Positions 1-64,000 of a stretch of DNA of 64,000 nucleotides are shown here, piece after piece (the first letter of the stretch is position 1; each line of letters opens with the position of its first letter). Source of the stretch: Strix aluco (lineage: Eukaryota; Chordata; Aves; Strigiformes; Strigidae). A model generated the notes under the pieces. The model was not told where the DNA came from. It did no database searches and saw only the letters and a program-made list of their open reading frames with translations. The translations under genes were made by a program, and so were the position numbers. The DNA lies in assembly GCF_031877795.1 (NCBI RefSeq), contig NC_133970.1, forward strand, positions 43,631,533 to 43,695,532, in the 5' to 3' direction.

Positions 1-733
1 GCCCTGATGTAGGAAGCAGTTTTAATTCACTGATAAAACTCAACTATGTTAATTCCTATCAGAACACTGACTAGGAGAAAATCACAACACAGATTCCTTA
101 GTTGTTTTTTTTTTCATATGTCCTTCAACCAGTACAAGGGGTGCAGTCCCTGAAGTCAACTGACATGTCAAATTCACAAGAACAATCCATGACATTCCAA
201 GAAATGTCTCAAGATTAACTCATATTTTATTGCTTTGAAGAGAGACAGAGACTACAGATAAAAAAAAAAAATAAATGGAGCAAATAATGGCCACAGATTT
301 GCTTTACAAAGACTGATTCTAACAGTTTAAAAAAAAAAAAAGGAAAAAAAAGAGTAAATCAAGCATCCCTCCATATAGGATAAAGGGGGAATACAATCAG
401 TTTATCTACTGAAGGTTTTTAATGCTCTGCCTTTTAGATAAGAACTCTGATTTTTGTCATGCAGTACATTTTCTAACAGCAAAAGGGAAAGAAGAAATAC
501 TGTGCTTAACCCAGCCTGGTACTGTGCCAACACCAATAGCGTGCCTTTATTTCTCTATATGTGTTTTATAGGTATCTGGGTGATACAGTCATACTGACTG
601 CATGGTCATGGATCTGACAGAGAAAGCTCCAAAAACATTATGGAGTTATATAAATCAGAAGTAATATGTTGTAGATCAGCATGAAATCTAAAGGCAATCT
701 GTATCCTATTATTTAGCCATATTTTACAGGCTT
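1..733. other. AT-rich flank, no gene seen
   Basis: No coding potential or recognisable repeat was found. The stretch is AT-rich, with A homopolymers near 260-271 and 329-341. It ends where the CR1 3' terminus begins. Confidence 0.5.
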
Positions 734-1172
734 AGAATCATAGAATAATTTTGGTTGGAAGGGACTTTTAAAGGTCACCCAGTCCAATCCCCCTGCAATG
801 AGCAGGGACATCTTCAACTAGATCAGGTTGCTCAGAGCCCTGTCCAACCTGACCCTGAATGTTTCAAGGGATGAGGCATCTCTCTGGGCAACCTGTTCCA
901 GTGTTTCAACACTCTCATCATAAACACTTTATTTCTTATATCTAGTCTGAATCTGCCCTCTTTTAGTTTAAAACCATTACCCCTTGTCCTATTGCTACAG
1001 GCCCTACTAAAAAGTCTGTCCCCATCTTTCTTATAAGCCCCCCTTAAGGTCTCCCTTGAGCCTTCTCTTCTCCAGGCTGAACAACCTCAACTCTCAGCCT
1101 GTCCTCATAGGAGAGGTGTTCCATCCCTCTGATCATTTTTTGTGGCCCTCCTCTGGACCCTCTTGAGCAGGT
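734..1172 (-). mobile_element. CR1 LINE, 3' end segment (minus strand)
   Basis: The segment opens with AGAATCATAGAAT, the reverse complement of the CR1 3' terminus, followed by the typical 'ggttggaagggac' and 'gagcagggacatcttcaac' text of CR1 3' regions. It encodes the degenerate C-terminus of CR1 ORF2 on the minus strand. It is the same copy as 2059-5180: both sides join smoothly if the LTR at 1173-2058 and one copy of the duplicated CAGGT are removed. Confidence 0.9.
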
Positions 1173-2058
1173 TGTGGTGGTGCAATTCTTAACACACACA
1201 CACACCCCCCCCCGCCCCTCTTTGTTGGGCTGCTTGGTGCTAGGTGCGATTCCACCCACATCCCCCGAGCTATACACCAGTCTGTGGAGATAAGGACTGA
1301 CAATGTTAACGAGCCTGGCTCCTGCCCCTCCCAATTGCTCGGAAATGGTTAAAATGGCCCATCAACCCCTAAGGGCCTGGCACACCTGTGCCTGGGATGT
1401 GGTGAAATGGGAACAATAACAGAGTCGCACATTAATCAAATTCTTGTGTAACTGCTGGAAGGCACCAGAAGGTATCTGACAAAAGTCAATTATCTTGGAC
1501 CCTATAAATGACGGCCACCAGGGAGACCCTTTGAGCTCTCCTGGATCACAGCGGGCCTGTGACCAGCACCTCCCCTGAGCTGGGACGCCTCTCAGGTACC
1601 AAACCCTTAAGGTGTCGTCTGCTCCAGACGGAAGGCCAGGGCGAAGTCCCCCGCTCGAGTCTCAATTATCGCCCGTTGAGGAATGCCAAGGCATTGGGAG
1701 TATTTGCTCTAAACTCGAGAGGGAAATTTTCTTTGAGCTAGCTTCTCTTTACTCTGCATGTGTGTGTGTGTGTGTACGTACCCTTGTTTCTGTGTGTGTA
1801 TGTCCGTTCTGTGTTCATTCTACTGAATCCAAACACCTTTGTTTCTGTATGTTTGTCCATTTTGTTATGTGCATGCATGTATATATATAGGTACCGTTAA
1901 GTAAGTTAGTGTGAATCTTGTCATTTTAGAACCTGAATAAGTCGCTTTTCTTTCTTTTAGTATTTCTGAATTATTTTATAATAATAAATTGCTGTTAGTT
2001 ATTAATAAACCTAGATTTCTTACTAGATATTACCGCGTCAATACTTTCATCCGCGACA
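1173..2058 (+). mobile_element. Solo LTR, family L, copy 1, inserted in CR1
   Basis: This 886-bp element starts TGTGGTGG, ends CGCGACA, and is flanked by a perfect 5-bp duplication CAGGT (1168-1172 and 2059-2063). A TATA box (TATAAA, 1503-1508) and AATAAA signals (1983-1988 and 2004-2009) set plus orientation and imply an R region of roughly 480 nt. A (TG)n run lies near 1759-1776 and an (AC)n/poly-C run near 1193-1216. A related copy lies at 54691-55667. No internal retroviral sequence remains, so this is a solo LTR left by LTR-LTR recombination. A 5-bp duplication suits class III or class II ERVs; the class is not determined. Confidence 0.85.
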
Positions 2059-2063
2059 CAGGT

Positions 2064-4230
2064 CCATGTCTTTCTTATGCTGGGGGCCCCAGAGCTGGAC
2101 ACAGTACTCCAGGTGGGATCTCACAAGAGTGGAGTAGAGGGGGAGAATCACCTCCCTCGACCTGCTGGTCATGCTTCTTTTGATGCAGCCCAGGATACAG
2201 TTGGTATTCTGGGCTGCAAGTGCACATTGCCAGCTCATGTCCAGCTTTTCATCCACCAGTACCCACAAGTCCTTCTCCACAGGGCTGCTCTCAATCCCTT
2301 CATCCCCCAAACTGTATTGATACTGGGGGTTGCCCTGACCCATGTGCAGGACCTTGCACTTGGCCTTGTTGAACCTCATGAGGTTCACATGGGCCGACTT
2401 CTCGAGCTTGTCCAGGTCCCTCTGGATGGCATCCCTGTCCCTCAGGTGTGTCAACCACACCACTCAGCTTGGTGTCATCTGCAAATTTGCTGAGGGTATG
2501 CTCAATCCCACTGTCTATGTTGTTGATGAAGATATTAAACAGCACTGATCCCAATATGGACCTTTGAGGGACACCACTCGTCACTGATCTCCACCTGGAC
2601 ATTGAGCTGTTGACTGCTACTCTCTGGATGCGACCATCCAGCCACTAAACAGTCCTTATCCATCCTTATCCACTGAACAGTCCACCCATCAAATCCATCT
2701 TTCCAAGTTAGAGAGAAGAATGTTGTGGGGGACTGTGTCAAAGTCCTTACAGAAGTCCGGATAGATGACATCTGTAGTTCTTCCCTTGTCCACTGATGTA
2801 GTCACTCCATCATAGAAGGCCACTAGGTTGGTCAGGCAGGACTTGCCCTTGGTCAAGCCATGCTGGTTGTCGCAAAGCACCTCCCTGTCCTCCATGTGCC
2901 TTAGCACAGCTTCTAGGAGGATCTGTTCCATGATCTTCCCAGGCACAGAGGTGAGGCTGACAGGTCAGTAGTTCCCAGGGTCCTCCTTTCTACCCTTTAT
3001 AAAATGTTTGCAATGTTTCCCTTTTTCCAGTCACCAGGGACTTCACCTGACTGCCATGACTTTTCAAATATCATGGAGAGTGGCTTGGCAATTACATCAG
3101 CCAATTCCCTGAGGTCTCTGGGATGCATTTCGTCAGTCCCATAGACTTATGTATGTTCAGTTTCCTCAGGTGGTCTTGAACCTGGTCGTCTCTTGCAGTG
3201 GTAGAGACTTTGCTCCCCTGGTCCCTGACTTGTGGTCAATCTGCTCAAGACATGTGGGAAGAGAGATTGCCAGTGAAGACTGAGGCAAAAAAGTTGTTGA
3301 GTACTTCAGCCTTCTCCTTGTCTGTTGTTACCAGTTTGCCAGTCATGTTCATTGGTAGGGGATACACTTTCTTTGACCTTCCTTTTCTGTCTGACATGCC
3401 TATAGAAGCCCTTCTGATCACTGCAGCCCAGGCTGCCTCCAATCTTGATGTCTCTGATTAGCTCACTTGTGTTTGTGACCATCAGGTCCAGTATCGCATG
3501 GCCCTGATAAGACCATCTATTACCTGGCTTAAGAAGTTATCCTGGATGTACTCCAGGAGTCTCCTGGATTGCCTACAGCTTTTTGTTCTACTTTTCCAGC
3601 AGATGTCAGGGTGGTTGAAGCTCCCCAGCAGGACCAGAGCCTGCGAGGGTGATGCTTCCTGTAGCTGGAGTAAGAAGGCTTTGTAGGTAGGCTCCCCTTG
3701 ATCAGGTGGCCTGTAGTAAACACCGACCAAAAGATTCCCTTTGTTGGCTCGGTCTCTAATTCTTATCCATAAGCTTTCAACCTGCTCGTGGCTATTCTTC
3801 AGAGACAGCTCTTCACAATCTATCCATTTCTTGATATAGAGGGCAACACCTCTGCCCCTTCTTCCTCGCCTGTCCCTTCTGAACAGCTTGTAGCCATTGA
3901 TAGCAGCACTCCAGTCATGGGATTCATCCCATCAAGTTTCAGTGATGGCAACTAGGTCATAGTTTTCTAGTAGCATGGTGGCTTCCAACTCCTCCTGTTT
4001 GCTGCCCATGCTGTGTGCATTGGCACAGAGGCACTTCAGCTGGGCTGTTGGCCATGTCATCTTTTAAGAGGAACACCCCTTAATTCCTTTGAGGTATTCC
4101 ACCAGTGTTTCCTTGTTGGGTCCTATTACCTCAGGACCCCCTGGCTCATCTCTGTAAGACTTCAGGAGTGCTCCAGTATACCCAGCACAACAGAGCAACA
4201 GGCTGAGGGCCCTGGCTAGCACCCCATCCC
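2064..4230 (-). pseudogene. CR1 ORF2 remnant: endonuclease and reverse transcriptase
   Basis: ORF2 of CR1 makes the endonuclease/reverse transcriptase that nicks DNA and copies the LINE RNA at the target. Pieces in several minus-strand frames follow the family order. Endonuclease: about 3482-3730, with YYRPPDQGEPTYKAFL and the motif GSFNHPDICW, where the usual catalytic-block Asp of GDFNHPDICW is Ser. Linker: 3245-3442. RT: 2300-2946, with [50 protein letters not shown] and an intact [10 protein letters not shown]-terminus: 2047-2463, ending in [21 protein letters not shown]. At least four frame changes separate the pieces. It cannot make a working enzyme. Confidence 0.85.
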
Positions 4231-4301
4231 TCTAACTTTTGCATGTCGTCCCACAGTTTGTCACAGGCAAGCCTGATATTATCATCCTTCCCCCTTCAAG
4301 T

Positions 4302-5110
4302 CTAGTTTAAAGCTCTGTCAATGAGCTCCACTAGCTCGTGAGCAAAGACCCTCTTCCCCCTTTGAGAAAGGTGAATCCCATCTGATGCCAGCAGGCCTGG
4401 TGCAATGTAGGCCATCTCATTATCAAAAAACCCAAAACTGTGGCGGTGACTCCAGCCACAGAGCCATGTATTAATAGACTGGGTCCATCTGTTTCTTCCA
4501 ATATCGCTGCCCACAACTGGAAGGAGAGACGAAAAAATTACCTGTGCTCCAGATTCCCTCACCAACATTCCCAAGGCCCTGAAGTCTCTTTTGATTGCCC
4601 TTGGACTACGTGCTGTGGCTTCATTGCCACCCACATGGAAGAGCAGTGACGGGTAATAGTCCAAGGGCTGTACCAGGCTAGGAAGTTTCCTAGTGATGTC
4701 CTTAACCCGGGCCCTAGGGAGGCAGCAGACTTCCCTAAGAGGAGGGTCTGTCTGGCATATTGGACCTTCTGTTCCCCTCAGAAAGGAGTTGCCTACAACT
4801 ATAACCTGTCTTTTCTTCCTTGTCGAAGTGGTTGAGGTACAGGGGGTAGGCCTTTCTGACCTTGGTGACACCGCTGATATAGATGGACCATCAACCACAT
4901 CATTCATTGACTGGCCTTCCACATGAGAAACTTATACCTGTTGTACAGAGGCACATGGGAAGGCGAGGTGGGCAAGAAGGGGGTTCACCTGCCACCCTGA
5001 GTGTGGACTTGCCTCCATTCACTCCTTTCCTTTAAGCTATTGCCTTCTGCCTGGCAGGGGGAGGATACAGGATCCCCTTGACCTTGTTTTTTTTCTGGTG
5101 GTTGTTCCTG
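4302..5110 (-). pseudogene. CR1 ORF1 with SGNH/GDSL-like esterase domain (decayed)
   Basis: An open minus-strand frame at 4302-4922 (206 aa from its first Met, GQSMNDVVDGPS) matches the CR1-type ORF1 esterase domain. The SGNH blocks are recognisable: VVGNSFLRG (nucleophile Ser kept, usual GDS read as GNS), LLFHVGGNEA (the Asn block) and ASDGIHLSQRGKRVFA (the Asp and His of the triad). Further N-terminal ORF1 text (LYNRYKFLMW) follows in another frame up to about 5110, so the reading frame is broken near 4922. In this family ORF1 protein binds RNA and helps retrotransposition. The esterase part is unusually well kept compared with the wrecked ORF2. Confidence 0.75.
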
Positions 5111-5226
5111 TTTCTCAGGGAGGGCAGAGCATGGTTCCACCAGTCTATCTCTTTCTCAGACTCCCAGCTTAGCTCAAGTGAATTGCAGTTTATATGTAAT
5201 GTGCTAGGAAAGGATTATTATAAATG

Positions 5227-6535
5227 TCTATGTCCCGATCCAATGTCGGGGGAAGTTTCAATATGATCCCAAGAGCAAGATTAAGACACAAAGGAGGTCA
5301 AATGCCATACACCCAAACCAGTTTTTTATTATTAAAAGTGAAGAGGGGTAGTGATAGGACAGAATGGAAGGAAAAGACAGAAATCAAGCAAGCATCCGAA
5401 ATAGAGTCGCAAGAATAGTCACCACCATGGATCCAGCAGCGTCCCATTGGTCCCCAGTCTTCAGTTCTTTGGTGGCAGGTGCACACCGAGCAAAGTTCTT
5501 GGTCGCCTTTTAAGCTCATCTTATCAGCTGATCTGCCCACCTTCATTTTTTCCTCTGTTCCCACAGGTTTTTGCTGACTTCATGCTTCTTGAGCAATCAT
5601 CCGGATTCTGGGGCAGAAACGCTCACCTCTTAGCAATTCAATGGCAAAGGCACAAAGTCATTAGCAATACAATAGAGCCACAAAGTATTGGGCTTACACA
5701 ATGGAGCCAGTGATCAGCGGTCCTTGTGCTTGATGAGAAACACCTGGTTTCACTCAGTCCCCCTCTTTGAGGCTTATCTAAGGAGTTTGTCAATACAACT
5801 GCAAGGGAGTGGGAGGGTGCATCCTTCAATACACTCCTGCTTCCTTGGGTGACATTCCTTAGATTAATTACTGTGGTGGTTTGACCTTGGTTAAATGCCA
5901 GGTACCCACCAAGTCGCTCTATCACTTCCCCCCCTTTCCCCTTTTTTTTCTCAACAGGGCAAAGAGGGGAAAGAAAATAAGATAGGAAAAAAAAAAACAA
6001 CCCTTGTGGGTAAAACAACAGCAGTTTTAATATAAGCAAAGCAAAGCAAAGGTCTGCGCGCAGAAGCAAAAAAAAGAAAACAGATTTATTCTCTACTTCC
6101 CATGAACAGGCGATGTCGGGCCTTCTCAGGAAGCAGGGCTCCCATACGCGGAGGGGTTGCCTCGGAGGACCAAGGGTGACCCCCCCCCCTTCCTCCTTTC
6201 TCCCAGCTTTATACTGAGCAGACGTCATATGGTCTGGACTATCCCTTTGGTCAGTTCAGGTCAGCTGTCCTGGTTGTGTCCCCTCCCAAGATCTTGCCCA
6301 CCCCGTCCCACTGTGGGGGGGGGAAATCACGGAAAGAGCCTTGGTGCTGTGTAAGCACTACTCAGCAGTAGCCACACCACCAGTGTGCTATCAACACCCT
6401 GCCAGCTCCCAACATCAAACACAGCACCATGAGGGCTGCTACAGGGGAAAACCAATTCTGGCTCAGCCAGACCCAGTACAATTACAAAGGCCACAGCTGG
6501 TCCTTGATGAATGGTTGCGTTACTGACACCACCCT
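5227..6535. repeat. Old unclassified repeat R1, copy 1 (possibly a minus-strand LTR)
   Basis: The segments 5430-5871 and 6486-6510, once the solo LTR at 5872-6480 is removed, match a second copy at 8741-8846 plus 15247-15640. Shared landmarks are CACCACCATGGATCCAG, TTTGCTGACTTCATGCTTCT, TATCTAAGGAGTTTGTCAAT and TTCCTTGGGTGACATT. A minus-strand AATAAA signal (about 5326-5332) and TG...CA-like ends (5227 and about 6530) make an old LTR plausible, but no convincing target duplication was found. No coding capacity. Confidence 0.5.
5872..6480 (-). mobile_element. Solo LTR of ERV family A, minus strand
   Basis: This 609-bp element is the reverse complement of the LTRs at 8847-9453 and 34729-35331. 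It begins TGTGGTGGTTTGACC, ends CCAGACCCAGTACA, and is flanked by a perfect 5-bp duplication ATTAC (5867-5871 and 6481-6485). The empty site is still readable: the flanks join into the same text as the R1 copy near 15610-15630. No gag or pol remains, so the provirus was lost by LTR recombination. Confidence 0.93.
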
Positions 6536-6539
6536 GTGA

Positions 6540-7803
6540 CTCAAAGCACACACACAGGCAAGCTTTGAGACAATCATTTGACATTTCAGTCTCTCACAGT
6601 CTATTACTCTATATCAAATCAAAACATGTTGGAGTTCAGTAGCATAGAGCACTTGGCAGATTAAATGCCAGCTAATTATGTCAAAGAATACTGATAGAGA
6701 AAATAATGAAGAAGAGACCAAATCTTGGTAGTCCCACTGGAGAGTGCTGCTCACAAATGGAGTTTTATTTAGGTGACTCTCAGATACAGAATCCAGTGTT
6801 TCTACGTGAGTAAAATGCATCTTAAATTAAGGTTTGGCTGAGGAAATCACATTAAAATTAAATGATGGAAAATACCAACTGTCTGTTTCATGCAAAGAAC
6901 GCCTAGTAGGATAACCTTCCTGTAGGAAGAACATAACATGTACCACAGAGAAACCTGAAGTGAAAGCAGAATTCCATGAATAATAGCCCCTTTAGTCAGA
7001 GAATACAATAAAATGTCAACTGGCAAAATGGGGCGGGTCATCTACCGCTTCCAGTAAACCTTCTAATTAAATTTGTTGTCTACAGACAAGCATTCTTGTT
7101 CAGGGGTTAATACAGGAAACTGAAAGCTGTACCTGAATTGAATTTCTATTACTTAATTACGCTATTCTGGAAGGTATATAGTTCTAACGTAAATATGTGG
7201 ACTTCAGCACACAGCAAAAACATAAATCACCTCAAGCATATATGAGGAATGACTTAAAAGTGTCATCTTCTGCAGGTGCAAATGTGGGTATTGGAGTAGT
7301 AGGCCAACTGACCAGCTTGCTCAAAATGAGCAAGATTACAATGGAAATGTTTGTTATAAGTGTTTTGTTCACTAGGCTGTATGGTTCTTTTTCTGAAGGT
7401 GATTCAATCCTTTCTGCTGCTTCTATGTAGGGATTTGCATATCATACCTCTAAGGCTGCAATGTAGGAATATGTTTCTTCTCTCTTCTGTAAAGTTCAAA
7501 CAATACAGACACATAATATAATCTTCCTTCTTTTGTGTGGGTTGGGTCCCCTATGATATTTTAAGTAAGACATTTTACACTTCTTAAGTTTAAATTTAAA
7601 CCAGTTTCAAATTAACTCAAAGCTTAAAGGTAAACATAAAAAAATTATATGTTTACAAACTTTTAAGAACCTTCATATCTAGGGCTGTATCTAAATGGTT
7701 GCAGGTCACATGCCTGACTTCAGCTGAGACCAGGCAGACACAGAACTGAGCCCAGGCTGTCTACTGGTTATCAGCAATATCAACCTCAAATATGATTACA
7801 CTA
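6540..7803. other. No gene seen; AT-rich
   Basis: Short open frames only, none with a recognisable domain. No repeat family could be named. Confidence 0.4.
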
Positions 7804-8660
7804 TGTCATGACCTGGATTGGGAGCCCAGAGAGTTGCAACGGTTCTGTGATCCCCTCAGGTTAAATTAAGGTGAAACAACACCAAACGACTGGTTAAAAT
7901 GTTTTACTTGCAGTAGAGAACAATTTAAACTTGGAAAAGGATAAAAAGCAATGTGGTCTCTTAAAAATCTATAAGAAAGAAAAGAAAGGAAAGGAAAGAA
8001 AAAGGAGTGATTTGCAGAAACAGACTCTACAACTCAGAGAGTTCTAAAGCAGGTATGTTTACTCCGGCGCCGTGGTGCAAGGGGATTTCTCCACAAAGCT
8101 TGCACACCAACAGCACATTTTACCAGAAACTTATCGAGTGTGGCTATACATATTCATTGGATTACATAACACAAACATACATATGCATGAGTAAGGCTGG
8201 GTTAGTTCGAAAGGCTGGTGTCAGCAGTTTATGTTCTCTTTGCACCTGCGCATTGCCTCCTGGGGGGCGTCTCCAGGGGTCTTTTGGAGGAAGGCTCGTA
8301 GTCTTTCTCACCTTGTACTTTTCCTCGTAGCATGTGCAGATTCTCTTAGCCAATTTCTTGAATAACAAGAGTGTTTTCAGCTGGTTTGCTCATTCTATCT
8401 TACTAAAAGAACCAGTGTGTTCATTTCTACCGTCCATATATGGCTATCTTATTCATTACCAAGACGAAACAGACTAAACTTGCTAGAACCCATCTGCTTT
8501 CCAAGGACATGTCTCTTATTTTTGCTGAACATAGTATTTCCTGGTAAGTTTCCACAGAAAACTGCTTTGTTTTGATGAACACAGTAGCAGTAGCCCTTGG
8601 TAAGCTTCCACAGAACAGCCAAGGCAAGCAGGATCATTAAGCAATATTCAGAAATCATTA
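7804..8660 (-). repeat. Possible LTR or LTR-like repeat, family unknown
   Basis: The segment starts TGTCATGACCTGG, contains a purine-rich (GAAAG)n tract at about 7973-8005, an AT box CATATATGG near 8437, and two nearly repeated pieces, TGGTAAGTTTCCACAGAA (about 8541) and TGGTAAGCTTCCACAGAA (about 8600). The look suits an avian LTR on the minus strand, but no partner copy, primer-binding site or target duplication was found here. Confidence 0.25.
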
Positions 8661-8740
8661 TAAGTTGCTATAAGTAAATAAATTGGAAGGCAGGTGATCA
8701 TTTCCTTGTATCAGGAGATAAAGAGAGTCAAAGAAATCCA

Positions 8741-8846
8741 GATCACCACCATGGATCCAGTGTTGTCTCAGGTCTGGTAGTCTTGGGTGGTGGGTGCACC
8801 ACACAGCAAAGTTTCTGTCACCTTTTAAGTTCATCTTATCAGCGGC
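8741..8846. repeat. Repeat R1, copy 2, left part
   Basis: From CACCACCATGGATCCAG onward this matches R1 copy 1 near 5420-5530. It is cut at 8846 by insertion of provirus A1 and resumes at 15247. Confidence 0.55.
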
Positions 8847-9453
8847 TGTACCGGGTCTGGCTAAGCCAGAATTGGTTTTCCCCTGTAGCAGCCCTCATGG
8901 TGCTGTGTTTGATGTTGGGAGCTGGCAGGGTGTTGATAGCACACTGGTGGTGTGGCTACTGCTGAGTAGTGCTTACACAGCACCAAGGCTCTTTCTGACA
9001 TTTCCCCCCCCCCACAGTGGGACGGGGTGGGCAAGATCTTGGGAGGGGACACAACCAGGACAGCTGACCCGAACTGACCAAAGGGATAGTCCAGACCATA
9101 TGACGTCTGCTCAGTATAAAGCTGGGAGAAAGGAGGAAGGGGGTGGGGTCACCCTTGGTCCTCCGAGGCAACCCCTCTGTGTATTGGAGCCCTGCTTCCT
9201 GAGAAGGCCCGACATCGCCTGTTCATGGGAAGTAGAGAATAAATCTGTTTTCTTTTTTTTGCTTCCGCGCGCGGACCTTTGCTTCGCTTTGCTTATATTA
9301 AAACTGCTGTTGTTTTACCCACAAGGGTTGTTTTGTTTTCCTATCTTATTTTCTTTCCCCTCTTTGCCCTATTGAGAAAAAAAGGGGAAAGGGGGGGAAG
9401 TGATAGAGCGACTTGGTGGGTACCTGGCATTTAGCCAAGGCCAAACCACCACA
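8847..9453 (+). repeat. 5' LTR of A1
   Basis: 607 bp, TGTACCGGG...CCACCACA. It carries the family A promoter block (TGACGTC followed by TATAAA near 9115) and AATAAA near 9238. It differs from the 3' LTR at about 15 sites and by short indels in C and G runs. Confidence 0.93.
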
Positions 9454-9461
9454 GTCTTTTT

Positions 9462-9479
9462 TGGCACCTAACGTGGGGC
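9462..9479 (+). promoter_or_regulatory. Primer-binding site, tRNA-Lys type, two changes
   Basis: TGGCACCTAACGTGGGGC lies 8 nt after the 5' LTR. It equals the Lys(1,2) primer-binding sequence except for two transitions. The A2 copy has the unmutated form. Confidence 0.85.
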
Positions 9480-9602
9480 ATGACAACGGCAGTTTTATAT
9501 TAATTGTGCTATAGCTATAGCAGTTAGTAAGCGACAAGCTCTTGTGCTGGTCACGGGTTTATTTATTGCTCTGCTTATCTTTATTTTGCTAAGCTCGGGA
9601 AC

Positions 9603-11192
9603 ATGCTGGAAGAAATTGGGAACATCATGAGTGGTTTTATTCTGCAAGCTCCCGAAGTACTTATTAATCCTTATGTTAGCTCTTTGATACTGTTCATTAA
9701 TGCTATTCGCCTATTGTGGGCTGTGTGGAGCTCGGTAGGTTTTTGGTGTAAGAGAAAGCAAATTTTGGGTGAGAGAATACCAAAATGTGCCCTGAGGCGG
9801 CCTGTCCCTGGGTGGCAGGGGGAGTGGAAGGATTTGGGCAGATTCCTAGGACGGTTATCACCTCCTGTAGCCTGGGATCTTACCCCTGAACAGGCAAGCA
9901 ACCCCACAAAAGTGACACAACACCTGATAGAAGGGTGCCTTGTCTATCCCGATGAAAATCAGCAACTCCTAGCGCTGTACTGGGGCCTGGCCTATGCTTA
10001 TCGAGCTGCAGTTCAGTGCTCTCAAAGGACTGTGGTGGAAATGGGAACTCAAACAAAAACAACAACAGCAGAGATTGCCCCAGTAGTAAAAAAGAAACAG
10101 TGGACAAGGAGAACAACAGGTCCATACCCTCGATTAAGAAGGGATGAAAAAGAGGAGGAAGAAGCGGGTCCTTCAGCAAAGGGGTCAGAAGAGGGAATAA
10201 CAGAACTCAAACAGGAGGCAGAAACTACCCGGTCCCTGACATCATCAGAACTGTGAGATCTGCGGAAAGGCTATAGCCGCCAGCCGGGTGAGCGGATTGC
10301 TGCCTGGCTGCTTCGATGCTGGGATAATGGGGCTGATGCTCAGCAGCTGGAAGGTAAGGAAGCCCAACAGCTGGGTTCCCTTGCTAGAGATCGAGGAATT
10401 GAAAGGGGAATTGGAAAAGAGACAGGAATTTGCAGTCTGTGGAGACGGCTCCTTTCAAGTGTTAAAGCAAGATATCCTTTCAAGGAAGATCTTACGGACA
10501 ACTCCCCAGGGAAGTGGGCTACTGCAGATGAAGGTGTCCAGTACCTGAGAGAATTAGCAGTGCTGGAAGTCATCTATAGTGATCCAGATAATGATGAAGC
10601 CCCTAAAAATCCAGAGGATGTCCTGTGCACACGGGCCACGTGGAGGAAGGTGATTAAAGGTGCGCCATCCTCGTATTCTGCGGGCTTGGCTGCGATGTAC
10701 TATCCAGAAATGGATGTGGGAGAAGGACTAAGATGTACGCCAACTGTGGAGGCAGTCTCTTCCTGGCTTCAGAACTTTGAAGAGAGTCTTGGTACCTCCT
10801 CATCTCTACGGGCGAGCGCCCTGGATGTCAGGAGCACCCCAAGAAATCGGTTCTCTTCCACCCCAGTCAGAGGGAAAGGGAAACCTAGGCGCATGACACG
10901 TGGCGAACTTTGGTTCTTCCTGCGTGACCAGGGGGAGGACATGAGGAAGTGGGATGGTCAACTCACCTTCAACTTGGAAGCTCGTGTACATGAATTGCGA
11001 GGAAAGGCCCCTGCCAAGAAGAAGACGTCCAAGAAGGTTGTTAATGTAGCTGGTGTGAAACCGCAAGAAAGTAATCAGCGATCTCCCAGATACAGGAAGA
11101 CTGAGATCACCTCCCTTGGCCCTGATGAAGGAGTTTCCGGCCTGGCACGGCAAGGGTCAGACAGTGAATACTCTGACCAAGAACAGGAATAG
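9603..11192 (+). pseudogene. gag: gag of A1, one nonsense codon
   Basis: The frame is co-linear with the intact 529-codon gag of A2 and opens at the same ATG. An in-frame TGA at 10254-10256 stands where A2 has CGA (C to T), cutting the product to 217 aa and removing the RQPGE block and everything after it. The downstream frame stays open to the TAG at 11190-11192. The N-terminal hydrophobic segment (about residues 26-48) and the basic C-terminal half match A2. The nonsense codon looks like post-insertion decay. Confidence 0.9.
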
Positions 11193-14100
11193 AGGGCCCC
11201 TGCCTCCAGCCAGGAGGAGGAAAGGGATGATCGGGTGTATTGGACAGTGTGGATTCAATGCCCTGGCACATCAAATCCACAGAAGTACCAGGCTTTAATC
11301 GACACCGGGGCACAGTGTATGTTAATACCATCAGGCTACAGAGGGGCAGAACCTATCTGGATCTCGGGAGTAACAGGGGGATGTCAAGAACTGTCAGTAC
11401 TGGAGGCTGAGGTTAGCTTGACCGGGGATAAGTGGGAAAAACATCCCATTGTAACTGGCCTAGAAGCCCCTTGTATCTTGGGCATTGACTACCTCAAGAG
11501 GGGGTATTTCAAAGACCCAAAAGGATACCGATGGGCTTTTGGTGTGGCCAGTGTGAACACAGAGAAGGTCAAACAGTTGTCTAATCTGCCTGGCCTCTCA
11601 GAAGATCCTTTTGTTGTAGGACTGTTGCGAGTTGAAGAACAACAGGTGCCAATTGCTATGAGGACCGTGCACCGACGGCAGTATCGCAGAAACCGAGACT
11701 CTCTGGCTCCCATCCAAGAACTGATCCGTCAACTGGAGAGCCAAGGTGTCATCAATAAGACACATTCGCCTTTTAATAGCCCAATATGGCCAGTGCGAAA
11801 GTCTGACGGAGGGTGGAGGTTGACAGTAGACTATCGTGGCCTGAACGAAGTGACGCCACCACTGAGTGCTGCTGTACCAGATATGTTAGAGCTCCAATAT
11901 GAACTGGAGTCAAAGGCAGCCAAGTGGTACGGCACAATCAACATTGCCAATGCATTCTTTTCAATTCCTTTGGCAGAAGAGTGCAGGCCACAGTTTGCTT
12001 TCACGTGGAGGGGTGTCCAATATACCTGGAATCGACTGCCCCAGGAGTGGAAGCACAGCCCCACTATTTGTCATGGACTAATTCAAACTGCACTGGAAAA
12101 GGGTGATGCCCCTGAACATCTACAGTACATCGATGACATCATTGTGTGGGGCAACAAGGCAGAAGAAGTGTTCAAGAAAGGACAAAAAGTAATTGAGATT
12201 CTTCTGAGAGCTGGGTTTGCCATAAAGAAAAGCAAGGTCAAGGGACCAGCACAGGAGATTCAATTCTTGGGAATAAAATGGCAAGATGGACGCCGTCATG
12301 TGCCTATGGAGGTTGTCAACAAGATAGCAACTATGTCTCCACCGACCAACAAGAAGGAAACACAAGCTTTCTTAGGACTTGTGGGATTTTGGAGGATGCA
12401 CATTCCAGGTTACAGTCACTTGGTGAGCCCTCTCTATCAAGTAACCCAAAAGAAGAACAATTTTGAGTGGGGTCTTGAGCAACAACAAGCCTTTGAGCAC
12501 ATCAAACAGGAGATAGCTCGGGCGGTAGCTCTTGGGCCTGTTCGGACAGGACCAGCTGTGCAAAACGTACTTTACACATCAACTGGGGAGCATGGCCTCA
12601 CATGGAGCCTCTGGCAGATAATACCAGGTGAAACTCGGGGACGACCATTAGGATTTTGGAGCCGGGGATATCGAGGATCAGAAGCCCACTACACTCCGAA
12701 TGAAAAGGAGATATTGGCAGCATATGAGGGGATTCGAGCCGCTTCCGAAGTTGTTGGTACAGAAGCACAGCTCCTCTTGGCACCGCGATTGCCTGTACTA
12801 CATTGGATGTTCAAAGGAAACATCCCTGCTACACACCATGCAACCAGTGCTACCTGGAGTAAATGGGTAGCGTTAATCACGCAACGAGCTCGACTGGGAA
12901 AACCCAACCGTCCAGGGATCCTGGAAGAGATCATGGACTGGCCAGAAGGTAGAGATTTTGGAGCACTGCCTGAGGAGGTGGCTCGTGCCCAAGAAGCACC
13001 ACCATATAACGAGTTACCAGAAGATGAAAGGCGGTATGCTCTGTTTACTGATGGATCCTGTCGTGTGGTAGGAAACCATCGAAAGTGGAAAGCTGCTGTG
13101 TGGAGCCCCACAAGACAAGTCGTTGAGGCCACTGAAGGAGAGGGCGAGTCAAGTCAGTTTGCAGAAGTAAAAGCGATCCAACTAGCCCTAAAGATTGCTG
13201 AACGAGAAAAGTGGCCAGTACTGTATCTCTACACTGACTCCTGGATGGTGGCTAACGCCCTGTGGGGGTGGCTACAGGAGTGGAAGAAGACCAATTGGCA
13301 GCGCAGAGGTAAACCCATCTGGGCTGCTGCACTGTGGCAGGACATCGCTGCCCGAGTGGAAAACGTGGCTCTAAAGGTACGTCATGTAGATGCCCACGTG
13401 CCCAAAAGCCGTGCCACCGAAGAACATCAAAACAATGAGCAAGTAGACAAGGCTGCTAAAATTGAAGTAGCTCGGCTGGACCTGGACTGGGAGCGCAAGG
13501 GTGAGCTATTTGTAGCTCGATGGGCCCATGAAACATCCGGGCATCTCGGGAGAGATGCAACGTACAGATGGGCTCGTGATCGAGTGGTGGACCTGACCAT
13601 GGAGGCCATCTCACAGGTCACTCATGAATGCGAAACATGTGCTGCAATCAAGCGAGCCACACGAGTAAAGTCTCCCTGGAACAGAGGGCGATGGCTGAGT
13701 TTTCGATATGGCGAGGCCTGGCAAATTGACTATATTGGACCACTGCCACGAACACGCCAAGGCAAGCGCTACATACTCACCATGGTGGAAGCAACTACTG
13801 GTTGGCTCGAGACGTACCCTGTAAATCATGCCACTGCCCGAAATACCATCTTAGGTCTTGAAAGGCAAATTTTATGGCGACATGGTACTCCTGAAAGAAT
13901 TGAATCAGACAATGGGACCCATTTTCGAAATAATCTCATAAACTCCTGGGCAAAGAAACACGGCATTGAGTGGGTGTATCACATCCCTTATTACCCACAA
14001 GCGTCTGGAAAGATTGAAAGATACAATGGACTGTTGAAGACTATGTTGAGAGCATTGGACAATGGGGGATGGAAACACTGGGATATAAATTTAGCAGAAG

Positions 14101-14371
14101 CCACTTGGCTAATTAACACCAGAGGATCTGTTAACCATCCTGGTCCTGCCCAAACCAAACCCCTTCATACTGTGGGAGGAGATAAGGTCCCTGTAGTACA
14201 CACAGGGAAATGGCTGGGGAAGGCAGTGTGGATTGCTCCTCCCTGGGAAAAGGCAAGCCCACTCGTGGGATTGTTTTTGCTCAGGGACCTGGATGTACTT
14301 GGTGGGTAATGCAGGAGGATGGGGCTACTCAGTGTGTGCCTCAAGGAGATTTAACCTTGGGGGGGAAATAA
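11193..14371 (+). pseudogene. pol: pol of A1: protease-RT-RNase H-integrase, inactivated
   Basis: The frame follows the gag TAG without a frame change; the first non-ATG start-like codon is GTG at 11235. Protease LIDTGAQ is kept. In RT the first catalytic Asp is Asn (TINIANAF where A2 has TIDIANAF), LPQG reads LPQE, and YIDD is intact. RNase H (FTDGSC, YTDSW), the integrase HHCC and the DD35E residues are present. Near 14243 one T is missing from a T pair that A2 keeps, so translation leaves frame and stops at 14309; the ancestral stop is at 14369-14371. The enzyme would be dead because of the RT change alone. Confidence 0.92.
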
Positions 14372-14639
14372 TCTGTGGGTTGAGTTGTATGTTGCAGGAA
14401 GCGATGGAGGAAGTAGGAACAACGAAGAGTGAACCAGATACGTGCGATGATGACCCAAACCTAGCCGGTGCTGGAGTCCAACAGTCAAACATAATCCTCC
14501 TGTCCTGAACATCCATCTTGACAGATGGGAGCCAAGTCACTGAGCATCTGGAGGAGTGAAGAAAGCTTACGGAATGAATAAATGAGTGTTATGTGGGACC
14601 TGGGTGTGACGTAAATGGTATGGAATAAGGGGTGGAGAC

Positions 14640-15241
14640 TGTACCGGGTCTGGCTGAGCCAGAATTGGTTTTCCCCTGTAGCAGCCCTCATGGTGCTGTG
14701 TTTGATGTTGGGAGCTGGCAGGGTGTTGATAGCACCCTGGTGGTGTGGCTACTGCTGAGTGGTGCTTACACAGCACCAAGGCTCTTTCTGACATTTCCCC
14801 CCCACAGTGGGACGGGGTGGGCAAGATCTTGGGAGGGGACACAACCAGGACAGCTGACCCGAACTGACCAAAGGGATAGTCCAGACCCTATGACGTCTGC
14901 TCAGTATAAAGCTGGGAGAAAGGAGGAAGGGGGTGGGGTCACCCTTGGTCCTCCGAGGCAACCACTACGCGTATTGGAGCCCTGCTTCCTGAGAAGGCCC
15001 GACATCGCCTGTTCATGGGAAGTAGAGAATAAATCTGTTTTCTTTTTTTTGCTTCCGCGCGCGGACCTTTGCTTCGCTTTGCTTATATTAAAACTGCTGT
15101 TGTTTTACCCACAAGGGTTGTTTTGTTTTCCTATATTTTCTTTCCCTTCTTTGCCCTATTGAGAAAAAAAGAGGGAAAGCGGGGGAAGTGATAGAGCGAC
15201 TTGGTGGGTACCTGGTATTTAGCCAAGGTCAAATCACCACA
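14640..15241 (+). repeat. 3' LTR of A1
   Basis: 602 bp, TGTACCGGG...AAATCACCACA, preceded by the purine-rich GGAATAAGGGGTGGAGAC that serves as polypurine tract in this family. Confidence 0.93.
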
Positions 15242-15246
15242 GCTGC

Positions 15247-15640
15247 TTAGCATATTTTGTTTTTTTCTCAGTTCCCAGAATTTTGCTGACTTCATGCTTC
15301 TTGAGAAATCATCCGGCTTCTGTGACAGAAATGATCACCTCTTGTCAGTTCTTGTCACCTCTTCAATGGTGAAGTCACAAAGTTGGTAGCAACGCAAGCA
15401 TGGTGTCTGATTTACACAATAGAGCCACATAGTGTCGGACTTACACAATGAAGCCAGTGATTAGTGGTCCTTGTGCTTGATGGGAAACATTTGGTTTCAC
15501 TCAGTCCATGTTTCCCCCTTTTTGAGGCTTATCTAAGGAGTTTGTCAATGCAACTGCAAGGGAGTGGGGGGTGCATCCTTCAATACACTCCTGCTTCCTT
15601 GGGTGACATTGCTTAGACTAATCACAAAGGCCACAGCTTG
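15247..15640. repeat. Repeat R1, copy 2, right part
   Basis: Resumes the R1 match broken by A1, with TTGCTGACTTCATGCTTCTT and TATCTAAGGAGTTTGTCAAT, and continues to CACAAAGGCCACAGCTTG, after which the copies diverge. Confidence 0.55.
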
Positions 15641-16320
15641 TCTTTGAGTTTTTCTGTGTCGATGAATGTTTGAGGCATTATTTTCTTCAGTTCCTTACAC
15701 ACCATGACTGTGTATTTTTCTAAAACCATCCGATAGTTCTGATGCATAGTTCTAACTGCCCTCCTTTTCCCAGCTTTAATAATTGGCTACTTTTAAACAA
15801 AATGAAATGATTACTTCATGGTTGAAAAAAGTGGAGTCCTGGTATGCTTCTGCTTGGCTTGGTGAATGCACGTGTCTTTTTCCCCCTCATAATTCAAGAA
15901 CAGTGAGGAAAAAAATATTTTGAATGCCTGGATGCCAAAAGGGCAACTTTTATTTTGCCAGCTTTCAATTAGGTTGAATTTGATTTGCTGAATAGCTAAG
16001 TCCCCACTGGGAAATCCACAGGTATTATCAGAGATCAAAAACAATGTTAACCACAGCAGCATCCATTAGCAATTCTGTAGCTGCTGTATAAAGGACGTTA
16101 TGAGGCCAACTGGCACATGGCACAGGGTCTCTGCTTGGTGCCTTGTCCTCTGCTGCCCTTTTGCTGTATTCCTCCTGAGAGAGCAGGGTGGTTGCTCCTG
16201 GGCTCCCCTGTGCAGTGAGTTTCCCCACTGATGTGGGAGAAGGACACATGCTTCAGCTTTTTTACCTCCTCTGTCCCACTGCAACCAATGAGAGAATTAT
16301 GATATAGAAAGCCCTTACTG
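15641..16320. other. No gene seen
   Basis: Apparently single-copy in this window, with no recognisable domain in the short open frames. Confidence 0.4.
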
Positions 16321-18255
16321 TCACAGAATCACAGAATCATCTAGGTTGGAAAGGACCTTGAAGATCATCTAGTCCAACCGTTAACCAAACACTGACAGTT
16401 CCCAACTACACTACATCTCTAAGCGCTATGTCAACCTGACTCTTAAACACCTCAAGGGATGGGGACTCCACCACTGCCCTGGGCAGCCCATTCCAATGCC
16501 TAACAACCCCTTCTGGAAAGAAATGCTTCCTAATATCCAGTCTAAACCTTCCCTGGTGCAACTTGAGGCCATTCCCTCTTGTCCTGTCACTTGTTACTTC
16601 GTTAAAGAGACTCATCCCCAGCTCTCTGCAACCTCCTTTCAGGTAGTTGTAGAGGGCGATGAGGTCTCCCCTCAGCCTCCTCTTCTCCAGACTAAACAAC
16701 CCCAGTTCCCTCAGCCGCTCCTTGTACGACATGTGCTCCACACCCTTCACCAGCTTCGTTGCCCTTCTCTGGACATGCTCGAGTCATTCAATGTCCTTTT
16801 TGTAGTGAAGGGCCCAAAACTGAACACAGTCATCGAGGTGCGGCCTCAGCAGTGCCGAGTACAGGGGTAAGATCCCTTCCCTGTCCCTGCTGACCATGCT
16901 ATTTCTGATACAAGCAAGGATGCCATTGGCCTTCTTGGCCACCTGGGCACACTGCTGGCTCCTGTTCAGCCGGCTATCAATCAACACCCCCAGGTCCCTC
17001 TCTGACTGGCAGCTCTCCAGCCACTCCTCCCCAAGCCTGTAACTCTGCTGGGGGTTGTTGTGGCCCAAGTGCAGCATCCGGCATTTGGCCTTATTGAAAC
17101 TCCTCCAGTTGGCCTTAGCCCATCGCTCCAGCCTGTCCAGGTCTCTCTGCAGAGCCTCCCTACCCTCGAGCAGATCAACACTCCCACCCAACTGGGTGTC
17201 GTCTGCAAACTTACTGAGGGTGCACTCGATCCCCTCGTCTAGATCATCAATAAAGATGTTAAACAGGAGTGGCCCCAAAACTGAGCCCTGGGGGACACCA
17301 CTCGTGATAGGCTGCCAACTGGGTTTAACTCCGCTCATCACAACTCTTTGGGCCCGGCCATCCGGCCAGTTTTTTACCCAGCAAAGCGTGCGATCATCCA
17401 AGCCTTGAGCAGCCAGTTTTGCCAGGAGAATGCTGTGGGAAATGGTGTCAAAGGCCTTACTAAAGTCAAGGTAAACTACATCCACAGCCTTTCCCTCATC
17501 CAATAAGCAGGTCGCCCTGTCGTAGAAGGAGATCAGGTTTGTCAAGCAGGACCTGCCTTTCATAAACCCATGCTGACTGGGCCTGATCATCCGGTAGTCC
17601 CGCATGTGTTGTAAGATGGTACTCAGGATGAGCTGCTCCATCAGCTTCCCGGGTACCGAAGTCAAGCTGCCAAGCCTGTAATTTCCTGGATCATCATTCC
17701 GACCCTTCTTATAGATGGGCGTCACATTAGCCTATTTCCAATCTGTCAGGACCTCCCCACTCAGCCAGGACTGCTGGTAAATAATGGAAAGCGGCTTGGC
17801 AAGCACCCCAGCCAGCTCCTTCAGCACTCTCGGGTGTATCCTGTCTGGTCCCATAGACTTGTGTGTGTCTATGTGATGCAGTAGGTCACTGACTGTCTCC
17901 TCCTGGATTGCAGGGGGGGTCGTTCTCCCAGTCTCTGTCTTCTGGCTGAGGAGGCTGGATTCCCTCAATACAACTAGTCTTGGTATTAAAGACTGAGGCA
18001 AAGAAGGCATTAAGGACCTCAGCCTTCTCCTCATCACTTGTTACCATGTTTCCTCCTGCGTCTAGCAGGGGGTGGATACTCTCCCTGGTCTTTCTTTTGC
18101 TACTGACATACTTATAGAAACATTTCTTGTTGTCATTGATTGCTTAAGCCAGAGTAATTTCCAGCTGGGCTTTAGACCTCCTGATTTCCGCTCTGCATAG
18201 CCTCACAGCCTCTTTGTAACCACTGTGAGTGCCACTGTCTCATCAAGTGATTGTT
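16321..18255 (-). mobile_element. CR1 LINE, 5'-truncated (minus strand)
   Basis: Starts on the left with TCACAGAATCACAGAATCAT and 'ggttggaaaggaccttgaag', the reversed CR1 3' end, and runs through the ORF2 C-terminus and RT to about 18255, where the endonuclease should follow but is missing. It is less decayed than the copy at 0.7-5.2 kb and belongs to a different CR1 subfamily by sequence. Confidence 0.9.
16406..18180 (-). pseudogene. CR1 ORF2 fragment: reverse transcriptase and C-terminus
   Basis: Three minus-strand frames follow one another: 18037-17732 (linker, ending SWLSGEVLTDWK), 17725-16784 (RT, 313 aa) and 16750-16406 (C-terminal part, [20 protein letters not shown]). The RT block is open and keeps [48 protein letters not shown] and FADDTQLGG, so the RT core looks catalytically complete. 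The endonuclease domain is absent and two frame breaks flank the RT, so it cannot retrotranspose on its own. Confidence 0.88.
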
Positions 18256-18615
18256 ATGAATTACTTTTGACTACATTTAAGGATATGTTAACTGCGTGCA
18301 TTTAAATACACAGAAGTCTGGATATTAAAAAGCTGTATACCTTTGCACTTCCTGTGTTTATTATGTATATATGTAATATAAGCAGAAATGTATTAATGAA
18401 TACAGGTAAAAAGGAAAAGTGGATATAAAGAACACTATGTTGTACATTTGAAAAAAAAGTCTGAGAAGCTCAGCTTTTTAATTTTTTTTCTTTTGAATAT
18501 TTCTCTTTGTATGTTCATTCCTGTGCATCAAATTCTGGAAGTTACTTTTCTGGCACAAAAGTGCTCCTGGGCATAACAATTCATACATCTCAGAGTACCC
18601 ACATAAATGTTATAT
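18256..18615. other. AT-rich spacer, no gene seen
   Basis: Single-copy AT-rich sequence; ends at the CCACC that forms the left target duplication of provirus B. Confidence 0.4.
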
Positions 18616-18620
18616 CCACC

Positions 18621-18983
18621 TGTGGTGGTTTAGGCCCTGCTGGGGTCGGAGACCACGTGGCCACTGCCCCTCCCCCACAAAGGGAGTGAAATACAAAGCC
18701 CCGGGGCTGAGATAAGGAGAGGTTTAATACAACAGTGCAACAGCAACACAACAAACAACAACAATAACAATAACAATAACAGTGATAACAATGAACAGAG
18801 AAAGATATCTACCAATACAGCAGTGAGAGCAGAGAGATCGCATAAATGCACGCGTTCCCCGATTCTCCCGTGCTCCCGTGCTTGGGCGCCAGGAGGTGAC
18901 GTCAGCATGGTATTGAATAACCCGGCTAGAGCTCCCCCCCCAATCCTGGGGAAACTTAACCCTATCCTAGCTGAACCAGGACA
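18621..18983 (-). repeat. 3' LTR of B (left end in plus coordinates)
   Basis: 363 bp; in plus coordinates starts TGTGGTGGTTTAGG and ends GAACCAGGACA. It contains an (AAC/AAT)-rich run near 18729-18790. The neighbouring 18984-19005, read on the minus strand, ends in a purine run AATAAAGGGGTGGATT resembling the family A polypurine tract. Confidence 0.92.
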
Positions 18984-20683
18984 TAATCCACCCCTTTATT
19001 CTATACCATCTGCGTCACGTCCAGCTACCATTTAGCAATTAGCAATAACAAAGAAAATTTAACAAAAGCACAGTATAACTCACGGTGTGTTTTCACTCAC
19101 AATCAAGTCCCCTTGTGGTACGCATCGGACCTCTCCATCCTTTTGCATCACCCACCAGGTGCACCCAGGTCCTTGAGCAAAAAGCAGTCCCGTGGATGGG
19201 TTTGCCTTTGCCCGACGCAGGACTAACCCAGACCATTTTTCCCAGCATGTCCCTCATGCGCACCACAGGGACTTTATCCCCGTCTACAACACGTGGGAGT
19301 TTTGACTGAGCCGGGCCAGCTCGATTGGCAGATCCTCTTGTGTTGACTAACCAAGTGGCCTTTGTCAGATGTGTGTCCCAGTGTTTGAAGGTTCCACCCC
19401 CCATTGCTCTCAATGTAGTTTTTAACAGTCCATTGTAGCGCTCGATCTTCCCGGAGGCTGGTGCATGGTAGGGGATGTGGTAGAGCCACTTGATGCCGTG
19501 TTCTTCTGCCCAGGCATCTATGAGGTTATTTCGGAAGTGAGTCCCGTTGTCCGACTCAATCCTCTCTGGGGTGCCGTGTTGCCACAGGACTCGCTCTTCA
19601 AGGCCCAGGATGGCATTCCGGGCGGTGGCGTGGGACACTGGATAAGTTTCGAGCCATCCAGTGGTTGCTTCCACCATTGTGAGCACGTGGCGCTTGCCTT
19701 GGCGGGTGTGTGGCAGTGCGATGTAGTCGATCTGCCAGGCCTCTCCATATTTATATTTCAGCCATCGATCTCCATTCCGCTGGGACTTCACCCGTTTCGC
19801 TTGTTTGATCACAGCACAAGTCTCACATCCATGGATGATCTCTGCGATGGTGTCAATGGTGAGGTCCACCCCTCAATCTCGAGCCCACCTGTATGTTGCA
19901 TCTCTGCCTTGGTGGCCCGAGGTCTCATGGACCCACCGGGCTATGAACATTTCACCTTTATGCTGCCAGTCCAAGTCCACCTGAGCCACTTCCATCTTAG
20001 CAGCCTGGTCTGCCTGCTGGTTGTGTTGATGTTCATCAGTGGCCCGACTCTTGGGTATATGGGCGTCCACATGGCGCACCTTCACAACGAGGTTCTCTAC
20101 CTGGGCTGCAATATCCTGCCATACTTCAGCGGTCCAGACGGCTCTGCCCTTGCGTTGCCAGTTGCTCTGTTTCCATTGCTGCAACCACATCCACAGGGCA
20201 CTTGCCATCACCCACGAGTCAGTGTAGATATAGAGCCTCGGCCACTTGTCTCGCTCAGCAATCTCCAAAGCCAGTTGGGTGGATTTCACCTCTGCGAACT
20301 GGCTCGAATCACCTTGTCCCTCAACAGCTTCAGTGGTTTCTCGTGTGGGATACCACACTGCAGCCTTCCATCGTCGATGTTTTCCCACAATGCGACAAGA
20401 CCCATCAGTGAACAGGGCATATCGCTTCTCCTCCTCTGGCAGCTCGTTATATGGTGGGGCCTCCTCAGCACGTTTCACCTCTTGTTCTGGTGACATCCCA
20501 GAATCTTTGCTCTCTGGCCAGTTTATGATCACTTCCACTAATCCTGGGGGGTCGAGGTTCCCTATTCGAGCCCGTTGTGTTATCAACGCAAACCATTTAC
20601 TCCACGTGGCATCTGTTGCATGATGTGTAGAGAAGCCTTTCCTTTGAACATCCATCCCAGCACCCACAGTCGGGGTGCCAGGA

Positions 20684-21545
20684 TGAAGTGCTAAGGCTTG
20701 GACAATAAGCCCAAGCCAGAGTTGACCTATAGATGAATCCTGTACATTTTATAACTGATAACCATTGTGCTAATAGGTATTATACTAAGTTATAGCAAAC
20801 CAACTATTCTGATGTAAAAGGTGGGAGTACTGAAGCCTGAGCAACAGGCCCTGAACTGAAACTGCTAACTCTGTATGTAGTCATTAGTGAAATATGCATA
20901 GAAGATGTAGCTTAAACATCATAAAACATGTCTATCTTGAATGTATCCTTATATTTCTTTATGTGTGAGCAAGATAACGGAGCCACGGAAACAGTTGTCT
21001 GGCCTTGTGACCTTGCTCATAAATTAACTAGATAAGCAGGGAAACTCCCTTAGCTTCTCCCTTAAGCCCTGGCCAGGCTCTGGGGGGAACCTAACCTGAG
21101 ATGAAAACCAGATATTTCTGCTTAAAACAAAGGTGCCAGCTATTCTGGCTTGTCGATCTCTGGTATATAAGGCTGGACCCGCTCACAGCGACTTCGGAAG
21201 CCTCACCTACGGGTGGACTCACCACGTAGGATTTCCCACTTGCAGGGAAAGGTTCTCCAAATCCTCGCTGTAACCGGGGCTGCCCAGCGACTGCGGATCT
21301 GGATGATGGTAACGTATGCAAGTGGTGATGGATCTTTCTTAATCACTATTCTCTCTCTCTATCAAGTAGTAATGATTTGATGCATTACCCTGTATTTTCC
21401 TATCTGTTTAAGTGCACTGTTCTGTCTTTTCTTACTGTATGTTTTCTGTATTATTCTGTTATATTATTTAGTTATTTCTAGTAAATACGCCTGCTCTTTT
21501 CACTCTGGTGTCTGAGTTTAATTGATATCCCTGATCAGCAAAACA
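20684..21545 (+). repeat. 5' LTR of C
   Basis: 862 bp, TGAAGTGCTAAGG...GATCAGCAAAACA. TATA box TATATAAGG near 21163. No AATAAA is present near the end; AGTAAA near 21480 could serve. A diverged relative of this LTR lies inside provirus E at about 45120-45580. Confidence 0.93.
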
Positions 21546-21550
21546 TAAAT

Positions 21551-21568
21551 TGGTGTCAGAAGTGGGAT
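21551..21568 (+). promoter_or_regulatory. Primer-binding site, tRNA-Leu
   Basis: TGGTGTCAGAAGTGGGAT matches the 3' end of vertebrate tRNA-Leu, the primer type that gives ERVL its name. It lies 5 nt after the LTR and only 9 nt before the gag ATG. Confidence 0.88.
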
Positions 21569-21577
21569 CCGACAAAA

Positions 21578-22915
21578 ATGCCATTATTTAAAGTGACCAT
21601 TGGATGTTTTAAATTGTATGAAAAGGTACCTATTGAAAAAGGAAAAGAAACTACAAATTCAAGTAAACGAGGGTGGATTTTGTTAACTGCATGTAGAAAA
21701 CACCACCAGAGTAAAGAGAGGCTGTTGTTAGAGCGCTCCCAGATGGAGCGACAGATATGTGATTTGAAGAGTCAAATAGTGATGTTGCAATGCCAGAATA
21801 AGTTGTTTGCTGATAAGCTGGATACTTATCAGACAGTGGTGGAGAAAGCTGCGGTGCGAGTAGCACAATATAAGTATAGGAAAAGGAGAAAGTGTAAGAA
21901 AAGGCATGCGGTGATTGCAGAAGCGGGTGTGCAGTGGGATCCTGGTAGAGATCCTAATAGTGGGCAAGCTGTGAGGAAGGATATGATAGAGGATTATACA
22001 CAGTATGAAGTAAATGATATAATTGAAAGATTTAAGCAGAGACCGGGGGAATCCTTGCTCTCTTGGATGGTGTGTTTGCAGGATCAGGTAGTGGCAGGGG
22101 TAACCCTAGACGCAGGAGATTCTAAAAGGTTTTTGATTTTAAGTTCAAATTCTTTTGTGCAGGATGCATTTCAAAACAACACTCAGGATATTAATTTGTG
22201 AACACTGGCTGCTCTGGGATGTAATACCAAATATCCTCCAGAGAATGATTGGCTGCCATCTGACCGTCAGTGGTATACTTTGCGAGATTGTATACAGCGA
22301 ATGAAAGAGGAAGGGATGAAAGCAGCTATTTTTGTAGGAGATGCTGACTTTATGATGTGACATCCTTTGTCGGTCACTATGAGAAACAGAGTGATTAAAA
22401 CCGTTCCACTGACATATAAAAATGTAATTATGCCCCTTTGCATTAATGAAATGGGGGATCCCCTTGATGAAGTAATAGAAAAAGTGCAACAGTTACGTGA
22501 CCTTGAAGAGTGGGGCCCCCGAGGGAGTGCAGGGAATCGAGATACTCGAGACAGCCCTAAAGGCAGTGAAAACAGGATTTCTCGTAAGGAAATGTTTACG
22601 GCTTTGTTAAAACATGGCATGTCTCATGAAAAAATTTATGGTGTTCCAACTAACGAGCCGTGGCGAATATATACACAGAGAGGGCTGAATAAACCTAGCA
22701 AGAGAGTGCAGAGTGCTAAAACTAAGAATCCAGGGACAACTCAGCCTACGGCACCCCTTCTCGAACCTCAACGGGACCCTCCATCTGCCCACGGAGGGCC
22801 CCCCGTGAGTGGATCACTGGTTCCGGGGGTGAAAGAGGATTGGGCAGCATTTTCTGACTTGTACCCTTTGCAGGAGGCAAGTGAGGTGAATCATTATTAT
22901 AATCAGCACATATGA
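21578..22915 (+). pseudogene. gag: gag of C (ERVL), two in-frame TGA codons
   Basis: One frame of about 445 codons runs from the ATG at 21578 to the TGA at 22913-22915, broken by TGA codons at 22199-22201 and 22358-22360; both could derive from CGA by C to T. The N-terminal part (about residues 46-95) is a predicted coiled coil rich in Leu, Glu, Gln and Lys, as in ERVL Gag. It is followed by a basic KYRKRRKCKKRH patch and then FKQRPGESLLSWM, the Gag motif also seen in A and D. No Cys-His box is visible. Gag would form the intracellular particle. The start is fixed by the nearby primer site. Confidence 0.82.
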
Positions 22916-23039
22916 ATTAATGGCCAAGTTCCAGGGCAGTGAGTGCAGAAGGACCGATGGCCCCATGTAGAACTTAAAGTTCTTTTGTTTTTTTTTTCCT
23001 TTTGTTGTTATTTGTTTGTTTTTTATTTAGAACAACCGG

Positions 23040-24165
23040 TCCCCACAAACTGTAAATACCCTAACTGAGGATGGAGCAGAGGCCTCCTTAATATATGGGA
23101 ATCCCAGGAAATTTAAAAGACAACCTGTAATTATTATAGGTTTGGGAGGAAAATAAATTAAAACTGTACAAACACAAATGGAAATGAAAACAGGAAACCT
23201 CCAAAAATTATTATATTCAGTCATGATTGTCCCCATTCCTGAATATAAAATCATTATAGACATTCTAAAAAGACTAACTTTAAATCTTTCTGATAGTCAG
23301 TATCAATTTGGAGTTAGACCCTGTATTAGTACCAGACTTGTTAAGGTCAGCAAAGTAAAAAAATGCCTCCTGTGCAGATCCTGGCTGCAACTAAGTTAGT
23401 TACAATGAGGCAATATAGAATTCTGGGAGCACATGAAGAGATATCACAGACAATTAGAGCTTTATTAGATGTAGGAGTTTTGAGGTGGCAATCTGGTGTG
23501 GCCTGTCAAGAAAAGTGATGGATCCTAGAGAATGACAGTGGATTTTAGAGAAGTAAACAAACATACTGCACCGCTTGCAGCAGCTGTGCCAGACACTGTC
23601 ACTTTAATAGAAGAAGTTCAGAAACATCCAGGAACTTGGTACGCTGTAATAGATTTAACTAGTGCATTTTTTACTATCCCAATTGCAGAAAAGCATTTGC
23701 TTTCCCAAGGATGGTTGCATAGCCCCACTATCTGTTACAGAATTGTAGCTGAACACTTAGATGAAATACAGCTGCCTCCTCACACACAATTAAGCCACTA
23801 TATTGATGATATTTTGATTCAAGGAAATGATGAGGAGGAAATACAAGACGTTCTTGAATTAGTGGTAGATCATATGAAACAGAAGGGTTGGGAAATTAAC
23901 TCTGCAAAAATCCAAGGACCGTCTGAGACAGTGAAGTTTCTGGGAATTCAGTGGCATTGCGGGCATCAAGCCAGCCCCACGTGGCCCTGACCACCCCAGA
24001 AATCCATCTCCTTTGCCAGGACAACCTGTCTTAGTCAAACTCCCTGTGGTGGGAGCAGTACCATTGGTATTGGATACCCCAATAAACAAGTACACCTGGA
24101 AAGCCAAAGATGCTCATGGAAAGGAGCACAAAATTAATACAAGGTGGATTATCCCATCTTTCTAA
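23040..24165 (+). pseudogene. pol: pol of C (ERVL): protease scrap, RT fragment and integrase tail
   Basis: A protease-linker scrap (ILKRLTLNLSDSQYQFG) sits at about 23260-23310. RT (23532-23990) shows TVDFREVNKHTAPLAAAVPD, AVIDLTSAFFTIP and HYIDDILIQGN, but about 20 residues that should include the LPQG region are deleted between IAEKHL and QGWLHSPTICY. At about 23970 the frame jumps to the integrase C-terminal tail (GQPVLVKLPVVGAVPLV, RWIIPSF), so connection, RNase H and the catalytic integrase core are gone. This is the most reduced pol of the window apart from that in E. Confidence 0.85.
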
Positions 24166-26412
24166 TTATAACCCACTTGCGGTTCTCAAAATGAACCGAG
24201 AAGCTTTTCTTTCCTTTTTCTTGCAGGTAAACCCCCCCCGGAGAAAGATATTCTGAGTCACGACAGGGGATCCTTATGTGAATTTAAATTTGTATACAGT
24301 GTTGATGTTCATTGTCTTATTAATATTTCTAGGATGTATTGTCTATCATTGCAAAAATTGCTTTGGGTGACTGTTCCCCTCTCCCTTGGTTCTGGGGGAA
24401 GCACCGGCTTCCTAAGTGTTAACCAAGAATGGGAGGAAAACGAATTTGTGGGTTTAAGTCATTCTGTTACCAGTATTATGAGCAAACAACAGACACCAAA
24501 TCAGGGGAAGGGCCCTTTGCTAATGGGGCCTGGGCTTTAAAAAGTCGTTACTGGGCCCATGAAGGCAAGATGGAAATACCAAGACCTAAACCACACATGC
24601 ACTCTGGGCTGGGGGCATGGAAATTCATTTTCCTGCTGCAAAGGCAGACCCCAGCTCCAGCGAGCCAGACCATCTTCAGCTCCACAATTGACAACAACAA
24701 CCAGAATATTTTCCCTTGTGATATGTATGTGTTGGTCTTATAAGTGTCCATGTAAAACATCCTGTAATTGTACTTGTTCATGCAGACAACCACCTTCTTC
24801 CCCCAGTCCCCAAGGACCGGGAGTACATCCATTAGGCCCAGCGTGCGACACATTTTAGTTAAATATGTTTGGTTAAAATATTGTTAATTGACATTGTTAT
24901 TGTCACTGTTACCTTTATTATATGTTTGGTTAGGATGTTGTTAACCATTGTCAGTGTTAATATTGTTTTATTTGTTATTTGTAGTGTTATCGCTCATTTA
25001 CCTTTGTTTAAATCTGGGATAGAAGTTTCTAGGCCCAGATGACACATGCGCTTTAGGATAAAGGGGCGTGGAAAGCGATTTTCCTGCTGCGTATGCTGAC
25101 CCCAACTTCGGCAGAGCAGGGCAACAAACCGCATGGACTACCAGAGCCACAAACACTCAGTGATATATTACCAGAACCACGGAAAAATAATGGATAATAT
25201 GTTAGTAATAATTTCAATTCACTTTATAGCCTTAGCCTTGATAATCATTTTCTTATTTGTTCTTATAATACAACTTTTTTGTCCCTGTGAATGTCAATCA
25301 TGTAAACTGCCATTGTGTTCTTCTACTGATTCCTTGCAACCTTAAAATCGGTTTGTAGAATGTTTTGGTTTTGTAGAGTTAGTTAATTTTGAGCATGACA
25401 TGTTTGTTAGAGATGTTGTTAGCTATATGCTTGTTAACTGAAGATATTTATATTTGTTAAAGATATTGTTAGTTACATGTTTATTAATGGAAAATTTATA
25501 TATCTGTTAAAGATGTTATTAGTTATATGTTAGTCAGAAATATCGTTAGTTGTCATGTTGCACGCTATTTCTGTCCTTTCTTTCTCTCTCTCTTTATATC
25601 TCTATCCTTTGTGCCACCACGAGGACAGCAATGTCAAGCCATGGGGCAGTGTGAGAGACTGTATTGCCTCGACATTGCTGCCACACCACTACCACTACCT
25701 GGCCTCAACATCCTGTCGCCATGAAGGAGTACGCTCTGAAGGAGATGAATTGTCCCCGAAGAAACCACCATATCTGCCTGAAGCCAGAACGACATCATCC
25801 TTGGCAGTGCCTGCCAAGCTGCGCTTGCGCACGAGCCAGGTGGAGAAGAAATCAGGGTGAGGAAGGCGTGCGGAAGCTGAAGACACCACAGGCCGACACC
25901 CCTCCTCCAGCACGACCACTGAGAACACCTGGACATGCGCACCTGGAGGAACACGGAGCGGCACGTATGACAATGAGCTCCGTGGAAATGGGCGGACTCT
26001 TTGGAGAAATTGTGGGGACTTGGACAATAAAAAGACTGCGTACTCCTCTCTCAGGGCTCAGAACTGAGATTTCAGGAGAGACTGAACCAACAGGACATCA
26101 CTGGATTCGTGGTGGTAACTGATTTTGCTGCATCTCTTCTGTTTGCTTGCTTAGGTATTCTGAATTTTCTTTCTTCTTCCCTCTGTCCTATCGCTATTAT
26201 TGCTTGTTACAGGAAATAGAGTTTCCAAGGTTGCATGGTATCTAACCTCGTTTGTGTCTTAAGATCCACTACTGAGATCGTTTAAGAATCCTCCCTGATA
26301 ATGGATCAGGACATGCCTGACAAAACATCATCAACTGATGAACATAAACTAATGTCACTAACCATAGAGATGGTTTGAGAGCCATGATTCACCTATAGGT
26401 CAAAGGACCGAA
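24166..26412 (+). other. 3' region of provirus C: no env recognised, internal repeats, splice-acceptor-like site
   Basis: About 2.2 kb between pol and the 3' LTR. A long pyrimidine tract ending TTCTTGCAG (24225-24226) looks like a 3' splice site. Two related segments (about 24613-24668 and 25062-25118) share a GGAAA...TTTTCCTGCTGC core. AT-rich degenerate tandem units with TTGGTTA or TGTTAAAGATGTT lie at 24857-24966 and 25390-25560. The longest open frame is listed separately. No envelope or dUTPase motif was seen. Confidence 0.55.
25664..26122 (+). CDS. Hypothetical 152-aa frame in the 3' region of C
   Basis: An ATG-initiated frame with His, Thr and Pro-rich composition (for example CHTTTTTWPQHP) and clusters of Arg. 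It has no transmembrane segment, signal peptide or recognisable domain. It lies after the splice-acceptor-like site of the element, so an accessory product is conceivable, but chance is more likely in an element this decayed. Confidence 0.15.
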   Translation: MPRHCCHTTTTTWPQHPVAMKEYALKEMNCPRRNHHICLKPERHHPWQCLPSCACARARWRRNQGEEGVRKLKTPQADTPPPARPLRTPGHAHLEEHGAARMTMSSVEMGGLFGEIVGTWTIKRLRTPLSGLRTEISGETEPTGHHWIRGGN

Positions 26413-27273
26413 TGAAGTGCTAAGGCTTGGACAATAAGCCCAAGCCAGAGTTGACCTATAGATGAATCCTGTACATTTTATAACTGATAACCATTGCGCT
26501 AATAGGTATTATACTAAGTTATAGCAAACCAACTATTCTGATGTAAAAGGTGGGAGTACTGAAGCCTGAGCAACAGGCCCTGAACTGAAACTGCTAACTC
26601 CGTATGTAGTCATTAGTGAAATATGCATAGAAGATGTAGCTTAAACATCATAAAACATGTCTATCTTGAATGTATCCTTATATTTCTTTATGTGTGAGCA
26701 AGATAACAAGGCCACAGAAACAGTTATCTGGCCTTGTGACCTTGCTCATAAATTAACTAGAAAAGCAGGGAAACTCCCTTAGCTTCTCCCTTAAGCCCTG
26801 GCCAGGCTCTGGGGGGAACCTAACGTGAGATGAAAACCAGATATTTCCGCTTAAAACAAAAGGTGCCAGCTATTCTGGCTTACTGATTTTTAGGTATATA
26901 AGGCTGGACCCGCTCACAGCGACTTTGGAAGCCTCACCTACGGGTGGATGCACCGCGTAGGATTTCCCACTTGCAGGGAAAGGTTCTCCAAATCCTCACT
27001 GTAACCGGGGCTGCCCAGCGCCTGCGGGTCTGGATGATGGTAACGTATGCAAGTGGTGATGGATCTTTCTTAATCACTATTCTCTCTCTCAGGTAGTAAT
27101 GATTTGATGCATTACCCTGTATTTTCCTATCTGTTTAAGTGCACTATTCTGTCTTTTCTTACTGTATGTTTTCTGTATTATTCTGTTATATTATTTAGTT
27201 ATTTCTAGTAAAATACGCCTGCTCTTTTCACTCTGGTGTCTGAGTTTAATTGATATCCCTGATCAGCAAAACA
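26413..27273 (+). repeat. 3' LTR of C
   Basis: 861 bp, same ends as the 5' LTR, followed by the CAGGA duplication and then by the interrupted pol of B. Confidence 0.93.
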
Positions 27274-28854
27274 CAGGAGGAGCTGTGTCTCAGTGCCGAC
27301 CACTTCTGATGCAGCTCGAATTCCTTCATACGCTGCCAGTATCTCCTTCTCAGTCAGGGTATAGTTAGCTTCAGAGCCTTTGTATCCCCGGCTCCAAAAG
27401 CCTAGAGGTCGGCCTCGGGATTCCCCATGTGCTCTCTGCCAGAACCTCCAGGAAGGGCCATTCTCCCTGGCTGCAGCGTAGTGCATGTTTTTAACCTCTT
27501 TCCCTGCCCAGACTGGCCCGAGGGCCGCTCCCTGGGTAATCTCCTGCTTAATTTTTTCAAAGGCTTGTTGTTGCTCAGGGCCCCATTTAAAATCGTTCTT
27601 CTTGCGGGTTACGTGGTAGAGAGGGCTCACAATCAGGCTGTAGTTTGGGATGTGCATCCTCCAAAACCCCACAGCACCCATGAAAGACTGAGTCTCCTTT
27701 TTAGTGGTTGGTGGGGCCATGGCTGTTATCTTGTTTATCACCTCCATTGGGATGTGGCGACGCCCATCTTGCCATTTTATTCCTAGGAACTGAATCTCCC
27801 TTCCAGGCCCCTTAACTTTCTGTCACTTGATGGCAAAACCAGCCTTCAGGAGGATTTCAATTATCTTCTTTCCTTTCTCAAAGACTTCCTCAGCTGTGTC
27901 CCCCCATACAATGATATCTTCAATGAACTGCAGGTGTCTGGAGCCCCCATCTTTCTCCAGTGCAGTACGGACCAGTCTATGGCAAATGGTGGAGCTGTGT
28001 TTCCACCCCTGGGGCAATCGATAACAGGTGTACTGGATACCCCTCCAAGTGAATGCAAACTGTGGCCTGCACTCTGGTGCTATTGGAATGGAGAAGAACG
28101 CGTTAGCGATGTCAATCGTGGCGTACCACTTGGCTGCCTTCGACTCCAGCTCATACTGGAGCTCTAGCATGTCCGGCACTGCAGCACTCATCACTGGCGT
28201 AACTTCATTCAGGCCACGGTAGTCCACGGTTAGTCTCCATTCGCCATTAGGCTTTCTCACTGGCCATATAGGGCTGTTGAAAGGTGAGTGAGTCTTGCTG
28301 ATCACCTTCTGGCTTTCTAGTCGACGGATCAGCTGATGGATGGGGACCAGGGAATCTCAGTTAGTGTGGTACTGATGTCAGTGCACCATCTTGGTAGCAA
28401 TTGGCACTTGCTGCTCTTCAACCTTAAGCAACCCCACCACTGAGGGGTCCTCTGAGAGGCCGGGTAAGGTGGACAATTGCTCAACCTCCTCCAAGGCAGC
28501 TATACCAAAAGCCCACCAGTACCCTTTTGGGTCTTTAAAGTACCCTCTCCTGAGGTAATCTATACCTAGGATGCACGGGGCACCTGGGCCAGTCACAATG
28601 GGGTGCTTATGCCAGTCCTTCCCAGTTAAGCTTACTTCAGCTTCTAATAGGGTCAGCTGTTGGGACCCCCCTGTCACTCCGGACATCTAGATGGGTTCAA
28701 CCCCACTGTGGCTTGATGGCATCAGAGTGCACTGTGCGCCAGTGTCTACCAAGGCTTTATATTCTTGCCGGTCTGATGTGCGAGGCCATCGGATCCACAC
28801 CTTCCAGTAAATCCGATTATCCCTTTTCTCCACCTTGCTGGAGGCAGGGCCCCT

Positions 28855-30312
28855 CTAATCCTGCTCAGCATCACTCACTTGATCTAAGAGTGACTCCTGC
28901 AAGAATGACTTACTGGTGCCCTCAAGAGGGTCAAGCATACAGTTGGCCATTCTATTCTGTCTGGGGGATTTCCGACTGGACACTGGAGCTACATATCTCT
29001 TGGAAGACTCCCCTTTCATGGTGGTCTTCCCTTTCAGCTGCTGTACTTGTGCAGCTAGGGCGGGAGTGGGCTGTCCATGCCACTTCCTCATGTTTTCCCC
29101 ATGGTCGTGGAGGAAGAAGCACAGGGTGCCCCGTGGTGTGTACCTTCCACTGCCCTTCTCTTGGGTGGGGAAGCGCCTGCTTCTAATGGCTGAGACATCG
29201 ACCCATGCAGGTGGAACGTAGGACATGTCCTCTTCCACTTTCTGGAGCCTCTGAGACAGTTCCCTTACAGCTGAAACCCAGGCATGTTGGGAGGAAGGGA
29301 GATTTCCCTCATATTGCCGGAGCTGGATAATCACTTTGTCCACTGTCTGAGTCTGGGTGTCTCGCCACCAGGACGCTACTGCTAGTGCTTTGGAATGTGC
29401 CTCTGGTCCACTTTGCAGGAACTTCCACCACATCATCGACTGTGTGCAAGGGGCCTGATCTGGATCCATGGGTGACCGCTCATCATTCAGATCACCATAG
29501 ACCTCGTCAAACACAGCCAATTCCCTGAGGTTCTGAATGCCTTTCTCCATGTCGGTCCACTTGCCCAACCGACATAGAACATCATCCTTGTAAGGGTACC
29601 TCTCCCTCACACCGAGCAGGAGTCGCCTCCAAAGGCTGAGGGTTTGAGTCTGTTTCCCTATTGCTTGTCAATACCAGCCTGCTTGGCTAAAGGTCCCAGC
29701 TGCTTGGCCTCTCTCCCCTCCAATTCCAAACCAGCAGCTCCACTATCCCAGCACCAGAGCAACCAGGTGCAAATTTGCTCGCCTGGACTGCGGCTGAAAT
29801 CCTTCCGCATATCTCGCAACTCACTGAGGGATAGAGATCGGATGGTTACCTCCGGCTCTTCCTCCTGCTCTCGTGATGGGCCTGGTTCATCATCACCCTG
29901 TACACTGCGAGAGGATTTTTTTGGTATATTTGGTTTTCCGTATTGGGGCGACTGATATTGGTACTGCTTGTCCCTCTGGCCCAGCTGCTGTGCTGGTGGA
30001 AGCGACTGGTACTGGCACTGCCTGTCCCCCTGGCCCAGCTGCTGCACCAGTAAGTTCATTTTCAGATCCTGCAGCCCTTTCTCCCCCTTGAGGGCAGTGA
30101 ATAGTGTTAAGGACGATGCGGTAAGCATGGGCAAGCCCCCAGCACATCGCAGCGAGTTGTGTCTCCCGGGCTTTGTCAGATTGGCAGCACACCTTTTCCA
30201 AACACTCCACCAGTTTATCAGGACTCTGCACTTGTTCGGGAGTGAAATCCCAGAACGTTGGGGGTGACCACTGACTCAGGCACTTGCCCATTTTTTCCCA
30301 CACACCTTGCAT
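28855..30312 (-). pseudogene. gag: gag of B, central and C-terminal part
   Basis: On the minus strand, frames 30312-29893, 30134-29658 and 29610-28855 follow family A Gag in order. Landmarks are QWSPPTFWDFTPEQ, a Gln/Tyr-rich repeat region, LRDMRKDFSRSPGEQICTWL (the PGE motif) and a C-terminal basic half with TLCFFLHDHGENMRKW. At least two frameshifts break it. It ends in the amber codon at 28855-28857, whose context (GAT TAG AGG) and in-frame continuation into pol are shared with family A. No Cys-His box is present. Confidence 0.85.
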
Positions 30313-30713
30313 TTATAACTATCTGCCCTCGGGGCAGGTTTCCAGGTGGTGCCATTATTGGAGAAGTATCGCATGGCCCAAAACAAGATCAGGCAGATAT
30401 TCAGAAAGCATTGTGCCACGAACACAGTGGCCAGGAGGCTCCAGGGATAGCTGAAACTCTCAAAAACCGAGAGGATCTCTTCCCCTGGCTCACCCATAGA
30501 GGGGGTGAGACCCCTAACAAAAGCCCAGGCAGCAAACAGGAACCCGTTCACCCCCACAAGCAGTGATGCAAGCACATTATAAGCAATCTGCAGCCAGTAC
30601 AGCAAAACAAGACCCTTGACACATTTTCCACCGACAACAAACACCAGCACTGGGAACACACAGTGGATATAAGGATTAATCCAGCCCCACCACGCAAGCA
30701 AGTTGGCCAGCAT
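30276..30713 (-). CDS. Hydrophobic N-terminal Gag region of B, several predicted membrane segments
   Basis: 145 codons on the minus strand, opening about 105 nt after the primer site. Three or four hydrophobic stretches can be seen: about residues 14-28 (IHCVFPVLVFVVGG), 34-54 (LVLLYWLQIAYNVLASLL), 57-67 and 92-114 (SLLATVFVAQCFLNICLIL). A CKVC pair lies near the end. The start aligns with Gag of family A (INPYV in A, INPYI in B), and its tail overlaps the start of the next gag frame, so it is probably the Gag N-terminus cut by a +1 shift and not a separate gene. The function is unknown. Membrane anchoring in place of myristoylation is an inference. Confidence 0.6.
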   Translation of the reverse strand: MLANLLAWWGWINPYIHCVFPVLVFVVGGKCVKGLVLLYWLQIAYNVLASLLVGVNGFLFAAWAFVRGLTPSMGEPGEEILSVFESFSYPWSLLATVFVAQCFLNICLILFWAMRYFSNNGTTWKPAPRADSYKCKVCGKKWASA

Positions 30714-30818
30714 TGCAAACGTTTCTTATCAAACAAATACAAATAAAAACAGAAAAATTGCACCTAACAGATTGCTCTAACACACCTTCTCCTTTTGTCC
30801 TTATTTCAGCCCTCTTGA

Positions 30819-30836
30819 GCCCCATGTTGGGTGCCA
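30819..30836 (-). promoter_or_regulatory. Primer-binding site of B, tRNA-Lys type
   Basis: Read on the minus strand: TGGCACCCAACATGGGGC, two transitions from the Lys(1,2) primer sequence, 5 nt after the 5' LTR. Confidence 0.85.
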
Positions 30837-30841
30837 AAAGT

Positions 30842-31198
30842 TGTGTTGGTTTAGTCCCTGCTGGGGTCTGAGACCACGCGGCCGCTGCCCCTCCCCCACA
30901 AAGGGAGTGAAATACAAAGCCCCGGGGCTGAGATAAGGAGAGGTTTAATACAACAGTGCAACAGCAACACAACAAACAACAACAATAACAATAACAGTAG
31001 TAACAATGAACAGAGCAAGATATGTACCGATACAGCAGTGAGAGCAGAGACATCGCATAAACGCACGCGTTCCCCAATTCTCCCGTGCTCCCGCGCTTGG
31101 GCGCCAGGAGGTGACGTCAGCATGGTATTGAATAACCCGGGTAGAGCTTCCCCCCCACTGCTGGGGAAACTTAACCCTATCCTAGCTGAACCAGGACA
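30842..31198 (-). repeat. 5' LTR of B (right end in plus coordinates)
   Basis: 357 bp, matching 18621-18983 with about 5% differences and a shorter AAC/AAT run. In minus orientation it starts TGTCCTGGTTCAGC and carries ATTAAA as a likely poly(A) signal. Confidence 0.92.
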
Positions 31199-31203
31199 CC
31201 AGC

Positions 31204-34104
31204 AAAAGGGGAGCAAAAGGGGGACCCTGTTCTTATACACAGCTTCCAAACCTTACGCTAATAATATCAGAAAAAAATTATTGATATCAGTGAGTGTGCA
31301 TGAGTACACTCATGAAGTCAACACAGACTCAAAATCGGTGTGATTAATTCTGAAAATTATAGTTGTTTTCAGGAGAGGCTTTTGAGCATTCTGCTAAGTG
31401 AAAATAGTCTGAGGGTGGTCACTTGTGTTTTGCAGTGCCATCATTTTTTAGTTGTCAGGGATTAGTTTCTAGCTTTTATTGTTTCTTATCTGTGGCAGTT
31501 ATGCCTGCTGTTCTGAATTTATTTTGATTTCCTTCCTATACTACATTTTGTTGCCATTTTGTTAGATTTTTCATTTCTAAGTAAAGCTTTCAGTCCCATG
31601 GTTTCAGCAAATAAATTTAAAAAGTATATTGGTTTTAATGATCTCATTCACTTGGGAAGTTGTTATTTGTGTTCTAGAAATTATTTGTGTGGTCTAACTG
31701 AACTGGTGTAACTATATTTATACTAATTTGATTACGTCTTCTGTGCTGTTTTCCATCTAGAGTGTACACTTGAATATATACCCACATGGTTCCAATGACT
31801 CCACATGCTCCCATTTACTGTGGTAGGATTTTCAAGCAATATATCTAATTGCACTTTTCATTATGTAATCAATAGTCTTATAAGTTAATTGCACAGTTTT
31901 GCTTTCATTTTAGGGTTACGATAAAAATTGATTTTCCATCCTTCTGACATTCACTAACTGAGCAACACAAAACTGATTCAACACAAATGAATGTCCAATA
32001 TTTTCAGTAACCAACATTCCCACTGCTTTAATGGTGGAACAAGTTTTTGTCATGATGTGAAGTTAGGTGATGAACTTTCAGATACAGAGTGGTATTCTTC
32101 CCTCTTCTTTGAAATTGCACTCTTAGTAAAGCTGTGGATTTGTGCAATACATGGTTTGCAAGTTGCTATTCTTTTTTTCCTCTTTTCCCTTCTCACCTTG
32201 AAAGGACCAGAGTGAGTGGCAATGTTAGCAGCAACAGAAAGGAAGTGCATTTGGTCCTGTGGGCACCTCTCCATCTGATTGATATAAACGTACATTAGAA
32301 TGGTTCTCAGAAACTGCGTTGGTGCTCCCTGAAAACAATCTGGTTAAAAGCATAGATTGCTCATAAAAAATCTCACATACCCCATTAAACAGTCAGTATA
32401 CTATGTCTTTCTGCCTTCCTGTCAGGATGCCTCGACCCATTCACTGGCTTAGACACATAAGCTCTTCCTCTTTTAGCCCACCTTTCTCATCACTTCAGTG
32501 TACTGCAGTTCTCTGAGTTTGACCAGTTGGACTTCCTGCATGCAATAACCTGGCTACAGCTTCCCTGTGGCAAGCAGTCTCCACTTGCTATAACCACAGC
32601 TGACACACTCTATGTGACTCTGTATCCATGTGGCAGGAGGTCTAAATTGTCAATATGTTTATTGCTCTTTGCAGATTACATACAGATATGGAAATTAGAT
32701 AATTTGATAATTTGTAGCAAATGACATGCATATTGGCTACTTGTGACTTGATGCCCTTTCACATTTCTTCTGCATTGTCCAATCCAACACAATAAGAGGC
32801 AATGCTACCTAACTCTTCTAGCTGAGAGTTGTGATGAAAACTATGTGCATGCATAGATCTTCAAGATTTCTGTCAAATTTAGGTGTGCAGATGACAAAGT
32901 TACTTCCCTCAGCTCTCTGTCCCATTAACTTGTTGGAGATATTTGTCCACTGTAGTAAGGCCAGCAGAAAGGCAATCAAGTATCCATAGCTGTGGGAACA
33001 TCTGAGATCAGGACACCTTGTAAGAGGTTTCTACAAAACTGAACATTTGAAGCAGGGAAAGTACCATAGAACCTTGGGAAAGGAAAGAGTAGGGAGTGGG
33101 TTGTGGGCAAAAGTTAAATATTCTGCTGATTTGCAACTGGCTTGCAGGTTGTTTGCCAAATGGCTATTCCAGGGGCAAATGGACATGGCTCCAGTTTTTT
33201 ACTTAATGTGGAAGATCTGGGAGATGTTTTTCCTATCTATTTTTGTTTAAGCACAGAAGATTTTAGAAGAAGGTCTGAGTGGTATTGATAACGTTCATCA
33301 TAGGGCAGCTTAAGAAAAAGCGACAAGAACCAAATCCAGACTTTCTTGTGCCCATGTTGATCTCACAAAGCCTCCAGCAGATAAGATTATATGTTAACTT
33401 TTAACAGACTGCCCATCTGAGATGTGTTATTTTTGTCACTAAAATCCTGTGAATTGGTTGCATGGGCTATATGACTGAATGTGGTAAAATATATCCGGAG
33501 ACATTACTGAAGAAAGTCCTGACTGGTATATCCAAAATAAAGTTTGGGTGGAGTGAGCTGGGTTTAAAAAGCTGTCTCAGAATTACTTTTTTCACAAAGA
33601 CAAATTGACTTGCATAATCTAGCAGTTAGCTGTTTGCTGATTTTTCTCTCAAAATAACCAGCATTGGGGAATAAATTGTGGTAGACATACTGACATTTTC
33701 ATAGTAACTAATGTGCTTTAGTGGGAGAACTTATGGAAAAAGGATAAACAGTGTTATAAACAGAATCTGTGATAGACTGGTATGCTAATAATTCTTACTG
33801 GTATCCATTGGGGTGATGCCGTTAATCATAAACAGTACACTTATGTGTGAGTTGTGTTGATGGCCAAATGAGTGGCAAAAACATTTCTGCCACATGCTAT
33901 CAAATTGTAGGAAAGCTGAGTAAGTCATACTCATGAGCTGGAGAGCCCTGTGATAAATTGCACTTTTGAAGCAGCTTTCTCTGTGCTAATATGTCAGTTG
34001 TCTAAACTGTTTTTAGAAGGTGTCATCTTAAAACAGAAAACCACAAATCCAAACCAATAATCTCTTTTTCCTCAAAATGTGACCTACTAAGCCAAAATCA
34101 TACC
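31204..34104. other. 2.9 kb without gene or recognised repeat
   Basis: AT-rich, apparently single-copy sequence. Open frames are short and show no domain. It forms the original genomic ground between B and E. Confidence 0.5.
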
Positions 34105-34111
34105 CATGTAT

Positions 34112-34515
34112 TGTGGGAGACATCGGCCTGTCAGCCTTGCACAGCCTCTGAATCAACAGCAAGGCTTTGATGAGAAACAGGCCTTGGGAGAAAGATCAGA
34201 AACTGCTGAGCTGTGCCAAGGTGGCAGGGAAAAACAACGGCCAGCTGCAACACTGAGCTGTGGCAAAGTACTGAACTGTGAGAAGTTACCGCCGCGTGAA
34301 CAGCGCGTGAACGAGAGGGTGATTGGTCTGCACAGCGCGTGTTAGAGTGGTCTGATGCTGATAGGAGAAAAGGTTGATAACTGTCTAATTGATGATTTGC
34401 TAATTATGAAGTAAGAGCTTTGGCGAGAGCATAAGTATGTACTATTGGAAAAATAAACGGCTTTGCTTGATATAACTCTCATAGAGTTGTGCAGGTCCGA
34501 TATCCTCCCGCAACA
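34112..34515 (+). repeat. 5' LTR of E
   Basis: 404 bp, TGTGGGAGACATCGG...CCTCCCGCAACA, with AATAAA at 34452-34457. Four substitutions separate it from the 3' LTR by eye. Confidence 0.92.
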
Positions 34516-34517
34516 AA

Positions 34518-34535
34518 TGGTGACCCCGATGTCCC
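34518..34535 (+). promoter_or_regulatory. Primer-binding site of E, tRNA-Trp type
   Basis: TGGTGACCCCGATGTCCC starts 2 nt after the LTR and matches the tRNA-Trp primer sequence used by avian alpharetroviruses at 14 of 18 positions, including the first 12. Confidence 0.7.
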
Positions 34536-34669
34536 AGGACTGAGCGCAGAAGACGCCGCGGGAGGATCCCCAATTGGAGGTACTGTCTGCAGCGGGGCTG
34601 TGGCAGGGAGGATGGAAAACAGTCAATCGACAGAAAATCACCTGGGAGAGGTGATCGATCGGGGGCAGC

Positions 34670-34728
34670 ATGGGGCAGAACATGTCTGCAGAGGAGATGG
34701 CCACTGTCAGACTCCTGCTGCATATACT
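34670..34728 (+). pseudogene. gag: Start of gag (matrix) of E, cut by A2
   Basis: ATG at 34670 opens MGQNMSAEEMATVRLLLHI, a retroviral matrix N-terminus with Gly at position 2 suited to myristoylation. The frame is cut at 34728 by insertion of A2 and resumes at 41127. Confidence 0.75.
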
Positions 34729-35331
34729 TGTATCGGGTCTGGCTGAGCCAGAATTGGTTTTCCCCTGTAGCAGCCCTCATGGTGCTGTGTTTTATGCTGG
34801 GAGCTGGCAGAGTGTTGATAGCACACTGGTGTTGTGGCTACTGTTGAGTAGTGCTTACACAGCACCAAGGCTCTTTCTGACATTTCCCCCCCACAGTGGG
34901 ACGGGGTGGGCAAGATCTTGGGAGGGGACACAACCAGGACAGCTGACCCGAACTGACCAAAGGGATATTCCATACCATATGACGTCTGCTCAGTATAAAG
35001 CTGGGAGAAAGGAGGAAGGGGGTGGGGTCACCCTTGGTCCTCCGAGGCAACCGCTACGCGTATCAGAGCCCTGCTTCCTGAGAAGGCCCGACATCGCCTG
35101 TTAATGGGAAGTAGAGAATAAATCTGTTTTCTTTTTTTGCTTCCGCGCGCGGACCTTTGCTTCGCTTTGCTTATATTAAAACTGCTGTTGTTTTACCCAC
35201 AAGGGTTGTTTTGTTTTCCTATCTTATTTTCTTTCCCTTCTTTGCCCTATTGAGAAAATAAGGGGAAGGGGGGGGAAGTGATAGAGCGACTTGGTGGGTA
35301 CCTGGCATTTAGCCAAGGTCAAACCACCACA
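34729..35331 (+). repeat. 5' LTR of A2
   Basis: 603 bp, TGTATCGGGTCTGG...CAAACCACCACA. It appears identical to 40519-41121. Confidence 0.96.
34979..35122 (+). promoter_or_regulatory. LTR promoter and poly(A) signal of A2
   Basis: TGACGTC (34979-34985) resembles a CRE/ATF site. TATAAA follows at 34994-34999, placing the start of R near 35020-35030. AATAAA lies at 35117-35122, and a T- and GC-rich stretch follows. The same block is repeated in the 3' LTR. Factor binding is inferred from motif only. Confidence 0.7.
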
Positions 35332-35339
35332 GTCAATTT

Positions 35340-35357
35340 TGGCGCCCAACGTGGGGC
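35340..35357 (+). promoter_or_regulatory. Primer-binding site of A2, tRNA-Lys(1,2)
   Basis: TGGCGCCCAACGTGGGGC is an exact 18-nt match to the Lys(1,2) primer sequence used, for example, by Mason-Pfizer monkey virus. It lies 8 nt after the LTR. Confidence 0.92.
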
Positions 35358-35480
35358 GGGACAACGGCAGTTTTATATTAATTGTGCTATAGCTATAGCA
35401 GTTAGTAAGCGACAAGCTCTTGTGCTGGTCACGGGTTTGTTTATTGCTCTGCTTATCTTTATTTTGCTAAGCTCGGGAAC

Positions 35481-37070
35481 ATGCTGGAAGAAATTGGGAA
35501 CATCATGAGTGGTTTTATTCTGCAAGCTCCCGAAGTACTTATTAATCCTTATGTTAGCTCTTTGATACTGTTCATTAATGCTATTCGCCTATTGTGGGCT
35601 GTGTGGAGCTCGTTAGGTTTTTGGTGTAAGAGAAAGCAAATTTTGGGTGAGAGAATACCAAAATGTGCCCTGAGGCGGCCTGTCCCTGGGTGGCAGGGGG
35701 AGTGGAAGGATTTGGGCAGATTCCTAGGACGGTTATCACCTCCTGTAGCCTGGGATCTTACCCCTGAACAGGCAAGCAACCCCGCAAAACTGACACAACA
35801 CCTGATAGAAGGGTGCCTTGTCTATCCCGATGAAAATCAGCAACTCCTAGCGCTGTACTGGGGCCTGGCCTATGCTTATCGAGCTGCAGTTCAGTGCTCT
35901 CAAAGGACTGTGGTGGAAACGGGAACTCAAACAAAAACAACAACAGCAGAGATTGCCCCAGTAGTAAAAAAGAAACAGTGGACAAGGAGAACAACAGGTC
36001 CATACCCTCGATTAATAAGGGACGAAAAAGAGGAGGAAGAAGCGGGTCCTTCAGCAAAGGGGTCAGAAGAGGGAATAACAGAACTCAAACAGGAGGCAGA
36101 AACTACCCGGTCCCTGACATCATCAGAACTGCGAGATCTGCGGAAAGACTATAGCCGCCAGCCGGGTGAGCGGATTGCTGCCTGGCTGCTTCGATGCTGG
36201 GATAATGGGGCTGATGCTCAGCAGCTGGAAGGTAAGGAAGCCCAACAGCTGGGTTCCCTTGCTAGAGATCGAGGAATTGAAAGGGGAATTGGAAAAGAAA
36301 CAGGAATTTGCAGTCTGTGGAGACGGCTCCTTTCAAGTGTTAAAGCAAGATATCCTTTCAAGGAAGATCTTACGGACAACTCCCCAGGGAAGTGGGCTAC
36401 TGCGGATGAAGGTGTCCAGTACCTGAGAGAACTAGCAGTGCTGGAAGTCATCTATAGTGATCCAGATAATGATGAAGCCCCTAAAAATCCAGAGGATGTC
36501 CTGTGCACACGGGCCATGTGGAGGAAGGTGATTAAAGGTGCGCCATCCTCGTATTCTGCGGGCTTGGCTGCGATGTACTATCCAGAAATGGATATGGGAG
36601 AAGGACTAAGATGTACGCCAACTGTGGAGGCAGTCTCTTCCTGGCTTCAGAACTTTGAAGAGAGTCTTGGAACCTCCTCATCTCTACGGGCGAGTGCCTT
36701 AGATGTCAGGAGCACCCCAAGAAGTCGGTTCTCTTCCACCCCAGTCAGAGGGAAAGGGAAACCTAGGCGCATGACACGTGGCGAACTTTGGTTCTTCCTG
36801 CGTGACCAGGGGGAGGACATGAGGAAGTGGGATGGTCAACCCACCTTCAAATTGGAAGCTCGTGTACATGAATTGCGAGGAAAGACCCCTGCCAAGAAGA
36901 CAACATCCAAGAAGGTTGTTAATGTAGCTGGCGTGAAACCGCAAGAAAGTAATCAGCGATCTCCCAGATACAGGAAGACTGAGATCACCTCCCTTGGCCC
37001 TGATGAAGGAGTTTCCGGCCTGGCACAGCAAGGGTCAGACAGTGAATACTCTGACCAAGAACAGGAATAG
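35481..37070 (+). CDS. gag: Gag polyprotein of A2, intact
   Basis: 529 aa. The ATG at 35481 is the first Met codon after an in-frame TAA at 35406. Residues 1-25 are followed by a hydrophobic stretch (about 26-48, SLILFINAIRLLWAVW) and a basic patch (49-66), giving a membrane-segment-like N-terminus in place of a myristoylation signal. Residues about 135-210 are low-complexity and charged. The capsid-like part begins near LRKDYSRQPGERIAAWLL, the PGE motif shared with ERVs C and D. The C-terminal third is basic, lacks any Cys-His zinc knuckle, and ends acidic (DSEYSDQEQE). Gag would assemble the particle and package RNA. It ends in TAG, from which pol continues in the same frame. Confidence 0.93.
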   Translation: MLEEIGNIMSGFILQAPEVLINPYVSSLILFINAIRLLWAVWSSLGFWCKRKQILGERIPKCALRRPVPGWQGEWKDLGRFLGRLSPPVAWDLTPEQASNPAKLTQHLIEGCLVYPDENQQLLALYWGLAYAYRAAVQCSQRTVVETGTQTKTTTAEIAPVVKKKQWTRRTTGPYPRLIRDEKEEEEAGPSAKGSEEGITELKQEAETTRSLTSSELRDLRKDYSRQPGERIAAWLLRCWDNGADAQQLEGKEAQQLGSLARDRGIERGIGKETGICSLWRRLLSSVKARYPFKEDLTDNSPGKWATADEGVQYLRELAVLEVIYSDPDNDEAPKNPEDVLCTRAMWRKVIKGAPSSYSAGLAAMYYPEMDMGEGLRCTPTVEAVSSWLQNFEESLGTSSSLRASALDVRSTPRSRFSSTPVRGKGKPRRMTRGELWFFLRDQGEDMRKWDGQPTFKLEARVHELRGKTPAKKTTSKKVVNVAGVKPQESNQRSPRYRKTEITSLGPDEGVSGLAQQGSDSEYSDQEQE

Positions 37071-37095
37071 AGGGCCCCTGCCTCCAGCCAGGAGG
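37068..37095 (+). promoter_or_regulatory. Candidate stop-codon readthrough signal at gag-pol junction
   Basis: The gag TAG (37068-37070) is followed by AGGGCCCCTG and then a possible hairpin CCTCC-AGCCA-GGAGG (37081-37095). Pol stays open in the same frame, so suppression of one amber codon would give Gag-Pol. In gammaretroviruses a structured element about 8 nt after UAG does this; here the spacer is 10 nt. Provirus B has the same TAG AGG context and another possible hairpin. Confidence 0.6.
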
Positions 37096-40000
37096 AGGAA
37101 AGGGATGATCGGGTGTATTGGACAGTGTGGATTCGATGGCCTGGCACATCAAATCCACAGAAGTACCAGGCTTTAATCGATACTGGGGCACAGTGTACAT
37201 TAATGCCATCAAGTTATAGAGGGGCAGAACCTATCTGGATCTCAGGAGTGACAGGCGGATGTCAAGAACTGTCAGTACTGGAGGCCGAGGTTAGCTTGAC
37301 CGGCGATAAGTGGGAAAAACATCCCATTGTAACTGGCCCAGAAGCCCCTTGTATCTTGGGCATTGACTACCTCAAGAGGGGGTATTTCAAAGACCCAAAA
37401 GGATACCGATGGGCTTTTGGTGTGGCCAGTGTGAACACAGAGAAGGTCAAACAGTTGTCTAATCTGCCTGGCCTCTCAGGAGATCCTTTTGTTGTAGGAC
37501 TGTTGCGAGTTAAAGAACAACAGGTGCCAATTGCCATGAGGACCGTGCACCGACGGCAGTATCGCACGAACCGAGACTCTCTGGCTCCCATCCAAGAACT
37601 GATCCGTCAACTGGAGACCCAAGGTGTCATCAGTAAGACACATTCGCCTTTTAATAGCCCAATATGGCCAGTGCGAAAGTCTGACGGAGGGTGGAGGTTG
37701 ACAGTAGACTATCGTGGCCTGAACAAAGTGACGCCACCACTGAGTGCTGCTGTACCAGATATGTTAGAGCTCCAGTATGAACTAGAGTCAAAGGCAGCCA
37801 AGTGGTACGCCACAATCGACATCGCCAATGCATTCTTTTCAATTCCTTTGGCAGAAGAGTGCAGGCCACAGTTTGCTTTCACGTGGAGGGGTGTCCAATA
37901 TACCTGGAATCGACTACCCCAGGGGTGGAAGCACAGCCCCACTATTTGTCATGGACTAATTCAAACTGCACTGGAAAAGGGTGATGCCCCTGAACATCTA
38001 CAGTACATCGATGACATCATTGTGTGGGGCAACAAGGCAGAAGAAGTGTTCAAGAAAGGACAAAAAGTAATTGAGATTCTTCTGAGAGCTGGGTTTGCCA
38101 TAAAGAAAAGCAAGGTCAAGGGACCAGCACAGGAGATTCAGTTCTTGGGAATAAAATGGCAAGATGGACGCCGCCATGTGCCTATGGAGGTTGTCAACAA
38201 GATAGCAGCTATGTCTCCACCGACCAACAAGAAGGAAACACAAGCTTTCTTAGGACTTGTGGGATTTTGGAGGATGCACATTCCAGGTTACAGTCAGCTG
38301 GTGAGCCCTCTCTATCAAGTAACCCGAAAGAAGAACAATTTTGAGTGGGGTCTTGAGCAACAACAAGCCTTTGAGCACATCAAACAGGAGATAGCTCGGG
38401 CGGTAGCTCTTGGGCCCGTTCGGACAGGACCAGATGTGCAAAATGTACTTTACACATCAACTGGGGAGCATGGCCTCAAATGGAGCCTCTGGCAGAAGGT
38501 AGCAGTTAAAACTCGGGGTCGACCATTAGGATTTTGGAGCCGGGGATATCGAGGATCAGAAGCCCACTACACTCCAACTGAAAAGGAGATTCTGGCAGCA
38601 TATGAGGGGATTCGAGCCGCTTCCGAAGTTGTTGGTACAGAAGCACAGCTCCTCTTGGCACCGCGATTGCCTGTACTACATTGGATGTTCAAAGGAAACA
38701 TCCCTTCTACACACCATGCAACCAGTGCTACCTGGAGTAAATGGGTAGCGTTAATCACGCAACGAGCTCGACTGGGAAAACCCAACCATCCAGGAATCCT
38801 GGAAGAGATCATGGACTGGCCAGAAGGTAGAGATTTTGGAGCACTGCCTGAGGAGGTGGCTCGTGCCCAAGAAGCACCACCATATAACGAATTACCAGAA
38901 GATGAAAGGCGGTATGCTCTGTTTACTGATGGATCCTGTCGTGTGGTAGGAAACCATCGAAAGTGGAAAGCTGCTGTGTGGAGCCCCACAAGACAAGTCG
39001 TTGAGGCCACTGAAGGAGAGGGCGAGTCAAGTCAGTTTGCAGAAGTAAAAGCGATCCAACTAGCCCTAAAGATTGCTGAACGAGAAAAGTGGCCAGTACT
39101 GTATCTCTACACTGACTCCTGGATGGTGGCTAATGCCCTGTGGGGGTGGCTACAGGAGTGGAAGAAGACCAATTGGCAGCGCAGAGGTAAACCCATCTGG
39201 GCTGCTGCACTGTGGCAGGACATCGCTGCCCGAGTGGAAAACGTGGCTCTAAAGGTACGTCATGTAGATGCCCACGTGCCCAAAAGCCGTGCCACCGAAG
39301 AACATCAAAACAATGAGCAAGTAGACAAGGCTGCTAAAATTGAAGTAGCTCAGCTGGACCTGGACTGGGAGCGCAAGGGTGAGCTATTTGTAGCTCGATG
39401 GGCCCATGAAACATCCGGGCATCTCGGGAGAGATGCAACGTACAGATGGGCTCGTGATCGAGGGGTGGACCTGACCATGGAGGCCATCTCACAGGTCACT
39501 CATGAATGCGAAACATGTGCTGCAATCAAGCGAGCCACACGAGTAAAGTCTCCCTGGAACAGAGGGCGATGGCTGAGTTTTCGATATGGTGAGGCCTGGC
39601 AAATTGACTATATTGGACCATTGCCACGAACACGCCAAGGCAAGCGCTACATACTCACTATGGTGGAAGCAACTACTGGTTGGCTTGAGACGTACCCTGT
39701 AAATCATGCCACTGCCCGAAATACCATCTTAGGTCTTGAAAGGCAAATTTTATGGCGACATGGTACTCCTGAAAGAATCGAATCAGACAATGGAACCCAT
39801 TTTCGAAATAATCTCATAAACTCCTGGGCAAAGAAACACGGCATTGAGTGGGTGTATCACATCCCTTATTACCCACAAGCGTCTGGAAAGATTGAAAGAT
39901 ACAATGGACTGTTGAAGACTATGTTGAGAGCATTGGACAATGGGGGATGGAAACACTGGGATATAAATTTAGCAGAAGCCACTTGGCTAATTAATACCAG

Positions 40001-40250
40001 AGGATCTGTTAACCGTCCTGGTCCTGCCCAAACAAAACCCCTTCATACTGTGGGAGGAGATAAGGTCCCTGTAGTACACACAGGGAAATGGCTGGGGAAG
40101 GCAGTATGGATTGCTCCTCCCTTGGGAAAAGGCAAGCCCACTCGTGGGATTGTTTTTGCTCAGGGACCTGGATGTACTTGGTGGGTAATGCGGGAGAATG
40201 GGGCTACTCAGTGTGTGCCTCAAGGAGATTTAACCTTGGGGGGGAAATAA
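37071..40250 (+). CDS. pol: Pol polyprotein of A2: protease, RT, RNase H, integrase, intact
   Basis: 1059 codons follow the gag amber codon; the part from the GTG at 37113 is 1045 aa. No ATG opens the frame, so it should be made as Gag-Pol. Counting from the GTG: protease DTG at 23-25; RT with Asp236 (TIDIANAF), LPQG 268-271 and YIDD 298-301; RNase H with Asp606 (FTDGSC), Glu644, Asp668 and Asp738; integrase zinc site His765, His770, Cys799, Cys802; catalytic Asp832, Asp892 and Glu928 with 35 residues between the last two. All key residues are present. By sequence style (DYRGLN, SAAVPDMLEL, IANAFFSIP) the RT is class III ERVL-like. The enzyme would process Gag, copy the RNA and insert the DNA. 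Confidence 0.94.
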   Translation, partial: RAPASSQEEERDDRVYWTVWIRWPGTSNPQKYQALIDTGAQCTLMPSSYRGAEPIWISGVTGGCQELSVLEAEVSLTGDKWEKHPIVTGPEAPCILGIDYLKRGYFKDPKGYRWAFGVASVNTEKVKQLSNLPGLSGDPFVVGLLRVKEQQVPIAMRTVHRRQYRTNRDSLAPIQELIRQLETQGVISKTHSPFNSPIWPVRKSDGGWRLTVDYRGLNKVTPPLSAAVPDMLELQYELESKAAKWYATIDIANAFFSIPLAEECRPQFAFTWRGVQYTWNRLPQGWKHSPTICHGLIQTALEKGDAPEHLQYIDDIIVWGNKAEEVFKKGQKVIEILLRAGFAIKKSKVKGPAQEIQFLGIKWQDGRRHVPMEVVNKIAAMSPPTNKKETQAFLGLVGFWRMHIPGYSQLVSPLYQVTRKKNNFEWGLEQQQAFEHIKQEIARAVALGPVRTGPDVQNVLYTSTGEHGLKWSLWQKVAVKTRGRPLGFWSRGYRGSEAHYTPTEKEILAAYEGIRAASEVVGTEAQLLLAPRLPVLHWMFKGNIPSTHHATSATWSKWVALITQRARLGKPNHPGILEEIMDWPEGRDFGALPEEVARAQEAPPYNELPEDERRYALFTDGSCRVVGNHRKWKAAVWSPTRQVVEATEGEGESSQFAEVKAIQLALKIAEREKWPVLYLYTDSWMVANALWGWLQEWKKTNWQRRGKPIWAAALWQDIAARVENVALKVRHVDAHVPKSRATEEHQNNEQVDKAAKIEVAQLDLDWERKGELFVARWAHETSGHLGRDATYRWARDRGVDLTMEAISQVTHECETCAAIKRATRVKSPWNRGRWLSFRYGEAWQIDYIGPLPRTRQGKRYILTMVEATTGWLETYPVNHATARNTILGLERQILWRHGTPERIESDNGTHFRNNLINSWAKKHGIEWVYHIPYYPQASGKIERYNGLLKTMLRALDNGGWKHWDINLAEATWLINTRGSVNRPGPAQTKPLHTVGGDKVPVVHTGKWLGKAVWIAPPLGKGKPTRGIVFAQGPGCTWWVMRENGATQCVPQGDLTLGGK

Positions 40251-40500
40251 TCTGTGAGCTGAGTTGTATGTTGCAGGAAGTGATGGAGGAAGTAGGAACG
40301 ACGAAGAGTGAACCAGATACATGCGATGATGACCCAAACCTAGCCGGTGCTGGAGTCCAACAGTCAAACATACTGCTCCTGTCCTGAACATCCACCTTGA
40401 CAGATGGCAGCCAAGTCACTGAACATCTGGAGGAGTGAAGAAAGCTTACGGAATGAATAAATGAGTGTTATGTGGGACCTGGGCATGACGTAAATGGTAT

Positions 40501-40518
40501 GGAATAAGGGGTGGAGAC
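40501..40518 (+). promoter_or_regulatory. Polypurine tract of A2
   Basis: GGAATAAGGGGTGGAGAC directly precedes the 3' LTR, the position where plus-strand DNA synthesis starts. B has a similar AATAAAGGGGTGGATT and D ends in GGGGTGGAT. The stretch 40251-40500 holds no recognisable gene. Confidence 0.7.
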
Positions 40519-41121
40519 TGTATCGGGTCTGGCTGAGCCAGAATTGGTTTTCCCCTGTAGCAGCCCTCATGGTGCTGTGTTTTATGCTGGGAGCTGGCAG
40601 AGTGTTGATAGCACACTGGTGTTGTGGCTACTGTTGAGTAGTGCTTACACAGCACCAAGGCTCTTTCTGACATTTCCCCCCCACAGTGGGACGGGGTGGG
40701 CAAGATCTTGGGAGGGGACACAACCAGGACAGCTGACCCGAACTGACCAAAGGGATATTCCATACCATATGACGTCTGCTCAGTATAAAGCTGGGAGAAA
40801 GGAGGAAGGGGGTGGGGTCACCCTTGGTCCTCCGAGGCAACCGCTACGCGTATCAGAGCCCTGCTTCCTGAGAAGGCCCGACATCGCCTGTTAATGGGAA
40901 GTAGAGAATAAATCTGTTTTCTTTTTTTGCTTCCGCGCGCGGACCTTTGCTTCGCTTTGCTTATATTAAAACTGCTGTTGTTTTACCCACAAGGGTTGTT
41001 TTGTTTTCCTATCTTATTTTCTTTCCCTTCTTTGCCCTATTGAGAAAATAAGGGGAAGGGGGGGGAAGTGATAGAGCGACTTGGTGGGTACCTGGCATTT
41101 AGCCAAGGTCAAACCACCACA
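40519..41121 (+). repeat. 3' LTR of A2
   Basis: 603 bp, no difference from the 5' LTR seen by eye, followed by the ATACT duplication. Confidence 0.96.
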
Positions 41122-41126
41122 ATACT

Positions 41127-41511
41127 CTCTATGAGAGGGATAACTTATAACGAAACTTCTGTACGAAGGTTACTTAAATGGTGGAGAAACCACAGCCATC
41201 CTGCCGATACCCTCACAGCCTTTGAACCAGCAAAATGGGCTGAAATAGGTGAACAGTTGTGGGAAGCTATTTCCAAGGGGGATCAGCATGCCAGTGAGCT
41301 AGCGACCACTTGGAAGTTGGTTTCAGACACTCTTAAAGCGCGGAGTTGGCGGCGGCGGCCCCGGGCCTCCCAGAGCCCCCCCGCTGCGGAGCGACTGCCT
41401 GCGGCCATCTGGCACTGCACGATCGTCCGTCCCGCCTCCCCCGAACACCAAAAGCGGCAGTTTTTACAGAAGGTGCTGACACTGGGATGCGGAGTCCCTT
41501 GTCCATTCTAA
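41127..41511 (+). pseudogene. gag: gag (matrix) of E, part after A2
   Basis: After the duplicated ATACT the matrix frame resumes: MRGITYNETSVRRLLKWW, then EPAKWAEIGEQLWEAI, the helical pattern of beta-type matrix proteins. The frame continues open through a GC-rich block (about 41335-41500) that reads as Arg/Ala/Pro-rich text and stops at 41509-41511. No capsid or nucleocapsid follows, so E cannot make its own particle. Confidence 0.65.
41335..41500 (+). other. GC-rich block in frame with gag of E, origin unknown
   Basis: GCGGAGTTGGCGGCGGCGG and similar text contrasts sharply with the AT-rich surroundings and resembles CpG-island or 5' UTR sequence. It contains no retroviral motif. A host exon picked up by recombination is possible but unproved. 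Confidence 0.35.
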
Positions 41512-41551
41512 AAGGACTAACTTTAAACCTTTCTGATGGTCAGTACACTAA
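41505..41551 (+). pseudogene. ERVL protease-linker scrap in E
   Basis: ATTCTAAAAGGACTAACTTT and the next 27 bases match 23260-23306 of provirus C with few differences, encoding ILKGLTLNLSDGQY, a segment between protease and RT in ERVL. The sequences on either side do not match. Confidence 0.6.
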
Positions 41552-41562
41552 AGGCCTTGATT

Positions 41563-42114
41563 TTAAAACAAAGAAGGGGGAATTTTGTGGACACACCACA
41601 TAATCAACTAGCAATGGCTTTATATATTCTTAATGGTGTTTCGATGTTTGTAGTATTTGTCATTTGATGTTGTGTGAGTAATAAGTGTGAGGGGCCCCTT
41701 TGTGTGGGTGTGTGACTGTTCTGCGGGTGTGAGACGCAGCCCAGCTGCAGCTGCGGAGTGCGGAGTTCTCTGACCCGCAGTTCCGTTATCCCGCGAGGGA
41801 AGCGGCCGGAGAGGAACGAAGCGCAGGGCATACATGTGTACCAGTGCGGGGGTAGTGCAGGACCAGTGAACATTCCTTAGTACAGAGTGCCCTAGTACCC
41901 ACCCGCTGGGTCACTGGTGCTGCCTGTTTGTTCGGGCTCAGTGTTTTAAGTGTCATAGGTGAAATATCTCCTCTAGCGGGAGGCAGTAACTCTGTGTTAA
42001 TTGTTGTCTTGAATTTAGGTGCGTACTCTGTGGGGAGAGTGCACCCTTGTACCATCTGCCTGAGGGGGATATTGTCAGCTTAATCAGGTAGCATTTTAAG
42101 GTAAAGTAGACGAG
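41563..42114 (+). other. Purine tract followed by LTR- or leader-like segment in E
   Basis: AAAACAAAGAAGGGGGAA (from about 41563) copies the polypurine tract at 46213-46230. TGTGGACACACC follows, with a TATA-like TTTATATATT near 41612, then GC-rich leader-like text up to the ATG at 42115. This order (purine tract, LTR-like start, leader, gag) is that expected at the joint of two tandem proviruses, but no end of an LTR or primer site could be fixed. Confidence 0.35.
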
Positions 42115-42252
42115 ATGGGAAGCGGCTGGAGTGGGGGAATAGTCAAAAAGAGTCCCATAGGCTGTATTTTAAAACGCTGGAAAAAGATAGGGGGACCTCC
42201 AGGTGCAAGTGTGAACAAAAAGACACTAATCAAATATTGCAATCAGTGGTGA
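42115..42252 (+). pseudogene. gag: Second gag start in E, class I (gamma)-like matrix fragment
   Basis: 45 codons with Gly at position 2 (MGSGWSGG), then SPIGCILKRWKKIGG and KKTLIKYCNQW, the pattern of matrix N-termini in class I ERVs. TGA at 42250-42252 is followed at once by betaretroviral dUTPase, so the rest of gag is missing. It is unrelated to the matrix at 34670. Confidence 0.55.
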
Positions 42253-42950
42253 TTTATAATAATTTAGTCGATACTGATCAGGTGTGGACCTGGCAGCCTC
42301 CGAGTCAGTAACATCATTAGATACCACGGTATCCTTGATACCAACAGGAGTATATGGACTGTTGGGAAATGGGAAAAGTGCATTATTACTGGGAAGATCA
42401 TCTACAACCTTACAGGGGTTGTTCGTTTTACCAGGGGTCATAGATGCCGATTATGAAGGGGAAATCAGAATTATGGCCTGGACCCCTGTACCCCCGTGTT
42501 CAGTAACAAAAGGGTCAAAAATTGCTCAGCTTGTTTATCTCACTGCGGCTCCCCCTAATAGTATGCCGCAAAGCCGGGGTGACTCAGGATTTGGATCAGC
42601 AGGTACTCCTCAAATATTTTGGGCTCAGACAGTGACACAAGGTCGACCTCTGGTAAAATGTGCCCTCACTAAAGCAGAAGAATCTGTTGAACTGACAGGC
42701 ATTTTAGATACTGGCGCGGATGTGAATGTAATGTCTGCGAGCAGATTGGCTGTTAGCTTCGGTAACTCAAGCGCTTTATGAGGTTGGTGTTCATGCTGTA
42801 ACGTTTCAAAGCAAAGATCTCATTCATGTAAGGGGCCCAGAAAACCGGGTAGCAAATATTCATCCATTTATATTGGAAACCCCTATTACATCATGGGGTC
42901 GTGACTGTATGGCTCCATGGGGAACTCCAATTGGATCAAATTTGTCTTAA
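42253..42950 (+). pseudogene. pro: Betaretroviral dUTPase-protease of E
   Basis: The frame 42284-42779 shows dUTPase blocks LIPTGVYGLLG, LGRSSTTLQGLFVLPGVID, DADYEGEIRIMAW, GSKIAQLVY and GDSGFGSAG, then the protease active site GILDTGADVNVM. A dUTPase fused in front of protease is the betaretrovirus (ERVK) arrangement. Near 42775 the frame shifts and protease continues with VRGPENRVANIHPFIL and SWGRDCMAPWG to about 42950. dUTPase removes dUTP and protease matures Gag-Pol; here the break disables the fusion. Confidence 0.82.
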
Positions 42951-44297
42951 GGGCCACTGCAGCACAGCCCACCCCTAAACCCACCCTGAGACTAACCTGG
43001 AAAACAGAATCACCTGTGTGGGATGATCACTGGCCCTTGCCAATGGAAAAGTTGTGCCACCTTAATGATTTAGTTCAGGAACAATTAAGTGCGGGATATC
43101 TCGTACCTACCACCAGTCCTTGGAACTCCCTGGTGTTTGTTATTTTAAAGAAAAGTGGTAAAAGGTGATTTTTACATGATCTCCAACACATTAATGATGC
43201 CATGGAGGATATGGGTACGTTACAGGCAGGAATGCCCTCCACAACAATGATTCCCTGAAACTGGCATCTTGTAATAATTGATCTAAAGGATTGATTTTGT
43301 TTTTACCATTCCCTTGCATCCGGATGATGCACCTAAATTTGCCTTTTCTGTTCCCAGTATTAATGTTAGTGAACCTGCAAGACGGTACCACTGGGTTGTT
43401 TTACCATAAGGCATAAAAAATAGTCCCACGATGTGTCAGTGGTTTGTTGCAAAGGCTTTGAGCCCTGTTAGAATGCAGGTCCCCCAGGCTGTTATATATC
43501 ATTATATGGATGACATCCTTAGAGCAGCAGAAACACAGGAGATCATGGAAAAGGCTCTTGCTTTACCCAAAGACTCAGTATCTCAAATGGGGTGACAAAT
43601 AGCACCTGAAAAGGTACAGAGATCATCACCGTGGCAGTACCTGGGGTGGAGAATTTGTGAACGGACCATTGTCCCACAACAGGTTAAACTTAAAACTGAT
43701 GTTAAGACTTTAAATGATTTACAGAAACTGTTGGGAGCCATAAATTGTATACGGCCATTGTTGGGCCTAACTAATGATGATCTGCATAGCTTGTTTGATA
43801 TTTTGCGAGGAGATCCTTCACTGACATCACCCAGAGTACTTACAGAGAAAGCGAAACAAGATTTCCACTGAGTAGCTAACGCCATGTCAGAAAGACAAGC
43901 ATCGCGATGTGTGCCCAGCCATCCGTATCAACTGGTATTATTTAACCCTCCAGGGCAGCCCTATGCTCTGCTGTTTCAGTGGGATGAAACACTTAGTGAC
44001 CCTCTTGTTATTGTTGAATGCATTTTTTTTGTTTTGTTTTGTTTTTTGTTTTGTGACACCAAATGCACAAGACAGTCACTACTCGTCCAGAAGTTTGCCA
44101 AACTGATCATGAAAGGTAGGCAGAGCCTACTATTACTTGCTGGTCAGGAACCTGTGTGTATCATTGTTCCGGTTACTATGCACATGTTACAGTGGCTAAT
44201 ACAAATGTCTTTGAGCAAGCACGGCTTTCACATGCATTTTTTTTCACCAAAATGCCAGGGCAATACAAAACCAGTTTTCTTTATCACGGTGTCAGGC
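42917..44297 (+). pseudogene. pol: Betaretroviral RT and RNase H remnant of E
   Basis: 42917-43168 reads LTWKTESPVWDDHWPLPMEK and LVQEQLSAGYLVPTTSPWN, the fingers of ERVK-type RT. Pieces in other frames follow: HDLQHINDAMEDMG, VIIDLKD then a stop, NSPTMCQWFVAKAL, and HYMDDILRAAE (intact MDD, about 43498). The thumb and connection region (QQVKLKTDVKTLNDLQKLLG) follows. Several stops and frameshifts occur. A T/GT-rich run at 44026-44052 interrupts what should be RNase H. Confidence 0.8.
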
Positions 44298-44990
44298 TAA
44301 AGACATCATTGCCACTTGCCCTGAATACCAGAGGACTCCCTCTCTTCAACAGCTAGTGGTGTCAACCCTCGGGGACTCACCTCCTCAGAATTATGGCAAT
44401 CTGATGTCACTCACTTCGCTGCACTTGGAACGTTAAAATATGTACATGTGTCTGTTGATACCTTTTCTGGAGCAGTGTCTGCATCCTGCCATGGAGTGGG
44501 GAGTCAAGCATTGCCCAGCATTCCCCACTCACCGACCGGACAGGCCATTGTGGAGCGTACGCATGGCACGCTAAAGCATCTATTGCAACAACAAAAAGGG
44601 GGAGATGGAGGGTATCAATCTACACCTCACGAAAGGCTAAATAAGGCATTATATGCCATGAACTTTTTAAACATTTCCCCTGTCTCACAGGTGCCATCAA
44701 TATTACATCACTTCTCGTCGCAGATACCAGATAAACAAGAAGTCCAGGGCAAGGCTCAAGTGTTAGCAAAAAACCTGGAAAGTGGTAACTGGGAAGGACC
44801 ATATCCGTTAATAAACTGGGGAAGAGATTATGCTTGTGTCTCCACAGGTCACGGTCCCCGGTGGTTACCGGCAGAATGTGTGCGACCATACCGGAGGCGT
44901 GAGAGGCAGCTTTTGGTGGACACTCAGGAGCCGGCTGTGGGTGCTGTGGGTGCCCCTGTGCCGACAGTTTGCGGTCTCTTCGACTGATCA
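44298..44990 (+). pseudogene. pol: Betaretroviral integrase remnant of E, catalytic core partly deleted
   Basis: The zinc-site text IIATCPEYQR has its second Cys changed to Tyr. QSDVTHFAALG carries the first catalytic Asp. Between about 44492 and 44500 an internal deletion removes the second Asp. HSPTGQAIVERTHGTLKHLL carries the Glu, and the C-terminal domain ends with GKWEGPYPLI-like and GPRWLPAECVRPYRR text in the frame 44448-44987. It is non-functional. Its class matches the dUTPase-protease-RT upstream. Confidence 0.8.
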
Positions 44991-45119
44991 TTTAAGCAGA
45001 ATGGATGGGTAATGCTTGCTGCTGCAATAGGACAAAATACACTATCTCTGTCCTTAATCACACTACGGTTGCCAACTCTTTTAAGAGAAAATGTTAACAG
45101 CAATTGCAACTCCTTGATG

Positions 45120-45580
45120 AAATATATAGGCTTACTAGTCACTAGTGAAAGATGTAGCTTAGACAAAATGTAGTTATTAATAAGGATGAAATGCTATAAG
45201 AATGTGTGTATTCAACTTCCTTTGTTTAGCCATATTAAGAATTAAGACCTCAAGTGTTTAACCTTATTAGAAACTCCCTTGGTTTTCCCCCTTGAGTGGT
45301 GGCCAGGCTCTGGGTGGAACCCAACAGGAGGATGAAATCAGATGTTTCCGCTCAAAGAAAGTTGCCAGTTATTTTGGCCTGCTGATTTAGATATATGAGG
45401 CTGGACCTGCTTGCAGCGATGTTGGATGCCTCACCTACGGATGGACGCATCGCGTAGGATTTCCGGTTTGCGAGGAAGGGTACTCTAAATTCTCGCTGCA
45501 TCCAGGGTTCCCCAGCAATTGCGGATCTGAATGTTAGTACCCCATTAAGTACGTGTGCTGTTCCGTATTTTCCTTATTTT
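45120..45580 (+). repeat. Partial ERVL-type LTR inside E, related to the LTR of C
   Basis: From GATGTAGCTTAGAC to about TCCGTATTTTCC this follows the C LTR in the same order: GGCCAGGCTCTGGG(T/G)GGAAC, AGGCTGGACC(T/C)GCT, GCCTCACCTACGG, CGTAGGATTTCC and CCAGCAATTGCGGATCTG. The outer ends of the LTR are missing on both sides and it is clearly more diverged than the two C LTRs are from each other. Confidence 0.75.
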
Positions 45581-45600
45581 GTAATACTTAGTCATATGCT

Positions 45601-46090
45601 TTATGGCAGTGATGAGACTGCTTGTGTGGTGAAAACAATGGCAGTGATGAGACTGCTTGAGTGGTGAAGACGTGTGCTGAATCTGATTTTGTGTGCATCG
45701 GTGGTCAGTGTGATGGCAGTGACGAGAGTGTGCCTAACAGATGGCAATGTGGTGTAGATGCAATGCAGCTCAGGTGAATGCATCCACAAAAAGTGGTGCT
45801 GTGATGGAGATCCTGACTGCAAGGATGGAAGTGATGAAGTCAACTGCCCTTCTCGGATTTGTAGACCAGACCAGTTCAGATGTGAAGATGGGAACTGCAT
45901 CCATGGGAGTAGGCAGTGTAATGGTGTGAGAGACTGTCTGGATGGCTCTGATGAAGCAACTTGTAACAGTGCTATTCAGTGCTCTGGACCTGGCAAATTT
46001 AAGTGCAGAAGTGGAGAATGTATAGATGTCAATAAAGTGTGTAACCAGCAGAGAGACTGCAAGGACTGGAGTGATGAGCGCCTCAAGGAG
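45601..46090 (+). pseudogene. VLDLR: Captured, intronless VLDLR fragment: LDL-receptor class A repeats
   Basis: 45764-46090 encodes three consecutive class A repeats: [17 protein letters not shown] with KDGSDEVNC, then [19 protein letters not shown] with LDGSDEATC, then [19 protein letters not shown] with KDWSDE. From memory they match repeats 6, 7 and 8 of the very-low-density lipoprotein receptor almost residue for residue. The repeat junctions, which fall at exon boundaries in the host gene, are joined with no intron, so the source was an mRNA. 45601-45763 holds scrambled pieces of repeats 1 and 2 (GSDETACVVKT, duplicated; [15 protein letters not shown]) out of frame. One Arg is Cys in repeat 6. 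There is no signal peptide, EGF part or membrane anchor; coding is lost after RLKE. In the host the repeats bind ligands such as reelin and lipoproteins. Confidence 0.88.
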
Positions 46091-46230
46091 TTATCTTCTT
46101 TATGTTGTAATTATTTTATGTATATTGTGTTTTCTGAAGTTTGTCTTTGTATACTGTGTTTTTTGAAGTTTGTCTAAACCTTAATTGATAAAGCTTTGCA
46201 GGTGCAGCTGTAAAACAAAGAAGGGGGAGA
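46091..46230 (+). other. 3' tail of E: tandem pair and polypurine tract
   Basis: Two tandem units with TGTGTTTT(C/T)TGAAGTTTGTC lie at about 46118-46176. The polypurine tract AACAAAGAAGGGGGAGA ends at 46230, directly before the 3' LTR. Confidence 0.65.
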
Positions 46231-46634
46231 TGTTGGAGGCATCGGCCTGTCAGCCCTGCACAGCCTCTGAATCAACAGCAAGGCTTTGATGAGAAACAGG
46301 CCTTGGGAGAAAGATCAGAAACTGCTGAGCTGTGCCAAGGTGGCAGGGAAAAACAACGGCCAGCTGCAACACTGAGCTGTGGCAAAGTACTGAACTGTGA
46401 GAAGTTACCGCCGCGTGAACAGCGCGTGAACGAGAGGGTGATTGGTCTGCACAGCGCGTGTTAGAGTGGTCTGATGCTGATAGGAGAAAAGGTTGATAAC
46501 TGTCTAATTGATGATTTGCTAATTATGAAGTAAGAGCTTTGGCGAGAGCATAAGTATGTACTATTGGAAAAATAAACGGCTTTGCTTGTTATAACTCTCA
46601 TAGAGTTGTGCAGGTCCGATATCCTCCCGCAACA
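46231..46634 (+). repeat. 3' LTR of E
   Basis: 404 bp, TGTTGGAGGCATCGG...CCCGCAACA, about 99% identical to the 5' LTR and followed by CATGTAT. Confidence 0.92.
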
Positions 46635-46641
46635 CATGTAT

Positions 46642-49600
46642 GGCAAACAATAATGGGTTAGGAGAGGGGACTTTGACACTCATTACAAGTAGAGATGGAA
46701 ACAATATGCAGTCAATACATTTCCAGTAGTGTTAAAGTGCTTGTTCCTAGACACAGTAGATCATGGGATATTGGATCTTAATCTCCTAGCATTCCTATAT
46801 GCAAGAATGTTATATCAAGACATATTAGAAAGCTTTGAGAATGTTTTAATGATTGTTCTTCTTTCACTGATGTTAGTTCTGGTTTATTTCATAAAAGCAC
46901 TCTCAGGCAGTTCTTTAAATAGTTGTCCTTCAGCATGAGTGCATAGAGTAAATACAGGCAGGTTTTTTGAGGAAGCCTTAACCTGTCAGTAGAAATTCCA
47001 TGACTAAAAGGTAGTCTCTTCCCTACTTCTGCAAGTTAAGATCCCTTCTTTCATGCCCACCTACCATCAATATCTCCATTTCTGTCTAAAATGAATGTCT
47101 TCTGCAGCTAGCATGCTCACTTGAGTGTAACAGTAACATCTGGCTAATGTATCACAGCTACCAAGCATGCCCAGGTCATAGAGATGCTTTGGGCCTTGTA
47201 CTTCCTAGAAGGTGGCCAAGAAGGCAAAAACACCACTAAAAAGCCTCTCCTAAGTATAAAACTTGGACTTGACACTATTGTCCATATATACTGTGGATCA
47301 AGAGTTATCTTATGCTTGTATTCACTTGGACTGTGAGTACAGCTGTTTTCCAACTGAAGCAGAATTTGCAAGACTTGTGTATTCTTCCTCTGGAAGTCTG
47401 TTGGCTTGCATAGCTGTTCCTGAGCTATAGCAAAAGTCATGTATAGATATACTGTGGGTTTTGGACAGTCCTCACTGAGACCTGTCCTGCTTCAGCTTAA
47501 CTGCTGTAAGTGTCCAGACTAGCCTGTGTATGTCTCTCCCTTGCAACCAGACTGAGGTCACTGCTCCAGACTGCAACAGACATACACTAGTGCTTAAATA
47601 CTCCAAGCACGGAGTAGTGTAACAGTCCTCAGCTCCAGTTTTCACAAGGCTGCTCACTGCTCAGGACTTTTGGAGCTTGTTTTCTCAGCCAGTGTAGATG
47701 ATTTAAACAGGTCTGGCAGCAGGCAACCCTAAAATCCCTGAAGTCAAATTTTATTTTCCTTTGAGAGAGGTTTTAAGATTAAAGCACAACTGATGTAGCA
47801 ATGGAAATCTTTCAGAGGAAGATGCATGTTCCTCTTCAAAAGATGCATTCTATCAACAAATTATTTCCTATTTCTAGGCCAGGATGCTTCAGAGGTGCAG
47901 GCTGTTTTCATATTTTACAATATAGTTCACAACTTACACTTAGTTCTAGAAGTTATTTTCAAGCTCTTTTGGGTGAATAAAAGCTTAAGCATGTGAAGAA
48001 ATTACCCCAGGTTGTCAAGTTTAGCTGATCCATGATTATCTACTGATGTCAAAATAGTAGTGTTAGCTTTGTTTGCAAAGATGTCTGAGTACCTGCATTG
48101 GCTAAAGGAGATCACAGAGACAGTGACCATGGCTGTCTGCACAGTGCAGTCCAGAGGTAATTTTGAAAATGGCAATGTATGTCTGAAGGCTAGTAAGTGA
48201 TCTTTATAGTTTCATAAATGTCTATACATCTAGTCACATCTGTGAATGAACTAGGCTATTGGAGAAAATGAGTGCAAAAATCAGACCAAGCTGGCTCACA
48301 GCCCTACCTTGCCTGTCAGTTGCTCTGAAAACTGAAATGCAACACCTGTGAGGCCAAACCATGGTGGGCCAGGGTAGTTTTGACTGTGCCAAGGCTCTTG
48401 TACAGGTCTCATGCCCAGGGAATAGCAGCTGCCATTTGGAGATGACCTGTTGTTGCCTGAGCTCAGTTTCTAAACAAATGTCATTCTGGGAGGGAGGGCA
48501 CCAGTCCTTTTAATTTGTGCACAGGGTGGCACTGCCTGACCCAAGCTTACTGCAGTGCTGGTGACTGTGGCTTCTGTGAGATGGAAAACCTACCTACCAT
48601 TTTCTCCCCTCCAGTAGTACTGGTGCCCTAAAACACTGAGGAATCTAAATCAGTATTTTTTTTTGGTGGAATGATCCCAAGAGATGTTACAGGCACAGCA
48701 GAGAGTTGCTTTGGTGCAGGAGTTCTCAAATACAAGGTAGCAAATCCTGCTCTTGCAGCCTTTCCATGAGCTGGCAGGTTGTGTCTGCTTCTGGAGGACA
48801 CAGAGCAGAAAGTGAATATATCCAGCTGCCTTTGTATTTCCCGGGAATGATACAAGCAGTAAATTTTACAATACCCTAAATTAATCAAAGAAAAGTTCAC
48901 CTGATTAAATTTTAGAGACTGTGAAATTGCTAGGCATTATTTAAACATGTGATACTTCAGAAGTGTGCACTGACAGGAGCTGATCTATCTAGGAACTGCT
49001 ATTCTAATGGCAACTTACAAAGAAAGGTACAGATCTGGTGTGAGAAAGTGCAGGACCGTTGCATGTTACGTAAGCTCTGATTTTATACACCCAATTCTTT
49101 TTTCCTTTTTTTTTTTCTGAAAAGAAAATACTCTGACACCCACATAATTCCTTTACAAGTAGTGCTGGAAATGTTCTGTTCTATTTTGCATTTCTGGCTG
49201 CCATGCTGAGTATTTCCTGTAGGTTTTTGTATACTAACTATATTTTAATGAAATTAATGATTTAACTACATTTTAGTTTGAATCAACTGACTGGAAAGAA
49301 TTTAGTTTCCATGTTTGCTTTCCTTAATACTCGTGCATAAATGGGTATTTTGATTTTTGCAGTTTAGCAGCAGAAAACTTAAACCATCTTTGGTCTCATT
49401 TGAATGTGTGTAAATTCTGATAGTACACCATGGTCCTGACTGAGACCTGGGCTCTGAGTGCCAAATGTTGTACAAATCAAGAGACAGTCTCTGCTCTAAA
49501 GTATGTATAATTTAAAGAATCCTGTCAAACTGGATTTACTTCTAATTTTTCATTGCCTGTGCTTCAGAGTATACTGTGCTATTAAAAAAGGCTTTTGTTT

Positions 49601-50337
49601 GTAGAGAGTTACTGTCTGTCAGCTCATTCACCTCAGATTTAGTTCTGGGCATTGTCTGTTTTTCATGAAAAAAGTTTCTGGAGTCAGGCTTGCAGAAGAA
49701 TTGAAACGTGTCTGTTTTAAAAGCCAGTTTCTGTTGCATGTGATTAGGGAGACTATCTTGGAAATGGCATCCTCAGGCTCAAAACTGAGATGAACCTGAA
49801 TTTCATTGACACCAACTGTGATATTAGGACCTAAGTTGTGATTTTTCAATGTTTGAGGTTTGTGGTGCTGAAGAAAACATATGTAGCAAAAGTTTATGCT
49901 GCTATCTTGAAAATAAGCTATGCTAGAAATCTAAAGAGTGAAATGCTATCAAAAAGAAATCCCTGAGTAGTGAATTAATTTCATTTCATTTGTTACCAAT
50001 ACATGTCATCACTGTCATTAACTGAATTGATAAAGCGGATAGTCCCTTGGGAATTGGGGGCTGTGGAAATCTCCCTGTTCTGTGCATGCAGCCTTTGTGG
50101 ATTTAGTAACCTTACACTTTATTTTGGGAGAGAGCAGAAAGGTGACAAAACACTAGGGTCACCTAATTTGTAGGAACAGCTTCTCAAGTGCAATGGATAT
50201 TTTGTGGTTCCAATTTTACACCTGCAAAGTTCAGATTTGTTGAGGCTCATATCTAGTAGCATGATTACATTGCCTGCATCTGCCCTGTCTATTCTGAGTT
50301 CAGCTAATTAGCATTCCCCTTGGAATCTGCTTTTGAG
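46642..50337. other. 3.7 kb without gene or recognised repeat
   Basis: Single-copy-looking AT-rich sequence with short open frames only. No domain, RNA gene or repeat could be named. Confidence 0.5.
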
Positions 50338-50595
50338 GGCTTAGGGGTCCATGAGTGCTGGTCAGTTTTTAAGAACCACCTTTTAAAAGCACGGGAACAG
50401 GCAATCCCATTGTGTCAAAAGTCAAGCAAGCAGGTCAGAAGACCAGCTTGGCTGAACAGGGAACTCCTCATGGAGCTCAAGAGGAAAAGGAAATAGTACC
50501 ATCTCTGGAAGCGAGGTCAGGCTTCACAGGAAGATGACAGAGCTGTGGTTTGCATATGCAGGGAGAAGACATGAAAGACCAAAGCTCAATTAGAG

Positions 50596-52346
50596 TTGAA
50601 ACTGGCCAGTGTTGTGTCAGACAACAAGAAAGGCTTTTTTAAGTCGATTAATAGCAAGAGGAGGTCTAAGGAAAACATTGGACCGATACTTGTTGAAGAT
50701 GGTCACCTGACTAATAGGAATGAAGAAACAGCGGGGGCATTCAAGGCATTTTTTGCCTCAGTCTTTAATAATACTGATAGACCTTGGGCTGCCTGGTCCC
50801 CTGAGTTGAAGGACCATGAGTGTGGGAACAGTGACTTCCCATTTGTGGACACTGAAATTGTCAGGGACCAGCTGTATCAGGTGAATGCTCACAAGTCCAT
50901 GGGGCCTGATGGGATTCACCCCAGAATACTGAAGGAGCTAGTAGATGTTACAGCAGGACACCTCTCGATCATCTGCCAAAGGTCTTGGGACTCTGGGGAG
51001 GTCCCCGCTGACTGGAAGCTGGCCAATGCTATTCCAATTTACAAGAAGGGCGTGAGGGAAGACCCAGGAAACTACAGACCTGTTAGTCTAACCTCAGTTC
51101 CTGGAAAAATTACGGAGAAGATCATACTGGGTGCTATTGAAAGGCATTTAAAGAGCAATGCAATCATCAGGCATAGTCAACATGGGTTCACAAAGGGAAA
51201 GTCCTGTTTAACTAATTTGATATCCTTCTATGATAAGGTCACCCGCCTAGTGGATGGAGGGAAGGTGGTGGATGTAGCTTTTCTGGATTTTAGCAAGGCT
51301 TTTGATACTGTCCCTCAAAGCATCCTTCTGTACAAGTTGTCCAACTGTGGGATGAGCCTGTTCATGGTGCACTGGGTGAAGAACCAGCTGAAGGGCAGGG
51401 CTCAAAGGGTTGTAGTGAATGGGGCTACATCTGGCTGGCGACCGGTCACCAGCAGTGTTCCTCAGGGCTCAATTCTAAGGCCGGTTCTGTTCAATATTTT
51501 TATCAATGATCTGGATGCAGGAGTTGAATGCACCATTAGCAAGTTTGCTGATGTTCCAAAACTGGGAGGTGCTGTTGACTGTTTTGAGGGACAAGAGGCC
51601 TTGCAGAGGGATCGAGACAGATTGGAGCATTGGGCAATGATTAATGGGATGAAATTTAACAAGTCCCAGTGCTGGATCCTGCACCTGGGACAGAGTAACC
51701 CCAGGCACAAGTATAAAATGGGAGAGGAGTGGCTGGAGAGTAGCCCTGCAGAAAGGGATCTGGGGGTACTGGCTGACAGCAGGCTCAATAGGAGTCAGCA
51801 GCGTGCCTGGCAGCCAAGAGGGCAAACCGCATCCCAGGGTGCATCAGACACAGCATAACCAGCCGGTCAAAAGAGGGGATGATCCCGCTGTATTCAGTGT
51901 GGATGCAGCCTCACCTTGAGTACTGTGTGCGGTTCTGGGCCTCACAATTTAAGAAGGATGTGAAGGTCCTTGAATGTGTCCAGAGGAGGGCAACAAAGCT
52001 GGTGAAAGGGCTGGAAGGCATGTCCTGTGAGGAGCGGCTGAGGACTCTGGGTTTGTCTGGTTTGGAGGAAAGGAGGCTGAGGGGCAACCTCATTGCTCTC
52101 TACAGCTTCCTGAGGAGGGGACATGGAGAGGGAGGTGCTGAGCTCTTCTCCCTGGTATCCAGTGACAAGACGCGTGGGAACGGCTCAAAGCTGTGTCAGG
52201 GAAGGTTCAGACTTGACATTAGGAAGCATTTCTTTACCGGGAGGGTGGTCAAAAACTGGAACAGGCTTCCTAGAGAGGTGGTCAATGCCCGATGCCTGTC
52301 AGTGTTTAAGAGGAATTTGGACAATGCCCTTAATAACATGCTTTAA
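50596..52346 (+). pseudogene. CR1 ORF2 fragment: reverse transcriptase with damaged active site
   Basis: 420 codons are open from 50596 to 51858, and the C-terminal part continues at 51879-52346 after a frameshift near 51810. RT blocks present are [64 protein letters not shown] and [20 protein letters not shown]. The catalytic FADD motif reads FADVPKLGG, so the second Asp is Val and the enzyme is dead. The C-terminus ([20 protein letters not shown]) is well kept. The endonuclease is missing by 5' truncation. Confidence 0.9.
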
Positions 52347-52416
52347 CATATGGTCAGACCTGAAGTGGTCAGGCAGTCAGACTAGATGATCATTGTAGGT
52401 CTCTTCCAACTGAAAT

Positions 52417-52486
52417 ATAATATTCTATTCTATTCTATTCTATTCTATTCTGTTCTGTTCTGTTCTGTTCTGTTCTGTTCTGTTCT
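52417..52486 (+). repeat. Pentanucleotide microsatellite at CR1 3' end
   Basis: ATTCT repeated about six times changes to GTTCT repeated about six or seven times. CR1 normally ends in only a few such units, so this one has expanded. Confidence 0.9.
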
Positions 52487-52487
52487 A

Positions 52488-54685
52488 AATAGCTTCAAAG
52501 GGAGGTGGAGTAGGGAGAATTTTATGCTTTTGTGCCTCTTGATGCCATCTGAGGAAAAGGTATTTCTCTACATGAGACTGTGTTCCAGAAAAATGGTCAT
52601 ACCTGTTTACAGGAACAAATAATGACAGCGAATATCAACTCTAGTTGGCAATCTAATATCTCTTCTGTTATTCAAAGAGTTATTTAACTTCCAGGATTTG
52701 TGAAAATACAGCTCCAACATGAAAATATAGTTTCAAACTATCAAGGTCCAAGGGGTGTTGCAGCAAATAAAGGATATACAATAGCAACATCTATGCTCAG
52801 CTGAGTTCAGGCTATAGACTAGCATTCTGCCCTTGGAGATACAATGAATATAAGAACAAAAAATGGACTTAATTAATTACTCAGTTATTGACCTTGACTT
52901 TTTACCAAGCTTTCAGACATTTTTTTTCTATTTCTAGGGTTTACATAAACTGCATCTAGAATACTGTAATTCTTGCCTCCTCTCCAAGCAAAGCCTTTGC
53001 TAGGCACAGAGGGTTGTTGCAAAGTACAGGAGCTGCTCCGTGTATCACCTATTCATCAGAGAGAGCTCTGACTGCTTGGTTCAGCTCTGCAAGGATGAAC
53101 CTCTTGGTTCTTGGTTCAGCTCTGCAAGGCAGTCACAACTGTGTCAACAAGTCTTTGCAGAGCACATTTTTCCATGCAGATTTTTTTTATCCCACTGAAT
53201 AAGTAATTCAAGGCTCCAGGGCAGTCTGAGACACACTGATTATTATTAACGTGTTCTAGCCACCCCTTTCTAGACTTTCTGAACTAGAAGCTGGAGATTA
53301 TATCAGTGTTGTGGCAAGGCAAGAGACCACACAAAAAGTAAAGAAGGCAGGTGCAGTTGGGGAAGGAAATTCAACCTTGCGTACCAGGTCAGAGTAAAAA
53401 CATGTGTGTACCAATGGGAAGCAAGGGGATGCATTGATACTGAGTTGTACTGATGAAAAGGGGTTATTTTCACCTGTCTAGGAGATGGTTTTCTCCCTTT
53501 TCACATCCAAACACTTGCTGAGAAAATACAAACAATTCATAAATGGAGAAGAGACTTGATTTGGAATATTTGCAAATTCAGCTCTTGCAAAGCTTTCTCT
53601 CCTTTGTATCTTTGTTGTGCCATTTTATCTGCCCTGCTTCTTCTGTTTTCTGTGTCCACAGGGTCAGGTAGAGATACCTGAGCTAATTTTAATGACCTGG
53701 GAATACCACTGAAAGCAGCTCAGTGTCAGAAGCCAAGCACACCAAACTGACTCCCTTGTTTTGCTAAGAGAAAAAAGCCTGCCCTTTACCTCCAAATAAG
53801 TCTTGATAACATAAAGCCTGAGGGACATGATCTGTCTCTGCAGGTTTCCCAGATCAGGCTCTGCTTGGTCTCTCACTTCCTCAACCACGTCCACTCTCAG
53901 CCTCACATGCTCGCACCTTCTGTTTCTGTCTCTTTGGGGACATGCATGACAGTAGGGCTAAGAATACTTTTGGCCGAGAGCTTCAAAGTTACCGCAGGAG
54001 ACAGATGCATCACTCTCATTGAAGTTCACAGGAGCTGTGTGTCTAAATTCTCCATGCTGCTTGGAGAGTTTCTTTGTAGTGGTTGATCTACCAATACCAC
54101 TGGAGTACTGCAATCCAAACAGTATGTGTGATCAATATCAAACTGATGATCTGCTGATATTATCCTGGATGCTTGTTTGACTCCTACTTTGGACTGCCCT
54201 GTGTAGCCTGGAGTGGCCTGGCTTTGTGCTGTTCTCTGCCCTTTCCGTCCCCTGTCTCACCTGAGCTGCCCTCCCTGCCTGCCTGCTTGCCAACTTCCCC
54301 TCTGGAGGAAGATCCTTCCTTTGCCCAGCAAAGCCCTAGTGCAAAACTGCTATGCAAGAGGAGAACTGTAGGCTCAGAGTATCCTGGGAATGAAAAAGTT
54401 TTTTAGAGGTAATCCCACGTCATTGAGATCAAGGGAGAATATCACACCTCCTTGTGCTGCAGTCCCTGTTGCAGTGTAGAGTCCCTAAATGATCTTGGTC
54501 TCATGGGGGAAAAGGGACATGGACAGACTCCTGCCTTCATTGCAGGACACTGTGCAGACTGCCTTGCTCCTCCCAGAGGTTGTCGTGTTTTGATGCTTTT
54601 TTTTGTATAAGTAAGAGCTTGGCATGGTATTGTCTATCACTAGTCTGTATATAATTAAACTGCTTTCAGTTTTCTAACTGCTTTA
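52488..54685. other. 2.2 kb without gene or recognised repeat
   Basis: Short open frames with no domain. A short direct repeat (GGTTCAGCTCTGCAAGG, near 53079 and 53115) is the only local structure noticed. Confidence 0.45.
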
Positions 54686-54690
54686 CCTGT

Positions 54691-55667
54691 TGTGGCACTG
54701 CAATTCTACACACACCCCCACACCCACTTGCTATGCTGCTCAGTGCTTGGTGTGTTTCCAACCCTCTTCTGGGTCATACCAACCTGGGGAGGTAAAGACT
54801 ACTAATGGTCAGGAAACAGCGTGTTGAGGCGTTCCATTGACAAGTCTGGCTCCTGCTCTCCTTTGAAGTGGTTATAACAGTCCATCACCTCCTGACAGCT
54901 TGATACATCTGTACCCGGGATGCGGAATGCGGTTGAAGAAAAACAATAACAGAATTGCACATCCATCAAGCTCTTGTGTACCTGGTGAGAACACCACAAC
55001 ACCCCATTGTCCAAGCTAGGCCAGAGTGATAAGTACCTGACAAAAGTCAATTATCTTGGACCCTATAAATTTCATCCCCAAGTGAGACCCTTTGAGCTCT
55101 CCTGGACCACAGCGGGCCTGTGACCAGCATCTCCCCTGAGCTGGGACACCTCTCAGGTATTAAACCTTAAGGTGTCATCTGCTGTAAGAGCTGACAGGAA
55201 GCCAGGGCGAAGTTGACCCTCTCGAGTCTCAATTATTGCCCACTGAGGAATGCCGATGCATTGTGAGTATTTACTCTAAGCTCAAGAAGAGGGAAATTTT
55301 AACTTTGAGCTAGCTTCTCTTTCACCCACTCTCTCTCTCTGCTTGCTAATGTGTTTGGGCATACATAGTTATTTTTACTAGTGTGGGTACATACTTATTT
55401 TACTGGATCCAAGTATTTTTGCATTTGTGTTATTTTGTGTTTGTGAATATGCATGCATGTATATATTGATTTAAGGTACCATAGAGTAAGTTAGAGTGAA
55501 TCTTGTCATCTTTGAATCTGTAGTTAAGTCGCTATTTTAATTATAACATATTTTACTGAATTATTTTATAAATCTTTAAATTGGTTAATGATTAAGTGCT
55601 GCTAGTCATTAATAAATCTTGATTTGCTGCTAAAGCCATTACCGTGTTAATACTTTCATCCATGACA
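54691..55667 (+). mobile_element. Solo LTR, family L, copy 2
   Basis: 977 bp, TGTGGCACTGCAATTC...CATCCATGACA, with a perfect 5-bp duplication CCTGT (54686-54690 and 55668-55672). It aligns along its length with 1173-2058 (for example CAAAAGTCAATTATCTTGGA, then the TATAAA at 55064-55069, then CAGCGGGCCTGTGACCAGCA), but with many differences and indels, so the two are old or belong to different subfamilies. Confidence 0.85.
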
Positions 55668-55672
55668 CCTGT

Positions 55673-56938
55673 GTATTAGTCATACAGTCATTATATCTAA
55701 AAAAGCTGGAAGACGTGTTTGTTAGCATCACAGATATTTTATGGTTTTCAAAGACTCCATTTTATTGAGAATAATAGAAGTGGAATTAGGACACAAGTGT
55801 CTCTGGTCTTGGTTTTATGCATGGATTTAGTGAACACTGTGTGCTGCTTTGTATAAAACCCCTTGTACTGTGGTACTAACAAGAGTAATACTAGTAGGAG
55901 AATTTAAAGGGAACAAATCCTAATTTTTCCATTAATATGTGGTACCTGGTCTGGCATTTCTCTTCTTTCAAGTCATCATCCTGACTTAAGTTTCTTCCAG
56001 GTTTATTTTAAAACACACAAAAATATCTTCTAAGCATTTTATGAAGACTGGAGAGAGAAATATCTACATTTCTTTAAATGTTTTTTTTCCAGTAAAATCT
56101 GCTGTTTGGAACTAAAGGACGACCTTTATAATCTGCAGTGCTGGAAACCTGAAAATCAAACCAACTTTGATTTTGCATTTTCCCTCCCGTTTGGACAATG
56201 CAAAATCTCCTCCTCTCCTGTCCAACAACAACAATAAAAAACCCAAAACAATCCCCAAACAGAGAGTATGATGTTATGAGAAAAAGATTTTCCTTTGAAC
56301 CTCCTTTCTAAATATATCAGTCTCTCCTACCATTGTGATGATTTTATTAATGTTTTTTTCTGCATTTTTGCTGTTTGTTTTTCACTTAATCTCAAAGCTG
56401 CTTAGATTGGCAGCTGTTTGAATTGTCTTATATGGTAGAGATGTGGGAAAGAGTTCTGTAAGAAGGCAACTGGAAATGCTGCATGGTTGTGGAAGCCTTC
56501 TAGGTTTTGTTGAAGATGTGCTACTGCCAGCCTCCAGAATGACTCTCCTCAAAGGAATCACGGCTGTATCAACAAGGCACTTATCTGTGCCTGGGGCCTC
56601 AAATGCTGCAGATATTGTCAAATACATTTGCTTTCTAATAAACTTTTCCTTTGGTTTTATGTATGCAAAAGAGCTGCAACAGAAAATGTCATGGGTTGAT
56701 TTAGTTAATGCTGTATTATACATTGATACAAATGGTTATTTGGCTGCAGAAAGGAAAGGTTAGTTGGATGTCCCAGGGATGGGACAGACTGAAGGTGACT
56801 TGGTCATGTTGCAGATGGGATAGTAATGTGTGACTATTCTGTAACTTTAAGACACCAAATTTTTTAGCCTTTGAGTGTCTATAACTGCTATCCAATTGAG
56901 CTGGTTGCCCCTCTTCTGCAGGCATGAAGGGAAGATGC
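55673..56938. other. 1.3 kb without gene or recognised repeat
   Basis: AT-rich, single-copy-looking. An open frame at 56443-56763 (106 aa) shows no recognisable domain. Ends at ATGTC, the left target duplication of D. Confidence 0.45.
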
Positions 56939-57265
56939 ATGTCTGTGGCAGGTGCATCCGCCCAGTGAAAACAGAGCTTCCTGGCTGCTGAAACGTGGCA
57001 GCTTCTGGCTGTCTTTGTTTTCAAGGTCTCGCGATAGTTGAGACCTTTGACCAATGGGAGCTGCTATTGACTACAGGTCAGATTCGGTCTGGGTATAAAT
57101 GGAGTCCCCTGGGGGAGCCATTTTGAGCTCGTCCCCTGGAGCTGCACGCTGCAGTCAGAGGACTCTCCCCTTGGGTTCGGGACGCCGCCCAGGGAAACTC
57201 CTCGAGGTGCCTTGGGTCGGGACGCTGCCCTGAGCAGGTCCTCGAGGTTGAGAGCCCTCACTTTC

Positions 57266-57274
57266 CAGGTGAGT
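57266..57274 (+). promoter_or_regulatory. Consensus 5' splice site in the LTR of D
   Basis: CAGGTGAGT, a perfect donor consensus, lies about 140 nt after the expected transcription start, inside R. It is repeated in the 3' LTR (junction after 62894). Confidence 0.55.
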
Positions 57275-57283
57275 GATAGAGTG

Positions 57284-57495
57284 TTTTGGGTTGTTGTTAA
57301 ACCCTAGGTGGTGAAGATTTGTTTACGTTTGGGGTTGCCGTTAAACCCCTGGGGTGTGAGGCTTTGTTTTACGTTTTGGGTTCCTGTTAAACCCCAGGAA
57401 GTGAAGTTTGCGTTTGGGGTTGCCGTTAAACCCCTGGGGAGTGGGGCTTTGTAAAGTATTTCGGGTTATTGTTAAACCCCAGAAAGTTATTCTGT
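57284..57495 (+). repeat. Five tandem hairpin-forming units in the LTR of D
   Basis: Five degenerate units of about 39-46 bp each hold a GGG(G)TT...TTAAACCC(C) inverted repeat, for example GGGGTTGCCGTTAAACCCC. Four of the five are separated by G-rich spacers of similar length. The same array is at about 62915-63121 in the 3' LTR. Confidence 0.85.
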
Positions 57496-57620
57496 TCTCC
57501 TCTTGCGGACATTCGGATCTGTAATCTACGGAGAGCTGACTGGTGGTTTTATTAAAAAATAAATTTATTTATTTTTTTAAATTGGTGGTGGGTCACTCAT
57601 TTGGAAGCCTCCATAACAAT

Positions 57621-57638
57621 TGGCGTAGTCGGCAGGAT
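57621..57638 (+). promoter_or_regulatory. Primer-binding site of D, tRNA-Ser, overlapping the gag start codon
   Basis: TGGCGTAGTCGGCAGGAT is an exact 18-nt match to the 3' end of tRNA-Ser (AGA/CGA/TGA type) with CCA. It lies 2 nt after the LTR. Its last two bases are the first two of the gag ATG (57637). Confidence 0.9.
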
Positions 57639-58924
57639 GTCAATAGAGGAGTTGTTACAGAAATATAGTCGTGCCCCTTCCCCTTTAGAGATACAGTGGG
57701 CAAAAGAGAGGTGGTTTGACTTGGTAGAAGTTGTGAGAAAGTTGGAACAGAGCTGGGGAAGTTGGTGGATAAGCGGAAATGAAGGAAAAATGCGCGCCAT
57801 ATTAGGTGCCTGCTTGATTCAGGCGCAGGATTATTTTGCAGCAGTGGAGAGAGATGCCCTGGAGGAGCAGTTGGAAATTGATAGTTTAAAGTCGGAGTTA
57901 TTACGAGAAAGAGAGAGAAGATGGTTATTAGAAAAAAAAATTGAGATCATGCTGGCACGAGCAAAAAGGCCCCCTAGTGTTGCTCAGATTCGAAAGTTAA
58001 TTACCAGTGTAGATCTTGAGGAGTGGGATGGAGATATTTGGGGAGAGTCTGATGAAAGTGGCTCAGAGGAAATAAAGGAGTTGGAGGAAAGACATGTGCG
58101 ACCTCTCATTAAAACAGAAAGGCATACAGGTCCACAAGGTGGGAACCCCCGAACCACCGTTCGCACAACCCCCTGGACGGGACTGGAGCTTGGTGAGCTT
58201 CAGGTTAAATATTCGCGTAAGCCAGGTGAAACTGAAACTGAGTATTTGTGGAGAGTTTCTTTGACGGGGTGGGATGGATCGAATTCTGTTGATTGATGAC
58301 GAGACGGGAGGTTTCTGGGGTCCCGGAGTGTTTTTAAGTGATGGACCAGCGGGTAACCAGTCGATAACATCTCGAGTGGCTTACTGGGCTGGGGGTGTGG
58401 ACCCTAAGGAGAGGGGGGAGCCTGTTACCATTAGAGTAAAGAGACTGTCGGAGCTGTTGGAGGGAGTACAAAAAGCAGCTTGTATTCAGGCGATGTATGA
58501 GAGGGGGCGGTGTGGAATCCCGCTTGCGGCGCCGGTGGATCCCAGCCACCTTAAACCTCTCATTAGAGGGCTCCCGGATGCCTTAAAGATACATGTCCAG
58601 TCCCTCAGAGAAAGGGTGCAAAGAGCTATTGAATGCAACCAGCGAAATTCCTCCAATGCTCATGTACATGCGTTAACATGGGCAGAAGTGTTACATGATT
58701 TGGTTGCTTATGGACGAGAGATGGGCTGGACTGATTTGAGTGGGGACAGGGGTGAAAATCGGAGGGTTCGACAAGTTAGTCGAACGGCTTCCCCCGCTGA
58801 ACAGCCTGCTGGTAGAGAGTTTGAATCACCCCGAGATAAGCCAGGTCAATTTTATGAGTCAGGAAGGAATGATCTTTGGCAGAAGGCGCTGTGTTGCACG
58901 GGCAATCTACTGATAATATCTTAA
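57637..58924 (+). pseudogene. gag: gag of D, frameshifted
   Basis: From the ATG at 57637 one frame runs to 58296 and a second (58274-58924) continues the protein, so a 1-base indel near 58270-58290 separates them; the last codons before 58924 appear shifted again. Residues about 70-110 (ERDALEEQLEIDSLKSELL and on) form a strong coiled coil. KYSRKPGETETEYLWRV carries the PGE motif found in Gag of A, B and C. The later part has helical blocks (IRGLPDALKIHVQSL, HALTWAEVLHDLVAYG). No Cys-His box is visible. The start is fixed by the absence of a Met codon between it and the primer site. Confidence 0.85.
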
Positions 58925-59087
58925 AGTTGGTGGAATTGCTGGAGGGGAGAACTCGAGAATAAAGGGAAACACAGGTAACTGTACTCTCTCAGGAAGGGAA
59001 AATTAACCCTTTTGTGGCATCGAGGGGGGAATTGAGAGAGTCAAAAAACTAGTAGCTGCAGTTTGGGGATCGGGCCGCCCACTCCGC

Positions 59088-62000
59088 ATGGTGAATTCCT
59101 GCCAATGGTCAGCTGACAAGGAACCTTATATACATATCCCTGTGGGTCCTAAACGGATAAGTTTGGAGTTTTTAATTGACACAGGGGCTCAAGTTAGTGT
59201 TTTAAATAGACAACAAGCCACTGAGTTAGGACTTAAACCATCGAGGAAATTTATAAATATAGTAGGTGTGACGGGGGCAATAGAAAAATGTCCCCTAGTG
59301 AGAACGCAATTTTGGTTACCAGGGGAAAAAAGGATGACAGCATTGGAAGTGGCTTTAAGTCCTTATAAAGGAAATATACTGGGGTTTGATGTTTTGGCAG
59401 GTAAACAGTGGTGTTTGCCAGATGGCAGAGTGTGGAGTTTTGGAGGTAGGGGTACAGGAACTGTTCATGTAAAAACTTTGCAGGTTGCCCCTTTATTACC
59501 ACAATCTAAAGTGACCTGTGTTTCACAATATCCATTGCCAACTGCTGCTAAACAAGGTATTTTAGAAATGATTAATGATCTTGAAAAAAGAGGAATTATA
59601 AGTCGAACACATTCCTCTTATAACTCTCCAGTTTGGCCAGTCCGTAAGCCAGATGGGCATTGGCGGTTAACAATTGATTATCGGAGATTGAACAGCAATA
59701 CTCCACCTTTAACAGCTGCTGTCCCAAATATATCATCAGTAGTAGCAGCAATACAGGCAGCTGCTCATTTATGGATGGCTGCTTTAGATGTTAAAGATAT
59801 GATTTTTATGATTCCTTTGAGAGATGAAGATAAGCCTCAGTTTGCTTTTACCTGGGAGGGGATTCAATATACTTTCAATCGACTCCCACAAGGGTATAAA
59901 CATTCTCCCACTATTGCTCATAATGCTTTGGCCAAGCTTCTCGACATGGTGGAGGTGCCGTCAGGTGTTCATATATATCAGTATATAGATGATATATTGG
60001 TGGGTGGAAATACTAAAGAACAGGTAGGACAAGTGGCTGAGATCATTTGGGACCTGTTAACTAAAAACGGGTTAGATATTCCACCCTCTAAGTGCCAAGG
60101 TCCCGGACAAGAAATTAAATTTTTAGGAGCTTGGTGGGTGGCTGGAGCAATTGCAGTACCTGATGATACTTTATCAGTTATTGAGAAAGGACAGATACCA
60201 CGTAATAAGGTAGAACTGCAGCAATTGCTGGGTACGTTGGGTTATTGGAGGAAGCATATACCAGGGTTTTCAGTAATTGCCCGCCCTTTATATGATTTGC
60301 TTCGGAAAAATAGAGAATGGGATTGGACGTTACAGCATACAGAGGCCCTGAATGTTTTAAAGGATGAACTTAAAACTTATCAGAAGTTGGGGCCCTTACA
60401 TCCACAGGACCCGTTGAGAGTGGAGTGGGGATTTGCAGAACATGCCTCTTATTGTGGTGTGTTCCAGAAGGGACCACAAGGACCGGCTAGACCTTTGTTA
60501 TTTTCTTCCACTTCATTTAAAGAGACTGAACAGCAGTATACAGAGTGGGAAAAGGGACTTCTCTCACTTGTTAGGGCAGTTAAGGAGACGGAGAGGTTAC
60601 GTACTATGCAGGACATTGTAGTACAAGGCCCTTTTCTTCTTTTAAATTCAGTTCTTAAGGGGTCATCTCCCCCTGAAGGGATAGCTCAGAAGGCTACGGT
60701 ACATAAGTGGTATGCTTATTTGGAGGGAGTTAGTCAGTTATTGCAGTTAAGAGAGGGCCCAGTTAAAATCTCTAAGCTTCAGCAACCTATAAATTTAGAT
60801 TTGGCTTTGTTAAGTCAACCCTATAAACCTTCTCCAATTAAGGAGGCACCTGAATTGACTGTAGATTCAGATACACAGGGAGTTTGGTTTACTGATGCAT
60901 CTGCCTGTCAGGTGGAATCGAAGTGGCAATATAAAGCAGTGGCTTTAGAAATTGGTACTGGTAAGACAATCATAGAGGAGGGAGAAGGTAGTGCGCAGGT
61001 GGGAGAGTTGCGTGCCCTTTTGCTAGCAGTAGAAAATGGTGCCACTGTGGTTTATACTGATTCCTATGCAACGTATAAGGGTGCTACAGAGTGGATATGC
61101 CAGTGGGAATCTAATCAGTAGCAGGTGGGTCATACAGAGGTGTGGAGAGCTGGGGATTGGCAACGATTGTTGGAAATAAGTAGATTGCGACCCCTGAAGG
61201 TGGGGTGGGTAAAAGGCCATGCAAGAGATGGAACCCCTGCTGCAAAATGGAATCAACAAGTAGATCATTTGGCCCGAATTAGGGTAGTTAATAGTGATAA
61301 AGGAGATTGGGATCGGTTGGTTGAGTGGCTACATATTAAGCGAGGTCACTCAGGGAAAATAGATCTTTATTATGAGTGTCGGTCCCGAGGATGGCCTGTG
61401 TCAATGAAGATGTGTGAAGCAATTCTTACAGCTTGTCCACAATGTCAAGTGAGGCTTAAGATTAACCATCCAAATCAAGCACCAGCCCAACATATTAAAG
61501 AAGGTAAGGCACTTTGGAGCACCTGGCAAGTTGATTATGTTGGTCCTTTAAAGCCATCTCATGGAAGAAGGTACATCTTGGTGGGAGTAGAGGTGGTATC
61601 GGGACTAACTATGGCTACAGCTGTTAATGTAGCTACTGGAGACCAAAAAATCCGAGTTTTAAGAGGATGGTTTGGCATTTTGCCCATTCCTGAATGTATT
61701 CAGAGTGATAATGGGTCACATTTTACAGCTGCAGTGGTGCAAGACTGGGCACGAGGGGAAGGTATCGAGTGGGTGTTTCATACACCATATTACCCTCAAG
61801 CTAATGGCATGGTTGAGCAAATTAATGGCTTAATTAAGAAACATGCTAATGTTTCACGGCCTAATTGGGACACGAGATTGTCACAAGCGGTTTTTGTTGT
61901 TAATAACCGCTGGGGACATTATGGGAATCCAAAAATACGAGCATTTTGTCCCATGGGATTATTAGGTGGTGACAATCATAAGGGCCAGTGTCCCCTGAAA

Positions 62001-62156
62001 ATATATGCAGGCCAGCCTGTCATGGTGAAATTGCCCTCAGTTGGCATCGTGCCTATGACTCTGGTAAAATCTAGGGGTTTATATGCCTGGGAGGCTTTAG
62101 ATAAAGGTGGGAAAACCCACCGAATTAGTGTCCGATGGATAATCCCTGATTTTTAA
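59088..62156 (+). pseudogene. pol: pol of D: protease, RT, RNase H, integrase, one amber codon
   Basis: 1022 codons from the ATG at 59088, broken only by TAG at 61119-61121 in RNase H, between CAG codons and so probably CAG to TAG. Protease DTG at 31-33; RT with Asp234 (ALDVKDMIF), LPQG 266-269 and YIDD 299-302; RNase H with FTDAS and YTDSY, then HLARIR after the stop. In the second part, counted from 61125, the integrase zinc site is His70, His75, Cys104 and Cys107, and the catalytic residues are Asp137, Asp195 and Glu231 with 35 residues between the last two. The C-terminus RISVRWIIPDF resembles the ERVL tail in C. Apart from the amber codon every catalytic residue looked for is present. 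Confidence 0.92.
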
Positions 62157-62569
62157 CTTGATGCCCGGGTTTTGATCCGAGGCCTAGTTTTGTTCTTTTT
62201 TATTAGGACCTTGGAGGAATGGATGATTTCGACACCCTGCCTGGCCATGGGGATCCATATGGACAATCAAGACTCGGATGACAACAGGGTGGTGAATGAG
62301 TCTTGTGAAATTGACAGCCCTCAGAAGAATATGATTGGACTTGGTGTTGTTATATTGGGCATTGATTGATGTTTGAATTTTTTTTTTTTTTTGTTAGAAT
62401 GGTTAATCAGCCTTTTCAATTTTGACTGTATAATTACCTAGGGATGACAACCCATAATGAGCATGGAGACTCACCGGACCGCACTCCCTTTTAACCTTGG
62501 AGGCAAGAGGTGACTGCGCCACCACTTCAAAGAAACCAGCCGAATCATGACTGTAGTCACGGGGTGGAT
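62157..62569 (+). other. 3' region of D with a small open frame, no env
   Basis: A 65-codon frame (62172-62369) opens with a hydrophobic stretch (GLVLFFFIRTL) and ends with another (GLGVVILGI). It could be an accessory or env relic, or chance. A T run follows at about 62379-62392. GGGGTGGAT before 62570 is the likely polypurine tract. Confidence 0.45.
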
Positions 62570-63245
62570 TGTGGCAGGTGCATCCGCCCAAGGAAAGCAG
62601 AGCTTCCTGGCTGCTGAAACGTGGCAGCTTCTGGCTGTCTTTGTTTTCAAGGTCTCGCGGTAGTTGAGACCTTTGACCAATGGGAACTGCTATTGACTAC
62701 AGGTCAGATTCGGTCTGGGTATAAACGGAGTCCCCTGGGGGAGCCATTTTGAGCTCGTCCCCTGGAGCTGCACGCTGCAGTCAGAGGACTCTCCCCTTGG
62801 GTTCGGGACGCCGCCCAGGGAAACTCCTCGAGGTGCCTTGGGTCGGGACGCTGCCCTGAGCAGGTCCTCGAGGTTGAGAGCCCTCACTTTCCAGGTGAGT
62901 GATAGAGTGTTTTGGGTTGTTGTTAAACCCTAGGTGGTGAAGATTTGTTTACGTTTGGGGTTGCCGTTAAACCCCTGGGGTGTGAGGCTTTGTTTTACGT
63001 TTTGGGTTCCCATTAAACCCCAGGAAGTGAAGTTTGCATTTGGGGTTGCCGTTAAACCCCTGGGGAGTGGGGCTTTGTAAAGTATTTCGGGTTATTGTTA
63101 AACCCCAGAAAGTTATTCTGTTCTCCTCTTGCGGACATTCGGATCTGTAATCTACGGAGAGCTGACTGGTGGTTTTATTAAAAAATAAATTTATTTATTT
63201 TTTTTAAATTGGTGGTGGGTCACTCATTTGGAAGCCTCCGTAACA
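62570..63245 (+). repeat. 3' LTR of D
   Basis: 676 bp, TGTGGCAGGTGCATCC...CCTCCGTAACA, about 98.4% identical to the 5' LTR by eye, including the hairpin array and splice donor. Confidence 0.93.
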
Positions 63246-63250
63246 ATGTT

Positions 63251-63447
63251 TAGCGAAGTTTGAAGTATTGTCTGTCATGGAAGTGAAAGTATAGTGGCTG
63301 GAATTAAACCTATTTATTTGTTTTGTAGCTGATTTACTGGAAAGTTGCTATATATGGTTATTCTGGGAAGTGTCCCTATTGTGTACTGTCAGAGACCAGC
63401 CCATTTTGAGATTGGAATGCCCTGAGAAATCTGATCTACATTTGAAG
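63251..63447. other. Spacer, no gene seen
   Basis: Short single-copy sequence between provirus D and a CR1 scrap. Confidence 0.4.
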
Positions 63448-63524
63448 TTGGCCCTGCTTGGAGCAGAGGGATGAACTAGGTGACCTCCAGAGGTCCCTTC
63501 CAGTCTGAATTATTCTATGATTCT
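63448..63524 (+). mobile_element. CR1 LINE 3' scrap (plus strand)
   Basis: GGTGACCTCCAGAGGTCCCT and ATTATTCTATGATTCTGTGG are the last bases of a CR1 3' region. Nothing else of the element remains. Confidence 0.85.
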
Positions 63525-64000
63525 GTGGAATGTGCCCTAATCTGTTCAGGGGTGTTATCCTGTAAAGCCTCCATCTGGCCATGTGAGAACATCAGCCTCT
63601 CCCATGCTAAATCTGGCAAGTGAAGAGAGAAAAGTTACAATATGTCTGCAAACCATGTGGCCATACCACATCTTCTAGGTAAATCTAGAAGGGTTAAAAC
63701 GGTAAAAAGGAATATTTCTGCTCTGAGAACAAAACCATCAAGAAATGTTGTGAGCTGGCTTTGCTGGGAAAGCAGCACATGGTGGGGCTTCATTATTTTG
63801 TACGTGACCAAAGATCACATGAAAGGTCATCACTCTAACTCTATAAGTGGTAGTGGATTCAAAGCATTGTTTTTTCAGCTGCAGCGATAGAGAAAGTGTA
63901 CATGATGGTGGCTTGGAATAGGAATGGAGAATCCAGCATTTATATTTGTCACATAAAATGACAGAAAAATAATGACTGTAGCAAAACCTCTCCTCCCCGA
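63525..64000. other. No gene seen
   Basis: One open frame (63642-63890, 82 aa) has no recognisable domain and is probably chance. Confidence 0.4.

Follow-up and report, generated by a model that had tools for sequence, protein, structure and literature searches.

The window, i.e. the whole stretch of DNA analysed here, covers 64,000 nt of the tawny owl genome (Strix aluco, assembly GCF_031877795.1, contig NC_133970.1, hereafter C40, at C40:43631533-43695532). It contains an LTR element, referred to as the outer element, which is split by a nested younger one and carries, downstream of its integrase, a segment (45603-46089) that corresponds, by alignment to the parent gene, to intron-less exon sequence of the host VLDLR. 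The features of this locus are listed below, with the strand in parentheses where one applies.

34105..34111: target-site duplication CATGTAT, left, 7 nt
34112..34515 (+): 5' LTR of the outer element (TG...CA), by comparison with the 3' LTR
34520..34728 (+): 5' leader of the outer element, split by the nested element
34729..41121 (+): nested younger retroviral element, outside the capture, with ATACT on both sides
41122..42270 (+): degraded gag region of the outer element, labelled by position
42278..42778 (+): dUTPase and start of the protease (dUTPase E 3.1e-17; RVP E 0.025)
43287..43868 (+): reverse transcriptase pieces and thumb (RVT_1 E 1.3e-8, 43410-43592; RVT_thumb E 3.8e-23, 43596-43868)
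44325..44984 (+): pieces of the integrase core and DNA-binding domain (IN_DBD_C E 3.3e-7; rve E 6e-5)
44991..45269 (+): u1, a stretch that matched no family
45270..45533 (+): internal part of a different LTR-type repeat, 264 nt, 78% to 26770-27036 and 21041-21305
45534..45602 (+): stretch u2, directly 5' of VLDLR
45603..45659 (+): end of the VLDLR LA1 exon, in two copies (45603-45626 and 45638-45659), by alignment
45660 to about 45755-45759 (+): first part of the VLDLR LA2 exon, with an LA1-like piece inserted, by alignment
45756-45848 (+): VLDLR LA6 (end of exon LA4-6), 97% to the parent gene
45849 to about 45971-45974 (+): VLDLR exon LA7, complete, 95% to the parent gene
about 45972-46089 (+): VLDLR exon LA8 minus its last 5 nt, 95% to the parent gene
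45758..46177 (+): open frame of 139 aa, LA6-LA8 and a hydrophobic tail from element sequence
46090..46216 (+): stretch u3, from VLDLR to the polypurine tract
46217..46230 (+): polypurine tract
46231..46634 (+): 3' LTR of the outer element
46635..46641: target-site duplication CATGTAT, right

The VLDLR segment and its carrier

In the window, LA6, LA7 and LA8 are contiguous and joined exactly at the exon ends, the intervening introns being cleanly absent, and the LA2 piece stops at the LA2/LA6 deletion joint. The parent VLDLR gene, with its introns, lies in the same genome at C41:29650001-29690000 (loci L009-L012), where identity over the three main exon matches is 95-97%, introns separate these matches and the exon ends concerned are canonical GT/AG. 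A profile search of the segment returned the Pfam family Ldl_recept_a in three stretches (E 2.8e-37), and VLDLR (8ufb, E 1.4e-88) was the best PDB match below LRP2 chains. The parent gene region contains none of u1, the LTR-type fragment, u2 and u3. A sequence-only reading of this DNA had claimed that VLDLR repeats LA6-8, preceded by pieces of LA1-2, had been captured from a spliced mRNA inside a retroviral element. The modules it named are confirmed, with coordinates right within a few bases; the spliced source is borne out by the exact exon joints found upon comparison with the intron-bearing parent, as that reading had suggested checking; and capture inside the element is supported by the position of the segment between pol and the polypurine tract, within the LTRs.

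The two LTRs of the outer element differ at 4 of 404 aligned positions (K2P 0.010). From the end of the integrase to the 3' LTR, 1.24 kb are taken up successively by u1, the LTR-type fragment, u2, VLDLR and u3. Pfam revealed no env domain in the pieces scanned, nor any convincing match in the gag side (41122..42270) and, as read from the sequence, the VLDLR insert occupies the former env position. The LTR-type fragment (45270-45533), which the sequence-only reading labelled ERVL, resembles parts of a repeat pair about 865 nt long elsewhere in the window and is also present in copies of the element. Regarding classification as betaretrovirus-like (class II, ERVK), the outer element has a dUTPase in pro together with a class II pol, and 6 of 111 integrase matches were named ERVK Pol, all six from birds; the 6-bp target duplication expected of such elements is present as GTCAAC in L017 and L018, which are duplicates of one insertion, the window copy having 7 nt. 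Like avian elements of the ERVK type, the carrier thus combines dUTPase, reverse transcriptase and integrase with, in L017/L018, the 6-bp duplication; unlike them, it has no env that could be found and carries VLDLR as well as a fragment of another LTR-type repeat.

The nested element (34729-41121) was inserted recently, since its 603-nt LTRs are identical and it has two long open frames, namely one of 1059 aa with protease, reverse transcriptase, RNase H and integrase matches (Pfam) and one of 553 aa with no Pfam match. It is related to another element of the window, at 8847-15241, with 97.4% identity over 6.4 kb. Two LTR-pair-like direct-repeat pairs were also observed, at 20683-21545 / 26412-27273 (96.4%) and at 56944-57620 / 62570-63247 (98.4%), the latter with 82-nt units at 85-nt spacing within and beside it.

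Copies in the tawny owl genome and in other owls

Two classes of VLDLR segment occur in the genome. Type A, to which the window copy belongs, consists of the LA1 end, part of LA2, LA6, LA7 and LA8, and type B of the LA1 end, the whole of LA2 and most of LA3. In a search of 1.41 Gb in 202 contigs, the 490-nt segment of the window gave at least 47 matches (best 40 of 91 candidates scored) and a type B query at least 40 places (best 40 of 84 candidates scored). Besides the parent gene, at least 66 distinct loci carry a VLDLR segment, at least 42 of them on C40 and at least 4 on C41, a count that leaves aside 44 unscored type B candidates. C40 makes up 3.5% of the genome yet accounts for 31 of the 40 type B places that were scored. 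With 66 loci, a chance origin is excluded.

Where the 3' flank was readable (24 entries, 23 loci), 19 flank groups were distinguished. LTR pairs with target duplications were established for the window element and for L017/L018. Some loci are segmental duplicates, namely L017/L018 and L029/L030, which are 99.7-99.9% identical over more than 8 kb. The claim that the segment had moved with its provirus is supported by the LTRs and the CATGTAT duplication of the window copy and by the 66 loci. Three features of host-gene transduction are found together: an intron-less coding sequence in an LTR element, its multiplication at independent sites and the loss of env. LTR divergence in 11 pairs ranges from 0.010 (window) to 0.057 (L020, L031), the ends being rough for L027, L031 and L032. 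With a neutral rate taken as near 2e-9 per site per year, this would place the insertions roughly 2.5 to 14 million years ago.

Of note, L024 (C40:2945385-2953841) and L025 (C41:94101599-94110056) represent one VLDLR-bearing insertion, with 4.2 kb shared at 99.6%. If the two contigs are W and Z, this identity points to a recent exchange or to a young Z-W stratum. A W gametolog of VLDLR was considered as a source of the copies and rejected, as introns are absent and the segments lie inside LTR elements at many different flanks. In L031 (~5020-5560) and L034 (~100-330), the LA1 exon end has apparently grown into a minisatellite with units of ~41 nt.

Protein searches led to annotated proteins of other owls, all in the Strigidae. 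In Strix occidentalis caurina, P0001 matches 77% of the 139-aa frame of the window at 98% (protein search); its residues 31-167 correspond to window positions 45668-46078, across the LA2/LA6 joint, at 95.6%, while 22 residues from its start correspond to 44906-44971, at the end of the integrase, a match that tblastn did not return. Two proteins come from Bubo scandiacus: the first 11 residues of P0045 are encoded at 44658-44690 (integrase), u2 and then VLDLR following, while P0049 has a few element residues and then VLDLR. In P0050 of Otus sunia, the LTR-type fragment is followed by u2 and then by VLDLR. Element-VLDLR joints are also present in P0005, P0006 and P0053 (ENA contigs). These observations come from 13 of 79 matches viewed, in a database restricted to proteins of limited length.

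Deletion classes, order of assembly and origin

Among 63 fetched loci (L054 being excluded as the same locus as L048, and three scored type B places lying outside the fetched set), the intron-less joint LA1|LA2 was seen in 60, LA2|LA3 in 39, LA6|LA7 in 19 and LA7|LA8 in 21, and LA3|LA4 was crossed by none. LA4-LA5 was found in the genome search in the parent gene only, and no complete LA1-LA8 copy was found. Wherever the LA1 end could be aligned, the LA1 part begins at g17548-17549 in both classes; the unfiltered 5' ends, in which cross-matching among LA modules is a confounder, were set aside. The surroundings agree as well, with u2, the LTR-type fragment, the final part of u3 and the LTR found in both classes. 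The LA2/LA6 joint of type A is identical in L026 and L029 and one base off in L023. Because the two classes share their start and their flanks, the simplest reading of these sequences is a single capture, spanning at least the LA1 end to LA8, followed by two deletions. The rival view, whereby one element made two separate captures (LA1-LA3 and LA1-LA8), possibly with recombination, would account for the LA3|LA4 joint being crossed by no examined copy and for LA4-LA5 being confined to the parent gene. The common LA1 base and the common surroundings speak against it, and it appears rather unlikely.

The copies further differ in what accompanies VLDLR. L026-L032 consist of a gag-side fragment and VLDLR, with no pol match in the fetched stretch, and L028-L030 additionally carry the 264-nt LTR-type fragment; for L033 and L034, the fetched DNA reaches no more than some 400 bases upstream. 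The pol group comprises the window copy and L013-L025 (14 copies), of which 13 have a pol match in the fetched DNA and L014 has none. At positions 3 and 26 of LA6-8, all 14 pol-group copies have a derived base in common where L026-L030 keep the host base. In a FastTree phylogeny, L029/L030, L028, L027 and L026 branch outside the clade of 14, with modest backbone support at several nodes (0.65, 0.68, 0.77, 0.77 and one of 0.96; 0.77 for the clade of 14) and with L029/L030 covering just 200 of the 335 nt of the alignment. The shared derived bases and the tree indicate that VLDLR was already carried by pol-less forms when the env-less form with pol arose or acquired it. In L026 and L029, a direct repeat of element letters (u2/u3) flanks VLDLR, roughly 35 nt long in L029 and with a shorter upstream copy in L026. 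This fits what would be expected if the reverse transcriptase had left the viral RNA and rejoined it slightly upstream.

A template-switch capture of VLDLR mRNA, followed by two deletions, by recombination into a pol-bearing env-less element and by amplification, is the likely origin of these elements. A spliced VLDLR mRNA would have been copied into the RNA of a betaretrovirus-like element during reverse transcription, the anatomy of the copies suggesting template switching between co-packaged RNAs as the route. Two different internal deletions would then have reduced the captured piece, which would have spanned at least the LA1 end to LA8, to type A (LA1-LA2-LA6-LA7-LA8) and to type B (LA1-LA2-LA3). 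The earliest-branching type A copies would be the short elements that have a gag-side fragment but lack pol; part of a different LTR-type repeat would later have been gained upstream of VLDLR, and recombination, presumably also between co-packaged RNAs, would have brought the segment into an env-less element equipped with dUTPase, reverse transcriptase and integrase. This pol-bearing form would then have amplified, mostly on C40, with the segment moving in the former env position.

Two other origins are set against this capture. A processed VLDLR pseudogene, put into an old provirus by non-LTR machinery, would equally be intron-less, but neither a poly(A) tail nor a private target duplication was found at the segment, both of its ends fall within coding exons, and the same element stretches flank it in copies of 19 different 3' flank groups, a multi-copy pattern that refutes this origin and makes it highly improbable. 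An assembly artefact or a contamination is rejected as having a negligible probability, considering the 66 loci, the 19 flank groups among 24 readable entries and the recurrence of the joints in proteins annotated for Strix, Bubo and Otus. Retained introns, a poly(A) tail together with an independent target duplication, or an artefact had been named in the sequence-only reading as findings that would count against it; no intron is kept, the segment has neither such a tail nor such a duplication, and the 66 loci and the proteins of three owl species exclude an artefact.

Coding potential, related captures and significance

The type B segment was most likely a passenger. For type A, the main alternative to a passenger is a small LA6-8 protein made during the active time of the element, whose frame would have been kept as useful, be it membrane-bound or secreted, as a decoy, in receptor interference or as a surface substitute for env. 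The LA6-8 frame is indeed unbroken to the end of LA8 in 11 of 19 type A copies, but it is broken between LA6 and LA8 in the other 8. The VLDLR frame itself is not continuous, being lost at the LA2/LA6 joint, and the VLDLR signal-peptide exon had no match in the 63 fetched loci; the first half of the LA1 exon gave short cross-matches only, none above 85% except one of 28 nt. Hydrophobic stretches, judged by hydropathy, do lie beside the frame: in most type A copies, LA2 read in the shifted frame before LA6-8 encodes a basic-plus-hydrophobic stretch (15 residues, with close variants), and pol-group copies whose frame extends past LA8 have a hydrophobic tail there, truncated in L017/L018. In composition, the frame resembles that of a membrane protein, and its product could possibly be membrane-held through the frame-shifted LA2 and the element-derived tail. 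No AUG precedes the upstream stretch in that frame in the copies listed, so that an LA6-8 protein would have to begin at a non-AUG codon or rely on splicing further upstream, and in the window copy the upstream hydrophobic stretch is gone.

The distribution of silent (S) and non-silent (N) changes bears on the same question. In the 19 type A copies, changes shared by at least four copies are 8 S : 7 N, those shared by two or three 11 S : 13 N : 1 stop, and private ones 8 S : 40 N : 4 stop. With duplicates collapsed (L014, L018, L025, L030 and L050, leaving 15 type A and 38 type B copies), type A has 15 S : 10 N : 1 stop among changes shared by at least two copies and 12 S : 50 N : 4 stop among private ones (Fisher p 0.0006, with thresholds picked after the data were seen and copies that are non-independent). 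The binomial p for the shared silent changes lies between 0.0002 (expected silent share 0.25) and 0.009 (0.337, transitions only). This shared silent excess speaks for a protein role, but up to three of the shared sites could be host-gene changes and type B, with 9 S : 29 N : 1 stop among shared and 22 S : 48 N : 3 stop among private changes (Fisher p 0.51), lacks such an excess. Although 31 of its 39 frames are free of stop or indel, type B looks like a neutrally evolving passenger. Type A LA6-8 shows signs of constraint that are not explained away, based on few changes and thresholds chosen afterwards. On balance, a useful protein as the reason for keeping the type A frame is unlikely, if not to be dismissed lightly; the narrower proposal that the type A element made a small LA6-8 protein in the place of env, for instance one interfering with receptors or binding VLDLR ligands, and that selection kept it, is a little more doubtful still. 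The decoy or receptor idea of the sequence-only reading has fared unevenly, losing by the missing signal exon, the lost frame and the neutrality of type B, and gaining by the silent excess and the hydrophobic stretches of type A.

Tva, the receptor of subgroup A avian leukosis virus, is a host gene product with a single LA module. If type A makes a protein, it would likewise be small, with LA modules next to a hydrophobic stretch; unlike in Tva, the modules are borne by an element. In oncogene-transducing retroviruses, a spliced host mRNA lies in a defective, helper-dependent genome in which part of gag is retained. L026-L032 recall this arrangement in combining a spliced host mRNA with part of gag in a defective genome, and depart from it in that no oncogene is involved, the elements are in the germline and the segment is later found in a pol-bearing form.

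The closest parallels are crocodilian. In CrocERV31, nectin3 was captured in place of env (PMC4299795). As here, a host mRNA replaces env and occurs in several copies, with spread by retrotransposition inferred in both cases; an ORF spanning the reconstructed nectin3 and purifying selection are reported for CrocERV31 in the available text of that article, whereas the owl element holds VLDLR, as LA fragments alone, with a type A frame broken at one joint, two classes and pol-less forms. In CrocERV29, the mRNA of KIT-ligand was similarly captured downstream of pol and then multiplied, without the env loss that characterises the VLDLR element (PMC4299795). As far as the accessible text of that source goes, the VLDLR element is of the same kind as these captures and new in the gene concerned, in its fragments and in the assembly steps that are kept. 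No description of VLDLR capture by an avian retrovirus was found in a literature search whose scope excluded most subscription papers and all preprints, and a term search of the available text of PMC6523648 and PMC5629816 gave no mention of VLDLR or lipoprotein.

The distribution of the copies may also matter for sex-biased expression. C40 may be the female W, as judged from its copy load, from the ERV-rich nature of avian W chromosomes (as stated in the available text of PMC8310711) and from the location on C41 of VLDLR, a gene on the Z in chicken (PMC13069001). In the accessible part of the latter study, on 32 juvenile tawny owls, VLDLR and CCDC171 were the only two of 272 Z-mapped sex-differing genes with higher expression in females, the reference genome came from a male, and an exon-usage test between sexes flagged SLC12A only (PMC13069001). 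Transcripts of W copies would map to VLDLR, which would then look female-biased. Mis-mapping to a few exons should, on the other hand, have flagged VLDLR in the exon-usage test, so that this explanation survives only if the gene model corresponds to a short copy or if the power was low. From what the available text of that study reports, an origin of the published female-higher VLDLR signal in W copies is a real but minority possibility. Wherever owl reads are mapped to VLDLR without these copies being taken into account, sex differences are open to misreading.

Beyond this practical point, the capture of host genes by retroviruses is usually visible only as an end product. A single owl genome keeps apparent stages of the process, namely pol-less forms with a gag-side fragment and VLDLR, forms with the LTR-type fragment added, a pol-bearing env-less form and two deletion classes, and their coexistence makes the order of assembly readable. 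Types A and B, moreover, offer a built-in comparison, with signs of protein constraint in the former and none in the latter.
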